From the NCBI GenBank assembly GCA_021818955.1, contig JAKASR010000001.1:248001-312000 (forward strand): a stretch of 64,000 bases of DNA. The letters run 5' to 3'. The notes below the pieces were generated by a model. The model was not told the origin of the DNA, did not search any database, and saw only the letters and a list, made by a program, of their open reading frames with translations. Every line of letters begins with the position of its first letter. Position 1 is the first letter of the stretch. The stretch is from Acidobacteriota bacterium (lineage in GTDB: Bacteria > Acidobacteriota > Terriglobia > Terriglobales > SCQP01). A program made the position numbers and the translations under genes. Positions 1-64,000 of the stretch are shown one piece after another.

Positions 1-174
1 GAGCCTGGTGGTGCAGTAATTGAATCCGTTTGCATGCGCCTCAGCCGCGGCGTTTCCGCCTTGCGGCCGGGCCGGAGCGCCAAGCCTCCGGAGCCGGCCA
101 ACGGGAAATCAGCCGCGGCGGAGCGCGAACGAGCCACCGCGGCCGCGGCCGCGCCAGGAAAGCGAAATCGAACC

Positions 175-873
175 ATGAGCGCCAAATCCTTTCTCTTATG
201 CGTGGCGGGCTGCATCGCCTTAGCCGCGGCGCCGCTGGCGGGGCAAGCCTCCTCCACCCCGCAACAGACCCAACCCACGGTCCCGGCTGCCACCATCCAG
301 CAGCCGCTGCGCCATCCCTACCAGTGGCATCCCTATGCGGAAGTCACAGTGCAGATGACCGGCGTGTTCCATCAGACCGCCACTTCAAGCGCGGTAAACG
401 TGAGCGCCGTACGCACCGGCGGCATTCTGGGCGGCTTGCGCTATTACTTCACGCCGCACTTGGCGGCGGAGATCAATTTCGCGCATAACCTGGATACCTT
501 CGAATTCACGCCGACCAAAACCGGCGTGCGCCAGGGCTTGCAAACCGACACGAATGAAACCAACGTCAATTTGGTTTATGCCGTGCCCTATCTGGAAACG
601 CTACATCCGTTCCTGCTGGCCGGCGGCAGCCTGATGAACTTCGGTCCCGCCAACACCAACGCCAATGTGACCGTTAACGCCGCCAAAGTGCAGAACCGGT
701 TGGCGGGAGTGGTTGGGGCCGGTACCGATATCCGCCTGGGGGGCGGCTGGGCGGTGCGGGCGCAATTGCGCATGCTGCTCTTCAAAGCGCCGAATTTCAG
801 CCTAAGCCCGTTCACCACGTCGGGTACGATGAAACGCCTGGAACCCTCGGTGGGCCTGGTGTACCGCTTCTAA
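175..873 (+). CDS. outer-membrane beta-barrel protein
   Basis: A 232-residue protein with an N-terminal signal peptide (MSAKSFLLCVAGCIALAAAP, cleavage likely near GQA-SS). The body alternates short hydrophobic/polar strands, with glycine-rich turns such as GGILGGLRYYF, and it ends in VGLVYRF. A C-terminal aromatic residue is the usual signature recognised by the barrel assembly machinery. Length and pattern suit a small 8-stranded OmpA/OmpW-like barrel, but no specific family is recognised. An open frame continues upstream to position 34; the ATG at 175 is preferred because it opens the signal peptide. The gene stands alone, convergent with the DUF190 genes. Confidence 0.75.
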   Translation: MSAKSFLLCVAGCIALAAAPLAGQASSTPQQTQPTVPAATIQQPLRHPYQWHPYAEVTVQMTGVFHQTATSSAVNVSAVRTGGILGGLRYYFTPHLAAEINFAHNLDTFEFTPTKTGVRQGLQTDTNETNVNLVYAVPYLETLHPFLLAGGSLMNFGPANTNANVTVNAAKVQNRLAGVVGAGTDIRLGGGWAVRAQLRMLLFKAPNFSLSPFTTSGTMKRLEPSVGLVYRF

Positions 874-946
874 GTCGCTTAGCCTGACGCAGGCCACGGC
901 TCATCTGCTTGGAATTAGAGCAGCCGGGAACGAAGCGACGCGGCGC

Positions 947-1285
947 TTATCGCCTCGCTTTCGCTTCCAGGCGATAGGCTTCGACTTCGGAGATGGCGAT
1001 CAGGCCATCACCCATCATGGCTTCAATCGCGGGCAGCAGCCGCTCCAGCTTCTCGCGCCGGTCCACGATGGTGATGACGATGGGCAGGTCGGAGGAGCGC
1101 AGCCAGTGCGGGCGATGCACCAGCGAACTGGCGCCATAGCCTTCCACGCCGCGATAGACCACCGCCCGCTCGATCTCTTCCCGCCGGCAGGCTTCGAGAA
1201 TCGCCTCATGCAAGGGGCGCCCCTCCCAGCGGTCGTCTTCGCCGCAATGAATGCGCATCAGCCGCGCCTGGGGCACGGCCTTCAT
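947..1285 (-). CDS. DUF190 domain protein, single domain
   Basis: A 112-residue protein with the DUF190 pattern: an N-terminal beta strand (RLMRIHCGEDDRWEGRPLHE), then the region VYRGVEGYGASS and the C-terminal SDLPIVITIVDRREKLERLLP. DUF190 proteins have a PII-like ferredoxin fold and are often encoded beside CrcB/Fluc fluoride channels. It overlaps the upstream two-domain DUF190 gene by 4 bp (ATGA), so the two are probably translationally coupled. No crcB gene is visible in the window. Family assignment is fairly secure; the ligand and partner are not known. Confidence 0.8.
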   Translation of the reverse strand: MKAVPQARLMRIHCGEDDRWEGRPLHEAILEACRREEIERAVVYRGVEGYGASSLVHRPHWLRSSDLPIVITIVDRREKLERLLPAIEAMMGDGLIAISEVEAYRLEAKARR

Positions 1286-1998
1286 TCCGCCACTCCGTAG
1301 CGGATTACTTCCACCTCGGAAAGCACCGCCAGCGCGCCGTTCAGCATGGGCTCGAGCCGGTTCAGGATGTCCCGCACTTTGGCCTCGTGGTCCACCACCG
1401 AAATCATCTGCGGGCGGTCCTGGCCAAATCCCAGACCATGAAATTTTTCCGGGTGAGCCTGGTGATGGGCGCCGTAGCCGGCAATGCCGCGATAGATGGT
1501 CGCGCCGGCGGCGTCTGCCGATTGCAGCGCTTCCAGGATAGCGAGGTGCAACGGTTGGCCCTGCCAGCGGTCATGCTCGCTGCAGTAGATGCGCAGCAGT
1601 TTCGCCCGGCCTTCGATTTTGGCCGGAGGCGCCGCCGGCGCGGTTTCGCCCGCGGGCGATGGCGCCGCGCGCGGCGCCTCCGCCCGTTCGGCCGGCGTGA
1701 GCACAATCGTGGCCTGCGGCCCCGCCATTTCGCGCAGCTTGGGCAGCAAGGGCGGCACCTGCCCGGTTTCCGCCACAAACTCGATGCGCAAGGGCAAATG
1801 ATCGCTGGCCGCCAGCAGGTCGCCGCTGTGCATTTTATGCTCGGGACCGAAGCCGGCCAGGCCGCGTGTCGCCAGCGCCGAGGCCACCCCATGATGCATC
1901 AGGAAATTCAGGATGGCGGCGTAGGCGGGCGCGGCGTGGTAGTGCCGCGCTTCATCCATATAAATTACGACTTGCGTTTGCCGGGCTTCGCCGCTCAT
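1282..1998 (-). CDS. tandem DUF190 protein, two domains
   Basis: A 238-residue protein with two DUF190-like units joined by an Ala/Pro/Glu-rich linker (about residues 100-130). The C-terminal unit (LLRIYCSEHDRWQGQPLH, IYRGIAGYGAHHQ, RPQMISVVDHEAKVRDIL) is canonical and close to the downstream single-domain protein. The N-terminal unit (VVIYMDEARHYHAAPAY, ATRGLAGFGPEHK) is more divergent. With the overlapping downstream gene, three PII-like units come from one transcript, which would suit a trimer-type assembly in a PII-like fold; that is inference. The gene begins 124 bp from the zinc-ribbon gene on the same strand. Confidence 0.8.
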   Translation of the reverse strand: MSGEARQTQVVIYMDEARHYHAAPAYAAILNFLMHHGVASALATRGLAGFGPEHKMHSGDLLAASDHLPLRIEFVAETGQVPPLLPKLREMAGPQATIVLTPAERAEAPRAAPSPAGETAPAAPPAKIEGRAKLLRIYCSEHDRWQGQPLHLAILEALQSADAAGATIYRGIAGYGAHHQAHPEKFHGLGFGQDRPQMISVVDHEAKVRDILNRLEPMLNGALAVLSEVEVIRYGVAE

Positions 1999-2122
1999 CT
2001 CCCACCCTCACGCGCCGCGCGGAACTTCCTAAAAAATAAGCCTACGCGCCGCCCCGGAAAAAATCCAGCAACGCCCCCGTGAATTCTCCCGGCGCCGCCG
2101 CCGGGGCTGCGCGTGGGCGCCG

Positions 2123-2515
2123 TCAGGGCGTTTCGTTCCGCTTCCGCTGCAGACGGCTCAAGGCCAGCGCCGCGGCCCGGCGCGCGCGCAGCGTCTCGTG
2201 TTGCGCTGCCTGGCGCAGCAACGGCAGCGATTCGGCCTCGCCCAATTCTCCCAGGGCAAGCAGGGCCGCCTCGCGCACGTAGCCGTCCGGATCGCTTGCG
2301 GCAACCGCCTCGAGTGCCGCCACCGCGGCGGGAGTGGAATCCTTCTGCGCCAACAGGACGCAGGCCAGGCGGCGAACCGCCGCGCGCGGATGCCGCAAGG
2401 CGGCGATCAGCTTGGCCTCGAAAGCCTCCGGGCGCGGCGGCCGGCCGCAATGCGGGCATAACTCCACTGGAGTTTTCAGCTCGCGCCAGCATTGCATGCA
2501 GTATTCGCGCATCAT
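2123..2515 (-). CDS. zinc-ribbon plus HEAT-repeat protein
   Basis: A 130-residue protein. Residues 1-25 hold two CxxC pairs (CMQC and CPHC, Cys 6/9/20/23), a rubredoxin-type zinc ribbon. Residues about 28-125 form two to three HEAT-like helical repeats (AVRRLACVLLAQ, YVREAALLALGELG, RARRAAALALSRL), usually a protein-binding scaffold. The start is the first of two adjacent ATGs; the open frame runs further upstream but overlaps the preceding gene. It lies 40 bp downstream of the 150-residue helical protein on the same strand, so they probably share a transcript that diverges from the GTPase operon. Function unknown; an adaptor role for the cluster is a guess. Confidence 0.7.
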   Translation of the reverse strand: MMREYCMQCWRELKTPVELCPHCGRPPRPEAFEAKLIAALRHPRAAVRRLACVLLAQKDSTPAAVAALEAVAASDPDGYVREAALLALGELGEAESLPLLRQAAQHETLRARRAAALALSRLQRKRNETP

Positions 2516-2555
2516 CCTCGTCCGTCTCGTCCGTTTTCGCGAATCGGCGGCTGCC

Positions 2556-3008
2556 TCAGGCGGGATTGCGACCGCGCAGTTGCTCGAGCAATTCCCGAAT
2601 CGCGGCCAGCAGTTGGCGGTTTTCGAGTTCCAGGGCCCGTGCCTGCGCCGGGGAAAGCTCGCCATAGCCGCGCATGGCTTCCGCGCTCAACTCTTCGACC
2701 GCAACCTCGGCGCAGACCAGCGAAGTGCGAATTGCATGCAGCGCGCCGGTTTCCGCCGGGGGCCGGGCAATGCGCTGATGTTCGAGAATGCGCACGATCC
2801 GGGCGCGGATGCGCGCCAGCCCGGCTTCCAGCGCTGCCCATTGCGCCTCAGTCATATCGGGCCGATAACCGCTGCTGGCCGGCGCGGGGTTTTGCGCAGC
2901 GCGTCCAATCAATTCAATTTCGGCCAGCAGTCTTTCCAGGTTTTGCAGCGAGATCAACAGATGCCGCCGCTGTGATTCCGACAGCGGCGCGGCGCTAGCG
3001 GCTTCCAC
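2556..3008 (-). CDS. small all-helical protein, paralogue of the 6076-6534 product
   Basis: A 150-residue protein predicted almost entirely helical, without signal peptide or membrane segment. I choose a GTG start because AAGGAGG lies 9 nt upstream and because the resulting length matches the 152-residue protein at 6076-6534. Both share a layout: an N-terminal helix with L-x2-SLxxLE, a Tyr-x2-D/V-T-P/E-A turn near residue 45, an R-x-R helix, a segment ending LEEL/LLED near residue 105, and a final L-x6-L helix. These small proteins flank the dynamin-like GTPase and its ATPase partner. No known family is recognised. A longer ATG-started frame exists, but its extra residues are encoded by a dispersed repeat. 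Confidence 0.65.
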   Translation of the reverse strand: MEAASAAPLSESQRRHLLISLQNLERLLAEIELIGRAAQNPAPASSGYRPDMTEAQWAALEAGLARIRARIVRILEHQRIARPPAETGALHAIRTSLVCAEVAVEELSAEAMRGYGELSPAQARALELENRQLLAAIRELLEQLRGRNPA

Positions 3009-3036
3009 GGGTGACACCCTCCTTGAACGGCTTTGC

Positions 3037-3105
3037 GGCGGCTCGGCCGCTTTTATTTTTAGGCGCTGACGCTTTTGCAAACGTCCGGCCGAAGCCGGAC
3101 GCTTT
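3037..3105 (-). repeat. dispersed repeat, module B
   Basis: Read on the minus strand it has a GTCCGGnTTCGGCCGGAC hairpin-like head, then AAAGCGTCAGCGCCTA, then the tail AAAAGCGGCCGAGCCGCC. It lies directly upstream of the ribosome binding site of the helical protein gene. Other copies are at 22826, 28523, 37870 and 39366. Confidence 0.75.
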
Positions 3106-3138
3106 GTGAAAATTCATGGCTGCCAGGCATTGCCAGGC

Positions 3139-3157
3139 GCAATTCCTGCGGAATTGC
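3139..3157. repeat. dispersed repeat, module C palindrome
   Basis: GCAATTCC-TGC-GGAATTGC, a perfect 8-bp stem with a 3-nt loop. The same design occurs at 39312 and, in the variant GCAATTTC-GGA-GAAATTGC, at 34602, 34631 and 39221. Confidence 0.65.
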
Positions 3158-3220
3158 TTGGTTTTGTCGTTCATAGGCGCGGGACCTAACAGGAACTCCG
3201 CGCTTCGGCCTGCGATCTCG

Positions 3221-3258
3221 GACGAAAACTTCTGTCCGACTCGGCCGTTAACGCTTTA
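3221..3258 (-). repeat. dispersed repeat, module A
   Basis: On the minus strand: AAAGCGTTAACGGCCGAGTC followed by GGACAGAAGTTTTCGTCC. It differs from the copies at 39181 and 21144 by only a few bases. Confidence 0.75.
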
Positions 3259-3494
3259 GGAGCCATCAGCCCGCGCGGCGGGCGGTTGCGGTGGGCGCCA
3301 TCACCCTGGTTTACCGCATCATAACGCAATCCGCCCGTCCGTCCCAACAGGCGGCGATGGCCGTGTGCTGAGCATCGGCCGCTTTACCCGCCGCGGTATT
3401 TTTTCTATCATCGACTTACGGTGTTGGAGTTCACCGTCAACCGCCGCCAGCTTACGGCAGATGACTCCTACCAGCATGTTTGGGCGGTGAACTC

Positions 3495-5306
3495 ATGCCT
3501 TTTCCCGATACCGCGAGCGGGCCGCAACCGCGCCAGCTTGAAAATTGCGCCGCATCAACCCGGCCCGGCCCGGCAGAGCTCCCGCCGGCGGGCGCCGGCG
3601 AATCCGCGGCAATGACCATGTCCCCCGGCTTATACGGCCTGGCGCGCCTGGCGCGAGAAATGGGGGTGGAAAGTCTTGCGGCCGAAGCGGAAGACCTGGC
3701 CCTGCGCCGCGCGGAAGGACGCGTTTATCTGGCCTGCCTGGGACAATTCAAACGCGGCAAATCAACTTTGATCAATGCGCTGCTGGGTGAGCCGGTATTG
3801 CCTGCCGGCACCCTGCCGGTGACCGCCTTGGCGACGGTGGTGCGCTACGGCCCGCAGCCCCAGCTACGGATTCGCTCCCAGCAGGGCGAGTGGGAGACGG
3901 CGCCGCTGGCCCAACTGCCGGAATATGTCTCGCAAGCCGCCAACCCGGAAAACCGCCGCGGAATATCCGCGGTCGAGGTTTTGTTTCCCGCCCCCATTCT
4001 GGCCGGGGGCTTATGCCTGGTGGATACGCCCGGACCGGGCTCGATTTTTGCCGGCAATACTCGCGAGCTGCGCGATTTTCTGCCGCGCCTGGACGCGGCC
4101 TTGTTGGTCTTCGGCGCCGATCCGCCTTTGACGGGCGAAGAGCTGGAGTTGGCGGCGGCCGCCGCCAGCCATACGCGGGAATGGATTCTCGTCTTGAACA
4201 AAGCCGATCGGGCCACCCCCGAGGAAACCGCCGCCGCCGCCGCCTTCGCCCGCGAAAAACTGGAAGCCCGGCTGCAGCGCCGGCTGCCGCCGGTATGGAT
4301 GATCAGCGCCGGCGAGCAGTTAGCCGGCGCGCCCGCCCCGCAACGCGATTGGCTGCGGTTGTGGCGCCAATTACGGCTTTTGAGCCAAAACCCGGAATTG
4401 GCCCGGCAGTCGGCGCGGCGCGGTTTCCAGCGGATACGCCGCGAGTTGCAGGCGTTGTTGCAAGCAGAACGCGAAGCGCTGCGGCTGCCTCTGGCCGAGA
4501 GCCGGCGGCGGCTGGCGGAACTGGAAAAAACTGCGGCGGCGATCGAGCAATCGCTGCGCGAACTCGAGCCGCTGCTCGATGCCGAGCAAAAGCGCATGGC
4601 GGCGGTTTGGGCGGCCCGGCAGCGCGATTTTCTCCGGCAGGCCGGGCCGCAGGCGGACGCGCGGCTGGCGGCGGCGCTCGCCGGCAGGGCGCGGCTGCGC
4701 GGCCCGCGCCTTCGGCGCGCGCTTATGGCGGAAGCGCAGTCGATTGCGCGCGCGCTGGTGCAGCCTTGGCTGGCCTCCGAAGCCGAGACCGCCGATCGGG
4801 AATTGAACCAACTCAACCGCCACTGGCTGCAGCTGGCGGCCCGTCATTTCGCCGCGCTCGCGCGCTCCGGCGTGGCCGGACTGGCGCCCTCGGAAGAAAG
4901 CCTGGCGGCGGCGCCGGGGCTGGCGGGGCGCTCGCGTTTTATTTTTCACGAACAAATGGAAATTGCCGCCCCCGCCTCGCCGCTCCTTTGGCTGGCCGAT
5001 AGCCTGCGAGGCGCATTGCGCGTCCGCGGCGGCATCGAAGCCGATGCACGCGAATTTCTGCGGCAGTTGCTTGCCATCAATGCCAGCCGCGCGCTCCACG
5101 ATTTACGCGAACGGGCTCACTCCGGACGGCGCGATCTGGCGCGCGCCTTGCGCCAGCGCTTGCATGAAGGCTGGTGTTTGGCCCGGCAAACTTACACGCA
5201 TGCCCGCGGCGCGCAGGCGGCAGGCGAGCCGGCCCTGGCCGCGGCCCTGGCGCGGCTGGATCGCCTGGAGCAAGCGCTCCAGGCTCTGGAGACGCCGGCC
5301 CCATGA
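3495..5306 (+). CDS. bacterial dynamin-like GTPase
   Basis: A 603-residue protein with a complete dynamin-type G domain: P-loop GQFKRGKST (residues 83-91), switch I Thr in the LPAGTLPVT context (about 103-110), DTPGPGS (177-183) and NKAD (235-238). The pattern LP-x-G-x2-PVTA following the P-loop is typical of bacterial dynamin-like proteins. Residues about 300-600 are helical and Arg/Glu/Ala-rich, with predicted coiled coil near 320-375, like a dynamin stalk. No obvious membrane span or paddle is seen. The start is the ATG at 3495 with GGTGA upstream; a TTG at 3480 and ATGs at 3612/3618 are alternatives. It overlaps the next gene by 4 bp (ATGA). Probable role: nucleotide-driven membrane or oligomer remodelling. 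Confidence 0.85.
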   Translation: MPFPDTASGPQPRQLENCAASTRPGPAELPPAGAGESAAMTMSPGLYGLARLAREMGVESLAAEAEDLALRRAEGRVYLACLGQFKRGKSTLINALLGEPVLPAGTLPVTALATVVRYGPQPQLRIRSQQGEWETAPLAQLPEYVSQAANPENRRGISAVEVLFPAPILAGGLCLVDTPGPGSIFAGNTRELRDFLPRLDAALLVFGADPPLTGEELELAAAAASHTREWILVLNKADRATPEETAAAAAFAREKLEARLQRRLPPVWMISAGEQLAGAPAPQRDWLRLWRQLRLLSQNPELARQSARRGFQRIRRELQALLQAEREALRLPLAESRRRLAELEKTAAAIEQSLRELEPLLDAEQKRMAAVWAARQRDFLRQAGPQADARLAAALAGRARLRGPRLRRALMAEAQSIARALVQPWLASEAETADRELNQLNRHWLQLAARHFAALARSGVAGLAPSEESLAAAPGLAGRSRFIFHEQMEIAAPASPLLWLADSLRGALRVRGGIEADAREFLRQLLAINASRALHDLRERAHSGRRDLARALRQRLHEGWCLARQTYTHARGAQAAGEPALAAALARLDRLEQALQALETPAP

Positions 5307-6079
5307 ACGAATGCGCTGCGCCTGCGCTCGCCGAACTCCTGGAGCGGGAGACGGCCATCGCGCGCCTGCGAAGCGCTCTCGCCGCGGGCGCCAATCTGCT
5401 GGTGCATGCGCCCGCGGGCATGGGCAAAACCGCCTTGTTGCGCCGCGGCCTGCCTCTCGCCCCGCGGCCCCTCTTCTGCGCGGGCGCGGCGCCGGCCGCA
5501 ATTTACGGCCAGGCGCTCGCAGCTTTGCAGGCGCTGGGCGACGCCTGCGTGGCCTCCCTGCTGGCCGCGCGCGGCCTGCAAGCCGCCGATCTGCCGCGCC
5601 TGCCCAGCTTCAGCCGCCGCGGCTGGCTGGAAAAAGCGCTCGCCGGCGGCCGCTATTGCCTGGTGCTAGACCCCGCGCCGCGAGCCTCGGCCGCCTTTGC
5701 CCGGCAACTCACCGACCTGCTGCGCCGTACTCAAACCCCGCTGGTGTGCGCCGCGCCGGCGGATTCCAGCGATTATGTGGGAGCGTTAATCAGCTTGTTT
5801 CCTTTTCGGGAAAATCGCCTGGCCCTGTTGCCGCTCTCCCCGGCCACCGCGCGGCAGTTCATGCAGGCACGTTTGCAGCAAGCCGGCGTCAGCCAGGCCG
5901 AAGCGCGCGAGGTCATGCGGCAATTGCTGCCGCTGGCGCATGGCGCGCCGGGCAGGATTGAGCAATTTGCGCGCTTGGCGGCCGAGGCGCGTTATCGCCG
6001 TCCGGAAGGCTTGAAGCTGCACAGCCTGTATCTGGATGTGCTGATGGCCTCCGCGCCGGCAAAAGGACGGAAAACATGA
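5303..6079 (+). CDS. P-loop (AAA/STAND-like) ATPase coupled to the GTPase
   Basis: A 258-residue protein with Walker A APAGMGKT (residues 36-43) after an LLERETAIARLRSAL segment, the usual entry to AAA_16/STAND-type ATPase domains. The likely Walker B is CLVLDP (119-124): the Asp is followed by Pro rather than the catalytic Glu of classical AAA+ proteins. PLVCAAPADSS may be sensor 1. The C-terminal helices (about 190-250) could form a lid. The ATG sits inside the GTPase stop (ATGA) and the gene overlaps the following one the same way, so the three products are probably made in fixed proportion. Two nucleotidases in one unit suggests a regulated assembly. The frame is open upstream within the GTPase gene but coupling favours this start. 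Confidence 0.75.
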   Translation: MNECAAPALAELLERETAIARLRSALAAGANLLVHAPAGMGKTALLRRGLPLAPRPLFCAGAAPAAIYGQALAALQALGDACVASLLAARGLQAADLPRLPSFSRRGWLEKALAGGRYCLVLDPAPRASAAFARQLTDLLRRTQTPLVCAAPADSSDYVGALISLFPFRENRLALLPLSPATARQFMQARLQQAGVSQAEAREVMRQLLPLAHGAPGRIEQFARLAAEARYRRPEGLKLHSLYLDVLMASAPAKGRKT

Positions 6080-6534
6080 GCGGCTTGAATGAAAACCATC
6101 GCTTGCGCCTCGGCGTGGTGCTGTACAGCCTGGAAAAAGCTTGCGAGCGCATCGAAGCCGCCCTCAACGATGCCCCGCGCCCGGCGGCGCTAACCTACCA
6201 TACTTACGATGACGTCACGCCCGCCGAGCGGGAAGACTTGCGGCGGATCGCCGCCGCGCTGCGTGCTCGCCTCGAAGCGTTCCGCCAGGAGTTCGATCTG
6301 CCCCGCCAGCAACGCCACTTGCGCCGCAGCCTGGCCGCCGAGTTGGCTACCCTCTGGATGCTGTTGGAAGATACCCACGCCCGCAAACTCACCGGCCGCG
6401 GCGCCATCCCGCCAGAGGAGGCTAACCGCATTAATCGGCATGTGGACGCGCTGCTGGAACTGCTGACGCCCGCCATGCGCCGTCTGAACCAGCCGATGCG
6501 GGCGGAGGCAAATTCTGAAGAGGCTAAAAGTTGA
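6076..6534 (+). CDS. small all-helical protein, paralogue of the 2556-3008 product
   Basis: A 152-residue helical protein starting at an ATG that overlaps the ATPase stop (ATGA). It aligns over its length with the divergent 150-residue protein: LYSLEKACERIEAAL against LQNLERLLAEIELI, YDDVTPAEREDLRRI against YRPDMTEAQWAALEAG, and MLLEDTHARKLTGRG against VAVEELSAEAMRGYG. No signal peptide, membrane segment or catalytic motif is seen. It ends the GTPase-ATPase operon and may be a structural or regulatory subunit of that complex. Family unknown. Confidence 0.7.
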   Translation: MSGLNENHRLRLGVVLYSLEKACERIEAALNDAPRPAALTYHTYDDVTPAEREDLRRIAAALRARLEAFRQEFDLPRQQRHLRRSLAAELATLWMLLEDTHARKLTGRGAIPPEEANRINRHVDALLELLTPAMRRLNQPMRAEANSEEAKS

Positions 6535-6585
6535 AGGCTTGGTCTTCAGCTTTTTAGTCATTTACTTCCAGGAAAAATAGTTCAT

Positions 6586-6605
6586 AAAGCGTTAACGGCC
6601 GCTTT
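6586..6605 (+). repeat. dispersed repeat, truncated module A
   Basis: AAAGCGTTAACGGCCGCTTT. It carries the GTTAAC core but lacks the second half of module A, and it is an imperfect inverted repeat (AAAGCG/CGCTTT). It lies between the converging ATPase operon and the UspA gene. Confidence 0.55.
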
Positions 6606-6643
6606 CTGTTGCTGGCTGGACGCGGCATTAGTAAGGCTTGCCT

Positions 6644-7498
6644 TCATGACCGGGGCAGCACCAGCGCCGGCGCCCGCAAGCCGCGCAGCATATGCTCCCA
6701 TTCCGGTTCGGGATGGAACCAGTGATGCTGCGCCATCGGCTCGCTTTCCAGCACCAGCAGGCTGCCCGGCTGGCGCGCCGCCCGCTCCACGTCGGCGGGC
6801 CGCAGGTTGGGACGAAAGCTGATGGCCGGACCCGGACGGCCAGCCTGGTTGAGCAAGGCGACCCGCGCCCGGCATTGTTGCTCCCAGCCGGCGCCGGCGG
6901 AAGCCTCCGCCGCGCAGGGCGCGAGCACGCTTAAGTCGGCCTGCCAACTTTCCGCCACCGCGCTGGCCACATCGAGCGCGAGTCCCGGCTCGCCGCCGGT
7001 CCGCAGCAAGGCCAGCACCTGCCGCGGCGCATAAGCCGCCGGCTCGGCTGCCGCCGCTTCCGTGACTGCCAGCAGCGGCAGGCCGGTGTGGTGCATCAGC
7101 TCGAAGGGCAAGCCTTCGACCCCCAGCCCGCTGGTCTGGCTTTGGCGGTGCAGGCCGAAGACCAGCAGCTCGGCGCCATAGCGCGCCGCCGCCTCGGCCA
7201 GCGCCTGTTCGGGACGGCCTTCGACCACTTCCGTGACCCACTCCGTGCCGGCGTCATGCTGCTGCGCGAACTGCTCCAGCCGCTGGCGCAAGCTTTTCTG
7301 CTCGCCCCGGCTCTCGGTTTGGACTTTGGCGATCTGTCCGGTCGTAAATTCCCAGGGCGATTCGCTGCGCGCCGCCAGCACCACCGCCGCGCGCGCGTGA
7401 TAATGCCGCGCCCAGGCCGCCGCCGCGCTCAGCGCCGGGCCGGAAGCCGGCGTCAGATCCACGCCGGCCAGCAAAATTTTCGGATGAAAATCGTTCAT
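6644..7498 (-). CDS. UspA-like universal stress protein, two tandem domains
   Basis: A 284-residue protein. The N-terminal domain (about 1-147) is a typical Usp fold (ILLAGVDLTPASGPAL; AEAAARYGAELLVFGLHR; LPFELMHHTGLPLLAV). The second half (about 155-284) is a degenerate Usp unit ending RGLRAPALVLPRS. The ATP-binding G-x2-G-x9-G-S/T signature is not intact in the first domain (GLHRQSQTSGLGVEGLPFE), so nucleotide binding is doubtful. Its ATG is 4 bp after the RND pump stop, making it the last gene of the efflux operon. Confidence 0.8.
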   Translation of the reverse strand: MNDFHPKILLAGVDLTPASGPALSAAAAWARHYHARAAVVLAARSESPWEFTTGQIAKVQTESRGEQKSLRQRLEQFAQQHDAGTEWVTEVVEGRPEQALAEAAARYGAELLVFGLHRQSQTSGLGVEGLPFELMHHTGLPLLAVTEAAAAEPAAYAPRQVLALLRTGGEPGLALDVASAVAESWQADLSVLAPCAAEASAGAGWEQQCRARVALLNQAGRPGPAISFRPNLRPADVERAARQPGSLLVLESEPMAQHHWFHPEPEWEHMLRGLRAPALVLPRS

Positions 7499-7502
7499 GC
7501 GA

Positions 7503-10500
7503 TTACGCTCCCACGGACGCCTCGCTGGCCGCGGGCGCCTGGCGCCGCATGTGAAATTCTTCCGCCAGCGTGTACATCACCGGCACCGCCACCGGCGCGA
7601 TCAGGGTGGTCGCCACCTCGCCCGCCATCAGCGATATCGCCAACCCCTGAAAAATCGGATCGTTTAAAATTACCGACGCGCCCACCACCACCGCCGCCGC
7701 GGTTAGCAGGATGGGGCGAAAGCGCACCGCGCCGGCCTCGATCGCCGCCTGCTGCAGACTCTGTCCCTCGGCCCGGCGCAGCTCGATGAAATCCACCAAA
7801 ATAATCGAATTGCGCACCACGATGCCGGCGCCGGCGATGAAGCCGATCATGGAAGTCGCGGTGAAAAACGCGCCCATCAGGGCGTGGCCGGGCAGAATCC
7901 CGATCAGCGTCAGCGGTATCAGCGAGAGGATGACCAGCGGCGTGGTATAGCTGCGGAACCAGGCCACCACCAGGAAATAGATCAGCAGGATCACCGCGCC
8001 AAAGGCGATGCCCAGGTCGCGGAAGACGTGCACCGTGGTGTGCCATTCGCCGTCCCATTTGAGCGAATAGCGATGCAGGTTCGACGGCGGAGAAAACAGC
8101 CGCACCTGCAGCGGCCGCCCCAGCGGGGTCGTGATCCGCTCCAGGCGCTTGTTCATGCCGTTAATGGCGTAGCCGGGGCTTTCGGCGCCGCCGGCGACAT
8201 CGCCCAGCACATAATCCACCGGACGCAAATCTTTCTGGATAATCGGCTGTTCCAGCGGGCGCGTTTCAAACCGCACCAGTTCGCCCAGCGGCACCAGCCC
8301 GCCGCTCTGGCTGGGAATCTGGAACAGCGCCAATTGCTGCGGGCCGGCGCGGCCGGATTGCGGCCATTGCAGCCAGATGGGGATTTTCTCCCGCGCGTGC
8401 CGCGCCTGCGCCCAGCCGGCTTCCATGCCGCCCTGGGCCAGGGCGAGGCTGTCGCGCAGCGTCGGCAGGCTGACGCCGCTCAGCGCCGCCTTGCGCTGCC
8501 GCGGGCGTAACAGCATCTGCCGCCCGCGGCGATAATTCCAGCGCGTATCCACCACCCCCGGCGTGCTTTCAAAAACCTGCTTCACCGCGCGGGCTACCTC
8601 CAGCCGCCCGCTCGCCGTGGGGCCGTAAATTTCCGCCACCAGGGTTTGCATCACCGGCGGCCCGGGAGGAATTTCGGCGACGGTGAGGCGTCCGCCGGCG
8701 GCGCGCGCAATCGCGGTCAGCGCCGGACGCCAGCGCCGCGCCAGGTCGTGGCTTTGGGCGCTGCGCCTGCCGGTCGCCACCAGGTTGACCTGCAAATCGC
8801 CCTGATAAGGCTGATTGCGCAGAAAATAATGCCGCACCAGGCCGTTGAAGCTGTAGGGCGCCGCCGCGCCGGCGTAGAACTCGACGTTTTTCACGTCCTG
8901 CTGCCGGGCCAGATAATCCGCCAGCCGCTGCGCCACCGTCTGGGTCGCCTCGAGCGGGGTGTTTTCCGGCATGTGCAACACCACTTCCAGCTCGGTTTTG
9001 TTGTCGTAAGGCAGCATTTTGACCAGCACCAGCTTGAAATACAACAACGACATCGCCGCCAGCAACAACGCCGCCAGCAGGCCGAGAAAGCTCCAGCGCC
9101 GGCGGCCGGTCATCAGCCCATTCATGCCGCGGCGATAGATGCGGGTCAGGCCTTTTTCCGGCGAGGCGGCCAGCTCGGCGCCGGTGGCGTGCGGCGCGCC
9201 CAGCAGCCGCAGCGTGGCCCAGGGCGTGACCACGAAGGCGATGGCGAGCGATAACAGCATGGCCGCGGTGGCGCCCAGCGGAATGGGGCGCATATACGGG
9301 CCCATCAGCCCGCCGACAAAGGCCATGGGCAGCAACGCGGCGATCACCGTCAGCGTGGCCAGGATGGTGGGGTTGCCCACTTCGCTCACCGCGGCGATGG
9401 TGATGGCGATGGCGCTGCGCCCCTGGTTCTGCGGCAGGCGGAAATGGCGCACGATGTTTTCCACCACCACGATGGCGTCGTCCACCAGAATGCCGATCGA
9501 GAAGATCAGCGCGAACAGCGTGATGCGGTTGAGCGTATAGCCGTGCAGGTAAAAGAGGAACAGCGTCGCCAACAGCGTAATGGGAATCGCCGCGCCCACC
9601 ACTCCCGCCTCGCGCCAGCCCAGCACCAGGCCGATCAGCACGATCACCGAGAGCGTGGCCAGCGCCATGTGCTCCAGCAGCTCGTTCGAGCGTTCTTCCG
9701 CCGTGCGCCCGTAATTGCGGGTCACGGTGACGCGCACGCCGGCGGGAATCACGCGATTGCGCAAAGCGTCAACTCGCGCCAGCACCTGGTTGACGACCTG
9801 GATGGCATTGGTGCCCGGACGCTTGGCGATCGACAGCGTCACCGCCGGCAAGGGTTGGCCGCGCAGCCCGGCCGGAAGCCCGCGCTCGCCCGGCCCGAAA
9901 ATCATCCCCGCCTCGTGCTGCGGCTCGGCGGGCGCGTTCCGGATGGCGGCTACTTGCCGCAACAACACCGGCGCGCCATTGGCTACGCCCACCACCACCT
10001 GGCCCAGATCCGCGGCATTGCGAATCCAGCCGCCGGCGAACACCGGCGTCTCCCGGTTGTTGTTCACCAGCGACCCCGTCGGAGTTTTGTCGTTGGCCGC
10101 CTCAATCGCCGCCGCCACCTGGCCCGGGGATAGGCGGTATCCCGCCAGGCGGCTGCTGTCGAGCGCCACTCGCAATTCGCGCGTGCGCCCGCCAATGATT
10201 TTTACGCTTGAAACGTCGGGCACGCGCTTGATCGTCGCCCGCAGTTCCGCCGCCAGCACTCGCAGTTGGGCATCGTTGTATCCCGGGCCGGCCAGCGTCA
10301 GGCCCAGCACCGGCACGTCATAGATGGAACGCAGTTTGATCAGCGGCGGCGTGGCATTGCCCGGCAGCCGGTCGCGGTGAGCATAGAGTTGGGTATAGAC
10401 GCGCGTCAGGCTGTCCTGCACGTTGAGGCCGACGCGAAACCGCACCGTTACCAGGCTCATGCCCGGCAGCGACAGGGTGTAGGTGTGCTGCACCCCGGCA

Positions 10501-10748
10501 ATGTCCTGCATCATCTGCTCCAGCGGGGTGGTGAGGCGCCGGTTGACCACCTGGCTGGAAGCGCCCGGCAGCGCCGTCATGATATCCACAAACGGCACGC
10601 GAATCTGCGGTTCCTCTTCGCGCGGCATCTTCCAGATGGCGAAACCGCCCAGCAACACCGCCGCCGCCATCAGCAAGGGCGTCAGCTTGGAATTGACGAA
10701 ATAGGCGGCAATGCCGCCCGCCGGTCCGGCCGAAGGGGATTTACTCAT
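7503..10748 (-). CDS. RND-superfamily efflux permease (AcrB/MexB-like)
   Basis: A 1081-residue inner-membrane permease, full length for the family. Twelve membrane segments in two halves are separated by large periplasmic loops. The proton-relay Asp pair in TM4 is present (GILVDDAIVVVENI, Asp 423-424), as is the entry FVNSKLTPLLMAAAVLL. The relation to HAE/CzcA-type pumps cannot be resolved by eye; some sequence (QHTYTLSLPGMSLVTVRF, NTNAIQVVNQVLARV) recalls the broad, incompletely typed RND subgroup common in environmental bacteria. The ATG overlaps the adaptor stop by 8 bp; the frame is open further upstream but inside that gene. It works with the TolC and adaptor encoded upstream. Confidence 0.9.
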   Translation of the reverse strand: MSKSPSAGPAGGIAAYFVNSKLTPLLMAAAVLLGGFAIWKMPREEEPQIRVPFVDIMTALPGASSQVVNRRLTTPLEQMMQDIAGVQHTYTLSLPGMSLVTVRFRVGLNVQDSLTRVYTQLYAHRDRLPGNATPPLIKLRSIYDVPVLGLTLAGPGYNDAQLRVLAAELRATIKRVPDVSSVKIIGGRTRELRVALDSSRLAGYRLSPGQVAAAIEAANDKTPTGSLVNNNRETPVFAGGWIRNAADLGQVVVGVANGAPVLLRQVAAIRNAPAEPQHEAGMIFGPGERGLPAGLRGQPLPAVTLSIAKRPGTNAIQVVNQVLARVDALRNRVIPAGVRVTVTRNYGRTAEERSNELLEHMALATLSVIVLIGLVLGWREAGVVGAAIPITLLATLFLFYLHGYTLNRITLFALIFSIGILVDDAIVVVENIVRHFRLPQNQGRSAIAITIAAVSEVGNPTILATLTVIAALLPMAFVGGLMGPYMRPIPLGATAAMLLSLAIAFVVTPWATLRLLGAPHATGAELAASPEKGLTRIYRRGMNGLMTGRRRWSFLGLLAALLLAAMSLLYFKLVLVKMLPYDNKTELEVVLHMPENTPLEATQTVAQRLADYLARQQDVKNVEFYAGAAAPYSFNGLVRHYFLRNQPYQGDLQVNLVATGRRSAQSHDLARRWRPALTAIARAAGGRLTVAEIPPGPPVMQTLVAEIYGPTASGRLEVARAVKQVFESTPGVVDTRWNYRRGRQMLLRPRQRKAALSGVSLPTLRDSLALAQGGMEAGWAQARHAREKIPIWLQWPQSGRAGPQQLALFQIPSQSGGLVPLGELVRFETRPLEQPIIQKDLRPVDYVLGDVAGGAESPGYAINGMNKRLERITTPLGRPLQVRLFSPPSNLHRYSLKWDGEWHTTVHVFRDLGIAFGAVILLIYFLVVAWFRSYTTPLVILSLIPLTLIGILPGHALMGAFFTATSMIGFIAGAGIVVRNSIILVDFIELRRAEGQSLQQAAIEAGAVRFRPILLTAAAVVVGASVILNDPIFQGLAISLMAGEVATTLIAPVAVPVMYTLAEEFHMRRQAPAASEASVGA

Positions 10749-11967
10749 GGCTTGCCGCTCCCGCCGCCTCGTCCGCCAGCCGTTCGGGCGCCGCGACGAC
10801 GCGCGTCCCCGGCGCCAGGCCGGCCAGAATCCGCACCTCGCCCGCGCGCGTCCGCCCGGTGCGCACCCAGTGCAGTTCCGCCCGCCCGGCGGCATTGAGG
10901 CTGTAGATTTCGCTCAAGCCGCCCTGGCGCAGCACCGCCTGGCTGGGCAGCCAGATTTGCGGCGCGGACGCCAGCGGAATTTCCGCCGTCGCGTATTCCC
11001 CCGGACGCAGCCGGCTGGAGGGCGGCAGCGACAGTTTAACCATCGCCGCGTGCGTGACCGGATCGCTGGCCGGCCCAATCTCCGCCACCCGGGCCGCCTC
11101 CTCGCCGCCGGCCGAACGAACGCTTACCGTTTCCCCGCGGCGTAAATACTGCAACACCTGATCGGGAGCCGAAATCACCAGCCGCAGCCGCCGCGTTCCC
11201 GCCAGCGTCAACAGTGGCTGGCCGGGGTTGGCCAGCATTCCCGGATCCGCGTCTTTCGCCGTCACCACCCCGGCAAAGGGCGCGCGCAGCACCGCGTAGC
11301 CGGCCATGGTGCGGCTTTGCTCCAGCGCCGCCTGCGCCTGCCGCCGCTGCGCTTCCACCGAGGCCACCCGCGCCCGCATCGCCGCCAGCTCCGCCGCCGC
11401 CGTCTGATTGGCGGTGGCCACCTTTTCAAATTCGTACGGGCTGACCGCATGCTCGGCCCGCAGCCGCTGATAACGCCGATAGGTGCTGGCGGCAAAACCG
11501 GCCTGCTGCGCCGCCGCCGCTTGCTGCTCTTCCGCCGCCACCGCCGCCGAAGCCATCGCCGCCAGGCCCGCCCGCGCCTGGCTGACCTGTTGCTGCGCTT
11601 CCGGCGTGGATAGCACCGCCAGCACCTCGCCCGCCCGCACCGGGTCGCCCAGGCCGACCCGCACCTGCTCGACGTAGCCGCTGACTCGCGCCGCAATCGC
11701 CGCCTGCTGTTGCGCTTCCACCACGCCATTCGCGTTCCAGTACTCCGGCAGCGTTTTCAGGCGGGCTTCCACCAGCGGCGTGTGGGCCGGCAGCGCCAGG
11801 CCGCTGGCGCCGCTGGCCGCCGCCGGGCGGTGCCCGCAGGCGGAAAGCGCCAGCCCGGCCAGCAGCGCCGCCGCGCTCCCGGCGATCAGTGCCCCCGCGC
11901 GCCGCCGCCCGCGCTTGCTCGCGGTGGCGGCGGCTTTAGGCTTGAAATCCTCAATCAGGGTCGTCAT
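10741..11967 (-). CDS. RND periplasmic adaptor (membrane fusion protein)
   Basis: A 408-residue adaptor. After a charged N-terminus (1-25) comes a hydrophobic signal with lipobox-like LALSACG (about 38-44), so it is probably a lipoprotein. The lipoyl half-motifs are visible: ARVSGYVEQVRVGLGDPVRAGEVLA on one side and YAVLRAPFAGVVTAKDADPG on the other, with a roughly 100-residue Ala/Gln-rich coiled-coil hairpin between. Beta-barrel and membrane-proximal domains follow. The gene is 106 bp downstream of the TolC gene and overlaps the permease start. Confidence 0.9.
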   Translation of the reverse strand: MTTLIEDFKPKAAATASKRGRRRAGALIAGSAAALLAGLALSACGHRPAAASGASGLALPAHTPLVEARLKTLPEYWNANGVVEAQQQAAIAARVSGYVEQVRVGLGDPVRAGEVLAVLSTPEAQQQVSQARAGLAAMASAAVAAEEQQAAAAQQAGFAASTYRRYQRLRAEHAVSPYEFEKVATANQTAAAELAAMRARVASVEAQRRQAQAALEQSRTMAGYAVLRAPFAGVVTAKDADPGMLANPGQPLLTLAGTRRLRLVISAPDQVLQYLRRGETVSVRSAGGEEAARVAEIGPASDPVTHAAMVKLSLPPSSRLRPGEYATAEIPLASAPQIWLPSQAVLRQGGLSEIYSLNAAGRAELHWVRTGRTRAGEVRILAGLAPGTRVVAAPERLADEAAGAASHE

Positions 11968-12073
11968 TGCAAAATCTCCGGATAAGGTGATGTCTGGCGG
12001 GCGAGGGCGATCCGGGAAGCGGGCATGGCGGCCTGCCTCGAGTCTCTGGCGATGCCTGGCCCGCCGCCTCGCG

Positions 12074-13618
12074 TCATGAGTGCCCCAGCCGCGCCGGCGT
12101 CAGCTCGCCCATGCTGTTCCAGGCGGCGGCGCGGCTGACTTCCAACTGATACGTCGCCGCCGCCACGCCTGCGCGCGCCCGCGTCAGTTCGGTTTCGGCG
12201 CGCAGCAATTCGGTGATCGAAATCAGGCCGCTCTGGTAACGCCGTTCGTAAATCTGCCAGGCCGCTTGCGCCTGGGCCACCGTCTTGCGGCTGAGCGCGA
12301 CTTGCAATTGCGCCGTGCGCCAGTCCTGCCAGGCGCTTTCCACTTGCAACCGCACCTGGCTGCGCAAGCTGGCTTCCTGCTCGCGCGCGGCGGCTACTCC
12401 CGCCTGCGCCTGTTTGCGCCGGGCCGCGTCGGCGCCGCCGTGAAAGACGTTGAGCTGCAGTTGGATTCCCGCCATCCAATTGCTGCCCCCGGCGCCGGTC
12501 AAGCCGCTCTGATCGCGTTCCACTCCGGCGAACGCCGATGCCTGCGGCCAAAAGGCCGCGTCCGCCTGCCGCAGCCGTGCTTGCGCCATGCCGACCGCCA
12601 GATGCGCCTGCGCCAGGTCCGGACGCTGCTCGGCGGCCCGCTGCTGCCATGCCATCAGGCTGGAAGGCGGCGCCGCCGCTCCGGCCGCGGCGTTCGCCGT
12701 CGCGTTGGCCAGTTGCAACGGCGCTTCCAGCGGGCGTCCCAGCAGCCGGTTCAAGCGCGCCTGCGAGATCGCGACTTCCGCCCGCGCCGCGGCCTGCATC
12801 TGCTGCATGCGCGCCAAATACACTTGCGCGCTCAGCCGGTCGGCGGCCACTACCATGCCGGCGTGGTAGCGCGCGCCGGCGTCGTGCGCGCTGGCGCGCG
12901 CCGCTGCCACCGCCAGCCGCGCCGCCTCCCGGTCGGCCAGGCTGCGACGGTAGCCGTAATAGGCCGCCACCACTTCCGCGATAATCGCCGAGCTCAAGCC
13001 GCGCCGCGCCTCGCCCGCCGATTTCGCTCCCAGCCGCGCCGCGCGCATCGCCGCCAGCGTTTGCCCGCCGTCCCAGAGCGACAAGCGCGCTTCCGCCGCC
13101 GATTGCCAGTCGTTCAGCGGCCCCGGACGGTTCAGGCTGCCGATTGCGAAATTGTCAGGCCCGAAAACATGCTGCCGCAGCAGGCTGCCAAACACGAAAA
13201 CCGGATCGTCGCTGCGCGTCAGTCCTTCGCTGACGCTCAACTGCGGCAGCCAGCCCGCCCGCGCCGCCGTTATCCCCGCCCGCGCCGCGCGCTCGCCCGC
13301 CGCCGCCGCGCGCAAGCGCCGGCTGTGGCTCAAAGCGCGCGCCATTGCCTGCGCCAGCGTCCAACTCGCCCTGGCTGCCGCCGGCGCCGCGGCCGCCGCG
13401 GAGGCTTGTATCGATGCGGCGGCCTGCGTCGCCGCCGGCGGCGAGAATGACCGGCGAGCGCGGGCCGCCACGGCCGCCTGGACTGCTCGCGGCGGGGTCG
13501 CCTGCGCCGCCGCCATCGCGGCGGCCAGGCCCAACCCCAGCGCCAGCCTCAGCGCGCGCCACGGCGGCTTCAGCGTGCTTTCCGCAATTGTGTTTCTGGC
13601 GTGCATGAAGTTCGGCAT
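12074..13618 (-). CDS. TolC-family outer-membrane efflux protein
   Basis: A 514-residue protein with a signal peptide (residues about 20-42), an Ala-rich linker, then two repeated helical halves typical of the OEP fold (LAQAMARALSHSRRLRAA; LSAQVYLARMQQMQ; ARLNRLLGRPLEAPLQLA; RYQSGLISITELLRAETEL). GLISITELL is the usual C-terminal repeat motif. The N-terminal Ala-rich spacer (about residues 45-90) is longer than usual. It starts 13 bp after the DUF2892 gene and provides the outer-membrane duct for the pump. Confidence 0.9.
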   Translation of the reverse strand: MPNFMHARNTIAESTLKPPWRALRLALGLGLAAAMAAAQATPPRAVQAAVAARARRSFSPPAATQAAASIQASAAAAAPAAARASWTLAQAMARALSHSRRLRAAAAGERAARAGITAARAGWLPQLSVSEGLTRSDDPVFVFGSLLRQHVFGPDNFAIGSLNRPGPLNDWQSAAEARLSLWDGGQTLAAMRAARLGAKSAGEARRGLSSAIIAEVVAAYYGYRRSLADREAARLAVAAARASAHDAGARYHAGMVVAADRLSAQVYLARMQQMQAAARAEVAISQARLNRLLGRPLEAPLQLANATANAAAGAAAPPSSLMAWQQRAAEQRPDLAQAHLAVGMAQARLRQADAAFWPQASAFAGVERDQSGLTGAGGSNWMAGIQLQLNVFHGGADAARRKQAQAGVAAAREQEASLRSQVRLQVESAWQDWRTAQLQVALSRKTVAQAQAAWQIYERRYQSGLISITELLRAETELTRARAGVAAATYQLEVSRAAAWNSMGELTPARLGHS

Positions 13619-13631
13619 TCGAGTACGGCTT

Positions 13632-13838
13632 TCACAGCGCTTCCGGCGCGCAGGCGGTCACATGCAACCGCCGCAAAATGATCGAAAGCAGGCAAAACCC
13701 GGTCATGGAAGATTGCAGCAGGTTGGCGCCGACAAAGGCGGTCAGCCAATACCAGTTCGCATTCACCCCCGCGCCCAGCCCCAGGCCTAAAAGCACCATC
13801 GCTCCGGCAAACAACCGCACTATTTTTTCGCGGCACAT
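13632..13838 (-). CDS. DUF2892 (YgaP-type) small membrane protein
   Basis: A 68-residue protein with two hydrophobic segments (VRLFAGAMVLLGLGLGAGV and WYWLTAFVGANLLQSSMTGF) and the family-typical GFC near the second segment. In YgaP this domain anchors a rhodanese; here the rhodanese lies in the adjacent regulator instead. GAGGAG is 8 nt upstream of the ATG and lies in the last codons of the regulator gene, only 4 bp away, so translation is probably coupled. Confidence 0.8.
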   Translation of the reverse strand: MCREKIVRLFAGAMVLLGLGLGAGVNANWYWLTAFVGANLLQSSMTGFCLLSIILRRLHVTACAPEAL

Positions 13839-13842
13839 AGGT

Positions 13843-14676
13843 CTATCTCCTCACTCCTGACTCCAAACTTCTGGAATTCGATACTCCGGATTTCCTGAAC
13901 TTCGATTTCTTAGGGAAGCGGTTTTTGCCCGGCATTTTCGCCGGCGTCCCGGCGGCGTCGTCAATTTCGTGCTCTACCGGATAGCCCTCCGCTTGCCAGT
14001 CGGGGTAGCCCAGCTCCAGCCGCCAGGCTTGCCGTCCCGCTGCCCGCAGCGACGCCACCGCTTCCTCGGCCAGCACGCAGTAAGGGCTGCGGCAGTAGGC
14101 AATCACCGGGCTGGTTTTCGGCAGCTCGCGCAGCCGCGCCTGCAATTCGCCCAGCGGAATCGAGCGCGCGCCGGGCAGGTGCCCGGCGGCATATTCTTCC
14201 CGCGGGCGCACGTCCAGCACGATGGCCTCGCCCTTCTGCACCCGCCGGCGCAGTTCCGTCGCCGAAATCCCGTCCCAGCGCTCGCGGTTTTGCCAATAGG
14301 CGCGCGCCACGCTTTCCAGCTCGGCGGCGTACTCGCGGCCCAGCTCGCGCAGCGCCTGCCAGGCGCGATAAACCTTGGGCCCGGCCAGGCGGTAGCGCGT
14401 GTAAAAGCCCTCGCGCCGGGCTTCCACTAGGCGGGCGCGGCGCAGCACCTGCAAATGTTGCGAGGTGTTGGCCAGCGACAGCCCGGTCAGGCGCGCCAGT
14501 TCCTCCACCGTGCGCTCCGCCTGCGCCAGCAGTTCCAGCAGCTCCAGCCGCGGGCCGCTGCCCAGGGCGCGGCCCAGGCGGGCGAATTGTTCGTACAGGC
14601 CGGTTTTGTATTCCAGCAGGCGGCGCTCGCCGGCGGCGGCCTGGGCGGCGGGCGGCGGGGAAGGGTGGCGGGCCAT
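13843..14676 (-). CDS. ArsR-family regulator with C-terminal rhodanese domain
   Basis: A 277-residue protein. Residues about 25-100 are an ArsR winged helix (LGSGPRLELLELLAQAERTV, LTGLSLANTSQHLQVLRRAR). Residues about 130-230 are a rhodanese domain (IVLDVRPREEYAAGHLPGAR; active loop CRSPYC with the sulfur-accepting Cys). Such fusions can sense sulfane sulfur or redox state, but the inducer here is unknown. A Lys/Ser-rich tail (about 240-277) is unusual. The ATG at 14676 is preferred over a TTG at 14688 which lies in the palindromic operator. It heads the efflux operon and probably represses it. Confidence 0.88.
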   Translation of the reverse strand: MARHPSPPPAAQAAAGERRLLEYKTGLYEQFARLGRALGSGPRLELLELLAQAERTVEELARLTGLSLANTSQHLQVLRRARLVEARREGFYTRYRLAGPKVYRAWQALRELGREYAAELESVARAYWQNRERWDGISATELRRRVQKGEAIVLDVRPREEYAAGHLPGARSIPLGELQARLRELPKTSPVIAYCRSPYCVLAEEAVASLRAAGRQAWRLELGYPDWQAEGYPVEHEIDDAAGTPAKMPGKNRFPKKSKFRKSGVSNSRSLESGVRR

Positions 14677-14685
14677 GCTTCTATT

Positions 14686-14707
14686 CAACTATTCAATTGA
14701 ATACTTG
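14686..14707. promoter_or_regulatory. palindromic operator candidate for the ArsR-rhodanese regulator
   Basis: The core TATTCAATTGAATA (14690-14703) is a perfect 14-bp palindrome, extended by CAA/TTG on both sides with one mismatch. It sits 10 bp before the regulator ATG. Size, AT-richness and position fit an ArsR-type autoregulatory operator; binding is inferred. It stands out in a very GC-rich context. Confidence 0.65.
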
Positions 14708-14805
14708 TCAAGCCCGCGCGCTGGATCGCGGTCACGCCGGCGGCGCGGCGCGACCCCCCCGTTGCCGTTCTAAGCCGCAAGTCAATGCGGCCGCGCCGCT
14801 GTTTT

Positions 14806-16773
14806 TTACAGCAGCTCCCGTTCCTCGCCCACCCGCCGCGTGACTCTTTGGCGATCGAGGTATTCGAGCAGCGGGATGGCGAATTTGCGGCTGACGCCGG
14901 CCAGTTGCTTAAAATCGGCCACGCTCAGCCGCCGCGAGCGGGTTTTGTGCTCTTCCAGCCGCCGGCGCAGCTCCGCCAGCGCGCCGGCATCGAGCAGCAT
15001 CTCGGGCGCGATCGGCACCAGGCGTTTTTCGCGCACCAGCATCTGCAGCAGCCGGCGCGCCCGCGCCGGCTCCAGACCCAGCGCCGCCAGCGCCGCGGCC
15101 GTGGCCGGCGGTTCCAATCCGGCGGTGCGGTAGCCGGCGCCGAGCTTTTCCAGCGCCGCCTCATCCGCGGCGCTCAACTGCGAGCCGCGGCCGGGAAGCT
15201 GATACAGCCCTTCCCGCGCGCTCACGCGCTGCCCGGCCAGCAGCCGGTCCGCCTCTTGCTGAAATCCGTGGAGCGAAGGCATGGGCGCCCGGATTGCCGC
15301 CCGGCGGCGCCACTCTTCCGCGCTGATGCCCGGCAGCAGCGGCTGCTCGCGGTGCCATGCCTCGAGCGCTTCCAGCATGGCGCGCGCGCGGGCCTCGACT
15401 CCGGCCGCCAGCCGCCAGCTTGCGCCGGCGCGCGTCAGCGCATGGCCGTGCTCGCCGGCTTCAAGCGCCGCGGCAATCTCCGCCGCTCCCCAGCCGGTGC
15501 GCCGGCCCAGCGCCGCCGCCTCCAGCCCTTCCGGCTCGGCCTGTTCGATCAACAAGCGTATCTGCCGCCGCGCCGCTTCCGCCGCCGGCTGCATTGCGGC
15601 GGCGGCCTGCCAGGCGCGCAGCCACTCCAGATGCGCGGGCGTGCGCCGCGCCCGTCGCGGCCGCGCTTCCAGCACCACCCCGCCGCCCAGCGTGACCGCG
15701 GGTGAAAACTGGCGCAGGATGAAGCGATCGCCCGGCACGAGCGGCAAGGGAACCCGCAGCCGCAACTCCGCCAGCCGGCGTGCCCCCGGCTCCAGCCGCC
15801 CGCCTTCCAGCGGCGCGATGCCGGCCGCGGGCGAGGCGCTATAGGCGTGCAAGTGTACGGTGGCGTGCGGCTTCAGCGGACGCGCCGTGGCCAGCAGCTC
15901 GACTTCCGCGTAGATCGCGGACGCCGGCTCAAACGCCTCCGGCGGCACGGCAAACAAGCCGCGCCGCAGCTCGGCGGCTTCGATGCCGGCCAGGTTGAGC
16001 GCCGTGCGCTCGCCCGCCTGCGCCCGTTCCACCGCCGCGCCGTGCACCTCCAGGCCGCGCACCCGCCGCCGCTCGCGCTCCAGCCGCGCGGCTTCGGCCG
16101 GCTCGCCGCCCAGCAGCGCGATTTCATCGCCTCGCGCGATCGTGCCGCTAATCAGCGTCCCGGTGACCACCGCGCCAAAACCTTTCAGGCTGAAGGCGCG
16201 GTCAATCGGCAGCCGGAACGGACGCTCAACTCGCCGCGGCGGCGCCATGGACGCCAGCCGCGCCAGCGCCGCCCGCAGCTCCGGCAATCCGGCCCCGGTG
16301 CGCGCGCTGACCGCGATCCGCGGCGCGTCTTCGAGAAAAGTGCCGCGCAGCAGTTCGTCGATTTCCAGCCGCGCCAGCGCCTGCGTCTCCTCATCCGCCA
16401 GATCGCATTTGGTGAGCGCGACCAGCCCGTGCTCCACCCCCAGCAGCCGGCAGATTTCGAAATGTTCGCGCGTCTGCGGCTGCACCCCCGCGTCGGCCGC
16501 CACCACCAGCAGCACCAGATCGATGCCGCCAATGCCGGCCAGCATGTTGGCCACGAAGCGTTCGTGGCCGGGCACGTCGATGAAGCTGAGCCGCGCCGCT
16601 TCGCCCCCTTCCGCCGGGGCGGGCAAATCGCAATGCGCAAACCCCAGGTCGATCGTGATGCCGCGCCGGCGCTCCTCTGCCAGCCGGTCCGGATGCGTGC
16701 CGGTCAGCGCTTCCACCAGCGCGCTTTTGCCATGGTCGATGTGCCCGGCGGTGCCGGCGATAACGGAGTGCAT
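14806..16773 (-). CDS. selB: selenocysteine-specific elongation factor SelB
   Basis: A 655-residue SelB that delivers Sec-tRNA(Sec) at UGA codons with a SECIS element. G domain: GHIDHGKS (residues 10-17), DVPGHE (66-71) and TKCD (121-124), followed by EF-Tu-like domains 2 and 3 ([36 protein letters not shown]). Winged-helix modules fill the C-terminal half to [25 protein letters not shown], which is trimmed here by its family-typical end. Length fits the bacterial family. No selA, selD, tRNA(Sec) or obvious selenoprotein is in the window. It lies 98 bp beyond the ArsR regulator's upstream region on the same strand. Confidence 0.93.
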
Positions 16774-16816
16774 GCATTCAGCTTAGCGGCGCCGCTAGGG
16801 AACTGAGCATAGTTCT

Positions 16817-16840
16817 TTAAGCGTTAACGGCCGCGCCGCT
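16817..16840 (+). repeat. dispersed repeat, partial module A
   Basis: TTAAGCGTTAACGGCCGCGC followed by CGCT, in the gap between selB and pyrF. Only the first half of module A is recognisable. Confidence 0.5.
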
Positions 16841-16874
16841 TCCTTGGGCTGGCAGTCTGGTTGGAAGCGGGTAG

Positions 16875-17633
16875 CTATGAAATGGCCGTTTTATTTTCTA
16901 TTTCCGCCGCCAGTTCCGCCAGCGCCCGGTCGGGGTCTGGCGCCGCCGTCAGCGCCCGTCCGACCACCAGATAATCCGCTCCCGCGCGCAGCGCCTCTGC
17001 CGGCGTGGCAATCCGCGCCTGATCGTTTTTAGCCGTTCCGGCCGGACGCACCCCGGGCGTGACGATCACAAAATCGGGGCCGCACTCTTGCCGCACCCGC
17101 GCCGCTTCCTGCGCCGAGGCCACGACTCCGGCCAGTCCGGCCTCGCGGCACAGCCGCGCCCAGCGTACCACCCGTTCCGGCACCGGGCCGGGCAGGTCGA
17201 GCCGGGCAAGCGCGGCGTCATCCAGGCTGGTCAGCACCGTGACGCCTAGCAGCCGGGGCCGGACGCCGCCGGCTTCCGCCGCCGCTTCCGCCGCCGCCCG
17301 CAGCATGCGCTCGCCTCCGGCCGCATGCACCGTTAGCCACTCCACTCCCAGCCGCGCCGCCGCCCGCACCGCTCCAGCGACGGTTTGCGGGATGTCGTGC
17401 AGTTTGAGATCGAGAAATACGCTCCGTTCCTGGGCGTTGAGTGCTTGGATAATCGCCGGACCGCCGGAGGTGAACAGCTCCAAGCCCACCTTCACCCGCC
17501 GCGGCGCCCGCGGATGCTCCGCCAGCCAGGCCAGCGCCCGCGCCGGCGTGGCAAAATCCAATGCCAGAAAAACGCGCTCCAAGCCGGCGCCGCGCGCGCT
17601 GCCTGCGGCAGGGGAGATCGGATTATCTTTCAT
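16875..17633 (-). CDS. pyrF: orotidine 5'-phosphate decarboxylase
   Basis: A 252-residue TIM-barrel enzyme converting OMP to UMP, the last step of de novo pyrimidine synthesis. The catalytic D-x-K-x2-D is intact in FLDLKLHDIP (Asp75, Lys77, Asp80). VTPGVRP (about 190-196) and YLVVGRALTAAPDP (about 220-233) form the phosphate-binding end. AAGGCG precedes the ATG. It is a single gene between selB and a kinase cluster; no other pyr gene is near. Confidence 0.95.
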   Translation of the reverse strand: MKDNPISPAAGSARGAGLERVFLALDFATPARALAWLAEHPRAPRRVKVGLELFTSGGPAIIQALNAQERSVFLDLKLHDIPQTVAGAVRAAARLGVEWLTVHAAGGERMLRAAAEAAAEAGGVRPRLLGVTVLTSLDDAALARLDLPGPVPERVVRWARLCREAGLAGVVASAQEAARVRQECGPDFVIVTPGVRPAGTAKNDQARIATPAEALRAGADYLVVGRALTAAPDPDRALAELAAEIENKTAIS

Positions 17634-17682
17634 TTCGCCTTGGCCGTCTTCATATCGCTTCGTCTGAATTTTAGCAATCCCC

Positions 17683-17712
17683 CAGCGTTAATGGCCGAGT
17701 CGGATAGACGTT
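17683..17712 (+). repeat. dispersed repeat, degenerate module A
   Basis: AGCGTTAATGGCCGAGTCGG then ATAGACGTTC: module A with a C-to-T change in the GTTAAC core. It lies upstream of pyrF in the divergent gap to the kinase gene. The rest of that 267-bp gap is relatively AT-rich and probably holds promoters. Confidence 0.55.
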
Positions 17713-17900
17713 CGGGTCCGCTGCGGTGGATTAGCGCCCATCAGAAGCTGCGTCGCAAGTGATCACTGTCATTTTTATGTCAATGTGACGCGATTCGATG
17801 CTGTCAATAATGTTAAAAATAAACAATTGCTTCCTCATTCGCGCTCTGCCAGGCCAAGACCTGAAGCAGTGGTCGCACGCGGTTTGCCCGCGGTAAGGCG

Positions 17901-19100
17901 GTGATGATGGGTGCGGGTGTGCCTGTTCGTGGATGCGAAGCCAGCCTGGCTTCATCGCTTCGCTTGCAAGTTCTGCAAGGCCTTCCTCCCGACTGTCCCG
18001 TTCTCTCGTCCGCCTGCGATATCGTCAACCAGCTTCCGGTCGCAACCCTGCTCTACGATCTCGGCAGCTTGCATGTGCTGGCGGTCAATCCCGCGCTTGA
18101 GCATCTTACCGGGTATTGCCGGCAGGAGTTGCTGGCGCTCGATCTGCCCGCGTTGATTGTGACGCCGCTTGAGCAGTTGCATGCTCGCCGCGATCGTCTC
18201 CAGTGCGATTTTTATTTGGATGCCGGTCCCTGCCAGTTGCGCGCCAAAAATGGCGAGTTGATCGATGTCGAACGCAGCTTGAGCCTGCTGCGGTTGGATC
18301 ACCGTCAGGTCGGCTGTAAGGTGATATTCGATATCCGCGAGCGGCTGCGCTTGGAAGCGGAGTATCGACAGGCGCAAAAAATGGAAGTCTTAGGCCAGTT
18401 GTCGAGCGGGGTGGCTCACGATTTCAACAATCTATTAACCATTATCCTTGGGCAAATAGATTTGATGTACGATGCTCCGGATTGTCCGGATAGCCTGCGA
18501 AGCCGGGCGGCGATGGTGCGTGATGCCGCCGGACGCGCGGCGGATCTCACCCGCCGGTTGCTGGCTTATAGCCGCCGCCAGCATGCCAGCCCGCTCGTGC
18601 AGGATCTCATCCCCCTGGTCGCCAATACCGCTAAGCTGGCGCAGCCACTGCTGGGATCCGCCATTCAGTTGCACTTGCAGCTTCCCCCCGCGCCTTGTTT
18701 GGCCCGGGTGGATGGTGGAGAGTTGGCGCAAGTTATCCTCAATCTGGTGATCAATGCCCGTGACGCCATGCCCCGAGGCGGCGTCATCGACTGTGCCGTC
18801 GAAGCGCGGTCTTTATTGCAGCCCGGCCCGGCGGTGGGCGGTATCGTGCCCGCGGGCGACTATATTCAGCTCACCGTCTCCGATACTGGCGCCGGGATCG
18901 CGCCCGAGATGCTGTCCCGCATCTTTGAGCCTTTCTTCAGCACTAAGGGCGACAAGGGCACCGGCTTAGGGCTCTCCACGGTCCAGGCAATCGTGCACCG
19001 TTGCGGCGGTTTCCTCCGCGTGCAAAGCCGGGTTGGGCAGGGAACGCGTTTCGAAATCCTGCTGCCGCATGTGTTAATGGCCGCATCGGGTGGCAGTTAA
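17901..19100 (+). CDS. PAS-domain sensor histidine kinase (first of a tandem pair)
   Basis: A 399-residue soluble kinase. A PAS domain covers about residues 45-145 (VNPALEHLTGYCRQELLALDL; DIRERLRLEAEYRQAQKMEVLG is the classic PAS-HK linker). The H box is VAHDFNNLLT (His173), then N box NLVINARDAMPRGG, G1 DTGAGI, F box IFEPFFSTK and G2 GTGLGLS. No membrane segment, so the signal is probably cytoplasmic. The start is GTG at 17901 or ATG at 17904. No response regulator follows. It is a close paralogue of the next gene, and its last codons fall in a degenerate copy of repeat A. Confidence 0.9.
   Translation: MMMGAGVPVRGCEASLASSLRLQVLQGLPPDCPVLSSACDIVNQLPVATLLYDLGSLHVLAVNPALEHLTGYCRQELLALDLPALIVTPLEQLHARRDRLQCDFYLDAGPCQLRAKNGELIDVERSLSLLRLDHRQVGCKVIFDIRERLRLEAEYRQAQKMEVLGQLSSGVAHDFNNLLTIILGQIDLMYDAPDCPDSLRSRAAMVRDAAGRAADLTRRLLAYSRRQHASPLVQDLIPLVANTAKLAQPLLGSAIQLHLQLPPAPCLARVDGGELAQVILNLVINARDAMPRGGVIDCAVEARSLLQPGPAVGGIVPAGDYIQLTVSDTGAGIAPEMLSRIFEPFFSTKGDKGTGLGLSTVQAIVHRCGGFLRVQSRVGQGTRFEILLPHVLMAASGGS
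19071..19098 (+). repeat. degenerate repeat A overlapping the kinase stop
   Basis: GTGTTAATGGCCGCATCGGG then TGGCAGTT matches module A at most positions. It encodes the last residues (VLMAASGGS) and abuts the TAA of the first PAS kinase. Confidence 0.5.
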
Positions 19101-19439
19101 TGCCTTGGGTAATTTAGAAGACATTGCCTGAGTACTGCTCGCGGGTCCGGCTTAAAGCGTTAACGTCGAGTCGCGCAGCTGTTTTAAAAGCGGCCGAACC
19201 GTTTTTTTCCATGACTTTGTAGTACCTTGTAGTACCTTGAGCTTTGCGCCTTTCGCGTTTTTCATCCAATTCCTGTGGTAAATCGCGCTTACCTGCGTCA
19301 AATACCCCAGGCCACGTACGCAAAGTTTGTAAAAAATTGATTGTTAGCAGGTCAACCGACTGAAAGCATAAGCCTGACATGTCGGCCTCGCGTTTGGCCA
19401 TTAACATGCCTCTGCTGTTAACGGTCCCCTCCTGGTTCC
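19101..19439. other. intergenic region with an A/B hybrid repeat and a 10-bp tandem repeat
   Basis: At 19153-19198 an A-type head (AAAGCGTTAACGTCGAGTCG) runs into a B-type tail (TTTTAAAAGCGGCCGAACC). At 19217-19236 TTGTAGTACC occurs twice in tandem, followed by a partial third copy. A 97-codon open frame on the minus strand (19114-19407) has no recognisable protein character and no ribosome binding site, so I do not call it. The promoter of the next kinase should lie near 19400. Confidence 0.5.
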
Positions 19440-20615
19440 ATGAGACAAAGCTTACCCCCCATCCTGAATTTGCTGCCCCGGCACGGAATGCCGGACGCTT
19501 GTCCCGTTCTAAATTCAGGCTGCGACATAATTAACCAGCTCACCGAACCGATGTTGATGACCGACAGCGTTAGCTTGCGCATTCTGACCGCCAACCCCGC
19601 CTTGCAAATGCTCACCGGCTACTCCTTGCGCGAGCTGCGGATGCTGACCTATACGCAACTGGTGATGTTGCCGCCGGAAGAAATTTTTAAAAACCGCGAT
19701 CAATTGCTGGGCCAGAGCGTGATGGAAGCCGGGCCGGCTAAGATCCGCGCCAAGGATGGGACGGCGATTGATATGGAGCGCAGTCTCAGCCTGGTTAAGT
19801 TTGACGGACAGTCCGCCATCTGCGTTGTCATTCGCGACATCCGCCAGCGCTTGCGCCTGGAAGAAGAATGCCTGCAGGCGCAAAAAATGGAAGCTTTGGG
19901 CCGGCTCGCCGGCGGCGTCGCGCATGACTGCAATAACCTGCTGACTATTATTCAGGGTCAATTGGAGCTGGTGTTTCAGGATCCCTTGCTGGCGCCATCC
20001 TGCATCTCTCGCTTGCACATGATTCGCGAAGCGGCTCAGCAGTCGGCGAAGCTCACCCATCAGTTGCTCACTTTGGGGCGCAAGCGGGAACCCATTCTTC
20101 AAGTGCAGGATTTGCGCGCCATTGTCCGCGATTTTACCCTCATGGCTCAAACCATTGCCGGACAGCTCGTGGACTTTCAAGTGGAGCTTGATCCCCGCCC
20201 CTGCCTGGCGCGCGTGGAAGCTTTCGAAATTGGGCAGGTGATCATGAATCTGGTCGCCAATGCGCGCGATGCCATGCCGCGGGGCGGCGGGCTCAAGCTG
20301 GCCGTCGCCCATTGCGAACTCTCCGCCCCCTTGGAGGCCTTCAGCCTGCGCCTGCCGCCCGGCGCTTATTGTGTGCTCTCGGCGCGCGACACCGGCGTCG
20401 GCATTGCGGCGGAAATCCAATCGCATATTTTCGATCCTTATTTCACCACCAAAGGCGAGCACGGCACCGGGCTCGGCCTTTCCATTGTCTATGCCATTGC
20501 CCGGCAAAGCGGCGGCGCGGTGCGGGTCGAAAGCCGCCCAGGCCGGGGGTCGGCGTTTGAAATCTATTTGCCCGCGGTGCCGCCCGAAAGCGTTAACGGC
20601 CAAGGCGGGCAATAG
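19440..20615 (+). CDS. PAS-domain sensor histidine kinase (second of a tandem pair)
   Basis: A 391-residue paralogue of the preceding kinase with matching layout: CPVLNSGCDIINQL (about 21-34), PAS (about 40-135), linker RQRLRLEEECLQAQKMEALG, H box VAHDCNNLLT (His162), N box NLVANARDAMPRGG, G1 DTGVGI, G2 GTGLGLS. The H box has Cys where the family normally has Phe, next to the phospho-acceptor His; catalytic boxes are otherwise intact. No response regulator is adjacent, so both probably phosphorylate distant partners. The final residues and TAG stop lie inside a copy of repeat A. Confidence 0.9.
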   Translation: MRQSLPPILNLLPRHGMPDACPVLNSGCDIINQLTEPMLMTDSVSLRILTANPALQMLTGYSLRELRMLTYTQLVMLPPEEIFKNRDQLLGQSVMEAGPAKIRAKDGTAIDMERSLSLVKFDGQSAICVVIRDIRQRLRLEEECLQAQKMEALGRLAGGVAHDCNNLLTIIQGQLELVFQDPLLAPSCISRLHMIREAAQQSAKLTHQLLTLGRKREPILQVQDLRAIVRDFTLMAQTIAGQLVDFQVELDPRPCLARVEAFEIGQVIMNLVANARDAMPRGGGLKLAVAHCELSAPLEAFSLRLPPGAYCVLSARDTGVGIAAEIQSHIFDPYFTTKGEHGTGLGLSIVYAIARQSGGAVRVESRPGRGSAFEIYLPAVPPESVNGQGGQ

Positions 20616-20625
20616 TTTTCGTCCC
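20587..20625 (+). repeat. dispersed repeat, module A, containing the kinase stop codon
   Basis: AAAGCGTTAACGGCCAAGGC then GGGCAATAGTTTTCGTCCC. The TAG at 20613-20615 that ends the second PAS kinase is part of the repeat (canonical copies read CAGCAG at this point). A following stretch to about 20670 (GGCATGCCCGCGGGCC) matches the sequence that follows module A at 34650 and 39240. Confidence 0.7.
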
Positions 20626-20703
20626 CGGCAATGGCGAAGCCATGGCCTGAAGGCATGCCCGCGGGCCCGGAGTCGTGATAGCCGGCGGCTAAAAGCGTTA
20701 TCT

Positions 20704-21153
20704 ATGTGGCGAGATCCCAGGTTAGCCGGCTTGTCTTCCGATCACCAGCCCAGCCTGGCTCTGGCCGTGCGCCTTCGGCGCGTCCCGCCCCATGCCCCCG
20801 TCGCGCTTTGGCGGGAGTTGGCGCAAGCGGCGCACGCCTTGTTTACCCGCGAAATCTTGCCCCACTTCGGCCTCGAGGAGTCGCGGCTTTTTCCCGCCCT
20901 GGAGCAAGCCGGAGGCGGCGAGCTGGTGCGCCGCGCCTTGGAGGAGCATGCCGCCCTCCGCGCCGGCTTCGAACGCTTCGCGGCCTTGGAAGCGAGCCGC
21001 GATCCCCAATTGGCCGCTGCGCTGCTTGCCTGGTCGGAGCGCCTGGCGGCGCATATCCGTTTTGAAGAACGCGAGCTGTTTGCATTTGCCCAACTGCATC
21101 TGCCCGCGGCCGCCTTGGCCGCCGTTGCCGCCGCCCGCCCCCATAAGCGTTAA
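20704..21153 (+). CDS. hemerythrin-like (HHE) protein
   Basis: A 149-residue four-helix protein of the HHE cation-binding family. Probable di-iron ligands: His in SSDHQPSL (helix 1), Glu/His region in FGLEESRLFPAL (helix 2), EEHAALRAGF (helix 3) and HIRFEERELFAF (helix 4). Such domains bind O2, NO or act in iron/redox sensing. Its place between sensor kinases suggests a redox or oxygen role, by context only. The ATG at 20704 is chosen for domain length; the frame is open upstream into the kinase gene. The TAA stop is supplied by repeat A (AAG CGT TAA). Confidence 0.8.
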   Translation: MWRDPRLAGLSSDHQPSLALAVRLRRVPPHAPVALWRELAQAAHALFTREILPHFGLEESRLFPALEQAGGGELVRRALEEHAALRAGFERFAALEASRDPQLAAALLAWSERLAAHIRFEERELFAFAQLHLPAAALAAVAAARPHKR

Positions 21154-21186
21154 CGCCCAAGTCGGACAGCAGTTTTTCGTCCCCGG
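21144..21186 (+). repeat. dispersed repeat, module A, containing the HHE gene stop
   Basis: AAGCGTTAACGCCCAAGTCG then GACAGCAGTTTTTCGTCCCC. The stop TAA at 21151-21153 is the TTAA of the GTTAAC core. Confidence 0.75.
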
Positions 21187-21198
21187 CCGGGAGGCGCT

Positions 21199-22782
21199 TC
21201 AGCTTTGCTCCGCTGCCAGGGGCAGCAGCGCGGTGATGCGCGTGCCGCTGTCGCCGCTGGCGATCTCCAGCCGTCCGCCGATCTGCCGTAGCCGCTCGCG
21301 CATGCCGGCGATTCCGATGCCTTTCAAGCCCGTCGTGCCCTCGCGGCTGCGCTGGCTCTCCCCCGCCATGCCGTGGCCGCGGTCGCCGACCGTGAGCAGC
21401 AGCTCGCGCTTGCCGGCGATGAGCTGGATCTCGGCCGCTTTGCTGCCCGCATGCCGCGCGATATTGGTCAGGCACTCCTGCACCACCCGGAACAGCGCCG
21501 TTTCCACTTCCTGCCCGTAGCGTGGCAGCTCTTCCGGCAAGTGCATCGCCACCCCGATGCCGGTTTGTTGCGTGAAGCGATTGACATACCAGCGCAGGCT
21601 GGGCAGCAGCCCGTTTTCATCCAACAGCCGCGGATGCAGCATGTAGGCGATGTTGCGGATGATATTCGCGGTGTCTTCCGCCAGCCGCAGGCTTTCATCC
21701 AGGCTGCGCATGGTGGCCGGGTCGGCTTCGCCGCGGTGGCGCAGGCTGTAAAGCTTGCTGATCAGCCCGGTCAGCGGCGGGCTGGTGGTGTCGTGCAGCT
21801 CGCGCGCGATTTTGCGCCGTTCCTCGTCTTGGGTCTGCAAGAGCCGCCCCAGCAAATCGCTCAGCGAGGCTTCCGCGATTTTCCGGTCGGTGATGTCGAG
21901 CAGCACCCCTTCCAGATAGGCCCCGCTCTCGTCCCGGATGATATGCCCCCGGTCCAGCACCCAGCGGATGCGCCCGTCGCGATGGCGGATGCGGTATTCC
22001 AGCGCGTAAGGGCCGGGCTGCCGCGCCTGCCGCAGCTCTTCGGCGGCCTTGGCCGCATCCTCCGGCTCCAGCAGTTCCAGCATGCCGCGCTGGCCTTGCA
22101 GGAACTCCGCTGGCGCGTGGCCGCATAAACTTTCAATCGAGTCGCTGACGAACAGTGTTTCCCCGCTCTCCGCCGTGCGCCGGTACACCGCGCCCGGAAG
22201 GTTGGCGATTAACGTGCGCAGCCGCGCCTCGTTCGCCCGCACTTCCGCGTTCTTCTGGTACAGTTCCAGGAAAATGCGCGCCTTCGCCTTCAGCACCTCG
22301 GGCATGAAGGGTTTGAAAATGTAATCGACCGCGCCCACCCCATAGCCGCGGGTGATTTCGCCGGCGCGGGCGTCCGCGGCGGTGATGAAGATGATCGGCG
22401 TATGGCGCGAGCGCTGCCGCTTGCGGATCAACTCCGCCGTCTCATAACCGTCCATGTCGGGCATGCGCACATCCAGCAGAATCACCGCAAAATCGCGGTC
22501 GAACAGCAGACGTAGGCATTCCTGCCCCGAGTGCGCCCGTACCAGCTCCTGGCCCAGGTCGCGTAATATCGCCTCCAGGGCGATCAGGTTGCCCTCGTTG
22601 TCGTCCACCAGCAGAATGCCGCCCTGGCCCCGCCCGGGGCTCCTGGCCTCCGCCCCGGCCGCCGCCGCCGCTGCTGGGGGCGCCCGTTTGATTTTCCCGT
22701 TCCGCGGCTCCCCCGCCTCCCGTTTTAGCGGGGCGCGCGGCATCTCGGGCTCCGCCGCCGCCTCTTGCGCTGTTTTTGCCAT
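21199..22782 (-). CDS. REC-PAS-histidine kinase (NarX/HisKA_3 type)
   Basis: A 527-residue protein. An Ala/Pro-rich lead (1-53) precedes a receiver domain (about 55-170: LLVDDNEGN, Asp104 in LLDVRMPDMDG, Lys157 in DYIFKPF), then a PAS domain (about 190-300) and a HisKA_3 kinase with phospho-acceptor His330 (RRKIARELHDTTSPPL). The ATPase motif GLKGIGIAGMRERL closes it. The ATG at 22782 lies 7 nt after AAGGAG; a GTG one codon earlier is too close. It follows the multi-HAMP kinase on the same strand after 128 bp and could receive phosphate from it. Expected output is a LuxR-type regulator, none of which is in the window. Confidence 0.9.
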   Translation of the reverse strand: MAKTAQEAAAEPEMPRAPLKREAGEPRNGKIKRAPPAAAAAAGAEARSPGRGQGGILLVDDNEGNLIALEAILRDLGQELVRAHSGQECLRLLFDRDFAVILLDVRMPDMDGYETAELIRKRQRSRHTPIIFITAADARAGEITRGYGVGAVDYIFKPFMPEVLKAKARIFLELYQKNAEVRANEARLRTLIANLPGAVYRRTAESGETLFVSDSIESLCGHAPAEFLQGQRGMLELLEPEDAAKAAEELRQARQPGPYALEYRIRHRDGRIRWVLDRGHIIRDESGAYLEGVLLDITDRKIAEASLSDLLGRLLQTQDEERRKIARELHDTTSPPLTGLISKLYSLRHRGEADPATMRSLDESLRLAEDTANIIRNIAYMLHPRLLDENGLLPSLRWYVNRFTQQTGIGVAMHLPEELPRYGQEVETALFRVVQECLTNIARHAGSKAAEIQLIAGKRELLLTVGDRGHGMAGESQRSREGTTGLKGIGIAGMRERLRQIGGRLEIASGDSGTRITALLPLAAEQS

Positions 22783-22825
22783 CACGCTGCTCCTTGCGCC
22801 TTCTCATCGCCCGGCGTCCTGTTCG

Positions 22826-22893
22826 CCCTGCGTCCGGTTGCGGCCGGATTCTGGCGAAAGCATGAACGCCTAAAACTCAAAAAGGCCGGGCCG
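22826..22893 (+). repeat. dispersed repeat, module B
   Basis: CCTGCGTCCGGTTGCGGCCG, then TTCTGGCGAAAGCATGAACG, then a diverged tail AAAAAGGCCGGGCCGCC. It lies between the two hybrid kinase genes, 17 bp past the multi-HAMP stop. Confidence 0.65.
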
Positions 22894-22910
22894 CCGGCGG
22901 CGGCCTCGGG

Positions 22911-28451
<5,541 letters not shown>

Positions 28452-28522
28452 GCGGCGGGCTCCTCTGTGCGTTCCGATCCGTGCGGCGGACTGACTGGCC
28501 TGGGTCCCTGGGCTTTCGCTAT

Positions 28523-28589
28523 GCGTCCGTTTTCTGCCGGACTTTGGCGAAAGCATTGGCGCCTGAAAGTAAAAGCGGCCGAGCCGCCG
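28523..28589 (+). repeat. dispersed repeat, module B
   Basis: GCGTCCGTTTTCTGCCGGAC, then TTTGGCGAAAGCATTGGCGC, then CTGAAAGTAAAAGCGGCC and GAGCCGCC. It lies upstream of the multi-HAMP kinase and overlaps the first codons of its longest open frame. Confidence 0.75.
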
Positions 28590-28789
28590 TATCGAGAGAC
28601 ATAGCGAGAGACATGTTTTAAAGGAGAGAAAAATTATCTAAATGGCTGATGCCTTTTCCCTCCGTTCCCGTGGCGCTGGGGGAACGCCGAGTGCCGTTCC
28701 TCTCCCCCTTCCGCATGGCGCGAGCGAAAGGGGTAATTCCGGAACTCAGTGTCCTCACGTTAAGTGCCGATGCACCTGTTTGCAATCGG

Positions 28790-28830
28790 GAATATCCCGG
28801 AATGCCCCTGAATGGGCATCCGGGATATTC
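28790..28830. terminator. long stem-loop downstream of the rlpA-like gene
   Basis: Arms GAATATCCCGGAATGCCC and GGGCATCCGGGATATTC pair over 17 bp with one bulge and a 6-nt loop. It lies 85 bp past the minus-strand rlpA-like stop. No U-run follows on either strand, so it may be a processing or anti-termination structure rather than a classical terminator. Confidence 0.45.
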
Positions 28831-28914
28831 ATTAAGGATATTTCCGAATGGAATTTGTGGATTTTTATAGCGAAATCCAGTGGGGTCTTATGTCCATTTA
28901 AAGTTGCATTCGGT

Positions 28915-29313
28915 TTATCTTCTTACCATCTGAATCTGCACGCGCGCCAGGCCCGCGCCCGCAAAACCTAGAGCCTTTGCCGCGGCGTAACTGACGTCCA
29001 GAATGCGGTGCGGATAAAACGGGCCGCGGTCGGTCACCCGTAAAAACAGGCAACGGCCATTTTCCAGGTTCGTGACCTTGATCTGCGATCCCAGCGGCAA
29101 GGTGCGATTCGCGCATGTCAGTTTATACATGTCATAGGGCGTGCCCATCGCCATTTCCTTGCCTTGAAATTCCCGCCCATACCAGGAAGCGATTCCTCGC
29201 GCCAGAACCGGGCTCAACTCCACCCGAAAATACGGGCTGAGCGCTGAATGTGCGCCGATCGTACCCGCCACCATGGTAAAAGCTATGGCTATCGCTTTGC
29301 AGGTGCGTTTCAT
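28915..29313 (-). CDS. rlpA: RlpA-like septal ring lytic transglycosylase (double-psi beta-barrel)
   Basis: A 132-residue secreted protein. The signal peptide spans about 1-25 (KAIAIAFTMVAGTIGAHSA). The double-psi beta-barrel follows: GIASWYGREFQGKEMAMG (family GxASWYG motif), LTCANRTLPLGSQIKVTNL and VTDRGPFYPHRILDVSYAAA. Catalytic-region residues such as DRGP are present. GGAGG lies 8 nt upstream of the ATG at 29313; the frame is open further upstream. No SPOR domain, so it is shorter than enterobacterial RlpA. Acts on denuded glycan strands of peptidoglycan by family. Confidence 0.85.
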   Translation of the reverse strand: MKRTCKAIAIAFTMVAGTIGAHSALSPYFRVELSPVLARGIASWYGREFQGKEMAMGTPYDMYKLTCANRTLPLGSQIKVTNLENGRCLFLRVTDRGPFYPHRILDVSYAAAKALGFAGAGLARVQIQMVRR

Positions 29314-29841
29314 GCTTGCCGCCTCCGTTTGAGTTTGGTTTTTAGCGGCCGGGTCGCCTGAATCTTCCACGCTGCTTGCCAAGGCGGCAAACGCCCAAAA
29401 AGTTGGTATGGGAAGGAATGGACCGGAAGCCCTGAAGCGGGCCCGGCAGCCAGTTGAGGTAAGAACAAGTATATACCATCGGACACTCACTTGTTGCTCA
29501 GAAGACTCTATTGGGCGCCTTTTTTATACGCCGGCTAATTGTATGTTATTGAAAATTAATCACTAATATTCGTTATCAGGAGGAACTGAATCGCTGTCGC
29601 TCCGCCCACATCCATGTTGGCTGTCGGAACGGCCTGCCGGATAAACTGGCCATGTGCGGCTGACCTTGAATTATAAGTGGGCAATTAATGCAAATATGGG
29701 GTGTTAAATTCAATGTTCCTGTAGCGGCAAAAAAGAAGGGCTGGGCAAGGCCAGCAGCGGGCGGAATCAGGCCGCGGGGTAAACGCGCGGCATTTTCGCG
29801 GCAATGACCAAAGCAAAGGCCGCGAGTCGATTGATTTGAAT
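29314..29841. other. 528-bp intergenic region between divergent genes
   Basis: AT-rich in its middle (about 29490-29700, for example TTTTTTATACG and TATGTTATTGAAAATTAATC), which probably holds promoters for both flanking genes. AGGAGGAAC occurs at 29579 without a usable start codon after it. No open frame with protein character and no dispersed repeat module is seen. Confidence 0.45.
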
Positions 29842-31671
29842 ATGGAAATACCTGAGCGCCGCCGCGTAGCTGAAAGCAAAACCGCAGGTTTTTCCTCTAG
29901 CATGCCCGCGGCTAAGCGACGCTTATCCCTTGCCCGTTCCGTGCTTACCTCGGTGGGCTGGCCGGCCCTCTGCCTGATTGCTGCCGTCTTGTTTGCCATG
30001 CTGCCCAACTTCTGGGCGCGCCTGCATTTCGGCTCCTGGTTCTGGATCGCGGACCATGATGGCTGGATTTATCTTCAAGTCTTCGCTCATCCCCTAGCCG
30101 CTTCCCCTTATCCCTGGCTGCTATTCGGCCCGGCCCGGCTGGCCGCCCACGCCTTGGGCTGGGGCGCTGCGCGTTTGACTTTGGTCTGGAATTTTCAGGC
30201 GGCGCTTTTGACCGCGCTGCCGCTCTTTTTTCTGCTCGCGACCTTGCTGCCCGAAACTGCCGTTTCCGGCCGGCGAGGCGCCCCCTTGGCCGCCGGCCTG
30301 GCTTTGGCCTTCATCTTCGATACCGGCGTCATGCATTACCTGCCGCTTGTTCGCCAGATCGGAGTCGTCTGGCAATTAACCCGCCCGCCGCTGCCTGCGG
30401 CCCGCGCGACGGCGCTGTTGCGGCTGCCGTATCCTCCGCTCCTGCAGCAATGGAACATTCTCAGCCCCGCCCTCTGGCTGGGCTATCTGTTTCTTTGGCT
30501 TGCCCTCGCCTGCCGCGCCGCGGCGCGGCCTGCCTTGGCGCGCCGCCTGGTCGCCGCCGCCGCCCTCGGCTTGCTGTTTTACGTTTACTTCTATCTTTGG
30601 ACCGCCGCGCTGGCCGGCCTGCTCCTGCTCGCCTGGCTCGATCGCTATCGGCCTTCGGAGACCGCTCGCCCAAGGATTTGGCTTCAAATCGCCGCCGGAG
30701 GCCTTCTAGCCGGCTTGCCCGCGCTGCTGCTCGCCTGGCGGCATCGCCCGAATCCCGGCTGGCTGGCGCGCAATGGACTTTGGGTCGCCCGCTTTCGCCA
30801 TGAGCCCTTCCATCCCGGTAATCTGCTCCTCTATGGCCTCTCTTTGCTTTGGCTTTGGCGCCGCGACCGTAACCTGCTCCCGCTCTGGACCACCAGCTTC
30901 GCCGCCTGGCTGCTGTTCTATTTCTCCCCTTGGCTGCTCGGCCGCGAACTGCAGAATTTCCACTGGCTCTATGTGCGCAATCCGCTGCTTTACCTGCTCT
31001 GGTTTTTGCTGCTGGCCCGCTCTGCGCGCCGCTCCGCCTGGCTTCAACGCCGGCCTCTGCGCCCGGCCTTGATTGCCGTGTTGCTGGCCGTGGTGGCCTC
31101 CGGACTATTTATTCGCTACCGTCAGGCTTCCGGCAGCCGGGTTTCCCGCAACGCCATGCGCCAATGGCGCGCTTGGCAGGCCTTGCCGGTGCCGAGACCG
31201 GCATCGCTGGAGGCGGGCATTGCTTCCTCGGCTTCGGTAGCCGGCGCGCCGCAATTTGTGCGCCTCGCCGTCATCCGCGCCGGCTGGCGCCCGCTCAGCG
31301 GCGATACCATCTTGTTGAACCCTCAACTTTCCAGCCGGGACTGGAGGGCGCGCGCTGCTCTCAATCTCTACCTGCTCTCCGGTCCGCGCCGCTCGCGTTT
31401 TCATGCCGCTATCAGGCAGTGGCTGGATCGCGAAGTCAAAATCCATTCCGAGCTGCCCTGGACCTGGGTCCCCTCCGCCCGCCAGCGCCTGATCCGGGCC
31501 TTGGAAAGCGACTTTCTCCGCATTCGCCGCCATCCCCGGCGCTGGCTGGCACGCTACCAGGTTCGCTTGCTGGGACTGCCCAACTCCGGCCTCAAGCCGG
31601 ATTTGTCGGCTTCATGGCGGCTCTTTTTCACTAACTCTCAGTGGCGGATTTGGGTATATAAAGCTTCGTGA
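29842..31671 (+). CDS. polytopic membrane protein, possible GT-C-type glycosyltransferase
   Basis: A 609-residue protein with roughly ten to eleven membrane spans between about residues 38 and 420, followed by a soluble, Arg-rich C-terminal domain (about 430-609). A periplasmic WIADHDGWIYLQVF segment after the first span contains acidic residues where GT-C enzymes carry their catalytic Asp, but no family is secure. Start is ATG at 29842 (a TTG two codons earlier is possible); no clear ribosome binding site. The next gene on the other strand makes GDP-mannose, so a role in envelope polysaccharide is conceivable. Confidence 0.55.
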   Translation: MEIPERRRVAESKTAGFSSSMPAAKRRLSLARSVLTSVGWPALCLIAAVLFAMLPNFWARLHFGSWFWIADHDGWIYLQVFAHPLAASPYPWLLFGPARLAAHALGWGAARLTLVWNFQAALLTALPLFFLLATLLPETAVSGRRGAPLAAGLALAFIFDTGVMHYLPLVRQIGVVWQLTRPPLPAARATALLRLPYPPLLQQWNILSPALWLGYLFLWLALACRAAARPALARRLVAAAALGLLFYVYFYLWTAALAGLLLLAWLDRYRPSETARPRIWLQIAAGGLLAGLPALLLAWRHRPNPGWLARNGLWVARFRHEPFHPGNLLLYGLSLLWLWRRDRNLLPLWTTSFAAWLLFYFSPWLLGRELQNFHWLYVRNPLLYLLWFLLLARSARRSAWLQRRPLRPALIAVLLAVVASGLFIRYRQASGSRVSRNAMRQWRAWQALPVPRPASLEAGIASSASVAGAPQFVRLAVIRAGWRPLSGDTILLNPQLSSRDWRARAALNLYLLSGPRRSRFHAAIRQWLDREVKIHSELPWTWVPSARQRLIRALESDFLRIRRHPRRWLARYQVRLLGLPNSGLKPDLSASWRLFFTNSQWRIWVYKAS

Positions 31672-31677
31672 TGGACA

Positions 31678-31701
31678 AATAATCCACCATAGTGGATTAT
31701 T
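31678..31701. terminator. hairpin after the membrane protein gene
   Basis: AATAATCCAC-CATA-GTGGATTATT, a perfect 10-bp stem with a 4-nt loop, 6 bp after the stop of the membrane protein. No long T-run, so terminator strength is uncertain. Confidence 0.6.
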
Positions 31702-31721
31702 AGAGAATTCTAATGGAAAAT

Positions 31722-31881
31722 GAGACGCTTTTAAATCGCATCAGGGTGGCGGTAGTCAACGATAAAATCCTATAGTTTCAATAATATGCGGCATTTTTTT
31801 GGGGCAGTCTTGCTTAACGAGACACTTTTAAATTTCGCCCGCATGGCGGAAGCTAACGATAAACTCTGTTATTTCAAAGGC
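31722..31881 (+). repeat. two imperfect direct copies of about 60 bp in an intergenic region
   Basis: The copies begin GAGACGCTTTTAAAT (31722) and GAGACACTTTTAAAT (31819) and share GGCGGnAGnnAACGATAAA further in. The period is 97 bp. No reading frame is conserved between them. They sit in the 31672-32007 gap (336 bp), which otherwise shows no gene. Confidence 0.55.
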
Positions 31882-32007
31882 TTACATCAATAAGATGCCT
31901 GAACATTTTGTTCGCCGTGTCTCGCTGCCGTTGGCAGCTTGCCGTATGGCGGGGGTATAAGCTGCGACCTGTTCCCGCAATCGCTTTGTAAAAGATTAGG
32001 GGAAGTA

Positions 32008-33102
32008 TTACAGCAGATTGGTCTTGCCTTCTTTTTCCAGTTCTTCAACCAGCGACTTTACCGATTGCGCCTCGCTGCGGGGCACGATCAGCAGGGCGTC
32101 CGGAGTCTCGACTACGATGTGGTCTTTTACGCCGACCAGCGCCACCGTCTTTCCCGGAGCAAAAACGAAATTTCCGCTGGCGCCGATCTCCAGCAGCTCG
32201 CCCGCCTGCTTGACCGAACCGCCATCCTGCGACAACTCCTGGAAAACAGCTTCCCAACTGCCCAAATCGTTCCAACCCAGCCCGCTGGCCGGCAGGCAGT
32301 ACAGGCTGGGCGCTTTCTCCAGCACGGCATAGTCGATCGAGATATCGGCGCAGCCGGCGTACCAGCGCGTCAGCGCCGAACTGAATTTCGAGCGCGGGGC
32401 GTCGGCGATGCGCCGCAGCCGCTCCGACGTCCCCGGCAGATATTCCGCCAGCGCTTCCAGAATCGTCGCCGCCCGCCACAAGAACATGCCTGCATTCCAG
32501 TAATAGTTGCCCGCTTGCACCAGGCGTCGCGCCACCGCTTCACCGGGCTTTTCGATAAAGCGCTTCACCCGCAGCGCCCCGCGCCGCGCATGGGGATCCT
32601 CGATGACTTCGATATAGCCATAGCCGGTTTCCGGCCGCGTCGGCGGAATGCCCAGCGCCAGCATGCGGCCCGGACGCTGGATTTCGCCAATTCCCGCCTC
32701 AATCAGCGTCTGAAACTTGCCCGGATGCCTCACCAGGTGGTCGGAGGGAAACACCCCCATCGGCACATCGCCGCGCGCCCGCAGGATCAATTCCGCCCCC
32801 AGGCCGATCGCCGGGGCAGTATTGCGGCCTACCGGCTCGCCAATGATCTGCGCCGTCGGCACATCGCCGGCCTGCGCGATCACTTGCGCCCGCTGCTCGG
32901 CGCTGGTGATGATCCAGATATTTTCCGGGCGCGATACCAGCCGCGCTCGCGTCAGCGTCTGTTGCAGCATCGAGCCTTCGCCCAGGATGTTGAGCAGTTG
33001 CTTGGGCGTGCGCCGGCGGCTGCGCGGCCAAAATCGCGACCCCCGCCCGCCGGCCAGGATCAAGGCCGCGAAATCCTCGGTTTGTGATTTGCTTTTGACC
33101 AT
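32008..33102 (-). CDS. manC: mannose-1-phosphate guanylyltransferase
   Basis: A 364-residue nucleotidyltransferase making GDP-mannose from mannose 1-phosphate and GTP. The pyrophosphorylase signature is AALILAGGRGSRFWP followed by TPKQLL. Also typical are GRNTAPAIGL, FPSDHLVRHP, ETGYGYIEV, KRFIEKP, YYWNAGMFLW and GWNDLGSWEA. The type-II C-terminal isomerase domain is absent, so this is a single-function enzyme. ATG at 33102 gives a normal N-terminus; a GTG at 33195 would add 31 residues of low quality. Product probably feeds polysaccharide or glycan synthesis. Confidence 0.92.
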   Translation of the reverse strand: MVKSKSQTEDFAALILAGGRGSRFWPRSRRRTPKQLLNILGEGSMLQQTLTRARLVSRPENIWIITSAEQRAQVIAQAGDVPTAQIIGEPVGRNTAPAIGLGAELILRARGDVPMGVFPSDHLVRHPGKFQTLIEAGIGEIQRPGRMLALGIPPTRPETGYGYIEVIEDPHARRGALRVKRFIEKPGEAVARRLVQAGNYYWNAGMFLWRAATILEALAEYLPGTSERLRRIADAPRSKFSSALTRWYAGCADISIDYAVLEKAPSLYCLPASGLGWNDLGSWEAVFQELSQDGGSVKQAGELLEIGASGNFVFAPGKTVALVGVKDHIVVETPDALLIVPRSEAQSVKSLVEELEKEGKTNLL

Positions 33103-33365
33103 TATTCGCCGGGACGGATCGTCGGCATTGTCGGCCAATGCCTTGCGATTACGCCCAATCCGCCTCTTGTATTCTCGAAGGCCGGCGCGCTCCACTCATT
33201 CCCGGCCATCCTGCGCTTCCAAGCCGCCGAGATGCTTCTGGGACTTTAGAAACAGTGGTGCTTGCTGCGCCGTTCCCGTAATGCAGAATAACAGGAAATC
33301 CAGGGATTTTAGCGTTTTCGTTGCGGAATATCAAACTACTTTTTAACGGTGAGTAACCTGTAAAG

Positions 33366-34544
33366 TCACGATTCCGCCATGGCCGTGCGCCGATTTTCCC
33401 ATTCCCGGGCTCGCTTTATCCGGGTGGCAATGGCCGGATGGGAATAGAAAATCAGCTCTTTCCAGCGTGGCGGGGCCACCTCGGCTAAATTGCGCTGGGC
33501 CAAACGCTCCAGGCCTTGAACCAGAGGCTCGATCTTGCCCATGCTACTAAACACGTAATCATCCGCCTGGCGTTCCAGCCGGCGGGAAAAAGCATTTGCC
33601 AGCGGCATTAAAAGCAGGGAAAAGGCGGCCACGACCAGGGCCAGAACCGGCAGGCCGGCGATATCCGCCACCCCGTGCAGGTGTAAAGGCGCGTTCAGGG
33701 CCTGTAATACCTTGGCCGAAAGCCAAAAACCGGCTAACGAAAGCCCGGCCTGCAGCCATATCCCCTGGCGGATATGGCGATGCACATGATGCCCGAGTTC
33801 ATGCGTGAATACCGCCTCGATCTCCTCCAGGGCGGCCGTGCGCAGCAAGGTGTCGCTGATCAGTACCCGGCGGGTTGCACCCCACCCGGCCAGCGCCGCA
33901 TTGGCCTTGACCGTCTTTTCCCCCAGCTTCCACTCATAGATTCCGCGAATGCGCGCCCCGGCGGCCGCGGCCCGCGCGTTCAGGCGTTCGATCAACTCGG
34001 CTTCCTGCGGGTTATCGGGGGAGAGTTCCCGGAATTTAAAAAAAAGCGGGAATAACAGTACGGGCGCCAGTTGCGCCAGCAGAATAGAGAAGGCCAGGAA
34101 TACCAGCCAGCCCCAAAGCCACCAGATTTGGGGCGCGCTGCGCAACAAAGCATAAATCAACTCGATTGCGGCGATGCCCAGAGTGGTTTCCAATGCCAGG
34201 CTTTTGGCTTCGTCCGCCCACCAGCTTCCCCAATGCTGGCGGTTCAACCCATAGCGAATTTCGACATTTTGTTCCGCCAGCCCGAACGGCAGCGCCAGCA
34301 GCTTGAACAAAATGCCGAGCCCGATGACATATCCCAGCACGATCAGCCAGGCGGAGGCATGGGCAGGCAGCCAGCGCACGACGATCTGTTCTAAAGCCAG
34401 ACTCGCTCCGCCAAAGGCCAGCACCGTCAGCAATATCAACTCCGCCAGCGTGGAAGCCAGGCTGAGCCGCAGCTTGGCGCGGCTATAATGCCGCGCGCTT
34501 TCCTGGTCGGCCGGCGGGATGGGCCGTTCTGTAACTTCCGTCAT
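33366..34544 (-). CDS. M48-family zinc metalloprotease (Ste24-like)
   Basis: A 392-residue integral membrane protease. The zinc site is HELGHHVHRH (His248, Glu249, His252), with the third ligand probably in the RRLERQADDYVF segment (about residue 325). Several membrane spans precede the active site (about 30-55, 68-90, 118-170) and two follow. The layout VKANAALAGWGATRRVLISDTLL matches Ste24/CAAX-type proteases that act in membrane protein quality control. It sits alone between manC and the two-component genes. Confidence 0.9.
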   Translation of the reverse strand: MTEVTERPIPPADQESARHYSRAKLRLSLASTLAELILLTVLAFGGASLALEQIVVRWLPAHASAWLIVLGYVIGLGILFKLLALPFGLAEQNVEIRYGLNRQHWGSWWADEAKSLALETTLGIAAIELIYALLRSAPQIWWLWGWLVFLAFSILLAQLAPVLLFPLFFKFRELSPDNPQEAELIERLNARAAAAGARIRGIYEWKLGEKTVKANAALAGWGATRRVLISDTLLRTAALEEIEAVFTHELGHHVHRHIRQGIWLQAGLSLAGFWLSAKVLQALNAPLHLHGVADIAGLPVLALVVAAFSLLLMPLANAFSRRLERQADDYVFSSMGKIEPLVQGLERLAQRNLAEVAPPRWKELIFYSHPAIATRIKRAREWENRRTAMAES

Positions 34545-34561
34545 GATTGCAGTTTAGACCG

Positions 34562-34690
34562 AAAGCTTTAGCGCCCGGGTCGGACAGGAGTTTTCGTCAT
34601 TGGCAATTTCGGAGAAATTGCCTGCGGTATGTCAATTTCGGAGAAATTGCCTGCAGCCATGCCCGCAGGCCGTTTTCGCGCGGGGTTCAG
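34562..34690 (+). repeat. composite dispersed repeat: module A, two C palindromes, and tail
   Basis: Module A (34562-34597: AAAGCTTTAGCGCCCGGGTC then GGACAGGAGTTTTCGTC) is followed by two C palindromes (34602-34622 and 34631-34651, GCAATTTC-GGA-GAAATTGC) and a tail GCCCGCAGGCCGTTTTCGCG then CGGGGTTC. The same order occurs at 39181. It fills the 156-bp gap between the protease and sensor kinase genes. Confidence 0.8.
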
Positions 34691-34700
34691 CCGCTGGGAT

Positions 34701-36146
34701 TCAGGCCGGTTCCGGCACGGCAACCGGCAGCGCCTGGGCCGGCAGTTCGACCCCAAAACGCAAACCGCGCGGCTGGCGGGATTCCACCCAAACGCGTCCC
34801 TGGTAAGCCTCGACTATGGATTTTACAATCGCCAGGCCCAGGCCAAATCCGCCCGTATCCCGATTGCGCGACTGTTCGGCGCGATAGAAACGGTCGAAGA
34901 TGCGGGGCAGGTCGCTTTCCGCAATGCCCGGGCCCTCGTCTTCCACAACGACGCGAGCTGAGTTTTCGCCGGCATCGAGCGTAACCCGTACCCGGCTGCC
35001 ATTGGGACTGTATTTGATCGCGTTTTCGATCAAATTCGACCAGACCAGCTCGAGATCGTCGCTTTCGGCGCGTACTAAGGCATCGCGGCGCACCCGCAAT
35101 TCGGTGTGGATGTCTTTTGACTGAGCGAGGTGCACGAGCCGGTCCAAGGCCGCGGCGCAGCCAGCCGCCAGGGAAACATCCGGCAGGCTGGCATTCGCGC
35201 CGCTTTCCGCCGCCTGTTCGATGCGCGCCAGGCGCAGCATGCGATCGAGCAGAAGGTGCAACCGTTCCACATCCTCCAACGACTGTTCCAAGCCGTGACG
35301 ATAGGCTTCGTTGTCGCGCGGTCGTTGCAACAGGGATTGCAGCGTGGATTTGAGAATTGCCACCGGGGTCTTGAGTTCATGCGCGGCATTGCCGAGAAAT
35401 TCGCGTTGCGCCAAAAATGAGCGATGCAGCCGCTGCAGCATGGATTCCAGAGCGGCAATCAGCGGCGCCAGTTCCGCCGTGGAACGCGACGTCGCGGGCG
35501 GGCGGAATTCCCAATTGAGCGCGGAAATTTGCGCGGCCCGATCGGCTAAATCATGTAAAGGCGCCAGGCCGCGGCGGATGCCCCAGATCGTCAGCAGGCC
35601 GGTAGCGGCCAGCAACAGCAAGCCGGCGGCGCCGGCAAACAGGGCGGCATCCAAAACTCTCGCTTGAATGGGCAATGCCGGCGCCGCATACCAGACCGTC
35701 AGCAAGGGTGGCGGGCCGGAAAGGTTTTCCTCGGTATCGAGCACCGGCTGGCCGGTTAGGCGCAGCACCCGGTAAGGAACGCCGTGCAGATTAAAGGCGG
35801 CGGAGCCGCTGGTGGGCGGCGTCCAGGCGACCGGCCAATATTGGGCGATGATCGTGCCGCCCTGGAGTTGCACGCGGTAAAAATCGGGGTGATGTTTGTC
35901 GGGCGCCGGCGGCAAAAGCGAGCGGTCAAATTTCAAAGGATAGGGGGGATTCTCGCCGTAGCGCACCAGCGCCGCGGTGGCGATAGCCCGGGCGCGCAAG
36001 GTCAGGGTGAAGGCCGATAACAGTTGCCGCCGGGTATAGTAAACCAGCGAGATCAACAACGCCGTGGCCAACAGCAGCTCGGTCAGCAGCACTCCGGCGA
36101 TCAGGCGCCGGGTCATGGAAGATGAACGAGGCGAGGCGCGCCGCAT
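34701..36146 (-). CDS. sensor histidine kinase, membrane-bound
   Basis: A 481-residue kinase with an N-terminal span (about 12-34), a periplasmic sensor region (about 40-165), a second span (about 167-190), HAMP (about 190-240), H box GNAAHELKTPVAILKSTL, N box SNLIENAIKYSPNG, G1 VEDEGPGI and G2 GFGLGLAIVK. The ATG at 36146 follows AGGA and lies 8 bp after the regulator stop, so the pair is cotranscribed. Layout suits the OmpR-type partner. Signal unknown. Confidence 0.92.
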   Translation of the reverse strand: MRRASPRSSSMTRRLIAGVLLTELLLATALLISLVYYTRRQLLSAFTLTLRARAIATAALVRYGENPPYPLKFDRSLLPPAPDKHHPDFYRVQLQGGTIIAQYWPVAWTPPTSGSAAFNLHGVPYRVLRLTGQPVLDTEENLSGPPPLLTVWYAAPALPIQARVLDAALFAGAAGLLLLAATGLLTIWGIRRGLAPLHDLADRAAQISALNWEFRPPATSRSTAELAPLIAALESMLQRLHRSFLAQREFLGNAAHELKTPVAILKSTLQSLLQRPRDNEAYRHGLEQSLEDVERLHLLLDRMLRLARIEQAAESGANASLPDVSLAAGCAAALDRLVHLAQSKDIHTELRVRRDALVRAESDDLELVWSNLIENAIKYSPNGSRVRVTLDAGENSARVVVEDEGPGIAESDLPRIFDRFYRAEQSRNRDTGGFGLGLAIVKSIVEAYQGRVWVESRQPRGLRFGVELPAQALPVAVPEPA

Positions 36147-36153
36147 TTTCGTC

Positions 36154-36849
36154 CTACTCCGCGCCTTCTGCCGGCTCGTCGGTTCGCAGGCTATACCCAT
36201 GGCCGCGCAGGGTATGGATCAGCTTTAGCGGCTTGTCATTGTCCAATTTGCGCCGCAGCCCGGAAATATAGACTTCGATCACATTGCTGAATTTTTCCCA
36301 GTTGAAATCGTACAAATGCTCCAGCAACTCGCTTTTCGAAATCACCGCCCGCGGCCGGTGTGCGAGGTATTCGAGCACGCGATATTCCATCGGGGTGAGC
36401 GTCACTTCCTTGCCATCGCGCGTTACCCGGCGCTCCAGGGTGTTGATTTCCAGGTCGGCGATTTGCAATTTCGGGGTGGCCTGGCCCTTGCCCCGCCGGA
36501 TCAGCGCCTTGGCCCGCGCCAGAAATTCGCCGAGATCGAAAGGTTTGGCGACATAATCGTCCGCGCCGCTATTGAGCAGGCTTACGACCGAAGCCTTATC
36601 TTCGCGCGCGGTCAAAATCAGCACCGGCGTCGTCACGTGCTCGTTGCGCAAATGGCGCAACACCCCGCTGCCTTCCAGCTTCGGCAGCATCAGATCCAGC
36701 ACCATCAGGTCGTAAGGGTTCTGGAGCGCCATTTCCAGTCCGGTCTCGCCGTCGCCGGCGATATCCACGGCATAGCCGGCGGTTTCGCGCATGCTGCGGG
36801 CCAGGTTCTCCGCCAGCCGAGGCTCGTCTTCGACGATCAATACGCGCAT
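36154..36849 (-). CDS. OmpR-family response regulator
   Basis: A 231-residue regulator. Receiver domain: acidic pocket VEDEPR, phospho-acceptor Asp in MVLDLMLP (about residue 51), Thr in LTAREDK, Lys in AKPFDLGE. A winged-helix effector (about 130-222) has RVLEYLAHRPRAVISKSELL and VIEVYISGLRRKLDN. First gene of the pair with the downstream kinase. Divergent from tlyA over 79 bp. Confidence 0.94.
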   Translation of the reverse strand: MRVLIVEDEPRLAENLARSMRETAGYAVDIAGDGETGLEMALQNPYDLMVLDLMLPKLEGSGVLRHLRNEHVTTPVLILTAREDKASVVSLLNSGADDYVAKPFDLGEFLARAKALIRRGKGQATPKLQIADLEINTLERRVTRDGKEVTLTPMEYRVLEYLAHRPRAVISKSELLEHLYDFNWEKFSNVIEVYISGLRRKLDNDKPLKLIHTLRGHGYSLRTDEPAEGAE

Positions 36850-36928
36850 GACTGTCTCCCGGCCAGTATTATGACGCAGCCCGCGTTTATCGTCTCGCTT
36901 TTCCTTCCGCGGTTACAATGCCCGCAGG

Positions 36929-37720
36929 GTGAACTCCAAGCTGAAAAAGCCTTGCGGCGCGCGGGCAAATGGACCGCCGCCTTCCGGCGACAAACCACGA
37001 CTCGATCAACTGCTGGTTGAGCGCGGTCTGGCCGCATCCCGTGAGCAGGCGCAGGCCCGCATTCTGGCCGGCGAGGTTTTCGTCAATGGACAGCGCCGCG
37101 ACAAACCTGGCTGGCGCGCTCCCCATGATGCCCATTTGCATTTGAAAACGGCGCCGCGCTATGCCAGCCGCGCCGGCGATAAGCTGGCCGCCGCGCTGTC
37201 CGCATTTTCCATTCCGGTCACCGGCCGTGTGGCCCTGGATGTCGGCTCCTCCACCGGCGGTTTTACCGACTGCCTGCTTCAGGCCGGCGCCGCGCGCGTG
37301 CATGCTGTCGATAGCGGGCGTAACCAGATGATCTATCGCCTCCGCCAGGATCCGCGCGTGCGGCTGCGCGAGCGTACCAACGCCCGTTATCTGCGGCCGG
37401 AGCAGGTTGGCGAGCCGGTGGACATCATCGCCGTGGATGTCTCCTTCATTTCGGCCACGTTGCTTTTTCCCGCATTGCTGCCCTTGCTGGCCGCAAATGG
37501 CGATTTGATTGTCCTGGTAAAGCCACAATTTGAAGCGGGACGCGAGGCCGTCGGCAAAGGCGGCATCGTTCGCGATCCTGCCGCGCGCGATGCCGCCATC
37601 GCGCGGGTGCGGCAGGCGCTGGAAGCAGCGGGAATGCGTGTCCGGAACGTAATGCCCAGCCCTGTGCTTGGCGCCGAAGGAAATCAGGAGTTTTTAATGT
37701 GGGCCCGTTTCGGCGTTTGA
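36929..37720 (+). CDS. tlyA: TlyA-family rRNA 2'-O-methyltransferase
   Basis: A 263-residue protein: S4 RNA-binding domain (about 22-85: PRLDQLLVERGLAASREQA) and an FtsJ-like Rossmann methyltransferase (about 85-260: VALDVGSSTGGFTDCLLQAGA, AVDSGRNQ, IIAVDVSFISATL, LVKPQFEAGREAVGKGGIV). The SAM loop GSSTGGF and the catalytic Lys-Asp-Lys residues fit the family, which methylates ribosomal RNA and was first described as a hemolysin. Start is GTG with GCAGG upstream. Single gene. Confidence 0.92.
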   Translation: MNSKLKKPCGARANGPPPSGDKPRLDQLLVERGLAASREQAQARILAGEVFVNGQRRDKPGWRAPHDAHLHLKTAPRYASRAGDKLAAALSAFSIPVTGRVALDVGSSTGGFTDCLLQAGAARVHAVDSGRNQMIYRLRQDPRVRLRERTNARYLRPEQVGEPVDIIAVDVSFISATLLFPALLPLLAANGDLIVLVKPQFEAGREAVGKGGIVRDPAARDAAIARVRQALEAAGMRVRNVMPSPVLGAEGNQEFLMWARFGV

Positions 37721-37772
37721 TTCTGCAAGCGGAAAAAATGGAAACCAGCGTTTAGGCTGGGTGGAAGCAAGG

Positions 37773-37798
37773 TGGAAGTAAAAGTCGATTTACTTCCA
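37773..37798. terminator. hairpin between convergent tlyA and argJ
   Basis: TGGAAGTAAA-AGTCGA-TTTACTTCCA is a perfect 10-bp stem. GGTGGAAG occurs three times in the region (37760, 37771, 37836). It may act as a bidirectional terminator. Confidence 0.5.
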
Positions 37799-37869
37799 TC
37801 CGTAATCTATTGATTCAATTGTATTTATCTTCCGGGTGGAAGCGAAAAATTCTGGCGGCGGGCTATAGG

Positions 37870-37894
37870 TGAAAAGTAAAAGCGGCCGAGCCGC
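37870..37894 (+). repeat. dispersed repeat, module B tail beside the argJ stop
   Basis: GAAAAGTAAAAGCGGCCGAG followed by CCGCT. The last base pairs abut the argJ stop on the opposite strand. Confidence 0.6.
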
Positions 37895-39094
37895 TTACGT
37901 GCGGTAGCTGGCGTTGATTTTGATATAGTCCATGGTCAAATCGCAGGTCCACATCCAGGCGCGGGCGCGGCCGGCGCCCAGGCGGATGCGTAATAGGACC
38001 TGATCCTGTTCCAATTCGCGTTTCATGGCCGCTTCATCGAAGGCGAGCGCGCGGCCCTTATCGAAAACGGGGGTCTGGTTGAACCAGACTTCAGCGCGTT
38101 CCGGCTGGAATCGCGCCCCGGAATAGCCGGCGGCGGCCAGAATCCTGCCCCAGTTCGGGTCGGCGCCGGCCAGGGCGGTCTTGACCAGCGGCGAATGCGC
38201 AATGGCCCGTGCTGCCCGATCGGCGTCGGCGGCGGTGCGCGCCTGCTCCACCTCGATCCGAACCAGCCGCTTGGCGCCTTCGCCATCGCGCACGATCTCC
38301 AGCGCCAGGCTTTGCGCCACGGCTTCCAGTTCGCGGCGGAAGGCGCGCATGCCGGCCGCGCTGGGGCGTCCGGCGGCGCCGCTTGCAACCAGTAAAACCG
38401 AGTCATTGGTCGAAGTGTCGCCATCCACGGTGATGCGGTGGAAGGATTGATTTACGGCTGTTTTTAGCGCGGAGTTGAGTTCGGTGGGAGTACATTGCGC
38501 GTCGGTGAAAATGAACGCGAGCATGGTCGCCATCCGGGGATGGATCATGCCCGAGCCTTTCGCCATGCCGGCAATACGAAAACGGCGCGCGCCATCCCGA
38601 AATTCGCGCAGAGCGATTTTTCGCCGCGTATCGGTGGTGAGGATGGCTTCTGCCGCCGCCGGACCCCCATCCTCGCGCTGCAACCAGCGCGGCAGTGCAT
38701 GCAAAATACGCTCATAGGGCATGGGCACGCCGATGACCCCGGTGGAGGCGACAAAAATTTGCTCGGGCGGACAATTCAGCAGCCGCGCCGTGGTTTCGGC
38801 TGTTGCCGACGCCGCCTGTTCACCCGCTTTGCCGGTGGCGCAATTGGCATTGCCCGAGTTCACCACGATGGCGCGCAGCCAGCCTTTGGAGCGCCGTAAA
38901 TGACCGCGGCTCAATCGCACCGGCGCGGCTTGCAGCCGGTTGGTGGTAAAAACCGCGGCAGCGGCAAAGCACTGGTCGCCCCAGGCCACGGCGAGGTCGG
39001 GCTTAGCCGCTTTTATTCCGCTATGGCCTGCGGCGAAATGAAAGCCGGCCGGCCAGGCGCCCGGTTCGGGGGAGTTGGCTGCGTGTTCGGGCAT
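37895..39094 (-). CDS. argJ: bifunctional glutamate N-acetyltransferase/ornithine acetyltransferase
   Basis: A 399-residue ArgJ. It recycles the acetyl group from N-acetylornithine to glutamate and may also acetylate glutamate from acetyl-CoA. The autoproteolytic Thr lies in KGSGMIHPRMATMLAFI. Other motifs: VVNSGNANCATG, STGVIGVPMPYERI, DGDTSTNDS and DPNWGRILAAAGYSGA. The family-typical C-terminus KINASYRT is present. Other arginine genes are not nearby. Downstream end abuts repeat module B. Confidence 0.95.
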   Translation of the reverse strand: MPEHAANSPEPGAWPAGFHFAAGHSGIKAAKPDLAVAWGDQCFAAAAVFTTNRLQAAPVRLSRGHLRRSKGWLRAIVVNSGNANCATGKAGEQAASATAETTARLLNCPPEQIFVASTGVIGVPMPYERILHALPRWLQREDGGPAAAEAILTTDTRRKIALREFRDGARRFRIAGMAKGSGMIHPRMATMLAFIFTDAQCTPTELNSALKTAVNQSFHRITVDGDTSTNDSVLLVASGAAGRPSAAGMRAFRRELEAVAQSLALEIVRDGEGAKRLVRIEVEQARTAADADRAARAIAHSPLVKTALAGADPNWGRILAAAGYSGARFQPERAEVWFNQTPVFDKGRALAFDEAAMKRELEQDQVLLRIRLGAGRARAWMWTCDLTMDYIKINASYRT

Positions 39095-39180
39095 GATTTA
39101 CAGAATAAAACAGAAGACAGGGACCGGAGGCAAGCGATAAAGTCAGGCTCGCCGCATAGCCGGGCCGGGAATGCATCCGG

Positions 39181-39496
39181 AAGCGTTAACGGCCGAGTCG
39201 GGCAGCAGTTTTCGTCTGAAGCAATTTCGGAGAAATTGCCGCAGTAATGCTCGCAGGCCGGGTTCGCGCGGGGTTCCGGTTAGATTCCGCGTCTATTAAC
39301 GACGATACAAAGCAATTCCGCAGGAATTGCGCCCGGCAATGCCCGGCCGCCATGAGTATTCGCCCTGCGTCCGGTTTCGGCCGGACCTTGGCGAAAGCGT
39401 CAGCGCCTAACAGTAAAAGCGGCCGAGCCGCCTTCGACCGGCCGTTTTTCCGCCGAAATGGATCAGCGCCTAGCCGTAAAAGCGGACGAGCCGCAT
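39181..39496 (+). repeat. cluster of dispersed repeat modules A, C, B and partial B
   Basis: Fills most of the 463-bp gap 39095-39557. A at 39181-39216, C at 39221-39239, tail GCTCGCAGGCCGGGTTCGCG at about 39248, a second C palindrome at 39312-39331 (GCAATTCC-GCA-GGAATTGC), B at 39366-39432, and a partial second B at 39440-39496 (AGCGCCTAGCCGTAAAAGCG then GACGAGCCGC). It is the densest block of the family in the window. Confidence 0.8.
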
Positions 39497-39557
39497 TCCG
39501 GGAAAAGCGCAAAATATTACCGCTCCTGCTGGCAATTAAAGCGGGGATTGCAAGCCG

Positions 39558-42500
39558 CTATTGGACTATCAGCGTCAGTTTTTGCGAATGAGTAAGACTG
39601 CCGGCGCTCGCCTGGATAGTGAGCGTATAGGTTCCAGCCGGAGTGCCGGGCTGCGGGGCCGGGCTCGAACCGGGCGAATTTCCGCCACTGCCGCATGCCG
39701 CTGTGAATAAAGCCAAGCCCAGCGCCAGGGTCAACCTCAACGGCTGCCGTGCGGTCTTGCCACGGACCAGGATGAACACGAGCGCGCCGGCAAGCGCCAG
39801 AAGCGGGAGCCAGGGCCGGTTCCCGCGTGGAGGACCACTCCAGGGCGGGAGTCTCGAGCCGGCGGTGGTGGTAATGGAAATCGCCAGTGCCGCGGATTCG
39901 TTAGCCGCCAGATTGGCCGATGCCGGCGAGACCGAGCAATTGGCCAGGTTAGGCGCGCCGGTGCAGCTTAGATTAATTTGGCCGCTATAGCCGCCCAACG
40001 AATTGAGCGTGAGTTGATATTGCGCGGTTTGCCCGGCAGTAATGCTGGCGGAAGTGGAAGCATTGGCGGCAGCGCCAAGCGTGAAATCTTCTCCGGTGCC
40101 GCTCAGATTCAGGACTTGCGGGCTGCCGGGCGCATTGTCGGTGAGGGACAACTCTCCCGTGATCGCGCCCGCGCTGGTCGGAGCAAATGTCACCGTAAAA
40201 GTACACATCGCCCCCGCGCTCAGGCTGGCGGGGCAATTGTTCGTCTGTGTAAAGGGGCCGTTCATCGTCACCTGACCTATGGCGAGCGCCGCAAGTCCAT
40301 TGTTGTAGAGTTGCGCCGTCTGCGCCTCATTCGAGCCTACCGTGACCCCCTCAAAATTCCGCGAATTGGGATTAAAAACGACATTCGGGGCATTGACTCC
40401 AACCCCGGTGAGCATGACCGTTTGGCTGCCCAGGTTATCGCTGACGACGATGGTTCCACTTTGGGTGCCCAGATCGTCGGGGGTAAAGCTCACGTGAATG
40501 GCGCAATTTTCGAGCGGCGCTAACGAGGGCGGACAATTATTGGTTTGGCTGTAATCACTGTCATCAATTCCGCCCGGGGTGTCGATCGCACTGATCGCCA
40601 ACGGGGCGTCACCGACATTGGTCAGAATCAACGTTTGCGCCGGGCTGGTGGTGTTTTCCCCTTGTGAGCCAAAGTCCAGACTTGCCGGAGTAAATTGCGC
40701 CAGCGGTATTGACAGGCCGGCCACTTCCGCCAGCCAGGCATCGCCCGCGCCGGGGCAACCTTTGCAGCCGGATTGCAAGGCGTTTTCCGCGGGAAAATTG
40801 GTCGAATTGGTGACCCCGGCCAGCCAGGCATTATTTTGAGCATCGAGCGCGAGCGCGGCTGCTGAGTCGTCAGCATTGCCACCCAGAAAGCTGGAAAAAA
40901 TCCAAGCGGTTAAGGACGCATTGGCTTTCGCCAGAAAGGCATCGGAGCCGGAGCCTTGGCCTTGGTTCAGTTGTGTTTGTAGCGGTTGAACCAGAGGAAA
41001 ATCGGCGGAAAAAGCTACACCGGCCACCAGGGGTTCGCCTTGCGCATCGACCACCAGCGCCGTGGCCGCGTCGCCGAGACTGCCACCCAGATAGGTGGAA
41101 AACTGCAAACTGGATAACGAGTTATCGAATTCCGCCAGCCAGGCATTCGAGCCGCTTCCCGTCTGGCAGGCCGGGCAGCTTGCCTGGAGCGCATTATATA
41201 AAGGGAAATCGGTCGAGAGCGTTTTTCCCGCAACAAAAATGTTGCCATTAACCGGATTGATGGCGATTGCATCCGCCTGGTCCCAGCCGCTGCCGCCAAA
41301 ATAGGTGCTGGCGTCGAGTTGGCCGCCCCCCGGGGCCAAATGCACCAGAAATCCATCCGCTTGCGGGCTGGTTTCACCGCAACTCGCGCAGGCGCCTTGG
41401 AGCGCTGCCATGAGGGGAAAGTCGGGCGAGAGCGTCCAGCCGGCGACATAGATATCACCTTGAGGACCGAGCGCCAGCGCATGCGCCTGATCGTTGCCGC
41501 TTCCGCCCAAATAGGTGCTGAACAGCAGTTTGTTGCCAGGAGCCAGTTCCGCCACAAACGCGTCACTCAGGCCGGCGGTGCAACTGGCGCAGGCGGCTTG
41601 CAATGGATTCAGCGTGACCAGGTCGGAAGATAAGGTCCAGCCGGCGAGCCAGACGTTGCCGCTCGCATCATCGAGCGCCAGCGCGGCAATATGATCGTCG
41701 CCGCTGCCGCCAAAATAAGTGCTCGAAACCAGAGCGCTTCCAGCAGCATTGAGTTCGGCGACAAAGCCGTCGCCGCTCTGGCCATAGCATTGGTCGCAAT
41801 GCGCCGATAAGGGCTGGACCATGGGGAGATCGGGCGCCGTTGTCCACCCTGCAATATAGATATCCGCATTGGGATCCAGCGCTAGAGCCGAAGGCATGGT
41901 CGCGCCGCTGCCGCCTAAAAACGTGGCAAAAATGAGGCTGCCGGCGCCAGGGCTGAATTTAGCGATAAAGGCCGTGGGTGTAGTGGAAGTGCAGGGGGTA
42001 CAGTTGTTTTCAAGCGGATTGAGCAGGGGAAAATCCGCGGAACTGGTGAAACCGGTGAGGTAGACGTTGCCCGAGGCATCCAGAGCAATGGCGGTTGCGG
42101 CATCCTGGCCGCTTCCACCTAGAAAACTGCTGTAGGCCAAGGTGGGATCAATCAGCAGCCGGCCGTGACGCCAGTGATGCACCCAAAAACCCCAGCCCTG
42201 TCTCAATCGGCGGTAGCCGCCCCGCAGCCGGCGCCGCCGGCCGCGCCAAAGTTCATACATTCGGGGCCGCCGCAGCCTGATTTCGCCTTGCGGCAATACC
42301 AGTTGTAATTCGCCCGTAGATAGAAGTTGCGCCGATGCGCCCTGAAACATCCAATGCAGCCATTTGAGCCGGCTGCCCGCGGCCAGATCGAACCCGATTT
42401 CCATTTTTTCCGGCGGCAATAAAGCGCCGCTGCGGTTTTTCTGCCGCAATCTCAACCAGCCCCGGATCCCCGGATACAAACGGGGCCAGGAGATTTCCGC

Positions 42501-42899
42501 GAAATGCGGCACCCGCAGCCGCCAATCGCGCGAGTGCGAGCCCAGCAAGTAATTGAACCTGCCGGGGAGCGGCTCAAGAGCCTTCACGTTGCCGTGGGCT
42601 GCGCCGTTAAATATTAATCGGATTCGGCGGCCCTGAGGTGGAAGGAACTCGATGCCGTCACTGCCTGCGCGCACTCCCACCCGGTCCAGTATTCCCACAT
42701 ATTGCATACGTCCGGCGCGAACCGGCATGGGTTGAAAGCCATGGACAAGAGCCGGAATGCGAGTTGGCGCGGAACTGGAGGGCGACGGGCTGCCTGCGCA
42801 CAAGTGCGCCGGCATGCCGAGGATTAGCCCTAAAGGCAATCCATATTGCAGAAGACAAGAGGGAAGGCGCAAACAGGAGAATGTAATTTTTGTGCTCAC
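39558..42899 (-). CDS. exported SBBP-repeat and choice-of-anchor D protein
   Basis: A 1113-residue surface or secreted protein. Signal peptide about 1-36. After a beta-rich N-domain (about 60-250) come seven SBBP repeats of roughly 70 residues (each begins like YSSFLGGSGQDAATAIALD and has GNVYLTGFTSSADFPLLN), a beta-propeller-type fold. Two HYDIN/ASPM-like choice-of-anchor D domains follow (LDFGSQGENTTSPAQTLILT and FEGVTVGSNEAQTAQLYN), then a span-like LPLLALAGALVFILV and a Ser/Pro linker. The start is GTG with a weak ribosome binding site. The gene has lower GC in Thr/Ser/Asn-rich parts than its neighbours. Function unknown, probably surface binding. Confidence 0.82.
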   Translation of the reverse strand: MSTKITFSCLRLPSCLLQYGLPLGLILGMPAHLCAGSPSPSSSAPTRIPALVHGFQPMPVRAGRMQYVGILDRVGVRAGSDGIEFLPPQGRRIRLIFNGAAHGNVKALEPLPGRFNYLLGSHSRDWRLRVPHFAEISWPRLYPGIRGWLRLRQKNRSGALLPPEKMEIGFDLAAGSRLKWLHWMFQGASAQLLSTGELQLVLPQGEIRLRRPRMYELWRGRRRRLRGGYRRLRQGWGFWVHHWRHGRLLIDPTLAYSSFLGGSGQDAATAIALDASGNVYLTGFTSSADFPLLNPLENNCTPCTSTTPTAFIAKFSPGAGSLIFATFLGGSGATMPSALALDPNADIYIAGWTTAPDLPMVQPLSAHCDQCYGQSGDGFVAELNAAGSALVSSTYFGGSGDDHIAALALDDASGNVWLAGWTLSSDLVTLNPLQAACASCTAGLSDAFVAELAPGNKLLFSTYLGGSGNDQAHALALGPQGDIYVAGWTLSPDFPLMAALQGACASCGETSPQADGFLVHLAPGGGQLDASTYFGGSGWDQADAIAINPVNGNIFVAGKTLSTDFPLYNALQASCPACQTGSGSNAWLAEFDNSLSSLQFSTYLGGSLGDAATALVVDAQGEPLVAGVAFSADFPLVQPLQTQLNQGQGSGSDAFLAKANASLTAWIFSSFLGGNADDSAAALALDAQNNAWLAGVTNSTNFPAENALQSGCKGCPGAGDAWLAEVAGLSIPLAQFTPASLDFGSQGENTTSPAQTLILTNVGDAPLAISAIDTPGGIDDSDYSQTNNCPPSLAPLENCAIHVSFTPDDLGTQSGTIVVSDNLGSQTVMLTGVGVNAPNVVFNPNSRNFEGVTVGSNEAQTAQLYNNGLAALAIGQVTMNGPFTQTNNCPASLSAGAMCTFTVTFAPTSAGAITGELSLTDNAPGSPQVLNLSGTGEDFTLGAAANASTSASITAGQTAQYQLTLNSLGGYSGQINLSCTGAPNLANCSVSPASANLAANESAALAISITTTAGSRLPPWSGPPRGNRPWLPLLALAGALVFILVRGKTARQPLRLTLALGLALFTAACGSGGNSPGSSPAPQPGTPAGTYTLTIQASAGSLTHSQKLTLIVQ

Positions 42900-43061
42900 G
42901 CCTACATTGGAGTTCGCGGGCGCGTTTACTGCTTAAGAATTCGGTTAAAAGATGAAGTTTTAAAATTTCAATTTGGCAATACTTTTCACAGGTAATCAAC
43001 GCCATTTCAAATTGGGACTGGGCGGTATTTCGCCTCCCCGCTGAAAGTCAATCTCAGAAAA

Positions 43062-44144
43062 TTATCTTTGAATGCGGGCTGAGCCGCCACGGGCAAACTG
43101 TTGGACCTGTTCCAGAGTCGCCATCGTAGTATCGCCGGGAAAGGTGGTCAGCAATGCGCCATGTGCCCAACCCAGTCGAAGCGCGGTCTCCGGTGCTGCG
43201 CCGGAGAGCAAGCCAAAGAACAGGCCGGCGGCAAAACCGTCGCCGCCGCCGACGCGATCGTAGACATCAAGCTCGCAGGTGGGGGCGACATAGCTTTGGC
43301 CGCCGATCCAGGCGACGGCGCTCCAACTATGGCGATTGCTGGAGTGCACCTCACGCAGGGTGGTGGCCAGCACCGTAAGCCGGGGATAAGTCTGGCGCAC
43401 CACCTCGATCATTTTAAGAAAGCCGGCGGGGTCGAGCGCGCTCTTCGATTCCACCGCCGGGCCGGCGAGGCCCAAGCCTTGTTGCAAATCCTCTTCATTG
43501 CCGACCAGCACATCGCAAAGCTCGACAATGCGGCGCAGCACGGCATTCGCCTGCTCCTTGCCGCCGGCTCGCCGCCAAAGTTTTTCCCGGTAATTCAAAT
43601 CAAACGAGACCACGGCGCCGGCGGCGCGCGCGGCCTGGAAGAATTCCAGTATCAGCGCCGAAGTGGTGGGCGAAAGCGCGGCAAATATCCCGCCGCTATG
43701 CACCCACCGCACCCCGCCGCCAAAAATCGCCGGCCAGTCGAAATCACCCGGTTTCAGGCTGGCGCCGGCCTCATTGGCGCGGTTGTAAAAGACCACCGGC
43801 GGGCGGACGCCCTGCCCGCGGTCGCTATACACGGTGGCGAGATTGGGGCCGGTGGCGCCATCATGTTCGAAATACTTGTAAAAAGGACGCACCCCCATTG
43901 CCCGTACACGCTCGTCGGCCAGTTCGCCAATCGGGTACTTCACCATTGCGGTTGCCAGGCCGGCGCGCATTTTGAAGCAATCGGCCAGGTTGGCGGCTAC
44001 ATTGTATTCGCCGCCGCTGATATGGATCAGGCATTGGGTGGCTTTGTGGAAGGGCACGATGCCCGGGTCGAGGCGATGCACCAATGCGCCCAACGATAGA
44101 AAATCGAGTTCAGCTTTAGCGGGAAACGATAAGCGGGAATTCAT
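43062..44144 (-). CDS. PfkB-family carbohydrate kinase (2-keto-3-deoxygluconate kinase-like)
   Basis: A 360-residue ribokinase-like sugar kinase. GGEYNVAANLADCF is the substrate-side glycine motif and DRVGGGDGFAAGLFFG the PfkB signature 2, with the catalytic Asp in GGGDGF. VSFDLNYREKLWRR and GNEEDL are typical of KdgK-type enzymes, which phosphorylate 2-keto-3-deoxygluconate. Substrate is not proven. The first in-frame ATG (44144) is used; a GTG 7 codons upstream is possible. No aldolase gene is adjacent. Confidence 0.85.
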   Translation of the reverse strand: MNSRLSFPAKAELDFLSLGALVHRLDPGIVPFHKATQCLIHISGGEYNVAANLADCFKMRAGLATAMVKYPIGELADERVRAMGVRPFYKYFEHDGATGPNLATVYSDRGQGVRPPVVFYNRANEAGASLKPGDFDWPAIFGGGVRWVHSGGIFAALSPTTSALILEFFQAARAAGAVVSFDLNYREKLWRRAGGKEQANAVLRRIVELCDVLVGNEEDLQQGLGLAGPAVESKSALDPAGFLKMIEVVRQTYPRLTVLATTLREVHSSNRHSWSAVAWIGGQSYVAPTCELDVYDRVGGGDGFAAGLFFGLLSGAAPETALRLGWAHGALLTTFPGDTTMATLEQVQQFARGGSARIQR

Positions 44145-44331
44145 GGAGGTGGCAATCCTGGCCACACCTCGATTTTAGCTTCTGGCTTTTATCCCGCCAA
44201 GAGGCTGGCGATGGCAATATGCCGCCGCAGATTCCATTTACCCGAATTGAGAGTAGTAGGTGAGCTGGAGTAATCAGTTTGGTACTGCCTGGGTTGAAAA
44301 ATCAGCCGGTATAAAGCGTGGGGTAAATACA

Positions 44332-44367
44332 AATCACCCTTCCGCGCGTCGGAGCGGAAGGGTGATT
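44332..44367 (-). terminator. rho-independent terminator for the small zinc-ribbon gene
   Basis: On the minus strand, AATCACCCTTCCGC pairs perfectly with GCGGAAGGGTGATT (14 bp, 8-nt loop) and is followed by TTGTATTTACC. It lies 29 bp after the stop of the 44396-44617 gene. Confidence 0.7.
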
Positions 44368-44395
44368 AAGGCAAGGTCTCGAACTATATCCAAAC

Positions 44396-44617
44396 TCAGG
44401 CAGCGCGGCGACCATTTTTGCTCTGCTCCGGATCGGGCAAGAGTTCGAGCACGTAGCCAGCATCCAAGGATGCGTTGCAACGGGTGCATTTTTGGCCAGG
44501 CATAACCCGGAGCCGGGAACGGCCCAGCCGCACTTCTGGAATTGCCAGCCCCTCCACCGTCCGGGTACACATCGGACAATGAATGCGGGCTTTTAATCCA
44601 TCCATTACTGCCGGCAT
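44396..44617 (-). CDS. small zinc-ribbon protein
   Basis: A 73-residue protein with CPMC and CTRC pairs (about residues 14-17 and 43-46) spaced like a two-CxxC zinc ribbon, flanked by MPAVMDGLKARIH and a LELLPDPEQSK tail. AAGGAGG lies 8 nt before the ATG, a strong ribosome binding site, and a terminator follows, so it is very likely a real expressed single gene. No function recognised; it could bind nucleic acid or protein. Confidence 0.7.
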   Translation of the reverse strand: MPAVMDGLKARIHCPMCTRTVEGLAIPEVRLGRSRLRVMPGQKCTRCNASLDAGYVLELLPDPEQSKNGRRAA

Positions 44618-45148
44618 ACGGCTCACCTCCTTTCAATCAGAATGAGTGCTGCGTTTCATTGGCCTGAACGATAGCGTTCAGGCTTAATGCAACTAAAATT
44701 CCATTCGTGCCATTTGACGCCGATAGGTGCTTAAAAGTTTCAGGACCTGGCCCGAAACTTCTAAACCCTTGGTTTTCAATGGTTCCGCGTACTCGATGTC
44801 CTCGCCAGCAGGGCTTGGCACACGGCAAGAAAAGGCCAAAGATATCCGAAAGTTGCTGAAATTGCAAGCGGATTGGCCATTTCGTACCTGTTTACTGGAT
44901 TTATACCTAGTCATTTGGCGCAGATCCATGGTGAAACTTTCGCACCCCGCCTTTCTTAGCATTCATGGGCCACATCTGGGAATGAAAGTTCACAGTTTTT
45001 TCCACGCCCGCTCTTGTAGCGCCCTAAACTGTTTTGTTCCCCACCCAGCCTGCCTACACGGCATGGGTGACCGCCTCAGGCGGATTGGACAAAAACGGCG
45101 GGCGCAAGTTTGCCCGGCCTGTCAAAAATTTTGGAGGAGTGCGCTGCC
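44618..45148. other. 531-bp divergent intergenic region, AT-richer than its surroundings
   Basis: Holds the hairpin GCCTGAACG-ATAG-CGTTCAGGC (44662-44683), 45 bp upstream of the zinc-ribbon start. An 89-codon minus frame (44693-44962) has no ribosome binding site and no recognisable motif and is not called. The last 30 bases contain the acyl-CoA dehydrogenase ribosome binding site GGAGGAG. Confidence 0.5.
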
Positions 45149-46297
45149 ATGTCCCAACCGCCGTTGACCAGTCTGAATAGCGATGAAGAACTATTGCGGC
45201 AGAGTGTCCGCGAACTGGCCGAGAGCCGGTTGCGGCCCTTGGTGGCGAGCATGGATGAAAGCGGCCACTTCGATGCCGAATTGATCGCGGAGTTCTTTCG
45301 CGCCGGACTGATGGCTATCGAGATTCCGGAAGAATTGGGAGGCGCCGGCGGCAGCTTTTTTGAGGCAATTCTGGCGGTCGAGGAGCTTTCGCGCGTGGAT
45401 GCCTCTGCCGGCGTCGTAGTGGATGTGCAAAATACGCTGGTGAACAACGCCCTGCTGCGCTGGGCTACGCCGGAGCAAAAAAAGCGCTACCTGCCCCGCC
45501 TGGCGCAGGAGTGGGTCGGGGCATACGCGTTATCGGAGGCGGGCGCGGGCAGCGATGCCTTCGGCCTGGAAACGCGCGCCGAGCGCGTCGAAGGCGGTTT
45601 CCGGCTGCGCGGACGCAAGCAGTGGATCACCAACGCCGCCGAAGCCGGCCTGTTTATCGTCTTCGCCAATGCCAATCCCGAAGCCGGGTATCGGGGCATC
45701 ACCGCATTTCTGGTGGAACGCGGGCAGGAAGGTTTTCAGGTTGGCCGCAAAGAAAACAAGCTGGGCATCCGCGCCTCCAGCACCTGCGAACTATTGCTGG
45801 AAGGCTGCCTTATCCCCGCCACGCAGGTGTTGGGCGAAGAGGGCAAAGGCTACAAGATCGCCATCGAAACGCTGAATGAGGGCCGCATCGGCATTGGGGC
45901 GCAGATGGTTGGCGTCGCCCAGGGCGCGCTCGACCATGCCCTGCGCTACACTCGCGAACGCCGCCAATTCGGCCGTCCGATTGCTGAATTCCAGGCGGTG
46001 CAGTTTCAGTTGGCCCAGATGCGCACCGAACTCGAAGCGGCGCGGCTGCTGGTTTATAACGCCGCCCGGCGCAAGCAGGCGGGCGATTCGTTTACCCAGG
46101 AAGCGGCCATGGCGAAATACTACAGTTCGCTGGCCGCCGAACGCGTGACCGCGCAGGCGTTGGAGCTTTATGGCGGCTATGGCTTTACCCGCGATTATCC
46201 AGTGGAAAAATATTTCCGCGACGCCAAAATCGGAAAAATTTATGAAGGCACCTCGAACATGCAGTTGCAGACGATTGCCAAGCTGATGCTGGGGTAG
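45149..46297 (+). CDS. acyl-CoA dehydrogenase
   Basis: A 382-residue FAD enzyme oxidising acyl-CoA to 2-enoyl-CoA, passing electrons to ETF. Motifs: AYALSEAGAGSDAFG (acyl/FAD site), WITNAAEAGLFIVFA, RRQFGRPIAEFQAVQFQLAQM, ELYGGYGFTRDYPVEKYFRDAKIGKIYEG, with catalytic Glu in IYEGTSNMQLQTIAK. Length and motifs suit the short/branched-chain class. GGAGGAG lies 9 nt before the ATG; an upstream TTG frame is open. Followed by mutY, with no other beta-oxidation gene close by. Confidence 0.93.
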   Translation: MSQPPLTSLNSDEELLRQSVRELAESRLRPLVASMDESGHFDAELIAEFFRAGLMAIEIPEELGGAGGSFFEAILAVEELSRVDASAGVVVDVQNTLVNNALLRWATPEQKKRYLPRLAQEWVGAYALSEAGAGSDAFGLETRAERVEGGFRLRGRKQWITNAAEAGLFIVFANANPEAGYRGITAFLVERGQEGFQVGRKENKLGIRASSTCELLLEGCLIPATQVLGEEGKGYKIAIETLNEGRIGIGAQMVGVAQGALDHALRYTRERRQFGRPIAEFQAVQFQLAQMRTELEAARLLVYNAARRKQAGDSFTQEAAMAKYYSSLAAERVTAQALELYGGYGFTRDYPVEKYFRDAKIGKIYEGTSNMQLQTIAKLMLG

Positions 46298-46396
46298 CGC
46301 GCTGCGTAGCCCCGGTCGAGATTGGAAAATTGGGTTAGGGGGGCGGCGGCTGCCGCGTATTGGTTGTCCGTGCCACTTAAAAAACCACCTCTGAAT

Positions 46397-47401
46397 ATGA
46401 CCGCAAAAGCCGCGGAACGGAAACGGATGGCCGCCATGCCCGACGCCGAACTGCGGCGGCGGTTGCTGGCCTGGTATCGCCGCCGGCGGCGCGACCTGCC
46501 CTGGCGCCAGACGGAACGCGCGCAAAATCCCTATACCGTCTGGGTTTCCGAAATCATGCTGCAGCAGACGCGCGTGGAGACGGTGATTCCCTATTACGAG
46601 CGTTTCCTGGCGCGTTTTCCCCACGTCCAGAGTTTAGCGGCGGCGCCGCTCGGGGAAGTGCTGCGACTCTGGAGCGGGCTGGGCTATTACCGGCGGGCGC
46701 GGCAGTTGCACGCCGCCGCGCGCGCGATCGCGCGCCGTCACGGCGGGTGTTTCCCGCTCGATCCGGTTGCCGTTCGCGCCCTGCCCGGCATCGGCGAATA
46801 CACCGCCGGGGCGATCTTGAGCATTGCCGCCGGCCTGCCGCTGCCGGCCGTGGATGGCAACGCTGTGCGCGTGCTCAGCCGTTTGCATGGATTTCCCGCT
46901 AACCCGCGCCGGGCGCGGCAAGCGGCGGCGCGGTTGATCTCGCGACGACGCCCAGGTGAGTTCAACCAGGCTTTGATGGATTTGGGGGCGGCGATTTGCC
47001 AACCGCGCATGGCCGATTGTCCCCGATGTCCGTTGGCGCGCGGTTGCCGCGGCGCCGGCCGGCTGGCCGCAACCGCTCCTGCTCGGAAGCGGGCGAAAGC
47101 GGCGCCGCTGGAACTGGGCTATGCGCTATGGCGAAAAGAGAATCGCGTTTGGGTGACGCGCCGCGCGAAAGATGAGGCCTGGATGCCGGGATTATGGGAA
47201 TTGCCGCCGCCGCCTGCAAACTGGAATGGGCCGTTGATCACTGAGGCGCGGCATACGATTACCCGTTACACCATTCGCGCCCGGCTGCGGGCAGCTCCGG
47301 CGGATACGCCACCGGCGCGCGGCGGCCGCTGGCTGGATTTGGCCGATCTCGATCAATTGCCGCTCACCGGCCTGGCGCGAAAGCTACTTACGCGGATGTA
47401 G
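46397..47401 (+). CDS. mutY: A/G-specific adenine DNA glycosylase
   Basis: A 334-residue MutY that removes adenine opposite 8-oxoguanine. HhH-GPD domain with catalytic Glu61 (MLQQTRVETVIPYYERF) and Asp in PAVDGNAVRVLSRL. LPGIGEYTAGAI is the HhH motif. The 4Fe-4S loop is intact: C-x6-C-x2-C-x5-C in CQPRMADCPRCPLARGC. A NUDIX-like C-domain for 8-oxoG recognition follows (about 240-334). Start ATG at 46397; further ATGs 10 and 13 codons on are alternatives. Its last bases overlap the convergent Sel1 gene by 18 bp. Confidence 0.94.
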   Translation: MTAKAAERKRMAAMPDAELRRRLLAWYRRRRRDLPWRQTERAQNPYTVWVSEIMLQQTRVETVIPYYERFLARFPHVQSLAAAPLGEVLRLWSGLGYYRRARQLHAAARAIARRHGGCFPLDPVAVRALPGIGEYTAGAILSIAAGLPLPAVDGNAVRVLSRLHGFPANPRRARQAAARLISRRRPGEFNQALMDLGAAICQPRMADCPRCPLARGCRGAGRLAATAPARKRAKAAPLELGYALWRKENRVWVTRRAKDEAWMPGLWELPPPPANWNGPLITEARHTITRYTIRARLRAAPADTPPARGGRWLDLADLDQLPLTGLARKLLTRM

Positions 47402-48165
47402 CGGGCAAATGGCATGACCCGGCGATTTTTTATTGAGATGGCGCCGGCAGCGGCAGCCAATGACCGGTTGATTGGTGCGTAGTTGTTGCAGAACCTCCAT
47501 CGCTTCAGGGTAATCATTATCTTTTGCCGCGCGTCGAAGTAAGGGAATGGCTTGACGGCGTCGGCCGGCATCAATCAAAAGCAAGGCGGAGCAATAAAGA
47601 GCTTCTTCTCTTGACCATTCTGTAATGTATTTTGAATTTATGGCGAGTAGATATAGCCGCCGAGCTTTGTATGTATTTTTATACGTTCCAATCCCGTATT
47701 GATAACAATAGCCGGTACTCACCATGGCGTCGCCGTCACCCATATGCACCGCTCGTAGCCACCATTGCAACATGAGCTGGAATTTGCGTTCCTCGCGATA
47801 AATGGCGGCAAAATTTTGAGCGGCCACCGAAGAGCCATCTCGAAAAGCGCGGTGATACCAATGCAACGCTTTTTGCTGGTCGGGTTTTGCGCCTATTCCG
47901 AGGTGATATAGATACCCTAATTGCCATGAGCCCAATTTTCCTTGGCTAATCGAGACGGCGCGTGATGTGAAATAGAAAGCTAAGCGTGGATTTTTTTAAT
48001 TACAATTTTTCCGTGCCGATCGCGCGCAGTATCGAGATACCAATTGCCTAAATCCGCCATCGCGGAAGGATCACCGGGAGCGGCCCTTTTTCGCAACCGG
48101 GAGAGGTGTGACCGGGTGCGGTTGCAGTCCACAATGAAGGCCGTGATTTCAGCAAGCCGGCTCAT
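47384..48165 (-). pseudogene. Sel1-like repeat protein with a frameshift at an A7 run
   Basis: Two frames read together as one Sel1/TPR-type protein of about 260 residues. The first frame (48165 to about 47983) gives MSRLAEITAFIVDCNRTRS through GDPSAMADLGNWYLD and then stops. The second continues NPRLAFYFTSRAVSIS, LGSWQLGYLYHLG, ALHWYHRAFRDGS and DAMVSTGYCYQYGIGTYKN, clear Sel1 repeats. The shift is at seven A residues on the coding strand (47991-47997); re-reading one A (-1) rejoins the frames exactly. Pseudogene, sequencing error or programmed frameshift are all possible. Such repeats mediate protein-protein contacts. Confidence 0.7.
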
Positions 48166-48191
48166 TTTCTAAATAATCCAATCTCGAATCT

Positions 48192-48713
48192 TCAAAATTC
48201 ATCGGCCGCCTCTTCTTCCTCCAGCGCTTCCAGCCATTCCGGATCAATTTTCCAGCGGCGCAGGGCGGTCACAATCTCAGGGCTGGCGAAACCGGCGAGG
48301 CGCAGGCGGCGGTAGAGGCGGGCGGCGGCGCGCTCGTCTTCGGGCGGCTTCACGCGTTTTTTCGCCAGCCACGCGCGCAGCAAGGCGGCTTCGCCGCGGG
48401 CGGGATAGATTTCGGCCAGCGCCTGGTCGGCCACGGCATCGGCGATGCCGCGGCGGCGCAGCTCGCGCCGGGCGCGCTGGGCGCCGAATTTTTCGGCATC
48501 GCGCGCATACAGCGCCAGCGATTGCGCAAAGCGGCGATCGTCGAGATAGCCATGTTCGCGCAAGCGATCGAGCGCCGGCGGCAGCGCGCCGGGCGCGGCC
48601 GAGCGCGTCAACAACCGGCGCAACTCGCTCTCGGAGCGGCCGCGGCGGGCCAACAGTTTTACCGCCTTTTGATAAAGCGCTTCGGCCTCGAGCGGGGTCG
48701 GCGAGCGGCGCAC
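48192..48713 (-). CDS. recX: regulatory protein RecX
   Basis: A 173-residue helical protein modulating RecA. Three-helix repeats of the family are visible: YQKAVKLLARRGRSESELRRLL, LREHGYLDDRRFAQSLALYA and RRELRRRGIADAVADQALAEI. The GTG at 48713 lies 4 bp after the pilT stop and gives family length; the open frame extends upstream but inside pilT. No recA is in the window. Probably cotranscribed with pilT. Confidence 0.85.
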   Translation of the reverse strand: MRRSPTPLEAEALYQKAVKLLARRGRSESELRRLLTRSAAPGALPPALDRLREHGYLDDRRFAQSLALYARDAEKFGAQRARRELRRRGIADAVADQALAEIYPARGEAALLRAWLAKKRVKPPEDERAAARLYRRLRLAGFASPEIVTALRRWKIDPEWLEALEEEEAADEF

Positions 48714-48717
48714 GGCG

Positions 48718-49833
48718 TTAAAAGCGGTCCAGTTTAGGGGCGGTGGCGGGAGCCATGCCGCCACTGGAAACGCCCAGGGCGCGCAGCTTGAACTCATCCG
48801 GATTGGACGCCTGGGCGAGCGCGGTTTCATAAGTGATGCGCTTGCGCTGCCAGGAATCATAGAGCGACTGGTCGAAGGTCTGCATGCCGTACTGGCTGCC
48901 GCCCTTGGCGATGGCGTCGCGCAGCAGCGCGGTTTTTTCCGGAGAGATGATGCAATCGCGGACGTAAGCCGTGGAAACCAGCACCTCAACCGCGGGAATG
49001 CGGCCGGGCTGGTCGCAGCGCGGCACCAGTCGCTGCGAGATCACGCCTCGCAATACCGACGCCAATTGCAACCGGATCTGGCGCTGCTGCGCCTCGGGAA
49101 AATTGGAGATAATGCGCTGCACGGTTTCGGCGGCATCGAGCGTATGCAGGGTGGAAAGCACCAGGTGCCCGGTTTCGGCCGCCACCAGAGCGGTATGAAT
49201 GGTTTCGATGTCGCGCATTTCGCCCACCAGGATGACGTCCGGATCCTGGCGCAGAGCGGCGCGCAATGCCACGCCGAAGCTGGCGGTATCCACCGCGATT
49301 TCGCGCTGGTTGACCACGCCGCGCTTGTCGGTGTGCAGATATTCGATCGGGTCCTCGATGGTAAGAATGTGGTCGCTGCGCGAGGCATTGATGCGATCCA
49401 CCATCGCGGCTAGCGTGGTGGATTTGCCCGAGCCGGTGGTGCCGGTGACCAGGATCAGGCCACGGCGTTCCTCGCAAAGCCGCTCGATGATCGGCGGCAG
49501 GTCGAGCTGGTCCAGCGAGCGCGGCGCGGAAGGCACCATGCGCAGCGCGATGCCCATCACGCCGCGCTGCTGGTAGACGTTGGCGCGAACGCGGCCGACC
49601 CCCTCGACGGTGCAGGCGAAATCGGCCTCGCGCGTTTCGCGAAAATGCTTCTGGTGCGCCGGGCCCATCAACTCGCCCGCCATGGTGATCAGCTCGTCGG
49701 TGGAGAGGCGGCCGGCGCCGGCGACTTCGCGCAGTTCGCCATCCACGCGCATGCGCGGTGGCGCGTCGGATTTGAGGTGCACGTCGGAGGCGTTATGCTC
49801 CACCGCGGTTTTTAAAATCTTGGCCAGGTCCAT
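48718..49833 (-). CDS. pilT: type IV pilus retraction ATPase PilT
   Basis: A 371-residue hexameric ATPase driving pilus retraction. Walker A GTTGSGKST (residues 131-139), Asp box ILTIEDPIEYLH, Walker B DVILVGEMRD and His box TGHLVLSTLHTLDAAETV. The usual AIRNLIRE retraction motif is replaced by YVRDCIISPEKTAL, so PilT versus PilU assignment is not certain. It sits 11 bp after the phospholipase-like gene and just before recX. No other pil gene is in the window. Confidence 0.92.
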   Translation of the reverse strand: MDLAKILKTAVEHNASDVHLKSDAPPRMRVDGELREVAGAGRLSTDELITMAGELMGPAHQKHFRETREADFACTVEGVGRVRANVYQQRGVMGIALRMVPSAPRSLDQLDLPPIIERLCEERRGLILVTGTTGSGKSTTLAAMVDRINASRSDHILTIEDPIEYLHTDKRGVVNQREIAVDTASFGVALRAALRQDPDVILVGEMRDIETIHTALVAAETGHLVLSTLHTLDAAETVQRIISNFPEAQQRQIRLQLASVLRGVISQRLVPRCDQPGRIPAVEVLVSTAYVRDCIISPEKTALLRDAIAKGGSQYGMQTFDQSLYDSWQRKRITYETALAQASNPDEFKLRALGVSSGGMAPATAPKLDRF

Positions 49834-49844
49834 GCGGGTCGTGC

Positions 49845-51284
49845 TCAGTGGCTGGCCTGGAACAGCGTCCAGGGATGCGAGGGCATATCGCGCAGATAAG
49901 GCTTTTCCCAGGCGTATTGCGGGTGCGCCTTCAAGAAGCTGGCGGCATGGAAGTCAATGCCACAGGGATGGCCCATGGCGGCGTAGAGCTCCATTTTGCC
50001 GGCCAATTCGGAGTCGGTGACCTTCGCCTGCACCGTGCCGCCGGGATGGTAAGGACCCCAACCCCAGGCTTTTACGCCATGCGCCGACAAGTCGGCATGC
50101 CCGCAAAGCGTGCGCGCATCGGGATGGTTGGCCTTATGCAGATAAGTATCGTAGTGGTCGGATTCCATCGCTTCGGCCACCTGGAGGTTGATCTTGCCCT
50201 TGTTTTGTTTCATCAACTGGTGCCAGCGCACCCGCCGCGCAATCGGGCTGGAGGCCAAGTCGTGAGGCTTGAAGCCGGGGCATTCATACTTCATGACTTT
50301 CGGGTCGGAAGGGTAGTTGGAGCCGGCCAGCATGCCGCTTTTAGTCTTCCAGACGCGATGGTATTTCAGTCCCAGCTCCAGCCGCGCGATCTCGCCGGTC
50401 TTCCGGTCGCCGATCAGCCAATCGTTGGCGTAGCCGCCATTGTTGCCGTCGAGCATGATTTTCACATATTGATCAATCGAGCTGGCGTATTGCAGCGCCT
50501 TGCGCGAGCGCACGAACTCGGGAATGCCGCGGGGGTTCCAGCCGAAAAACTGGGTAATGGTGGTTTCGGTGATCATCAGGCCGGCGGAGTTGATCCCGAA
50601 GTCGTCGTCGCTGGTGATAACGCCGGGAAAGCCGTCCATCAGGATGTGATAGCCCTGATGGGGCACGATATCGAAGATGATGTTCCAGTTCTCGCCGGGG
50701 TAATAGCTGGTCCAGGCGTTGTGTCCGATGACGATGTCGTGATGCTGGGTATAGGCGCCGCAGGCGATGAAGGCGCTGCAGTTGCCGGGCGCGCGCAAAT
50801 CGGCAAGCTGCTTTAAGTGGTGCTGCTGGTTGTACCAGGGCACGTAATAATCGGGCAGCTCTTCAAAACCGTTGAGGATGATGACATCAATCGTGTCCCA
50901 TTGCTTGTAGCCCCGGGCATGCAGGCCATCGGCAATGCCCGACAGTTCGCGCATGTATTGCGGCTCAATGTGCGGCAGCCACATCGTGCGCACGGCTTGG
51001 CGGTAGAACGCCCAGTTTTTGCCCGTGGTGCGCGGCCAGGTGGCCTTGAAATCGGTGAGCATGCGGTTGATTTCCGGGGCCAGCCAATAGCCGTGCTGGA
51101 AGCCGATGTCGGATGCCGAACCTTGCAGATGAACATAGATCCAGCCGTGGTTGTCGGGCCGGCGGAAAGAACCGGCCAGGCGTGGATCGAGCCGTTGCTG
51201 CGCCGCGGGGGCATGCTGGGAACGCTGGCAGGCCACACCGGCGGCCAGCCAGGCCAGAAGAAGCCAATAAAAGCTTTTCCGCAT
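49845..51284 (-). CDS. phospholipase B-like hydrolase, probable lipoprotein
   Basis: A 479-residue exported protein. Signal peptide with a lipobox-like GVACQ (Cys19). The probable N-terminal nucleophile is Cys169 in APGNCSAFIACG, as in phospholipase B/C45 amidase-type Ntn hydrolases. Family-typical stretches: GWIYVHLQGSASDIGFQHG, GHNAWTSYYPGENWN, GINSAGLMITETTI and ANDWLIGDRKTGEIARLE. GGGAG precedes the ATG at 51284. The substrate may be a phospholipid or an amide. Same strand as pilT and recX, 11 bp ahead of pilT. Confidence 0.8.
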   Translation of the reverse strand: MRKSFYWLLLAWLAAGVACQRSQHAPAAQQRLDPRLAGSFRRPDNHGWIYVHLQGSASDIGFQHGYWLAPEINRMLTDFKATWPRTTGKNWAFYRQAVRTMWLPHIEPQYMRELSGIADGLHARGYKQWDTIDVIILNGFEELPDYYVPWYNQQHHLKQLADLRAPGNCSAFIACGAYTQHHDIVIGHNAWTSYYPGENWNIIFDIVPHQGYHILMDGFPGVITSDDDFGINSAGLMITETTITQFFGWNPRGIPEFVRSRKALQYASSIDQYVKIMLDGNNGGYANDWLIGDRKTGEIARLELGLKYHRVWKTKSGMLAGSNYPSDPKVMKYECPGFKPHDLASSPIARRVRWHQLMKQNKGKINLQVAEAMESDHYDTYLHKANHPDARTLCGHADLSAHGVKAWGWGPYHPGGTVQAKVTDSELAGKMELYAAMGHPCGIDFHAASFLKAHPQYAWEKPYLRDMPSHPWTLFQASH

Positions 51285-51422
51285 CGTCGAATCTCCCGGA
51301 ATGAAGTGAGCACAGTGTAATGAACACCGGCAGCGAAGGCAAGCCGGGGTGCGCGTCCCGCCAAACGCATATAGTGCCCACGATCCCAGGGTTACTTCTA
51401 CAATGGAGCCAAGGAGATGACC

Positions 51423-52133
51423 ATGCTCGAGCTCAAAGGCATTCAAATTACCTGGTGCGGCCACGCCTGCTTTCGCATTGAACACGGCGGGCAGCGACTC
51501 TACATTGATCCTTTCCTAAAAGACAACCCCGCCTGCCCGGCCGGAGAAAAAACCCCCAAGCCCGCGCAGGCGGCGCTGATCACGCATGGCCACTTTGACC
51601 ATATGGCCGACGCTGTGACCCTGGCCGGGCAAGGCGCCACCCTGGTGGGCATGTTCGAGCTGATGCAGATGTTCGGAGAGCAGGGCGTAGCCGAAAAACA
51701 GCGTATGGGCATGAACAAGGGCGGCACCATCGAAATCGCGGGAGTAAAAGCGACCATGGTGCATGCGCTGCATTCCTGCGGCGCCGTCTCCAATGGCAAG
51801 CCGGTGTATGCCGGCGAGGCGGCGGGCTATGTGCTCGAATTCTCCAACGGCACGCGCCTATATCATTCCGGCGACACCGAAGTGTTTGGCGACATGGCCC
51901 TGATTCGCGAGTTGCACCAGCCGCAAATCGCGCTGCTGCCCATCGGGGGACATTTCACCATGGACCCGCGCCGCGCCGCGCTGGCCTGTAAGCTGCTTGG
52001 CGTAAAACACGTCATCCCGATGCATTTCGGCACCTGGCCGCCGTTGAAGGGCACGCCGGAAGAGCTGAAACAACAACTCGAGGGCAGCGACTGCGAAGTG
52101 GTGGCGATCCAGCCTGGCCAGACACTGCGCTAA
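51423..52133 (+). CDS. UPF0173 metal-dependent hydrolase (metallo-beta-lactamase fold)
   Basis: A 236-residue protein with the MBL zinc motif THGHFDHMAD (about 55-64), and further ligands in GDTEVFGDMALI and MHFGTWPPL. WCGHACFRIEHGGQRLYIDPF is the family N-terminus. Substrate unknown. AAGGAG ends 6 nt before the ATG at 51423; an ATG at 51417 overlaps that site and is unlikely. It diverges from the phospholipase-like gene and precedes the O-methyltransferase by 79 bp. Confidence 0.9.
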   Translation: MLELKGIQITWCGHACFRIEHGGQRLYIDPFLKDNPACPAGEKTPKPAQAALITHGHFDHMADAVTLAGQGATLVGMFELMQMFGEQGVAEKQRMGMNKGGTIEIAGVKATMVHALHSCGAVSNGKPVYAGEAAGYVLEFSNGTRLYHSGDTEVFGDMALIRELHQPQIALLPIGGHFTMDPRRAALACKLLGVKHVIPMHFGTWPPLKGTPEELKQQLEGSDCEVVAIQPGQTLR

Positions 52134-52212
52134 TGCAGACCACAGAAGAAAAAGCCAAAGTAGAGACAGGCTGCAGCAGGACCGGGGCGGAAAAAAACGA
52201 AAGGGAAAGCAA

Positions 52213-52854
52213 ATGCCGGACGATCTGACAATCACCGGGCCGGAAGTGGAAGCTTATCTGGCCCAAATCTTGCCGGAGCGCGATCCGGTGCTGGTGGAGA
52301 TGGAGGCGCAGGCCGCCCGCCGCGCTATTCCCATCGTCGGACCGGCGGTGGGAAGGCTGCTCTATCTGGCCGCCCGCATGATCGGCGCGCGCCGCATCTT
52401 CGAGTTCGGCTCCGCCATCGGATATTCGACTTTGTGGTGGGCGCGGGCCGCGGGCGAAATGGGCGAGGTCTTTTATACCGACAATAGCCTGGAAAACCAC
52501 CGCGAAGCGGCGGGCTATTTCACCCGCGCCGGCGTCGCCGGCCGCATACGCCAGCTCGGTCCCGGCGACGCTCTCGCCGCTTTTCAATCCACCACGGGGG
52601 CGTTCGACCTGATCTTTTGCGATGTGAATAAGCCGGCCTACCCGGAGGTGTTGCGCCTCAGTCTGCCGCGGCTGCGCTCGGGAGGCTTGCTGGTCGCCGA
52701 TAACGTGCTCTGGAGCGGCAAGGTCGCCCGCCCCGACGACTCGCGCGAGACGCAGGCCATTCTGGAGTTCAATCGCGCCGCCTATGCCTCGCCGGATTTG
52801 TTTCCTGTGATCGTGCCGCTACGCGATGGAGTCTTGATCGCGAGGAAAAGCTAA
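52213..52854 (+). CDS. SAM-dependent O-methyltransferase (caffeoyl-CoA/catechol type)
   Basis: A 213-residue class I methyltransferase. SAM motif I is RIFEFGSAIGYSTLWWARA; DLIFCDVNKPAYPEV holds the metal/substrate Asp; LLVADNVLWSGKVARPDDS and VPLRDGVLIARKS close the fold. The family transfers methyl to aromatic hydroxyls with a divalent metal. Substrate unknown. GGGAAAG lies just before the ATG. Likely cotranscribed with the UPF0173 gene. Confidence 0.9.
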   Translation: MPDDLTITGPEVEAYLAQILPERDPVLVEMEAQAARRAIPIVGPAVGRLLYLAARMIGARRIFEFGSAIGYSTLWWARAAGEMGEVFYTDNSLENHREAAGYFTRAGVAGRIRQLGPGDALAAFQSTTGAFDLIFCDVNKPAYPEVLRLSLPRLRSGGLLVADNVLWSGKVARPDDSRETQAILEFNRAAYASPDLFPVIVPLRDGVLIARKS

Positions 52855-52866
52855 AGACGGGAGCCG

Positions 52867-53775
52867 CTAGCCGGGGGGAAAGACCAGTTCGGGGTGAAAC
52901 AGTGAACCCGCGATCCGAGCCGCGATGGCGCGCAGTTCGCCTTCGGGCGTAAAGACGCGCACGCGGGCGGAGCCGGAAAAATCTGGCAGATTGGCGTCGC
53001 GTCCGGCCAGCAGGCGGGCGGCGGCGGGTTGAGGCGCGAGCACGGCGGGCATCTCGGGCAGCAGCCGGATCGGGGGAATCAATGCCTGCTCAAGCGGGCC
53101 AGCCTCGGCTAATTCACGCAGCCGCTCCAGCGTGACGGCTTGGGAGAGATCGAATTCTCCCACGCGGGTGCGGCGCAGCGGGCCCAGGTGAGCACCCATG
53201 CCCAGGGCCTGGCCGAGGTCATGCGCCAGCGAGCGCATGTACACGCCGGCGGAACAGCGCACGCGCAAAAGCAAGCGGCCGGCCTCGAGCGACAACGGCA
53301 CGATTTCGAAAATCTCCACCTCCGCCGGCGGCAAGGCCACCGCCTGGCCGGCGCGCGCAAGCTGATAGGCGCGGCGGCCTTCAATTTTTTTGGCGGAATA
53401 CGGCGGCGGAACTTGCGCAATGCGCCCAAGAAAACGGGGCAAGATGGCCTCGATTTCGGCGAGCGAAGGCAGGCGCGAGTTGCGCGTCGAGGTCGGTTCG
53501 CCGCCGGCATCGTAGGTGGCGGTGGCAAACCCGAAGCGGACCTCGCCCTCATACTGCTTATCGCGCGACTGAAAAAAACGCGCCAGCCGCGTCAAGCGGC
53601 CGACGAGCAGCGGCAACACGCCGGTGGCGGCGGGATCGAGCGTGCCCAGATGCCCGATCGAGCGCTCGCGCAATCCGCGGCGGCAGGCGGCGACCACGTC
53701 ATGCGAGGTCATGCCGGAAGGTTTGTCGATGACCAGGGCGGCGTTCAATGAAGGGAGTCCATGGTGCAACCTCAA
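52867..53775 (-). CDS. truB: tRNA pseudouridine(55) synthase
   Basis: A 302-residue TruB isomerising U55 in the T-loop of most tRNAs. Catalytic Asp47 in HLGTLDPAATGVLPL. Other motifs: VIDKPSGMTSHDVV, QVPPPYSAKKIEGRRAYQLARAG and CSAGVYMRSLAHDLGQALG (split at the family's central loop). The C-terminal half is a small PUA-like region (about 245-302). No ATG is in frame near the start; TTG at 53775 or one of the following TTGs (53769, 53748) is used. It is convergent with the O-methyltransferase gene. Confidence 0.92.
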   Translation of the reverse strand: MRLHHGLPSLNAALVIDKPSGMTSHDVVAACRRGLRERSIGHLGTLDPAATGVLPLLVGRLTRLARFFQSRDKQYEGEVRFGFATATYDAGGEPTSTRNSRLPSLAEIEAILPRFLGRIAQVPPPYSAKKIEGRRAYQLARAGQAVALPPAEVEIFEIVPLSLEAGRLLLRVRCSAGVYMRSLAHDLGQALGMGAHLGPLRRTRVGEFDLSQAVTLERLRELAEAGPLEQALIPPIRLLPEMPAVLAPQPAAARLLAGRDANLPDFSGSARVRVFTPEGELRAIAARIAGSLFHPELVFPPG

Positions 53776-53930
53776 ATCAATATTTTAAGGGTAGCAGCCA
53801 GGAACCCGAAGGCAGCAACTCTGGATGGGGAATTGATGAACGTCCCATCTTCGGTAAGGAAACCAAGGCGAATGCAGAGGCTTAAAGCAAGCTTGCAGGG
53901 TGGAATAGGGGCAAAAATTTAATTCGCCGC

Positions 53931-54122
53931 TCAACTCGACTGACCTTGCTCTACAAGGCCACGCACTTCTTCCCAGATTTCCTGAAATGGGTCTGGCGGC
54001 GGTTGGAACCGCTTCCGCTGCTTGCTGGAAAGCCGGGTCAGGCTTTGCCACTGGCGCGCCCTCCTGGCTTCTTTAACTACACAGGCGGTAGCGATTTCAT
54101 GAGCTGGCTCGTGATTTGGCAT
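53931..54122 (-). CDS. possible small protein of unknown function
   Basis: A 63-residue frame with AGGTGA 5 nt upstream of its ATG. The peptide is Arg/Glu/Gln-rich (SLTRLSSKQRKRF, PFQEIWEEVRGLVEQ), looks soluble and helical, and shows no recognised domain. It could equally be a remnant of a larger gene. It does not overlap other called genes. Confidence 0.3.
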   Translation of the reverse strand: MPNHEPAHEIATACVVKEARRARQWQSLTRLSSKQRKRFQPPPDPFQEIWEEVRGLVEQGQSS

Positions 54123-54313
54123 CAGGCTCACCTGTAAGGTCGAGACGGGCAACCCAAAGCCGATGAAGCAAAATTTATGCCATTCGAAAGTTTAAACTTA
54201 AATAGCGAGCAATCTACCACATACAGGTTTCATGAGGTCTTTTTTCTGAGCGCGGAGCCGCACTGTGACGAGCGTTTCTATGAACTGTAGTGCATACATT
54301 TTATGTGATCTGG

Positions 54314-54342
54314 AGAAAAGCGGCCGTGCGGAGCACGGCCGC
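54314..54342 (-). terminator. rho-independent terminator for the GH3 gene
   Basis: On the minus strand GCGGCCGTG-CTCCG-CACGGCCGC is followed by TTTTC, 22 bp after the beta-glucosidase stop: a 9-bp GC-rich stem, 5-nt loop and U tract. Confidence 0.8.
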
Positions 54343-54364
54343 TCCCATTGGTGCGCCGCGATCC

Positions 54365-57088
54365 TTAGCGGATCATAAACGATGCCTGCAAGGGCAGATC
54401 GCGGGAGGAACTGCCCACATAAATCGTGCGTTGGCCTGTCGCAGTGACCCAATCAGATTTTGCCGTGGACCAATACTGCAAGCTGCGCAGCGGTACCTGG
54501 ATCACCACGGTGCGCGAAGCATGAGGCGCCAGATGGACGCGATCGAACCCGCACAGCGCCCGCTTGGCAAAGGGCACGCCGGCCGGCGGTGTATCCGGCG
54601 CACCGATATACACCTCAGGCACGGCATCTCCCGCTACCGGCCCGGTGTTTTTCACATTCAGGCTGACTTCCACGCCGCCATTGGGTTGGCGGAGCGCGTG
54701 AAGGTTCGAGAATTGGAAGGTAGTGTAGGAGAGGCCGTAACCGAACGGAAACATCGGCTTGATATGTTGCTGATCGAACCAGCGGTAGCCTACGAAGATG
54801 CCTTCCGAATAGATGGTCTTTCCATCCACACCCTTGGCGGAACGCTCCGGATGCGCCGGATCCGTGGCCGGATAATCCGTCAGCTTATAAGCCCAGGTAA
54901 ACGGCAATTTGCCTCCCGGATCCGCCTTTCCCAGCAGTAAATTCGCCGTGGCTTTGCCGCCCTCGTCGCCCGGCCACCACATTTGCAGAACCGCCTTGAC
55001 TTGGTTCAGCCAGGGCATGGCGACAGGCTGGCTGATATTCATCACCACGATCGTATTGGGGTTGACGGCGGCAACCTGCTCGATGAGTTGGTCTTGATCG
55101 CCCGGCAGCGCAAAGGTAGGCTTGCCGCGAGACCAGACGAAGACCACGGCCGCGCGCGCCGCTTGGGCTGTGGCCAGGGCGCGCGCATAATCCGCTTTTC
55201 GCCGCTGAGGTGTCATCCAATTCAACCGAATTTGCTCGGGGTGGCCCGATGTGTCCGGGGAAGCCGTCACGGTGAGACTATGCGGTCCGGCGGTCAATTC
55301 GATGGCGCGCCGCACGTTATCGAGGCCATCGGTGGTAGGGAATGGATTGTCTTGGGTCGCGTATTGCACGTCGCCGTGGACGCCCCCTGCCATCGCTCCG
55401 GTCCTGCCCAAGGGTGTGCCATCGATCGCCAATGTGCCTCGCGCTCCGAGCACTTGCAAATAAAGCCAATAATTGCCGGTTTGGGGTACGGTCAGCGTGC
55501 CCTTCCAGGTCCAGGAAGTGTTGGCGGGCAGGGCGCGATGATTGGCGAGAGTGAAATTTAACTGCCGATTGACCTGCGTGCCGCCATGGGCGCCAATCCG
55601 CTCCAATCCCGGCTTGCCGCCATGGGAAAGCAGCGAAGCGGGAACCGGCACGCCGGTCATGTCGTCCGCCACGGCATAGGTGAGATGAATATGGGGTTCA
55701 TGCGCGGTCGCTTGGTGCAGGGCCGCCAGCGGGCTGATTTCGCGACTGACAATGCCCGTCGATCGCTCGCCAAACACCCCGATCGCATCCAGTTGCCTCG
55801 CTCCCGGGCCGATCAGGGCCAAAGACTGCAGTGCCGTGCCCCGCAACGGCAATATATGGTCTTCATTTTTCAACAGCACCGCCGCATCCTCGGCGGTTTT
55901 TAACAGCACGGCATCATTGGCCGCAAAGGCTTGTGGGGTTATGCTTTGCTTCTCGTTGCCATCGAGATAGCCAAAGCGATCCATTTCATAAAGCACCCGC
56001 CCGGCGGCGCGCGTGATGGTCGCCGCGCTCACGCTGCCATTGCGCAATGCATCCCGCATGGTTTCTTTGCCGGCCTCGCGGGGAAAACTGGAGAAATTGA
56101 AGCCTTGGCGCGGCTCCTCCGGAATGGTGCCGCCCAGCATGGCGGCCAGAGCCTTCGAATTCAGCTTTGGCGCCGGTTGCTTTGGGCGTGGCGTGGTGCG
56201 GAAATAACTGGGAAGAAACGCTCCCAGCGGGGGAGGCATTTCCCCCGGCATCTCCATATCCAGGCCGCGGTTAATAAAATGCACGTTGTGCACCGCGCCC
56301 CAATCGGAGGTCACAAAGCCTTTGAAGCCGAGCTGGCCGCGCAGAATCGTCTTTAGCGTGTCTGGATTGCCGCAGGCAAACGCGCCATTGACTTGGTTAT
56401 AGGAGCACATGATGGCCGCCACCCCCGCCTTGACCGCGGCGGCAAATGGAGCCAGGTAAATCTCATGCAATGTTTGCTGATCCAGGACTGTATTGAAGGA
56501 GTTGGAATCATAGCCCACATAATGCTTGGCCATCGCCATTACCCCCTGCGACTGGATGCCGCGAATCTCCGCCGCGCCGACCATCGAGGTTAAAAACGGA
56601 TCTTCGCCAAAGGTGTTATAGGCGCGGCTGAACGTGAAGTCGCGAGCGATATTGATGAATGGCTGCAACGATACCTGTATGCCGTGCGAGCGATCCTGGC
56701 GGCCGATGACGATTCCGTTCTGGAGCGCGTCGCGCAGGCTGAAGGTCGCCGCCACCCCCATCGTGGCTTCTTCCGCCTGCGAGGCATGCCGGGTCAGTAC
56801 TCCCGGAGGTCCGTCCGCCAGTCGCAAGAAGGGAATGCCCAGCTTGGGCACGCCGGGAAGAAAGCCGGCTTGCCCCTGGTTATCGGTTTTCTCGAAACCA
56901 CCGCGGATCAAGTCCATCTTCTGCTGCAGCGTCATTTCGCTCAGCAACTTGTCCACCCGCGGATTCCCGGTCACTTTCGCCGGCGCCTGCTGCGCCCTCA
57001 CTACGGGGGCGCCCGCTAAGGCGGCCGAACAAATCAGGAGCCATGCGGCTATTCGCCCTCTCGTCTTCGCTCGCTTTGCAACGCTCAT
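54365..57088 (-). CDS. glycoside hydrolase family 3 beta-glucosidase with PA14 domain
   Basis: A 907-residue secreted hydrolase. Signal peptide about 10-33. GH3 N-domain (about 40-300) holds the nucleophile Asp262 in GFVTSDWGAVH and the substrate-side AKHYVGYDSNS. The GH3 C-domain follows, with a PA14 domain inserted (LNFTLANHRALPANTSWTWKG, YWLYLQVLGARGTLAIDG), as in BglX/BgxA-type enzymes, and a C-terminal Fn3-like domain (AGDAVPEVYIGAPDT). ATG at 57088 with AGGAAAG upstream; a longer frame from 57178 is less likely. Divergent from the TetR gene with operator boxes between. Confidence 0.9.
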   Translation of the reverse strand: MSVAKRAKTRGRIAAWLLICSAALAGAPVVRAQQAPAKVTGNPRVDKLLSEMTLQQKMDLIRGGFEKTDNQGQAGFLPGVPKLGIPFLRLADGPPGVLTRHASQAEEATMGVAATFSLRDALQNGIVIGRQDRSHGIQVSLQPFINIARDFTFSRAYNTFGEDPFLTSMVGAAEIRGIQSQGVMAMAKHYVGYDSNSFNTVLDQQTLHEIYLAPFAAAVKAGVAAIMCSYNQVNGAFACGNPDTLKTILRGQLGFKGFVTSDWGAVHNVHFINRGLDMEMPGEMPPPLGAFLPSYFRTTPRPKQPAPKLNSKALAAMLGGTIPEEPRQGFNFSSFPREAGKETMRDALRNGSVSAATITRAAGRVLYEMDRFGYLDGNEKQSITPQAFAANDAVLLKTAEDAAVLLKNEDHILPLRGTALQSLALIGPGARQLDAIGVFGERSTGIVSREISPLAALHQATAHEPHIHLTYAVADDMTGVPVPASLLSHGGKPGLERIGAHGGTQVNRQLNFTLANHRALPANTSWTWKGTLTVPQTGNYWLYLQVLGARGTLAIDGTPLGRTGAMAGGVHGDVQYATQDNPFPTTDGLDNVRRAIELTAGPHSLTVTASPDTSGHPEQIRLNWMTPQRRKADYARALATAQAARAAVVFVWSRGKPTFALPGDQDQLIEQVAAVNPNTIVVMNISQPVAMPWLNQVKAVLQMWWPGDEGGKATANLLLGKADPGGKLPFTWAYKLTDYPATDPAHPERSAKGVDGKTIYSEGIFVGYRWFDQQHIKPMFPFGYGLSYTTFQFSNLHALRQPNGGVEVSLNVKNTGPVAGDAVPEVYIGAPDTPPAGVPFAKRALCGFDRVHLAPHASRTVVIQVPLRSLQYWSTAKSDWVTATGQRTIYVGSSSRDLPLQASFMIR

Positions 57089-57215
57089 CGTAGCTTTCCT
57101 GGGTTGGCCAAGTCTCTTGGATCGAATTCCTGTTTGCTTTGGGTGTTGATGGTGAGACACGGGGAGTTTCACTTGCATGATCCCGCAGCATAGACACCCC
57201 GCCTCCCAATGTCAA

Positions 57216-57241
57216 CACTGAGTGCCATATTGCACTGAGTG
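57216..57241. promoter_or_regulatory. paired CACTGAGTG boxes, operator candidate of the TetR regulator
   Basis: The 9-bp palindromic box CACTGAGTG occurs at 57216-57224 and 57233-57241, centres 17 bp apart, between the divergent GH3 and TetR starts. TGTC (57211) and GACA (57241) flank the pair as an outer inverted repeat. Spacing and symmetry fit binding of two TetR dimers. Predicted only. Confidence 0.65.
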
Positions 57242-57265
57242 ACACTATCTGCTAATTTTCCTCAG

Positions 57266-57901
57266 ATGATGACCGTCACCCTGGTCAAGCGGAATCCCCC
57301 CGTCGAAAGCGCGCCCATGGGGCTTCGGGCCAAAAAGCGCAAGTTGACGAAGGCTGCGATTTGGGACGCCGCGATCGATCTGTTTGCTGAAAAAGGATTC
57401 GATAACACGACCATCGACGAGATTGCCGCGGCCGCGTGGGTCTCGCGCCGGTCATTCTTTCGGTACTTTCAATCGAAGAACGATCTCATGGCGCAACCCA
57501 TCGCGAGCATGGCGAATTCACTCGCCAAGGCGGTGGCGTCGTGCCCTCAATCCGCCGCCCCGGCGGATCTGTTGCGCTATGTGGTCCTGGCCCTTGCGCG
57601 TGCAAGCGCCGCCGAGCCACGCACCGCCAAGGTGATGGAGATAGCGGCCAAATATCCGGCTGCCCGGGAGGCGCTTCTTTCGCGCATGGCGGCGGTACAG
57701 TCTCAGATCGACGCCGCTTTCAGGCGCCGGTGCAAGGACCCCTTCCTGGTTCAAGTGCTCTGCACGTTAACTCTTTCCACGCTCTCGCTCTCGGCTCAGC
57801 ATTGGTTGGCTAACGGCCAGAGAGATATCGCCGTATCGACGCGGAAAGTCTATTCCGCCATTGCCGCCGTCGTTAGCGGGCTCGACGAGCCTCAACGTTG
57901 A
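57266..57901 (+). CDS. TetR-family transcriptional regulator
   Basis: A 211-residue regulator. N-terminal HTH (about 32-78): AAIDLFAEKGFDNTTIDEIA AAAWVSRRSFFRYFQSKNDL (written in two parts), typical of TetR. The C-terminal ligand domain (about 80-205) is not matched to a ligand. Start ATG at 57266 (ATG at 57269 also possible); a GTG upstream lies in the operator box. It is divergent from the GH3 gene and probably represses it until a sugar-derived or other inducer binds. Confidence 0.9.
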   Translation: MMTVTLVKRNPPVESAPMGLRAKKRKLTKAAIWDAAIDLFAEKGFDNTTIDEIAAAAWVSRRSFFRYFQSKNDLMAQPIASMANSLAKAVASCPQSAAPADLLRYVVLALARASAAEPRTAKVMEIAAKYPAAREALLSRMAAVQSQIDAAFRRRCKDPFLVQVLCTLTLSTLSLSAQHWLANGQRDIAVSTRKVYSAIAAVVSGLDEPQR

Positions 57902-57981
57902 GGCTGGATTTCATCTGGGCGGCGCGCCATTCTTTTCGTTGCCGCAGCTTGGACGGCCGGGCCCTGCGTCCGGTTCATAGC

Positions 57982-58923
57982 TCAGAACTGCAGCGGGCGG
58001 GTAGGCGGACGGGCGCTATTGAGCCAGGCGGTATAAACCAGGTCGGCGAGCATCCGCGCTCCGGCGGCGAGGCGGGCGATGACAAAATGACGCCCGGCGG
58101 CGCTGCCACGGCCGCGGAAGGCGCCTTGCCGATTCAGCCGGTAAAGCGGGATCACTTGTGTGTGCGTGACGCGGAGGTATTGCAAATAGGCCCGGAACGG
58201 ATGCGCGAGGCGGCGCGGCGGAACCAGCCGGCCGCGCAGCGCATCGGCGGGCACGGCGCGATTCACAAAAACCGTTTCGAAATAGGCATGAATGCGGTGC
58301 GAACGGGTGAACCCGGCCGGATCCGGACCTATCCAGCCATTGTATTGAATCGTGGTATGTAGCGGTTGCGAGCCGTCACCCACGTAATGGCTGAGCAGGC
58401 CCATGGTTTCGATGACATGGGCGTTGAAGGGGCCGAGGGCAAGATGCCGGGCGCGAGCGGCGCGGTATTCCTGAAACGCGATCAGCAGCCGCTGATAATA
58501 CTCAATCGCGGCATAGGGATTGAAGCCGACCTTGGCGGGCGCCAGTTGCGCCGCCTCGCGCGGATGTCCCTGGCGAGACAACGCCGCGGCGCGCTGCTGC
58601 AACGCCTGAATAAAGCCATAGCGGTCGCGCGGCCAATGGGAAGCGAAGGGAACCCGTTCCAGGTTGATGAAATGATCGGGCGCGTTTTCGGCATTGAGTT
58701 CGGTCAAGCCCGATTCGCGCCAACGATCGGGCTCATTGGTCAGAAAACGCAGAGCGGTGTTGGCGTGGCGGAGAAAAGCGGGTAGCACGGGCGGCAGGTC
58801 GGCCAGCGCGGCGCTGACGATCAGTTTATGGCCCTTGGCGCCCCAGGCCCAGGCCGGCGATATAAGATTCAAAATGCATAGCCCCGCCAAGCCCAGCCGC
58901 AGCAGACGTTTTACATTTTCCAT
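57982..58923 (-). CDS. S1/P1-type secreted nuclease
   Basis: A 313-residue exported zinc nuclease. Signal peptide cleaved near SPAWA-WGAKGH, leaving the N-terminal Trp that ligates zinc in this family. Other ligand regions: APDHFINLE, LLSHYVGDGSQPLHTT and HRIHAYFETVFVN. It cleaves single-stranded nucleic acids; here it probably serves nutrient acquisition or DNA scavenging. ATG at 58923; the open frame is longer upstream but lacks the signal peptide. Convergent with the TetR gene. Confidence 0.88.
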   Translation of the reverse strand: MENVKRLLRLGLAGLCILNLISPAWAWGAKGHKLIVSAALADLPPVLPAFLRHANTALRFLTNEPDRWRESGLTELNAENAPDHFINLERVPFASHWPRDRYGFIQALQQRAAALSRQGHPREAAQLAPAKVGFNPYAAIEYYQRLLIAFQEYRAARARHLALGPFNAHVIETMGLLSHYVGDGSQPLHTTIQYNGWIGPDPAGFTRSHRIHAYFETVFVNRAVPADALRGRLVPPRRLAHPFRAYLQYLRVTHTQVIPLYRLNRQGAFRGRGSAAGRHFVIARLAAGARMLADLVYTAWLNSARPPTRPLQF

Positions 58924-59139
58924 GGCCGCATTATATAAGCCAGGCACCGCCGGACGGGAAAAAGCCAGACCTTCCGGATTGCGCTTGCGGAACCGATAAA
59001 TGCAAGCAAGGGCTGGAATCCCGGGGCTTGCCGGGTATTTCAGAGCTCTGAAAAGACGATTGAAGGCGGTTCGGAGAAGTGATAATCTCAAGCCGTACCG
59101 GGGAATGGGCGGGGCTTAATCCGCTCCTTAAACCGCAGT

Positions 59140-59157
59140 CGAGAGTCCCGGCTCTCG
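59140..59157 (+). promoter_or_regulatory. hairpin abutting the DUF465 ribosome binding site
   Basis: CGAGAG-TCCCGG-CTCTCG forms a 6-bp stem ending at the first G of the GGAGGG ribosome binding site (59157-59162) of the next gene. It could modulate access to that site. Confidence 0.45.
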
Positions 59158-59169
59158 GAGGGTAGTGCC

Positions 59170-59406
59170 ATGAGCATGGATTCCGGGGTCATCCGGCAGG
59201 ATTTGATGGCCCACGATGAAACCTTCCGCCAGCTTGTTTCCCGCCATCATGAATTAGAAAGCCAATTAGATAAATTAAAAAGGCGAAAATACCTCTCCGC
59301 CGATGAAGAAGCGGAAGAGAACCGTATCAAAAAGCTGAAATTAAGGATTAAAGACGAGATGGAGCAACAGCTCCGCCGGCGATTGAGCGAAATCGCCGAA
59401 GCCTAA
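59170..59406 (+). CDS. DUF465 (YdcH-like) small coiled-coil protein
   Basis: A 78-residue helical protein matching the YdcH/DUF465 layout: FRQLVSRHHELESQLDKLKR then RRKYLSADEEAEENRIKKLKLRIKDEM is the conserved long helical hairpin (second half split here by motif). Function unknown across bacteria. GGAGGG lies 8 nt before the ATG. A second ATG three codons later is possible. Single gene. Confidence 0.85.
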   Translation: MSMDSGVIRQDLMAHDETFRQLVSRHHELESQLDKLKRRKYLSADEEAEENRIKKLKLRIKDEMEQQLRRRLSEIAEA

Positions 59407-59582
59407 CCGCAGGCGCGTTTTCAGCATCTGATTGGAGAGGCCGGGGAGGAGTGTGCCTCTATACACTTGCGCCGGCGAAATTCGCGTAAGCTAAAAAATC
59501 GCGAATGAGCACGGCATCCATGGCCGCGCGAGGTTCGTGAAAGGCGTAGCCTTGGCCGCTGAGCAACTGCGCCGCCTTGGAG

Positions 59583-62003
59583 ATGATTTACGCGCTGTTT
59601 ATCCTAGGGTGGCTGAGCCGGGCGGCTCCCCACCCCCAGACCCCGGGCCGGGCATGGATGCAGGCGCGGGTGTTGGATGTCAATGGCGCGCCGGTCAGCG
59701 GCGCCGAAATCTCCTTACTGCAGGGCGCGCGCAAGTGGCTGGTCTACACCAATCGCGCCGGCCTATTTCGGCTAGGGCCGCTCGCGCCCGGCCAATACCG
59801 GCTGCAAATCGAAAAACAGGGCTACTTCCAACTCGATCAGGCGATCGCCCTGCATCGGGGCTTAAATCGCGTCCATTTGCACCTGCAGCCGGCGCATGAA
59901 TTGCACCAGACGGTGCGCGTTGTCGCCCGCGCCAACCCGATTGAGCCGCAGCAGATGGCGCATAAATTTACGCTGAGCCAGCGTGATATTCGCAACTTGG
60001 CGTATCCGACCAGCCACAATCTGGTGGAAGCGCTGCCCGCAATTCCGAGCGTGGTGCTGGATAACAGCGGCCAACTGCACGTCGCCGGGGCACGATCGCA
60101 GGCGATCGAATACACCCTCGATGGCTTCGATATCTCCGACCCGGCCACCGGCACTTTATCGGCGCGGCTCAATGTGGATGCGGTGCGCAGCGTCAAGGTG
60201 GAAAGCGGCCGCTTCGGCGCGCAGCATCCCTCCGCCGGCGCCGGCGTGTTGTCGCTGCGCACCCTGACCGGCGGCAACCGGCTGCGCTTTGGCACTTCCA
60301 ATTTTTTGCCGGGGGTGAGCTTGAAACAAGGGCTGCAATTGGGCAACTGGTACCCGCGATTCACCCTCTCTGGCCCTTTTCGAAAAAATCGGGCTTGGTT
60401 TGCCGATGCCTTGAGCTTTCAGCACACACTCACGCTGGTGCCGCAGTTGCCCAGCGGTCAAAACACCGGTAATCAATGGGACGGAGACAACTTGTTCAGC
60501 ACCCAATACGAGCTCACGCCTCACCAGCAGTTGGAAGCCAATGTATTGTTCAACTTCAACCAGGACAGCTATCTCGGGCTGTCGCCGTTTACGCCGCGGG
60601 CGGCGACGACGAACTTTCGCGAGCGCCGTGGGTGGGCCAGCCTGAAAGACGAGATCACGCTGGGCGCCAACCTGATCGAGTTGGGTGGGGCTTACGATTT
60701 GGCGCACAGCACCACCCTGCCGCAGGGTGATTCCACCTATCGGCTGACGCCCCAAGGCCCGCGCGGCAATTACTTCCAAACCGTGCATGAGATTGCCAGC
60801 CGCGGCCAGGCTATTGCCAACGTGTTTTTCGGCAGTTGGCATGCCTGGGGTGAACATAACTTTCGAGTGGGCGGAGACTGGCTTGCGCCCCGGCTGCGGC
60901 AACAGGCTCAGCGACGCGAATTTGAGATTATCGGCGCCGGAGGCGCGGTGTTGCAGTCCAGCCAATTCCTCGGTTCGCCCCTGCTCACGGTGCACGATCA
61001 ACTGGCCGGCGTCTATGCCGAAGACGAGTGGCAGTTGGCGCGAAGCCTGCGCATCGAGCCGGCGTTGCGGGTGGACCATGATCAGTTGGCCGCCGGCGCG
61101 CTGCCGGCCCCGCGACTAGCGCTCAATTACGTGCCCTGGGCCAATAATCAAACCAAAATTTCCGCCGGTTGGGGCATCTTTTACCAGCCGGTGAACTTGA
61201 GTACTTATGCTTTAGCCTTCGACCAACAGCGCCAGGACACGCTCTATAATGCCGCCGGACAGCCGCAATCGCCGCCGTTTCTTATCCGCTTCGGCTTGCC
61301 GGGAGCCAAACTGAAAGCGCCCCGCTATTACACCAGCTTCCTGGGTTGGGAACAGGAATTGCCCGAGCGGGTCTTCCTCGGGCTGCGTTGGCTGCAGCGC
61401 CAGCAACGCGATGGGTTGGCCTATGAGAACCTGTCGCCCGCCGGTCCCACCGAATTTTTTCTTTTGCAAAACAACCGCCGCGATCACTATCACTCGTTTG
61501 AAGTCTCGTTGCGGCGCACTTTCCGGCAGGCGGCGATCTTTGGCGATTACATCCGCTCTCAGGCGACCACCAACGAAGCCATTGAGAATAATCTCGGCAC
61601 CGCGTTTTTTTCACCTCAGGCCGGCGGACCGCTGCCGTGGGATGTGCCCAACCGGCTGCTGCTCTGGGGCTGGGCGCCGACGCATATCTGGCAAATTCTC
61701 GGCAGTTGGTATTTGGATACCCGCACCGGCTATCCCTTCAACGTGGTGAATGCGCGCGAGCAGTTGGTGGGACCGCCCGGCCACCTACGCTATCCCAATT
61801 ATTTGAGCCTCAATGTCGCCTTTGAAAAGCGCTTCCGGTTTCATCAGCATGAATGGGCGCTGCGGCTGGCGGTTTTGAATATCACCAATCACAACAATCC
61901 CGACGCCGTGATCAACAATATCGCTTCGCCGGGCTTTCTCAGCTTTTCCGGGAGCGAGGGGCGGGTGTTTACCGGACGGCTGCGGCTGGTCGGCAGCCAT
62001 TAA
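59583..62003 (+). CDS. TonB-dependent receptor with carboxypeptidase-like N-domain
   Basis: An 806-residue outer-membrane receptor. Short signal-like lead (1-17), then a CarboxypepD_reg/beta-sandwich domain (about 28-105: ARVLDVNGAPVSGAEISLL, LGPLAPGQYRLQIEKQGYF), a plug (about 125-225: LVEALPAIPSVVLDNSGQ, YTLDGFDISDPATG) and a 22-strand-type barrel ending with GRLRLVGSH. The barrel end lacks a terminal aromatic residue, which is unusual. ATG at 59583 or TTG at 59577. It would take up a large substrate with TonB energy. No partner periplasmic genes adjoin it. Confidence 0.85.
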   Translation: MIYALFILGWLSRAAPHPQTPGRAWMQARVLDVNGAPVSGAEISLLQGARKWLVYTNRAGLFRLGPLAPGQYRLQIEKQGYFQLDQAIALHRGLNRVHLHLQPAHELHQTVRVVARANPIEPQQMAHKFTLSQRDIRNLAYPTSHNLVEALPAIPSVVLDNSGQLHVAGARSQAIEYTLDGFDISDPATGTLSARLNVDAVRSVKVESGRFGAQHPSAGAGVLSLRTLTGGNRLRFGTSNFLPGVSLKQGLQLGNWYPRFTLSGPFRKNRAWFADALSFQHTLTLVPQLPSGQNTGNQWDGDNLFSTQYELTPHQQLEANVLFNFNQDSYLGLSPFTPRAATTNFRERRGWASLKDEITLGANLIELGGAYDLAHSTTLPQGDSTYRLTPQGPRGNYFQTVHEIASRGQAIANVFFGSWHAWGEHNFRVGGDWLAPRLRQQAQRREFEIIGAGGAVLQSSQFLGSPLLTVHDQLAGVYAEDEWQLARSLRIEPALRVDHDQLAAGALPAPRLALNYVPWANNQTKISAGWGIFYQPVNLSTYALAFDQQRQDTLYNAAGQPQSPPFLIRFGLPGAKLKAPRYYTSFLGWEQELPERVFLGLRWLQRQQRDGLAYENLSPAGPTEFFLLQNNRRDHYHSFEVSLRRTFRQAAIFGDYIRSQATTNEAIENNLGTAFFSPQAGGPLPWDVPNRLLLWGWAPTHIWQILGSWYLDTRTGYPFNVVNAREQLVGPPGHLRYPNYLSLNVAFEKRFRFHQHEWALRLAVLNITNHNNPDAVINNIASPGFLSFSGSEGRVFTGRLRLVGSH

Positions 62004-62305
62004 AAGCTAAGATTTGCCGGGTTGCGGCGCCTTCTACCCGCTGCAATGGACTGGCGTGCCCGGTCCGGAAGCTTTGTTACAATTAGCGCATGTGCCGGTG
62101 CTCCAGTCTGCTGCTACCCATGCCCGCCTGTTGTGGTTGCGGAGCCGACGGGGGCGCTCCGTGCTGCGGACCTTCGATTCCGTAGCCCGAGCTTGCCACC
62201 GGCAACAACAGCCGGCGCGCGGATGATCTTCCCCTCGCCCGCGTTGTTCAACCCGCGACAGGCAGAATTTTTGCTCAAAGTGAATTTGCAAGGAGAAAGA
62301 GGACT
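62004..62305. other. 302-bp intergenic region without recognised elements
   Basis: GC-rich spacer between the receptor and sulfurtransferase genes. No hairpin, repeat module or convincing open frame seen; AAGGAG near 62290 serves the sulfurtransferase. Confidence 0.4.
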
Positions 62306-63166
62306 ATGAATTACGCGCATCCGGAGGTGCTGGTCCCAACCGTTTGGGTCGAGCAGCACTGGAACGATCCCCAAGTCCGCCTGGTTGAGGTGGATGTGGA
62401 TGCCAATGCTTACCACGAAGGCCACATTCCCGGCGCCATTGCCTGGGCCTGGAGCAGCCAGTTGTGCGACACCACGCGGCGCGACATCCTGAGCCGGGAG
62501 GCGTTTGAGAAACTGATGTCGGCCTCCGGCATTGGCAACGACACTACCGTCGTGCTCTACGGCGACAGCAACAACTGGTTTGCCGCCTGGGCTTTCTGGC
62601 AGATGAAGATTTACGGGCACAAGGATGCGCGCATGTTGAACGGCGGCCGGAAGAAATGGATCGCCGAGGGACGGGATCTGACGCCCGCGGTGCCGCATCC
62701 GCAACCGGCGCATTACAAGGCCGCCGCGGCGGATTTAAGCTTGCGCGCGTATTTGCCGCAGGCGCAGGCGGCCAGCCAGCAGCCAGGCGCCGACCTGGTG
62801 GACGTCCGCAGCCCGCAAGAGTTCACGGGCGAGATTTTTGCTCCCCCGGGACTGCCGGAGACCTGTCAGCGCGGCGGCCATATTCCCGGGGCGCGCAATA
62901 TCCCTTGGAGCAAGGCTTGCAATGACGACGGCACCTTCAAATCCGCCGACGAGCTCAAGGCGCTATATGGCGCCGAAGGCGTGGACGGATCGCGCCCGGT
63001 GATTGCCTATTGCCGCATTGGCGAGCGCTCCAGCCATACCTGGTTCGTGTTGCGCTACCTGCTGGGATATAAGCAGGTGACCAATTACGACGGCTCCTGG
63101 ACGGAATGGGGCAATCTGGTGGGTGCGCCGGTAGAGAAGGGCGTGGCGGCGGAGGTAAAGCCATGA
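62306..63166 (+). CDS. thiosulfate/3-mercaptopyruvate sulfurtransferase (two rhodanese domains)
   Basis: A 286-residue tandem rhodanese. The first domain (about 1-130: EVDVDANAYHEGHIPGAIAW, LYGDSNNWFAAWAFW) lacks the catalytic Cys; the second (about 155-280) has it at Cys236 in VIAYCRIGERSSHTW. The CRIGERSS active loop is closer to the thiosulfate than the 3-mercaptopyruvate type, but substrate is not certain. AAGGAG lies upstream of the ATG. Its stop overlaps the next gene's start (ATGA). Confidence 0.92.
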   Translation: MNYAHPEVLVPTVWVEQHWNDPQVRLVEVDVDANAYHEGHIPGAIAWAWSSQLCDTTRRDILSREAFEKLMSASGIGNDTTVVLYGDSNNWFAAWAFWQMKIYGHKDARMLNGGRKKWIAEGRDLTPAVPHPQPAHYKAAAADLSLRAYLPQAQAASQQPGADLVDVRSPQEFTGEIFAPPGLPETCQRGGHIPGARNIPWSKACNDDGTFKSADELKALYGAEGVDGSRPVIAYCRIGERSSHTWFVLRYLLGYKQVTNYDGSWTEWGNLVGAPVEKGVAAEVKP

Positions 63167-63378
63167 AAGCCGAGTATTACCGGGAACGTCGCCTGGAAGT
63201 CGCCGGTTGGCCGCTGCGGTTGACCAGCTATAAAATCGGCGAGAAGTTTTATTGCCATGCCGACAATGTCTCGCCCGGCGCCAATATCGCTCGCGCCTCG
63301 GCCTCCTCGCAGGAGGAAGCCGAGCGTCTGGCGCTGGAAAAAGCGCAGGAGCGGCTGCAACGCACGGTGCGCCGCTGA
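63163..63378 (+). CDS. small conserved protein coupled to the sulfurtransferase
   Basis: A 71-residue basic protein (MKAEYYRERRLEVAGWPLRL; ASASSQEEAERLALEKAQERL) with no cysteine pair or membrane segment beyond a single Cys in KFYCHADN. The ATG overlaps the sulfurtransferase stop by 4 bp, which indicates translational coupling. Possibly a partner or sulfur acceptor, but no family is recognised. Confidence 0.65.
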   Translation: MKAEYYRERRLEVAGWPLRLTSYKIGEKFYCHADNVSPGANIARASASSQEEAERLALEKAQERLQRTVRR

Positions 63379-63575
63379 TGATTGAGTGGATGAACCGCAG
63401 GCGCGGTCCCTTCATGCCGGGGCCGCGCGTGCTCTGGGATTCCCCTGCCGCTGCTCATCCCGGGCTTCCCGCACGCCGTAGCCGGCGCATTGTATTGCAG
63501 CGCACTCAGGCATGCCGCGCATTGACGGAAATCGATCAATCCAGTAGCTTAGATAATTACCTTTCAGGATTTTGA

Positions 63576-64000
63576 ATGCAGCGTTTTGATTTCCGCCTTG
63601 CGGCGGTGGTGGCACTGGCGGCGCTAGCCGCAGCTTGTGGCGGCAGCGGCTCCGCGCCGGTGACCCGCAAGAAGCCCCTCACGCCCTTTCTTATCACCAC
63701 GTTGTATAACCAATCCGCGCAGGACTGGTACAACATGCCCTCGGCAGTGGTGAACGTTCCCTACGCTTTTGGGTTGTTAACCAACGTGGGCGCAAAAAAT
63801 ACGGATACCCAGGCGCCCGTGACCTTTGAACTTTATGGCAAAACGCCTATGCCGCCCGGCCTGAGCCTTTCGCCCAACGGCATTATCGGGGGCACGCCCT
63901 CGCAGCCGGGCTTTTACTCGTTTAATGTGATCGCGGTTGACAGTTCCGCGCCCAACCCCAAAATCAGCGCCCCGGCCGGACTTTCCATTGAAATCGGACA
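63576..64000 (+). CDS. lipoprotein with putative Ig-like domain, partial
   Basis: The gene runs off the window end; 141 residues are seen. Signal peptide with lipobox LAAACGG (Cys about residue 22), then a beta-rich region in which LYGKTPMPPGLSLSPNGIIG and GTPSQPGFYSFNVIA (He_PIG-type putative Ig repeat) are typical of extracellular adhesive or enzyme-linked domains. AGGA precedes the ATG. Function open. Confidence 0.7.
   Translation, partial: MQRFDFRLAAVVALAALAAACGGSGSAPVTRKKPLTPFLITTLYNQSAQDWYNMPSAVVNVPYAFGLLTNVGAKNTDTQAPVTFELYGKTPMPPGLSLSPNGIIGGTPSQPGFYSFNVIAVDSSAPNPKISAPAGLSIEIG

Follow-up and report, generated by a model that had tools for sequence, protein, structure and literature searches.

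A probable fluoride-resistance locus in an Acidobacteriota bacterium: riboswitch-headed operons around a dynamin-like GTPase

What is the role of a bacterial dynamin that is encoded next to a P-loop ATPase and small helical proteins? This question is raised by a divergent five-gene cluster in the window, i.e. the whole stretch of 64,000 nucleotides analysed here, from a soil bacterium with Acidobacteriota relatives (genome assembly 3.8 Mb). An earlier note on this DNA recognised no described system with such a set of genes, and we found none either. The note overlooked two intergenic fluoride riboswitches, two adjacent DUF190 genes and with them the theme of fluoride resistance. Below we argue that this is probably a fluoride-resistance locus, where riboswitches would switch two operons and a dynamin machine may act on the membrane.

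Genes A and B on the minus strand diverge from C, D and E on the plus strand. The arrangement given in the note is correct: all five genes are present, and so are both ATGA overlaps of 4 bp (C/D at 5303-5306, D/E at 6076-6079). Neither B nor E has a Pfam match above cut-off. Two DUF190 genes are found left of A, and in the gap between them and A no terminator was found; they probably share an operon with B-A. The coding genes are:

947-1285, minus strand: second DUF190 protein (PF02641, E 1e-30), 4-bp overlap with the DUF190 gene at 1282-1998
1282-1998, minus strand: DUF190 protein with two DUF190 stretches, PII-like (PF02641, E 1e-48; PF00543 P-II, E 1e-6)
2123-2515, minus strand: A, zinc ribbon and HEAT repeats (likely start MMREYC at 2515; Pfam HEAT_2, E 2e-14)
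2556-3008, minus strand: B, helical protein (GTG start, AAGGAGG before it)
3495-5306, plus strand: C, dynamin-like GTPase (start ATG 3495 or alternative ATG 3612)
5303-6079, plus strand: D, small AAA/STAND-like P-loop ATPase (AAA_16, 30.4 bits, just below the cut-off of 32.6)
6076-6534, plus strand: E, helical protein, distant relative of B

Elsewhere in the window, the neighbouring ORFs at 17904-19100 and 19440-20615 have similar N-termini (CPVLxSxCDIxNQL) and are probably tandem duplicates. By eye, the ORF at 14806-16773 resembles the selenocysteine-specific elongation factor SelB, and selenoproteins may therefore be made by this bacterium.

The region between the operons contains two divergent fluoride riboswitches, both above the Rfam gathering score. 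Since the matches are on both strands, both operons are headed by fluoride sensors, and each riboswitch has a promoter-like site immediately upstream. The regulatory features are:

3250-3314, minus strand: fluoride riboswitch aptamer heading B-A (RF01734, 46.4 bits, gathering 34, E 2e-10)
3318-3347, minus strand: promoter-like site TTGGGA-18-TATGAT (consensus scan, 9/12)
3383-3411, plus strand: promoter-like site TTTACC-17-TATCAT (consensus scan, 9/12)
3411-3477, plus strand: fluoride riboswitch aptamer heading C-D-E (RF01734, 43.6 bits, gathering 34, E 2e-9)
3427-3436, plus strand: GAGTTCACCG within the plus-strand aptamer, a 10-nt perfect complement of 3485-3494
3485-3494, plus strand: CGGTGAACTC, the complement of GAGTTCACCG, with the Shine-Dalgarno sequence GGTGA and abutting the ATG 3495 of C

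The complementarity between GAGTTCACCG and CGGTGAACTC is significant by shuffling (p 0.0005), and in the ligand-free fold of the plus-strand leader positions 3486-3493 are paired with a probability of about 1. In the absence of fluoride the riboswitch core would thus pair with the ribosome-binding site of C. As the bases of GAGTTCACCG also build the aptamer stem and the pseudoknot, folding of the pseudoknot upon fluoride binding should free the start site. Sequestering of the Shine-Dalgarno sequence is not enriched among 135 related riboswitches; it is therefore rejected as a general expression platform and proposed for the plus strand of the window alone. On the minus strand the GTG start of B follows a leader of 242 nt, in which no switch was identified. 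Read by eye, the pseudoknot of the minus-strand aptamer contains one C.U mismatch, and one U-A pair in it is replaced by C-G.

In the whole genome there are three fluoride-riboswitch matches, two at the locus and a weak one. The third, at 30.1 bits, is below the threshold and lies 78 nt upstream of the matched stretch of the only CrcB gene of the genome (G000:C29:182126-182635; loci L022 and L025), which is on a different contig from the dynamin locus. Apparently CrcB is also behind a fluoride riboswitch in this genome.

The pairing of dynamin and riboswitch is not limited to the window. We searched 396 Acidobacteriota genomes and counted strong matches (E < 1e-25) as close relatives of C. A fluoride riboswitch is found within 12 kb of the close relatives in 36 of 43 cases, but in none of the 23 cases of distant dynamin matches (Fisher p 6e-12; the genomes are related and not independent, so the p-values overstate the significance, but the contrast is still stark). 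In 33 of these 36 cases the dynamin gene is on the same strand and less than 6 kb downstream of the riboswitch. At the level of these 396 genomes the association between dynamin and riboswitch is 37/38 versus 96/358. Seen from the riboswitches, about 32 of the 150 listed from Acidobacteriota precede a dynamin within 6 kb on the same strand. In nearby genomes the relatives of C are found beside genes for CrcB, DUF190, a Na+/H+ exchanger, Usp and a metallophosphoesterase, and every such region has a fluoride riboswitch, except one at a contig edge.

A second collection consists of 80 loci from Acidobacteriota, Myxococcales, Binatia, Chthonomonadales and others. Here an upstream riboswitch on the same strand is present in 61 of the 80 loci, the remainder being mostly on short contigs, and all 48 genomes tested with the Rfam model contain a riboswitch. 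The number of loci with each family, out of 89, is 50 for DUF190, 42 for D, 37 for CrcB, 22 for enolase, 18 for B/E, 18 for metallophosphoesterase, 17 for Usp, 15 for the Na+/H+ exchanger, 13 for a HEAT protein, 11 for pyrophosphatase and 10 for A; since the loci were picked for the dynamin, these counts describe its company and not the whole fluoride regulon. Genes described behind fluoride riboswitches include enolase, pyrophosphatase, UspA, Na+/H+ antiporters and formate hydrogenlyase (PMC11139923, PMC5533749). Known fluoride genes accordingly accompany the dynamin in the relatives, whereas in the window itself DUF190 alone is adjacent.

The pairing is also seen on plasmids. In Burkholderia cenocepacia and B. 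multivorans the dynamin is inside a DUF190-pyrophosphatase-MutS-enolase-hydrogenase island. Four riboswitches were found in the B. cenocepacia region; one is 0.8 kb upstream of the dynamin gene. An unknown 206-aa protein between a fluoride riboswitch and the dynamin on the B. cenocepacia plasmid (L172:5717-6337) was considered as a homologue of B and rejected as unrelated. On a Lichenicola plasmid the dynamin is divergent from a riboswitch-crcB-usp unit. In contrast, a cyanobacterial plasmid with a dynamin pair has no fluoride riboswitch.

Two other observations concern these neighbourhoods. Two Candidatus Sulfotelmatobacter MAGs, G437 (L092/L163) and G442 (L100), have 20 and 21 fluoride-riboswitch matches in dense islands, where most genomes have 1-6. 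Further, two cysteine-containing families recur in fluoride clusters (L015:6390-6965, L141:4025-5571 and relatives); the first, of about 190 aa and found in 18 loci, has no Pfam match, and the other is DUF6062.

Whether the five genes form a unit can be judged from the same loci. The earlier note named rare co-occurrence elsewhere as something that would refute its reading; co-occurrence is indeed rare for the exact A-B-C-D-E set, which among the 89 loci is found in the window only, but not for its sub-modules. C-D-E are together also in L014, L015, L121, L127, L128 and L135, genes of the B type are beside C in L016, L015, L131, L134 and others, and 9 further loci hold relatives of A, almost all of them together with fluoride riboswitches. 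The conserved core is the pairing of a fluoride riboswitch with a dynamin, and D, B or E, A, DUF190 and CrcB are recurring modules.

Taken together, the riboswitches, the layout and the recurrent company of fluoride genes make it very likely that the cluster belongs to the fluoride regulon; its genes would then be induced by fluoride in the cell. The regulation and the gene company further point to a role in fluoride tolerance, for which the probability is also high.

As the note had proposed, C is a dynamin-like GTPase. It has a Pfam Dynamin_N domain (82.6 bits, cut-off 27, E 4e-23), the motifs G1, G3 and G4 (GQFKRGKS, DTPG and NKAD), and an AlphaFold model (pLDDT 85.6) with a globular G domain and a long helical stalk that ends in a tip. 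The tip carries a conserved helix of the PASPL type, which is only moderately hydrophobic, and C has no membrane-spanning segment. By sequence and predicted fold C is a canonical bacterial dynamin-like protein, whose best Foldseek matches are IniA, BDLP, Cj-DLP and mitofusins. The top match (E 9e-19, 19% identity over the aligned part) is IniA, the mycobacterial dynamin with its partners in the ini operon. IniA shares the dynamin fold with C and is stress-induced (PMC6715688), but its inducers are drugs and its partners differ. Among viral contigs we found a single fragmentary match, and a viral link was rejected.

Three groups can be distinguished among the fluoride-linked dynamins. C belongs to type 1, with about 590 aa; type 2 is about 697 aa long and has an additional N-terminal domain, and type 3 has about 573 aa. 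The Campylobacter jejuni proteins Cj-DLP1 and Cj-DLP2 resemble types 1 and 2 in that a shorter dynamin adjoins a longer one, the longer being extended by a further N-terminal domain. In C. jejuni an additional N-terminal domain of one of the two contacts its partner, and the complex so formed tethers membranes (PMC6104087). Acting in pairs is common among known bacterial dynamins (PMC6104087), but the window has one, of type 1 only. Two dynamin genes side by side are absent in the genome of the window and present in relatives, e.g. L013, L017 and L092.

B matches the N-terminal domain of type 2 dynamins (hhalign 100%, E 1e-42) and is, judged from the sequence, a free-standing relative of it. 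Genes for B and for type 2 dynamins are mutually exclusive by locus: 33 and 11 loci have one of them and none has both (p 0.006). That they are never found in the same locus suggests that B is the in-trans counterpart of what type 2 dynamins contain in cis. The predicted model of B (pLDDT 86) has no significant match among PDB folds, including the assembly domain of Cj-DLP1. Homology between B and that domain was therefore not adopted, and an assembly role of B is an analogy of position.

The other small protein, E, falls into one protein cluster with B and their relatives, although the two are only about 22% identical, in line with the earlier description of two related small proteins. Genes of the E type are directly 3' of D in 7/7 loci. 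D has a conserved Walker A GKT and Walker B Asp; the Glu that usually follows this Asp as the catalytic acid is absent.

How could these proteins act against fluoride? Two divergent riboswitches would sense intracellular fluoride and switch on C-D-E and B-A, probably with the two DUF190 genes. The induced C would then use its stalk tip to act on the cytoplasmic membrane, with B as a probable assembly partner and D and E as a probable nucleotide-driven regulator. Such a machine could remodel, tether or seal the membrane and thereby let the cell survive when HF enters and ion gradients are lost; the export of fluoride would be left to CrcB, which is encoded elsewhere. That C works on membranes is suggested by its membership of the dynamin family and is put forward tentatively. 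A dynamin arm of fluoride resistance, in which riboswitches induce dynamins and these, helped by split-domain and ATPase partners, protect the bacterial membrane from HF by remodelling or sealing it, is conceivable, if somewhat more doubtful.

The main rival is that C and D regulate or assemble the fluoride channel and the Na+/H+ antiporter, and with the DUF190 proteins gate or cluster transporters by nucleotide state. PII proteins regulate transporters, DUF190 is PII-like, and genes for DUF190, CrcB and the antiporter adjoin the dynamin in many loci. However, CrcB is on another contig in this genome, and many loci (L121, L154, L148) have the dynamin directly after the riboswitch in a unit without a transporter. 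We consider this explanation unlikely.

It is quite improbable that C and D are spare or sacrificial nucleotide binders. Aluminium or magnesium fluoride mimics phosphate and traps enzymes, so more of them would be made, or the metal-fluoride would be bound. Consistent with this, the known fluoride targets enolase and pyrophosphatase are in the same regulon, and the structure of Cj-DLP1 was solved with GDP.AlF4 (PMC6104087). Ordinary GTPases, on the other hand, are absent from the regulon. Further, the genome encodes no full-length dynamin besides C, so C does not back up a housekeeping copy.

Finally, an envelope-stress or anti-phage system under incidental fluoride control is extremely improbable: dynamins such as IniA do act under envelope stress (PMC6715688), and the PADLOC profile for LeoA of the E. 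coli dynamins LeoABC matches C (E 2e-11), but this similarity is generic, at superfamily level, LeoBC is not significant (E 0.17), no defence genes are nearby, riboswitches are directly upstream on both strands and near 0/23 dynamins of other families, and the dynamin recurs with fluoride genes across phyla. The phage-defence role considered in the note is thus not supported.

Among the closest described systems are the resistance operons behind fluoride riboswitches (crcB motif). The ppaC-uspA-eno-gpmA-crcB operon of Enterobacter cloacae FRM (PMC5533749) also has a fluoride riboswitch in front, and the relatives of our cluster have crcB, eno, pyrophosphatase, uspA and antiporter genes in common with operons of its type. 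However, the dynamin, D, B/E and A are absent among the fluoride genes named in the literature that we found, and the window has no adjacent crcB. We found no paper that joins fluoride, riboswitch and dynamin, or fluoride riboswitch and DUF190; the gene-association tables of Baker et al. 2012 were outside the search and may list such genes.

In the existing description, cells resist fluoride by exporting it, by controlling pH and by having spare copies of the enzymes that it inhibits (PMC11139923). If the reading is true, membrane remodelling would be a new layer of fluoride defence beside export and spare enzymes, and C would be a bacterial dynamin whose inducer is sensed directly by RNA. D, B/E, A and DUF190, so far unknown proteins, would find their place in one stress response. 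Many orphan bacterial dynamins would gain a defined inducer, making the question of their purpose directly testable. Our results suggest that dynamins are an unrecognised part of bacterial defence against fluoride poisoning.

Follow-up and report, generated by a model that had tools for sequence, protein, structure and literature searches.

In the 64-kb window (the whole stretch of 64,000 nucleotides that was analysed) we identified a gene for a secreted GH3 beta-glucosidase on the minus strand and a divergently oriented tetR gene on the plus strand, which are separated by a region carrying two exact copies of the palindrome CACTGAGTG. The reading that we prefer, and consider fairly probable, is that the TetR protein is a local, autoregulated repressor of the GH3 gene and of its own gene, acting from two adjacent dimer sites. 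The locus is a local variant of known gene control, not a new system. Its features are as follows:

54320..54342, minus strand, hairpin with a U run, probable terminator, directly after the GH3 stop codon
54365..57088, minus strand, secreted GH3 beta-glucosidase, 907 aa (from Pfam and the nearest structure; signal peptide by eye)
57187..57215, minus strand, GH3 promoter match: TTGACA (57215-57210), 17-bp spacer, TATGCT (57192-57187)
57216-57224, no strand, box 1, putative operator, CACTGAGTG palindrome
57233-57241, no strand, box 2, putative operator, CACTGAGTG palindrome, 17 bp from box 1
57317..57901, plus strand, MftR-like TetR-family regulator, 194 aa (TetR_N 9.9e-17; start from homologue comparison)

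Both the divergent layout and the presence of two boxes between the gene starts had been reported in the preliminary description and were confirmed here; the boxes start 17 bp apart, leaving a gap of 8 bp. The window contains no further exact copies of CACTGAGTG. At the 17-bp spacing the pair is unique in the 3.8-Mb genome with up to 2 mismatches allowed, and a search for exact CACTGAGTG pairs with a gap of 0-30 likewise returned only one in the whole genome.

Promoters and putative operators

The GH3 promoter match (10 of 12 positions; shuffle mean 0.1) was the sole one in the region 57050-57350, and its -35 hexamer directly abuts box 1. We infer a transcription start at about 57180, which would leave about 90 nt untranslated ahead of ATG 57088, the probable start codon (the longest frame begins at 57178). 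Downstream of the gene, a 65-nt stretch including the terminator hairpin folds at -29.3 kcal/mol (z -3.3); the hairpin is absent from the list produced by a consensus terminator scan.

The same scan of 57050-57350 revealed no good promoter for tetR. A candidate located at box 2 (TTGCAC at 57230, TAATTT at 57253, 17-bp spacing) is weak, with 3/6 matches in each hexamer by our own count. The start of tetR is uncertain: ATG 57317 is favoured, the alternatives being 57266, 57269 and GTG 57239, the last of which lies within box 2.

Given the strong GH3 promoter match adjoining box 1, repression of GH3 combined with autoregulation is the best reading of the region. According to this model, both CACTGAGTG palindromes would be occupied, each by one TetR dimer. 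At box 1, which touches the GH3 -35 hexamer, the dimer would bar RNA polymerase from the GH3 promoter, and at box 2, near the tetR start, the other dimer would restrain tetR expression. TetR might be freed by a small ligand, for which an aromatic or otherwise hydrophobic glucoside, or its aglycone, is a candidate, and a secreted glucosidase of the DesR/BcpE2 type would then be made. The binding itself, the sign of control (repression, not activation), the ligand and the substrate are all predictions drawn from the sequence, and the geometry would place two dimers at a 17-bp pitch on different faces of the helix.

The GH3 enzyme

The GH3 product consists of a signal peptide (recognized by eye), GH3 N and C domains (1.4e-33 and 1.9e-46 in Pfam), a candidate PA14-like insertion and an Fn3-like domain (3.3e-17). 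The nearest solved structure is that of DesR (4i3g; E 1.6e-138, runner-up 1.3e-87), with which the SDW and YSEGI/YREGI stretches align; we take the SDW and EGI stretches of DesR to be the carriers of the nucleophile and the acid/base. The protein thus has the N and C domains and the catalytic stretches (nucleophile Asp, acid-base Glu) of a GH3 beta-glucosidase. The catalytic residues are described as an Asp and a Glu (PMC9426481).

Its earlier designation as a PA14-type glucosidase is tentative: the insertion aligns partly with DesR, which is counted among the PA14 GH3s in the BcpE2 paper (PMC9426481), but the Pfam PA14 match is weak (E 0.0019, 18.5 bits against a curated cut-off of 24). The PA14-type GH3s, to which DesR, BcpE2 and KmBglI belong, carry their PA14 insertion in the C domain. 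DesR and BcpE2 (7pjj) share the layout of GH3 domains, candidate PA14-like insertion and Fn3-like domain with the window enzyme, and in the case of DesR both catalytic stretches align; in contrast, both are enzymes of Streptomyces (PMC9426481). BcpE2 is described as having cleaved all the heterosides considered, amygdalin not thoroughly (PMC9426481), and by analogy with this enzyme of the same layout our guess is that the substrates may be aromatic or other hydrophobic glucosides. The BcpE2 paper (PMC9426481) does not contain the term TetR.

We make no claim of lateral transfer of the GH3 gene, given a tree with long branches and a midpoint root only. In this tree the window GH3 groups with 30 sequences of a neighbouring family and not with the three from its own.

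The TetR regulator

Membership of the TetR family is indicated by the PF00440 helix-turn-helix domain (9.9e-17) and by the matches of the structural model to 2dg7 and 8x0a. The AlphaFold model (pLDDT 89.3, 18 sequences in the alignment) has SCO0337 (2dg7) as its first structure match and the mycofactocin repressor MftR (8x0a) as its seventh. The recognition helix reads SRRS. Among plasmid records no close relative was detected (0 of 54 matching records cover 80%).

MftR is a neighbour in both sequence and fold, and its NCBIfam model (TIGR03968) is the best for the window TetR; however, the score of 80.8 bits is far below the equivalog cut-off of 224.9, and one footprinted region is described for MftR (PMC8728441). 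The footprinted MftR operator, 5'-TCCATTCTGGCACTCGATGCCATATAT, contains GGCACTCGATGCC (PMC8728441). By eye, this core is 7/9 like CACTCAGTG. The MftR operator shares the GGCACT half-site, which lends support to the operator type. Since single nucleotide changes in the MftR palindrome left binding of MftR unimpeded (PMC8728441), the palindrome is not strictly required there.

Recurrence of the box pair

It might be argued that the two palindromes arose by chance or form a repeat without a regulatory role. In this GC-rich window, 9-mer palindromes paired within 60 bp are not rare (8 observed; mean 2.65, maximum 9 in 100 shuffles), so the box pair is notable for its location and not for its mere existence, yet when the intergenic stretch was shuffled with its dinucleotides preserved, such a palindrome pair appeared in only 5 of 5000 trials. 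A scan of a species-wide genome collection with the pattern CACTSAGTG-N8-CACTSAGTG revealed 42 loci; with equal base frequencies, chance alone would yield about 15. The 42 fell into three groups: (i) 23 loci whose TetR gene either begins no more than 60 bp from the boxes or has a longest frame overlapping them, (ii) two loci in which a pyridoxal-dependent decarboxylase gene sits at the boxes and the TetR gene comes after it, some 1.5 kb from the boxes, and (iii) 17 loci without a TetR at the boxes, including L020, where the nearest TetR-like frame is at 1.4 kb. For comparison, at most about 4% of positions in the 42 loci would lie by chance within 250 bp of a TetR start.

As many as 15 of the 23 TetR loci are of the Nocardiopsidaceae type (our own grouping, based partly on sequence similarity), and the number of independent lineages is therefore nearer eight. 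In ten loci of this type the box pair lies 25 bp ahead of tetR, and in the two that were scanned (L011 and L013) the gene behind tetR encodes an MMPL protein. All 23 TetRs at the boxes carry a recognition helix of the form [SA][RK][RK][ST], although they are not an unbiased sample, since the search profile itself derived from relatives of the window TetR.

Closer to the host the pair is not a recurrent feature. Among 100 relatives (own genome included) the fixed-spacing pair was present in the own genome only, as compared with six genomes for the reversed control, and paired CACTNAGTG boxes at any spacing were found in three of 396 phylum genomes against nine for the control. As the reversed controls were commoner in both cases, paired boxes are not a phylum-wide feature. 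In G126 and G237 the 1.5 kb on either side of the pair contains no TetR-like frame. These phylum counts and the roughly 15 loci expected by chance speak for a fortuitous repeat, and the shuffles of the intergenic stretch and the 23 of 42 loci with a TetR at the boxes speak against it; we regard this explanation as highly improbable. From their recurrence, the boxes are probably operators of this kind of TetR.

Relatives of the TetR regulator in the phylum

Apart from the own match, seven relatives of the window TetR (E <1e-20) were found in six of 99 other genomes, and an eighth (G160, E 4.6e-18) among 396 phylum genomes. The palindrome GGCACNNNGTGCC is located in front of tetR in six of the eight, the exceptions being G023, whose divergent neighbour belongs to no known family and is followed by a Usp-family gene, and G038b, which is flanked by frames of no known family. 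The pattern TTGACANNGGCACNNNGTGCC occurs in five of 396 phylum genomes (reversed control 0), in four of them at these TetRs; the fifth genome, G248, has no TetR-like frame nearby.

Four of the relatives (G052, G065, G043 and G038, of the same order) face a HlyD-type membrane-fusion gene followed by an RND gene. These assignments are based on Pfam for the fusion genes and one RND gene, and on similarity to the window frame 7506-10895 for the other RND genes. The four regulators share with the window TetR the TetR group, the operator type and the divergent layout, and differ from it in having a single palindrome, placed in a candidate promoter spacer, and an efflux pump as neighbour.

The TetR of G160 faces a GH3 gene, with the palindrome in a candidate GH3 promoter, and constitutes a second divergent TetR/GH3 pair. 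The G160 enzyme is 26-32% identical in pieces to the window GH3, and its nearest solved structure is 8xrt (CcBgl3B). A search of 193 genomes yielded one further TetR match of the G160 class (G458), whose 2.2-kb locus contains no box. G027, the closest relative (39% identity), is bordered on one side by a small secreted frame and a GH2 gene and on the other by a glucuronyl-esterase-like gene.

In five relatives (the four RND cases and G160) the palindrome lies between candidate -35 and -10 hexamers of the divergent gene, in a spacer of 17 bp: on the target strand, TTGACA (TAGACA in G065) is followed by 17 bp containing the palindrome and by TANNNT. In G027 the arrangement is TTGACG, 18 bp and TATACT, with a second palindrome after it (all spacers by eye). 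The mode of regulation may therefore differ from that of the relatives, as the window boxes lie upstream of the GH3 -35 hexamer and not inside the spacer. A few members of the TetR family are activators, and a TetR bound just upstream of the -35 hexamer could aid RNA polymerase at the GH3 promoter. The position of the boxes would suit such a role, but the promoter match as it stands comes close to consensus and is ideally spaced, and the palindrome has a repressor-type placement in the five relatives; activation is thus quite improbable.

Phylogenetic analysis joined nine TetRs, including that of the window, with moderate support (86/96), G160 being on a long branch. The four RND-linked TetRs form a subclade (100/98); the position of the window TetR within the clade is not resolved by the tree. 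Among 30 rows of TetR loci from relatives, a 9- or 10-of-10 match to GCACTNAGTGC was found upstream of four of the eight with an S[RKY]R[ST]FF helix and of none of the 22 with other helices, an association that is descriptive and not a clean test, since the motif was picked after some of the sequences had been viewed.

A tentative and rather doubtful scenario is that this MftR-like clade moved repeatedly between efflux pumps and glycoside hydrolases while keeping one operator type, the shared signal being hydrophobic plant or microbial glycosides or aglycones. The operator type concerned is GGCAC-N3-GTGCC/CACTNAGTG. The glycoside hydrolase partners comprise GH3 twice and GH2 plus an esterase once. 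As members of this small clade adjoin either glycosidases or efflux pumps, one reporter assay could reveal a common signal. Moreover, the suggested operator code, in which the palindrome CACTNAGTG / GGCACNNNGTGCC is combined with a [SA][RK][RK][ST] recognition helix, may allow prediction of the targets of unstudied TetRs.

Orthologues of the GH3 gene

Of the 99 other genomes, 33 encode a full-length orthologue of the GH3 gene (54-65% identity), not counting G077, whose orthologue is partial. No TetR-like frame was present in the flanks of any of the 33 (29 loci were covered with flanks of 1.5 kb, and a second search took in these together with 17 wider loci, among them the remaining four), and neither CACTNAGTG nor GGCACNNNGTGCC occurs within 600 bp upstream of any of them. 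In G035 a single site matching GCACTNAGTGC in 9 of 10 positions lies within this distance of the orthologue; exact boxes elsewhere in these loci fall within GH3 or downstream of it, and in L127 over 2 kb upstream. G001, the only genome of the same genus, has neither a full-length GH3 orthologue nor a close TetR. The boxes are not conserved upstream of the orthologues, one half of the combined outcome named in the preliminary description as counting against its proposal, and a conserved TetR/GH3 regulon was rejected on these grounds.

This result bears on a different reading, in which the boxes serve only autoregulation of tetR, the real duty of the regulator lies elsewhere (e.g. with an efflux pump or a stress gene) and GH3 is a bystander with a constitutive promoter. 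The absence of TetR at 33 of 33 orthologues fits such a view, as do the RND/MFP genes faced by four of the eight TetR relatives, the box pair 25 bp before tetR in the ten Nocardiopsidaceae-type loci and the MMPL genes of L011 and L013. A duty elsewhere finds little echo in the own genome, however: no second paired site indicative of a wider regulon was found, exact GCACTNAGTGC is absent as compared with three occurrences of the reversed control, and sites with at most one mismatch to TGGCACNNNGTGCCA number four against six for the control. The contact of box 1 with the GH3 -35 hexamer and the TetR/GH3 pair of G160 also argue against it, and we consider autoregulation alone unlikely.

The expectation that the TetR protein controls the glucosidase is partly supported: the divergent layout, the box abutting a 10/12 promoter and the G160 pair favour it, and the 33 orthologues without TetR or an exact box weaken it. 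GH3 is, judging by these sequence features, a likely target.

Comparison with known systems

TetR control of a glucosidase had been presented as unusual, such enzymes being more often under LacI or AraC proteins. A Pfam scan of ten neighbouring genes at the orthologue loci revealed no LacI or AraC regulator, and the view of the pairing as unusual is qualified by a precedent, BgrT, which is predicted to control the beta-glucosidase bglX (PMC4746261). Judged by the titles of the matches listed, literature searches for CACTGAGTG with TetR (matches including the Streptomyces papers PMC3533511 and PMC5643529) and for TetR combined with glucosidase, glycoside hydrolase or aglycone terms turned up no relevant paper, and that for CACTCAGTG with TetR and palindrome gave unrelated papers only.

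Another TetR linked to sugars is XsaR (PMC5928203). A TetR beside a beta-glucosidase is already known as a prediction from BgrT, a set of beta-glucoside/galactoside regulators: 23 such TetR-family proteins are described in ten bifidobacterial genomes, with BgrT1 and BgrT2 assigned to bglX (PMC4746261). The resemblance lies in a tetR gene beside bglX, a predicted palindromic operator and a local regulon; in contrast, the predicted BgrT palindrome is 18-22 nt long, and the BgrT clusters often include sugar transporters (PMC4746261), none of which was noticed directly beside the window pair. The window locus likewise has tetR beside a beta-glucosidase gene and a palindrome in the common regulatory region, and by its arrangement it is a further case of the TetR/beta-glucosidase pairing.

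TetR genes beside glycosidase genes in other genomes

A second divergent TetR/GH3 pair was detected in G160, a genome from another family of the phylum. On the GH3 strand of this locus we identified the arrangement TTGACA-17-TAGTAT, the spacer of which holds the palindrome TGGCACTGAGTGCCA. The closest relative of the window TetR, encoded in genome G027, is flanked by genes for a GH2 enzyme and a glucuronyl-esterase-like protein, and on its divergent side the palindrome GGCACNNNGTGCC occurs twice, 31 bp apart. Outside the TetR clade, in genome G059, a TetR with an SRRTFF helix is preceded by the palindrome GCACTGAGTGC; the divergent neighbour is a short-chain dehydrogenase gene.

Loci in other genomes of the phylum
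L142 (G160:C83), 2461-5654: second divergent TetR/GH3 pair, box at 4892
L143 (G027:C51), 4200-9760: closest TetR relative and its neighbours
L112 (G059), 3735 and 4572: TetR outside the clade, SRRTFF helix

Other genes in the window

Two further genes were noted:
57982-59091: gene behind tetR and convergent with it, whose match to S1/P1 nuclease is weak (21.1 bits vs a cut-off of 29.5)
59577-62003: CarboxypepD_reg-domain protein (808 aa)

The latter protein shows distant similarity to a beta-barrel protein of the outer membrane that is encoded upstream of the GH3 orthologue in locus L128. Elsewhere (7506-11967), frames resemble the RND and membrane-fusion genes that the TetR relatives face; no exact CACTGAGTG box was found at these frames.

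Paired boxes at other genes

In ten Nocardiopsidaceae loci (L006, L009, L013, L014, L017, L021, L031, L032, L035 and L041), tetR follows the paired boxes at exactly 25 bp. An MMPL gene comes next in L013, the one of these ten that was scanned, and in the similar locus L011. In L008 (at 7763) and L016 (at 6012), from delta-proteobacterial and Myxococcales MAGs, the paired boxes directly adjoin a pyridoxal-dependent decarboxylase gene, behind which lies a TetR gene in the same direction.
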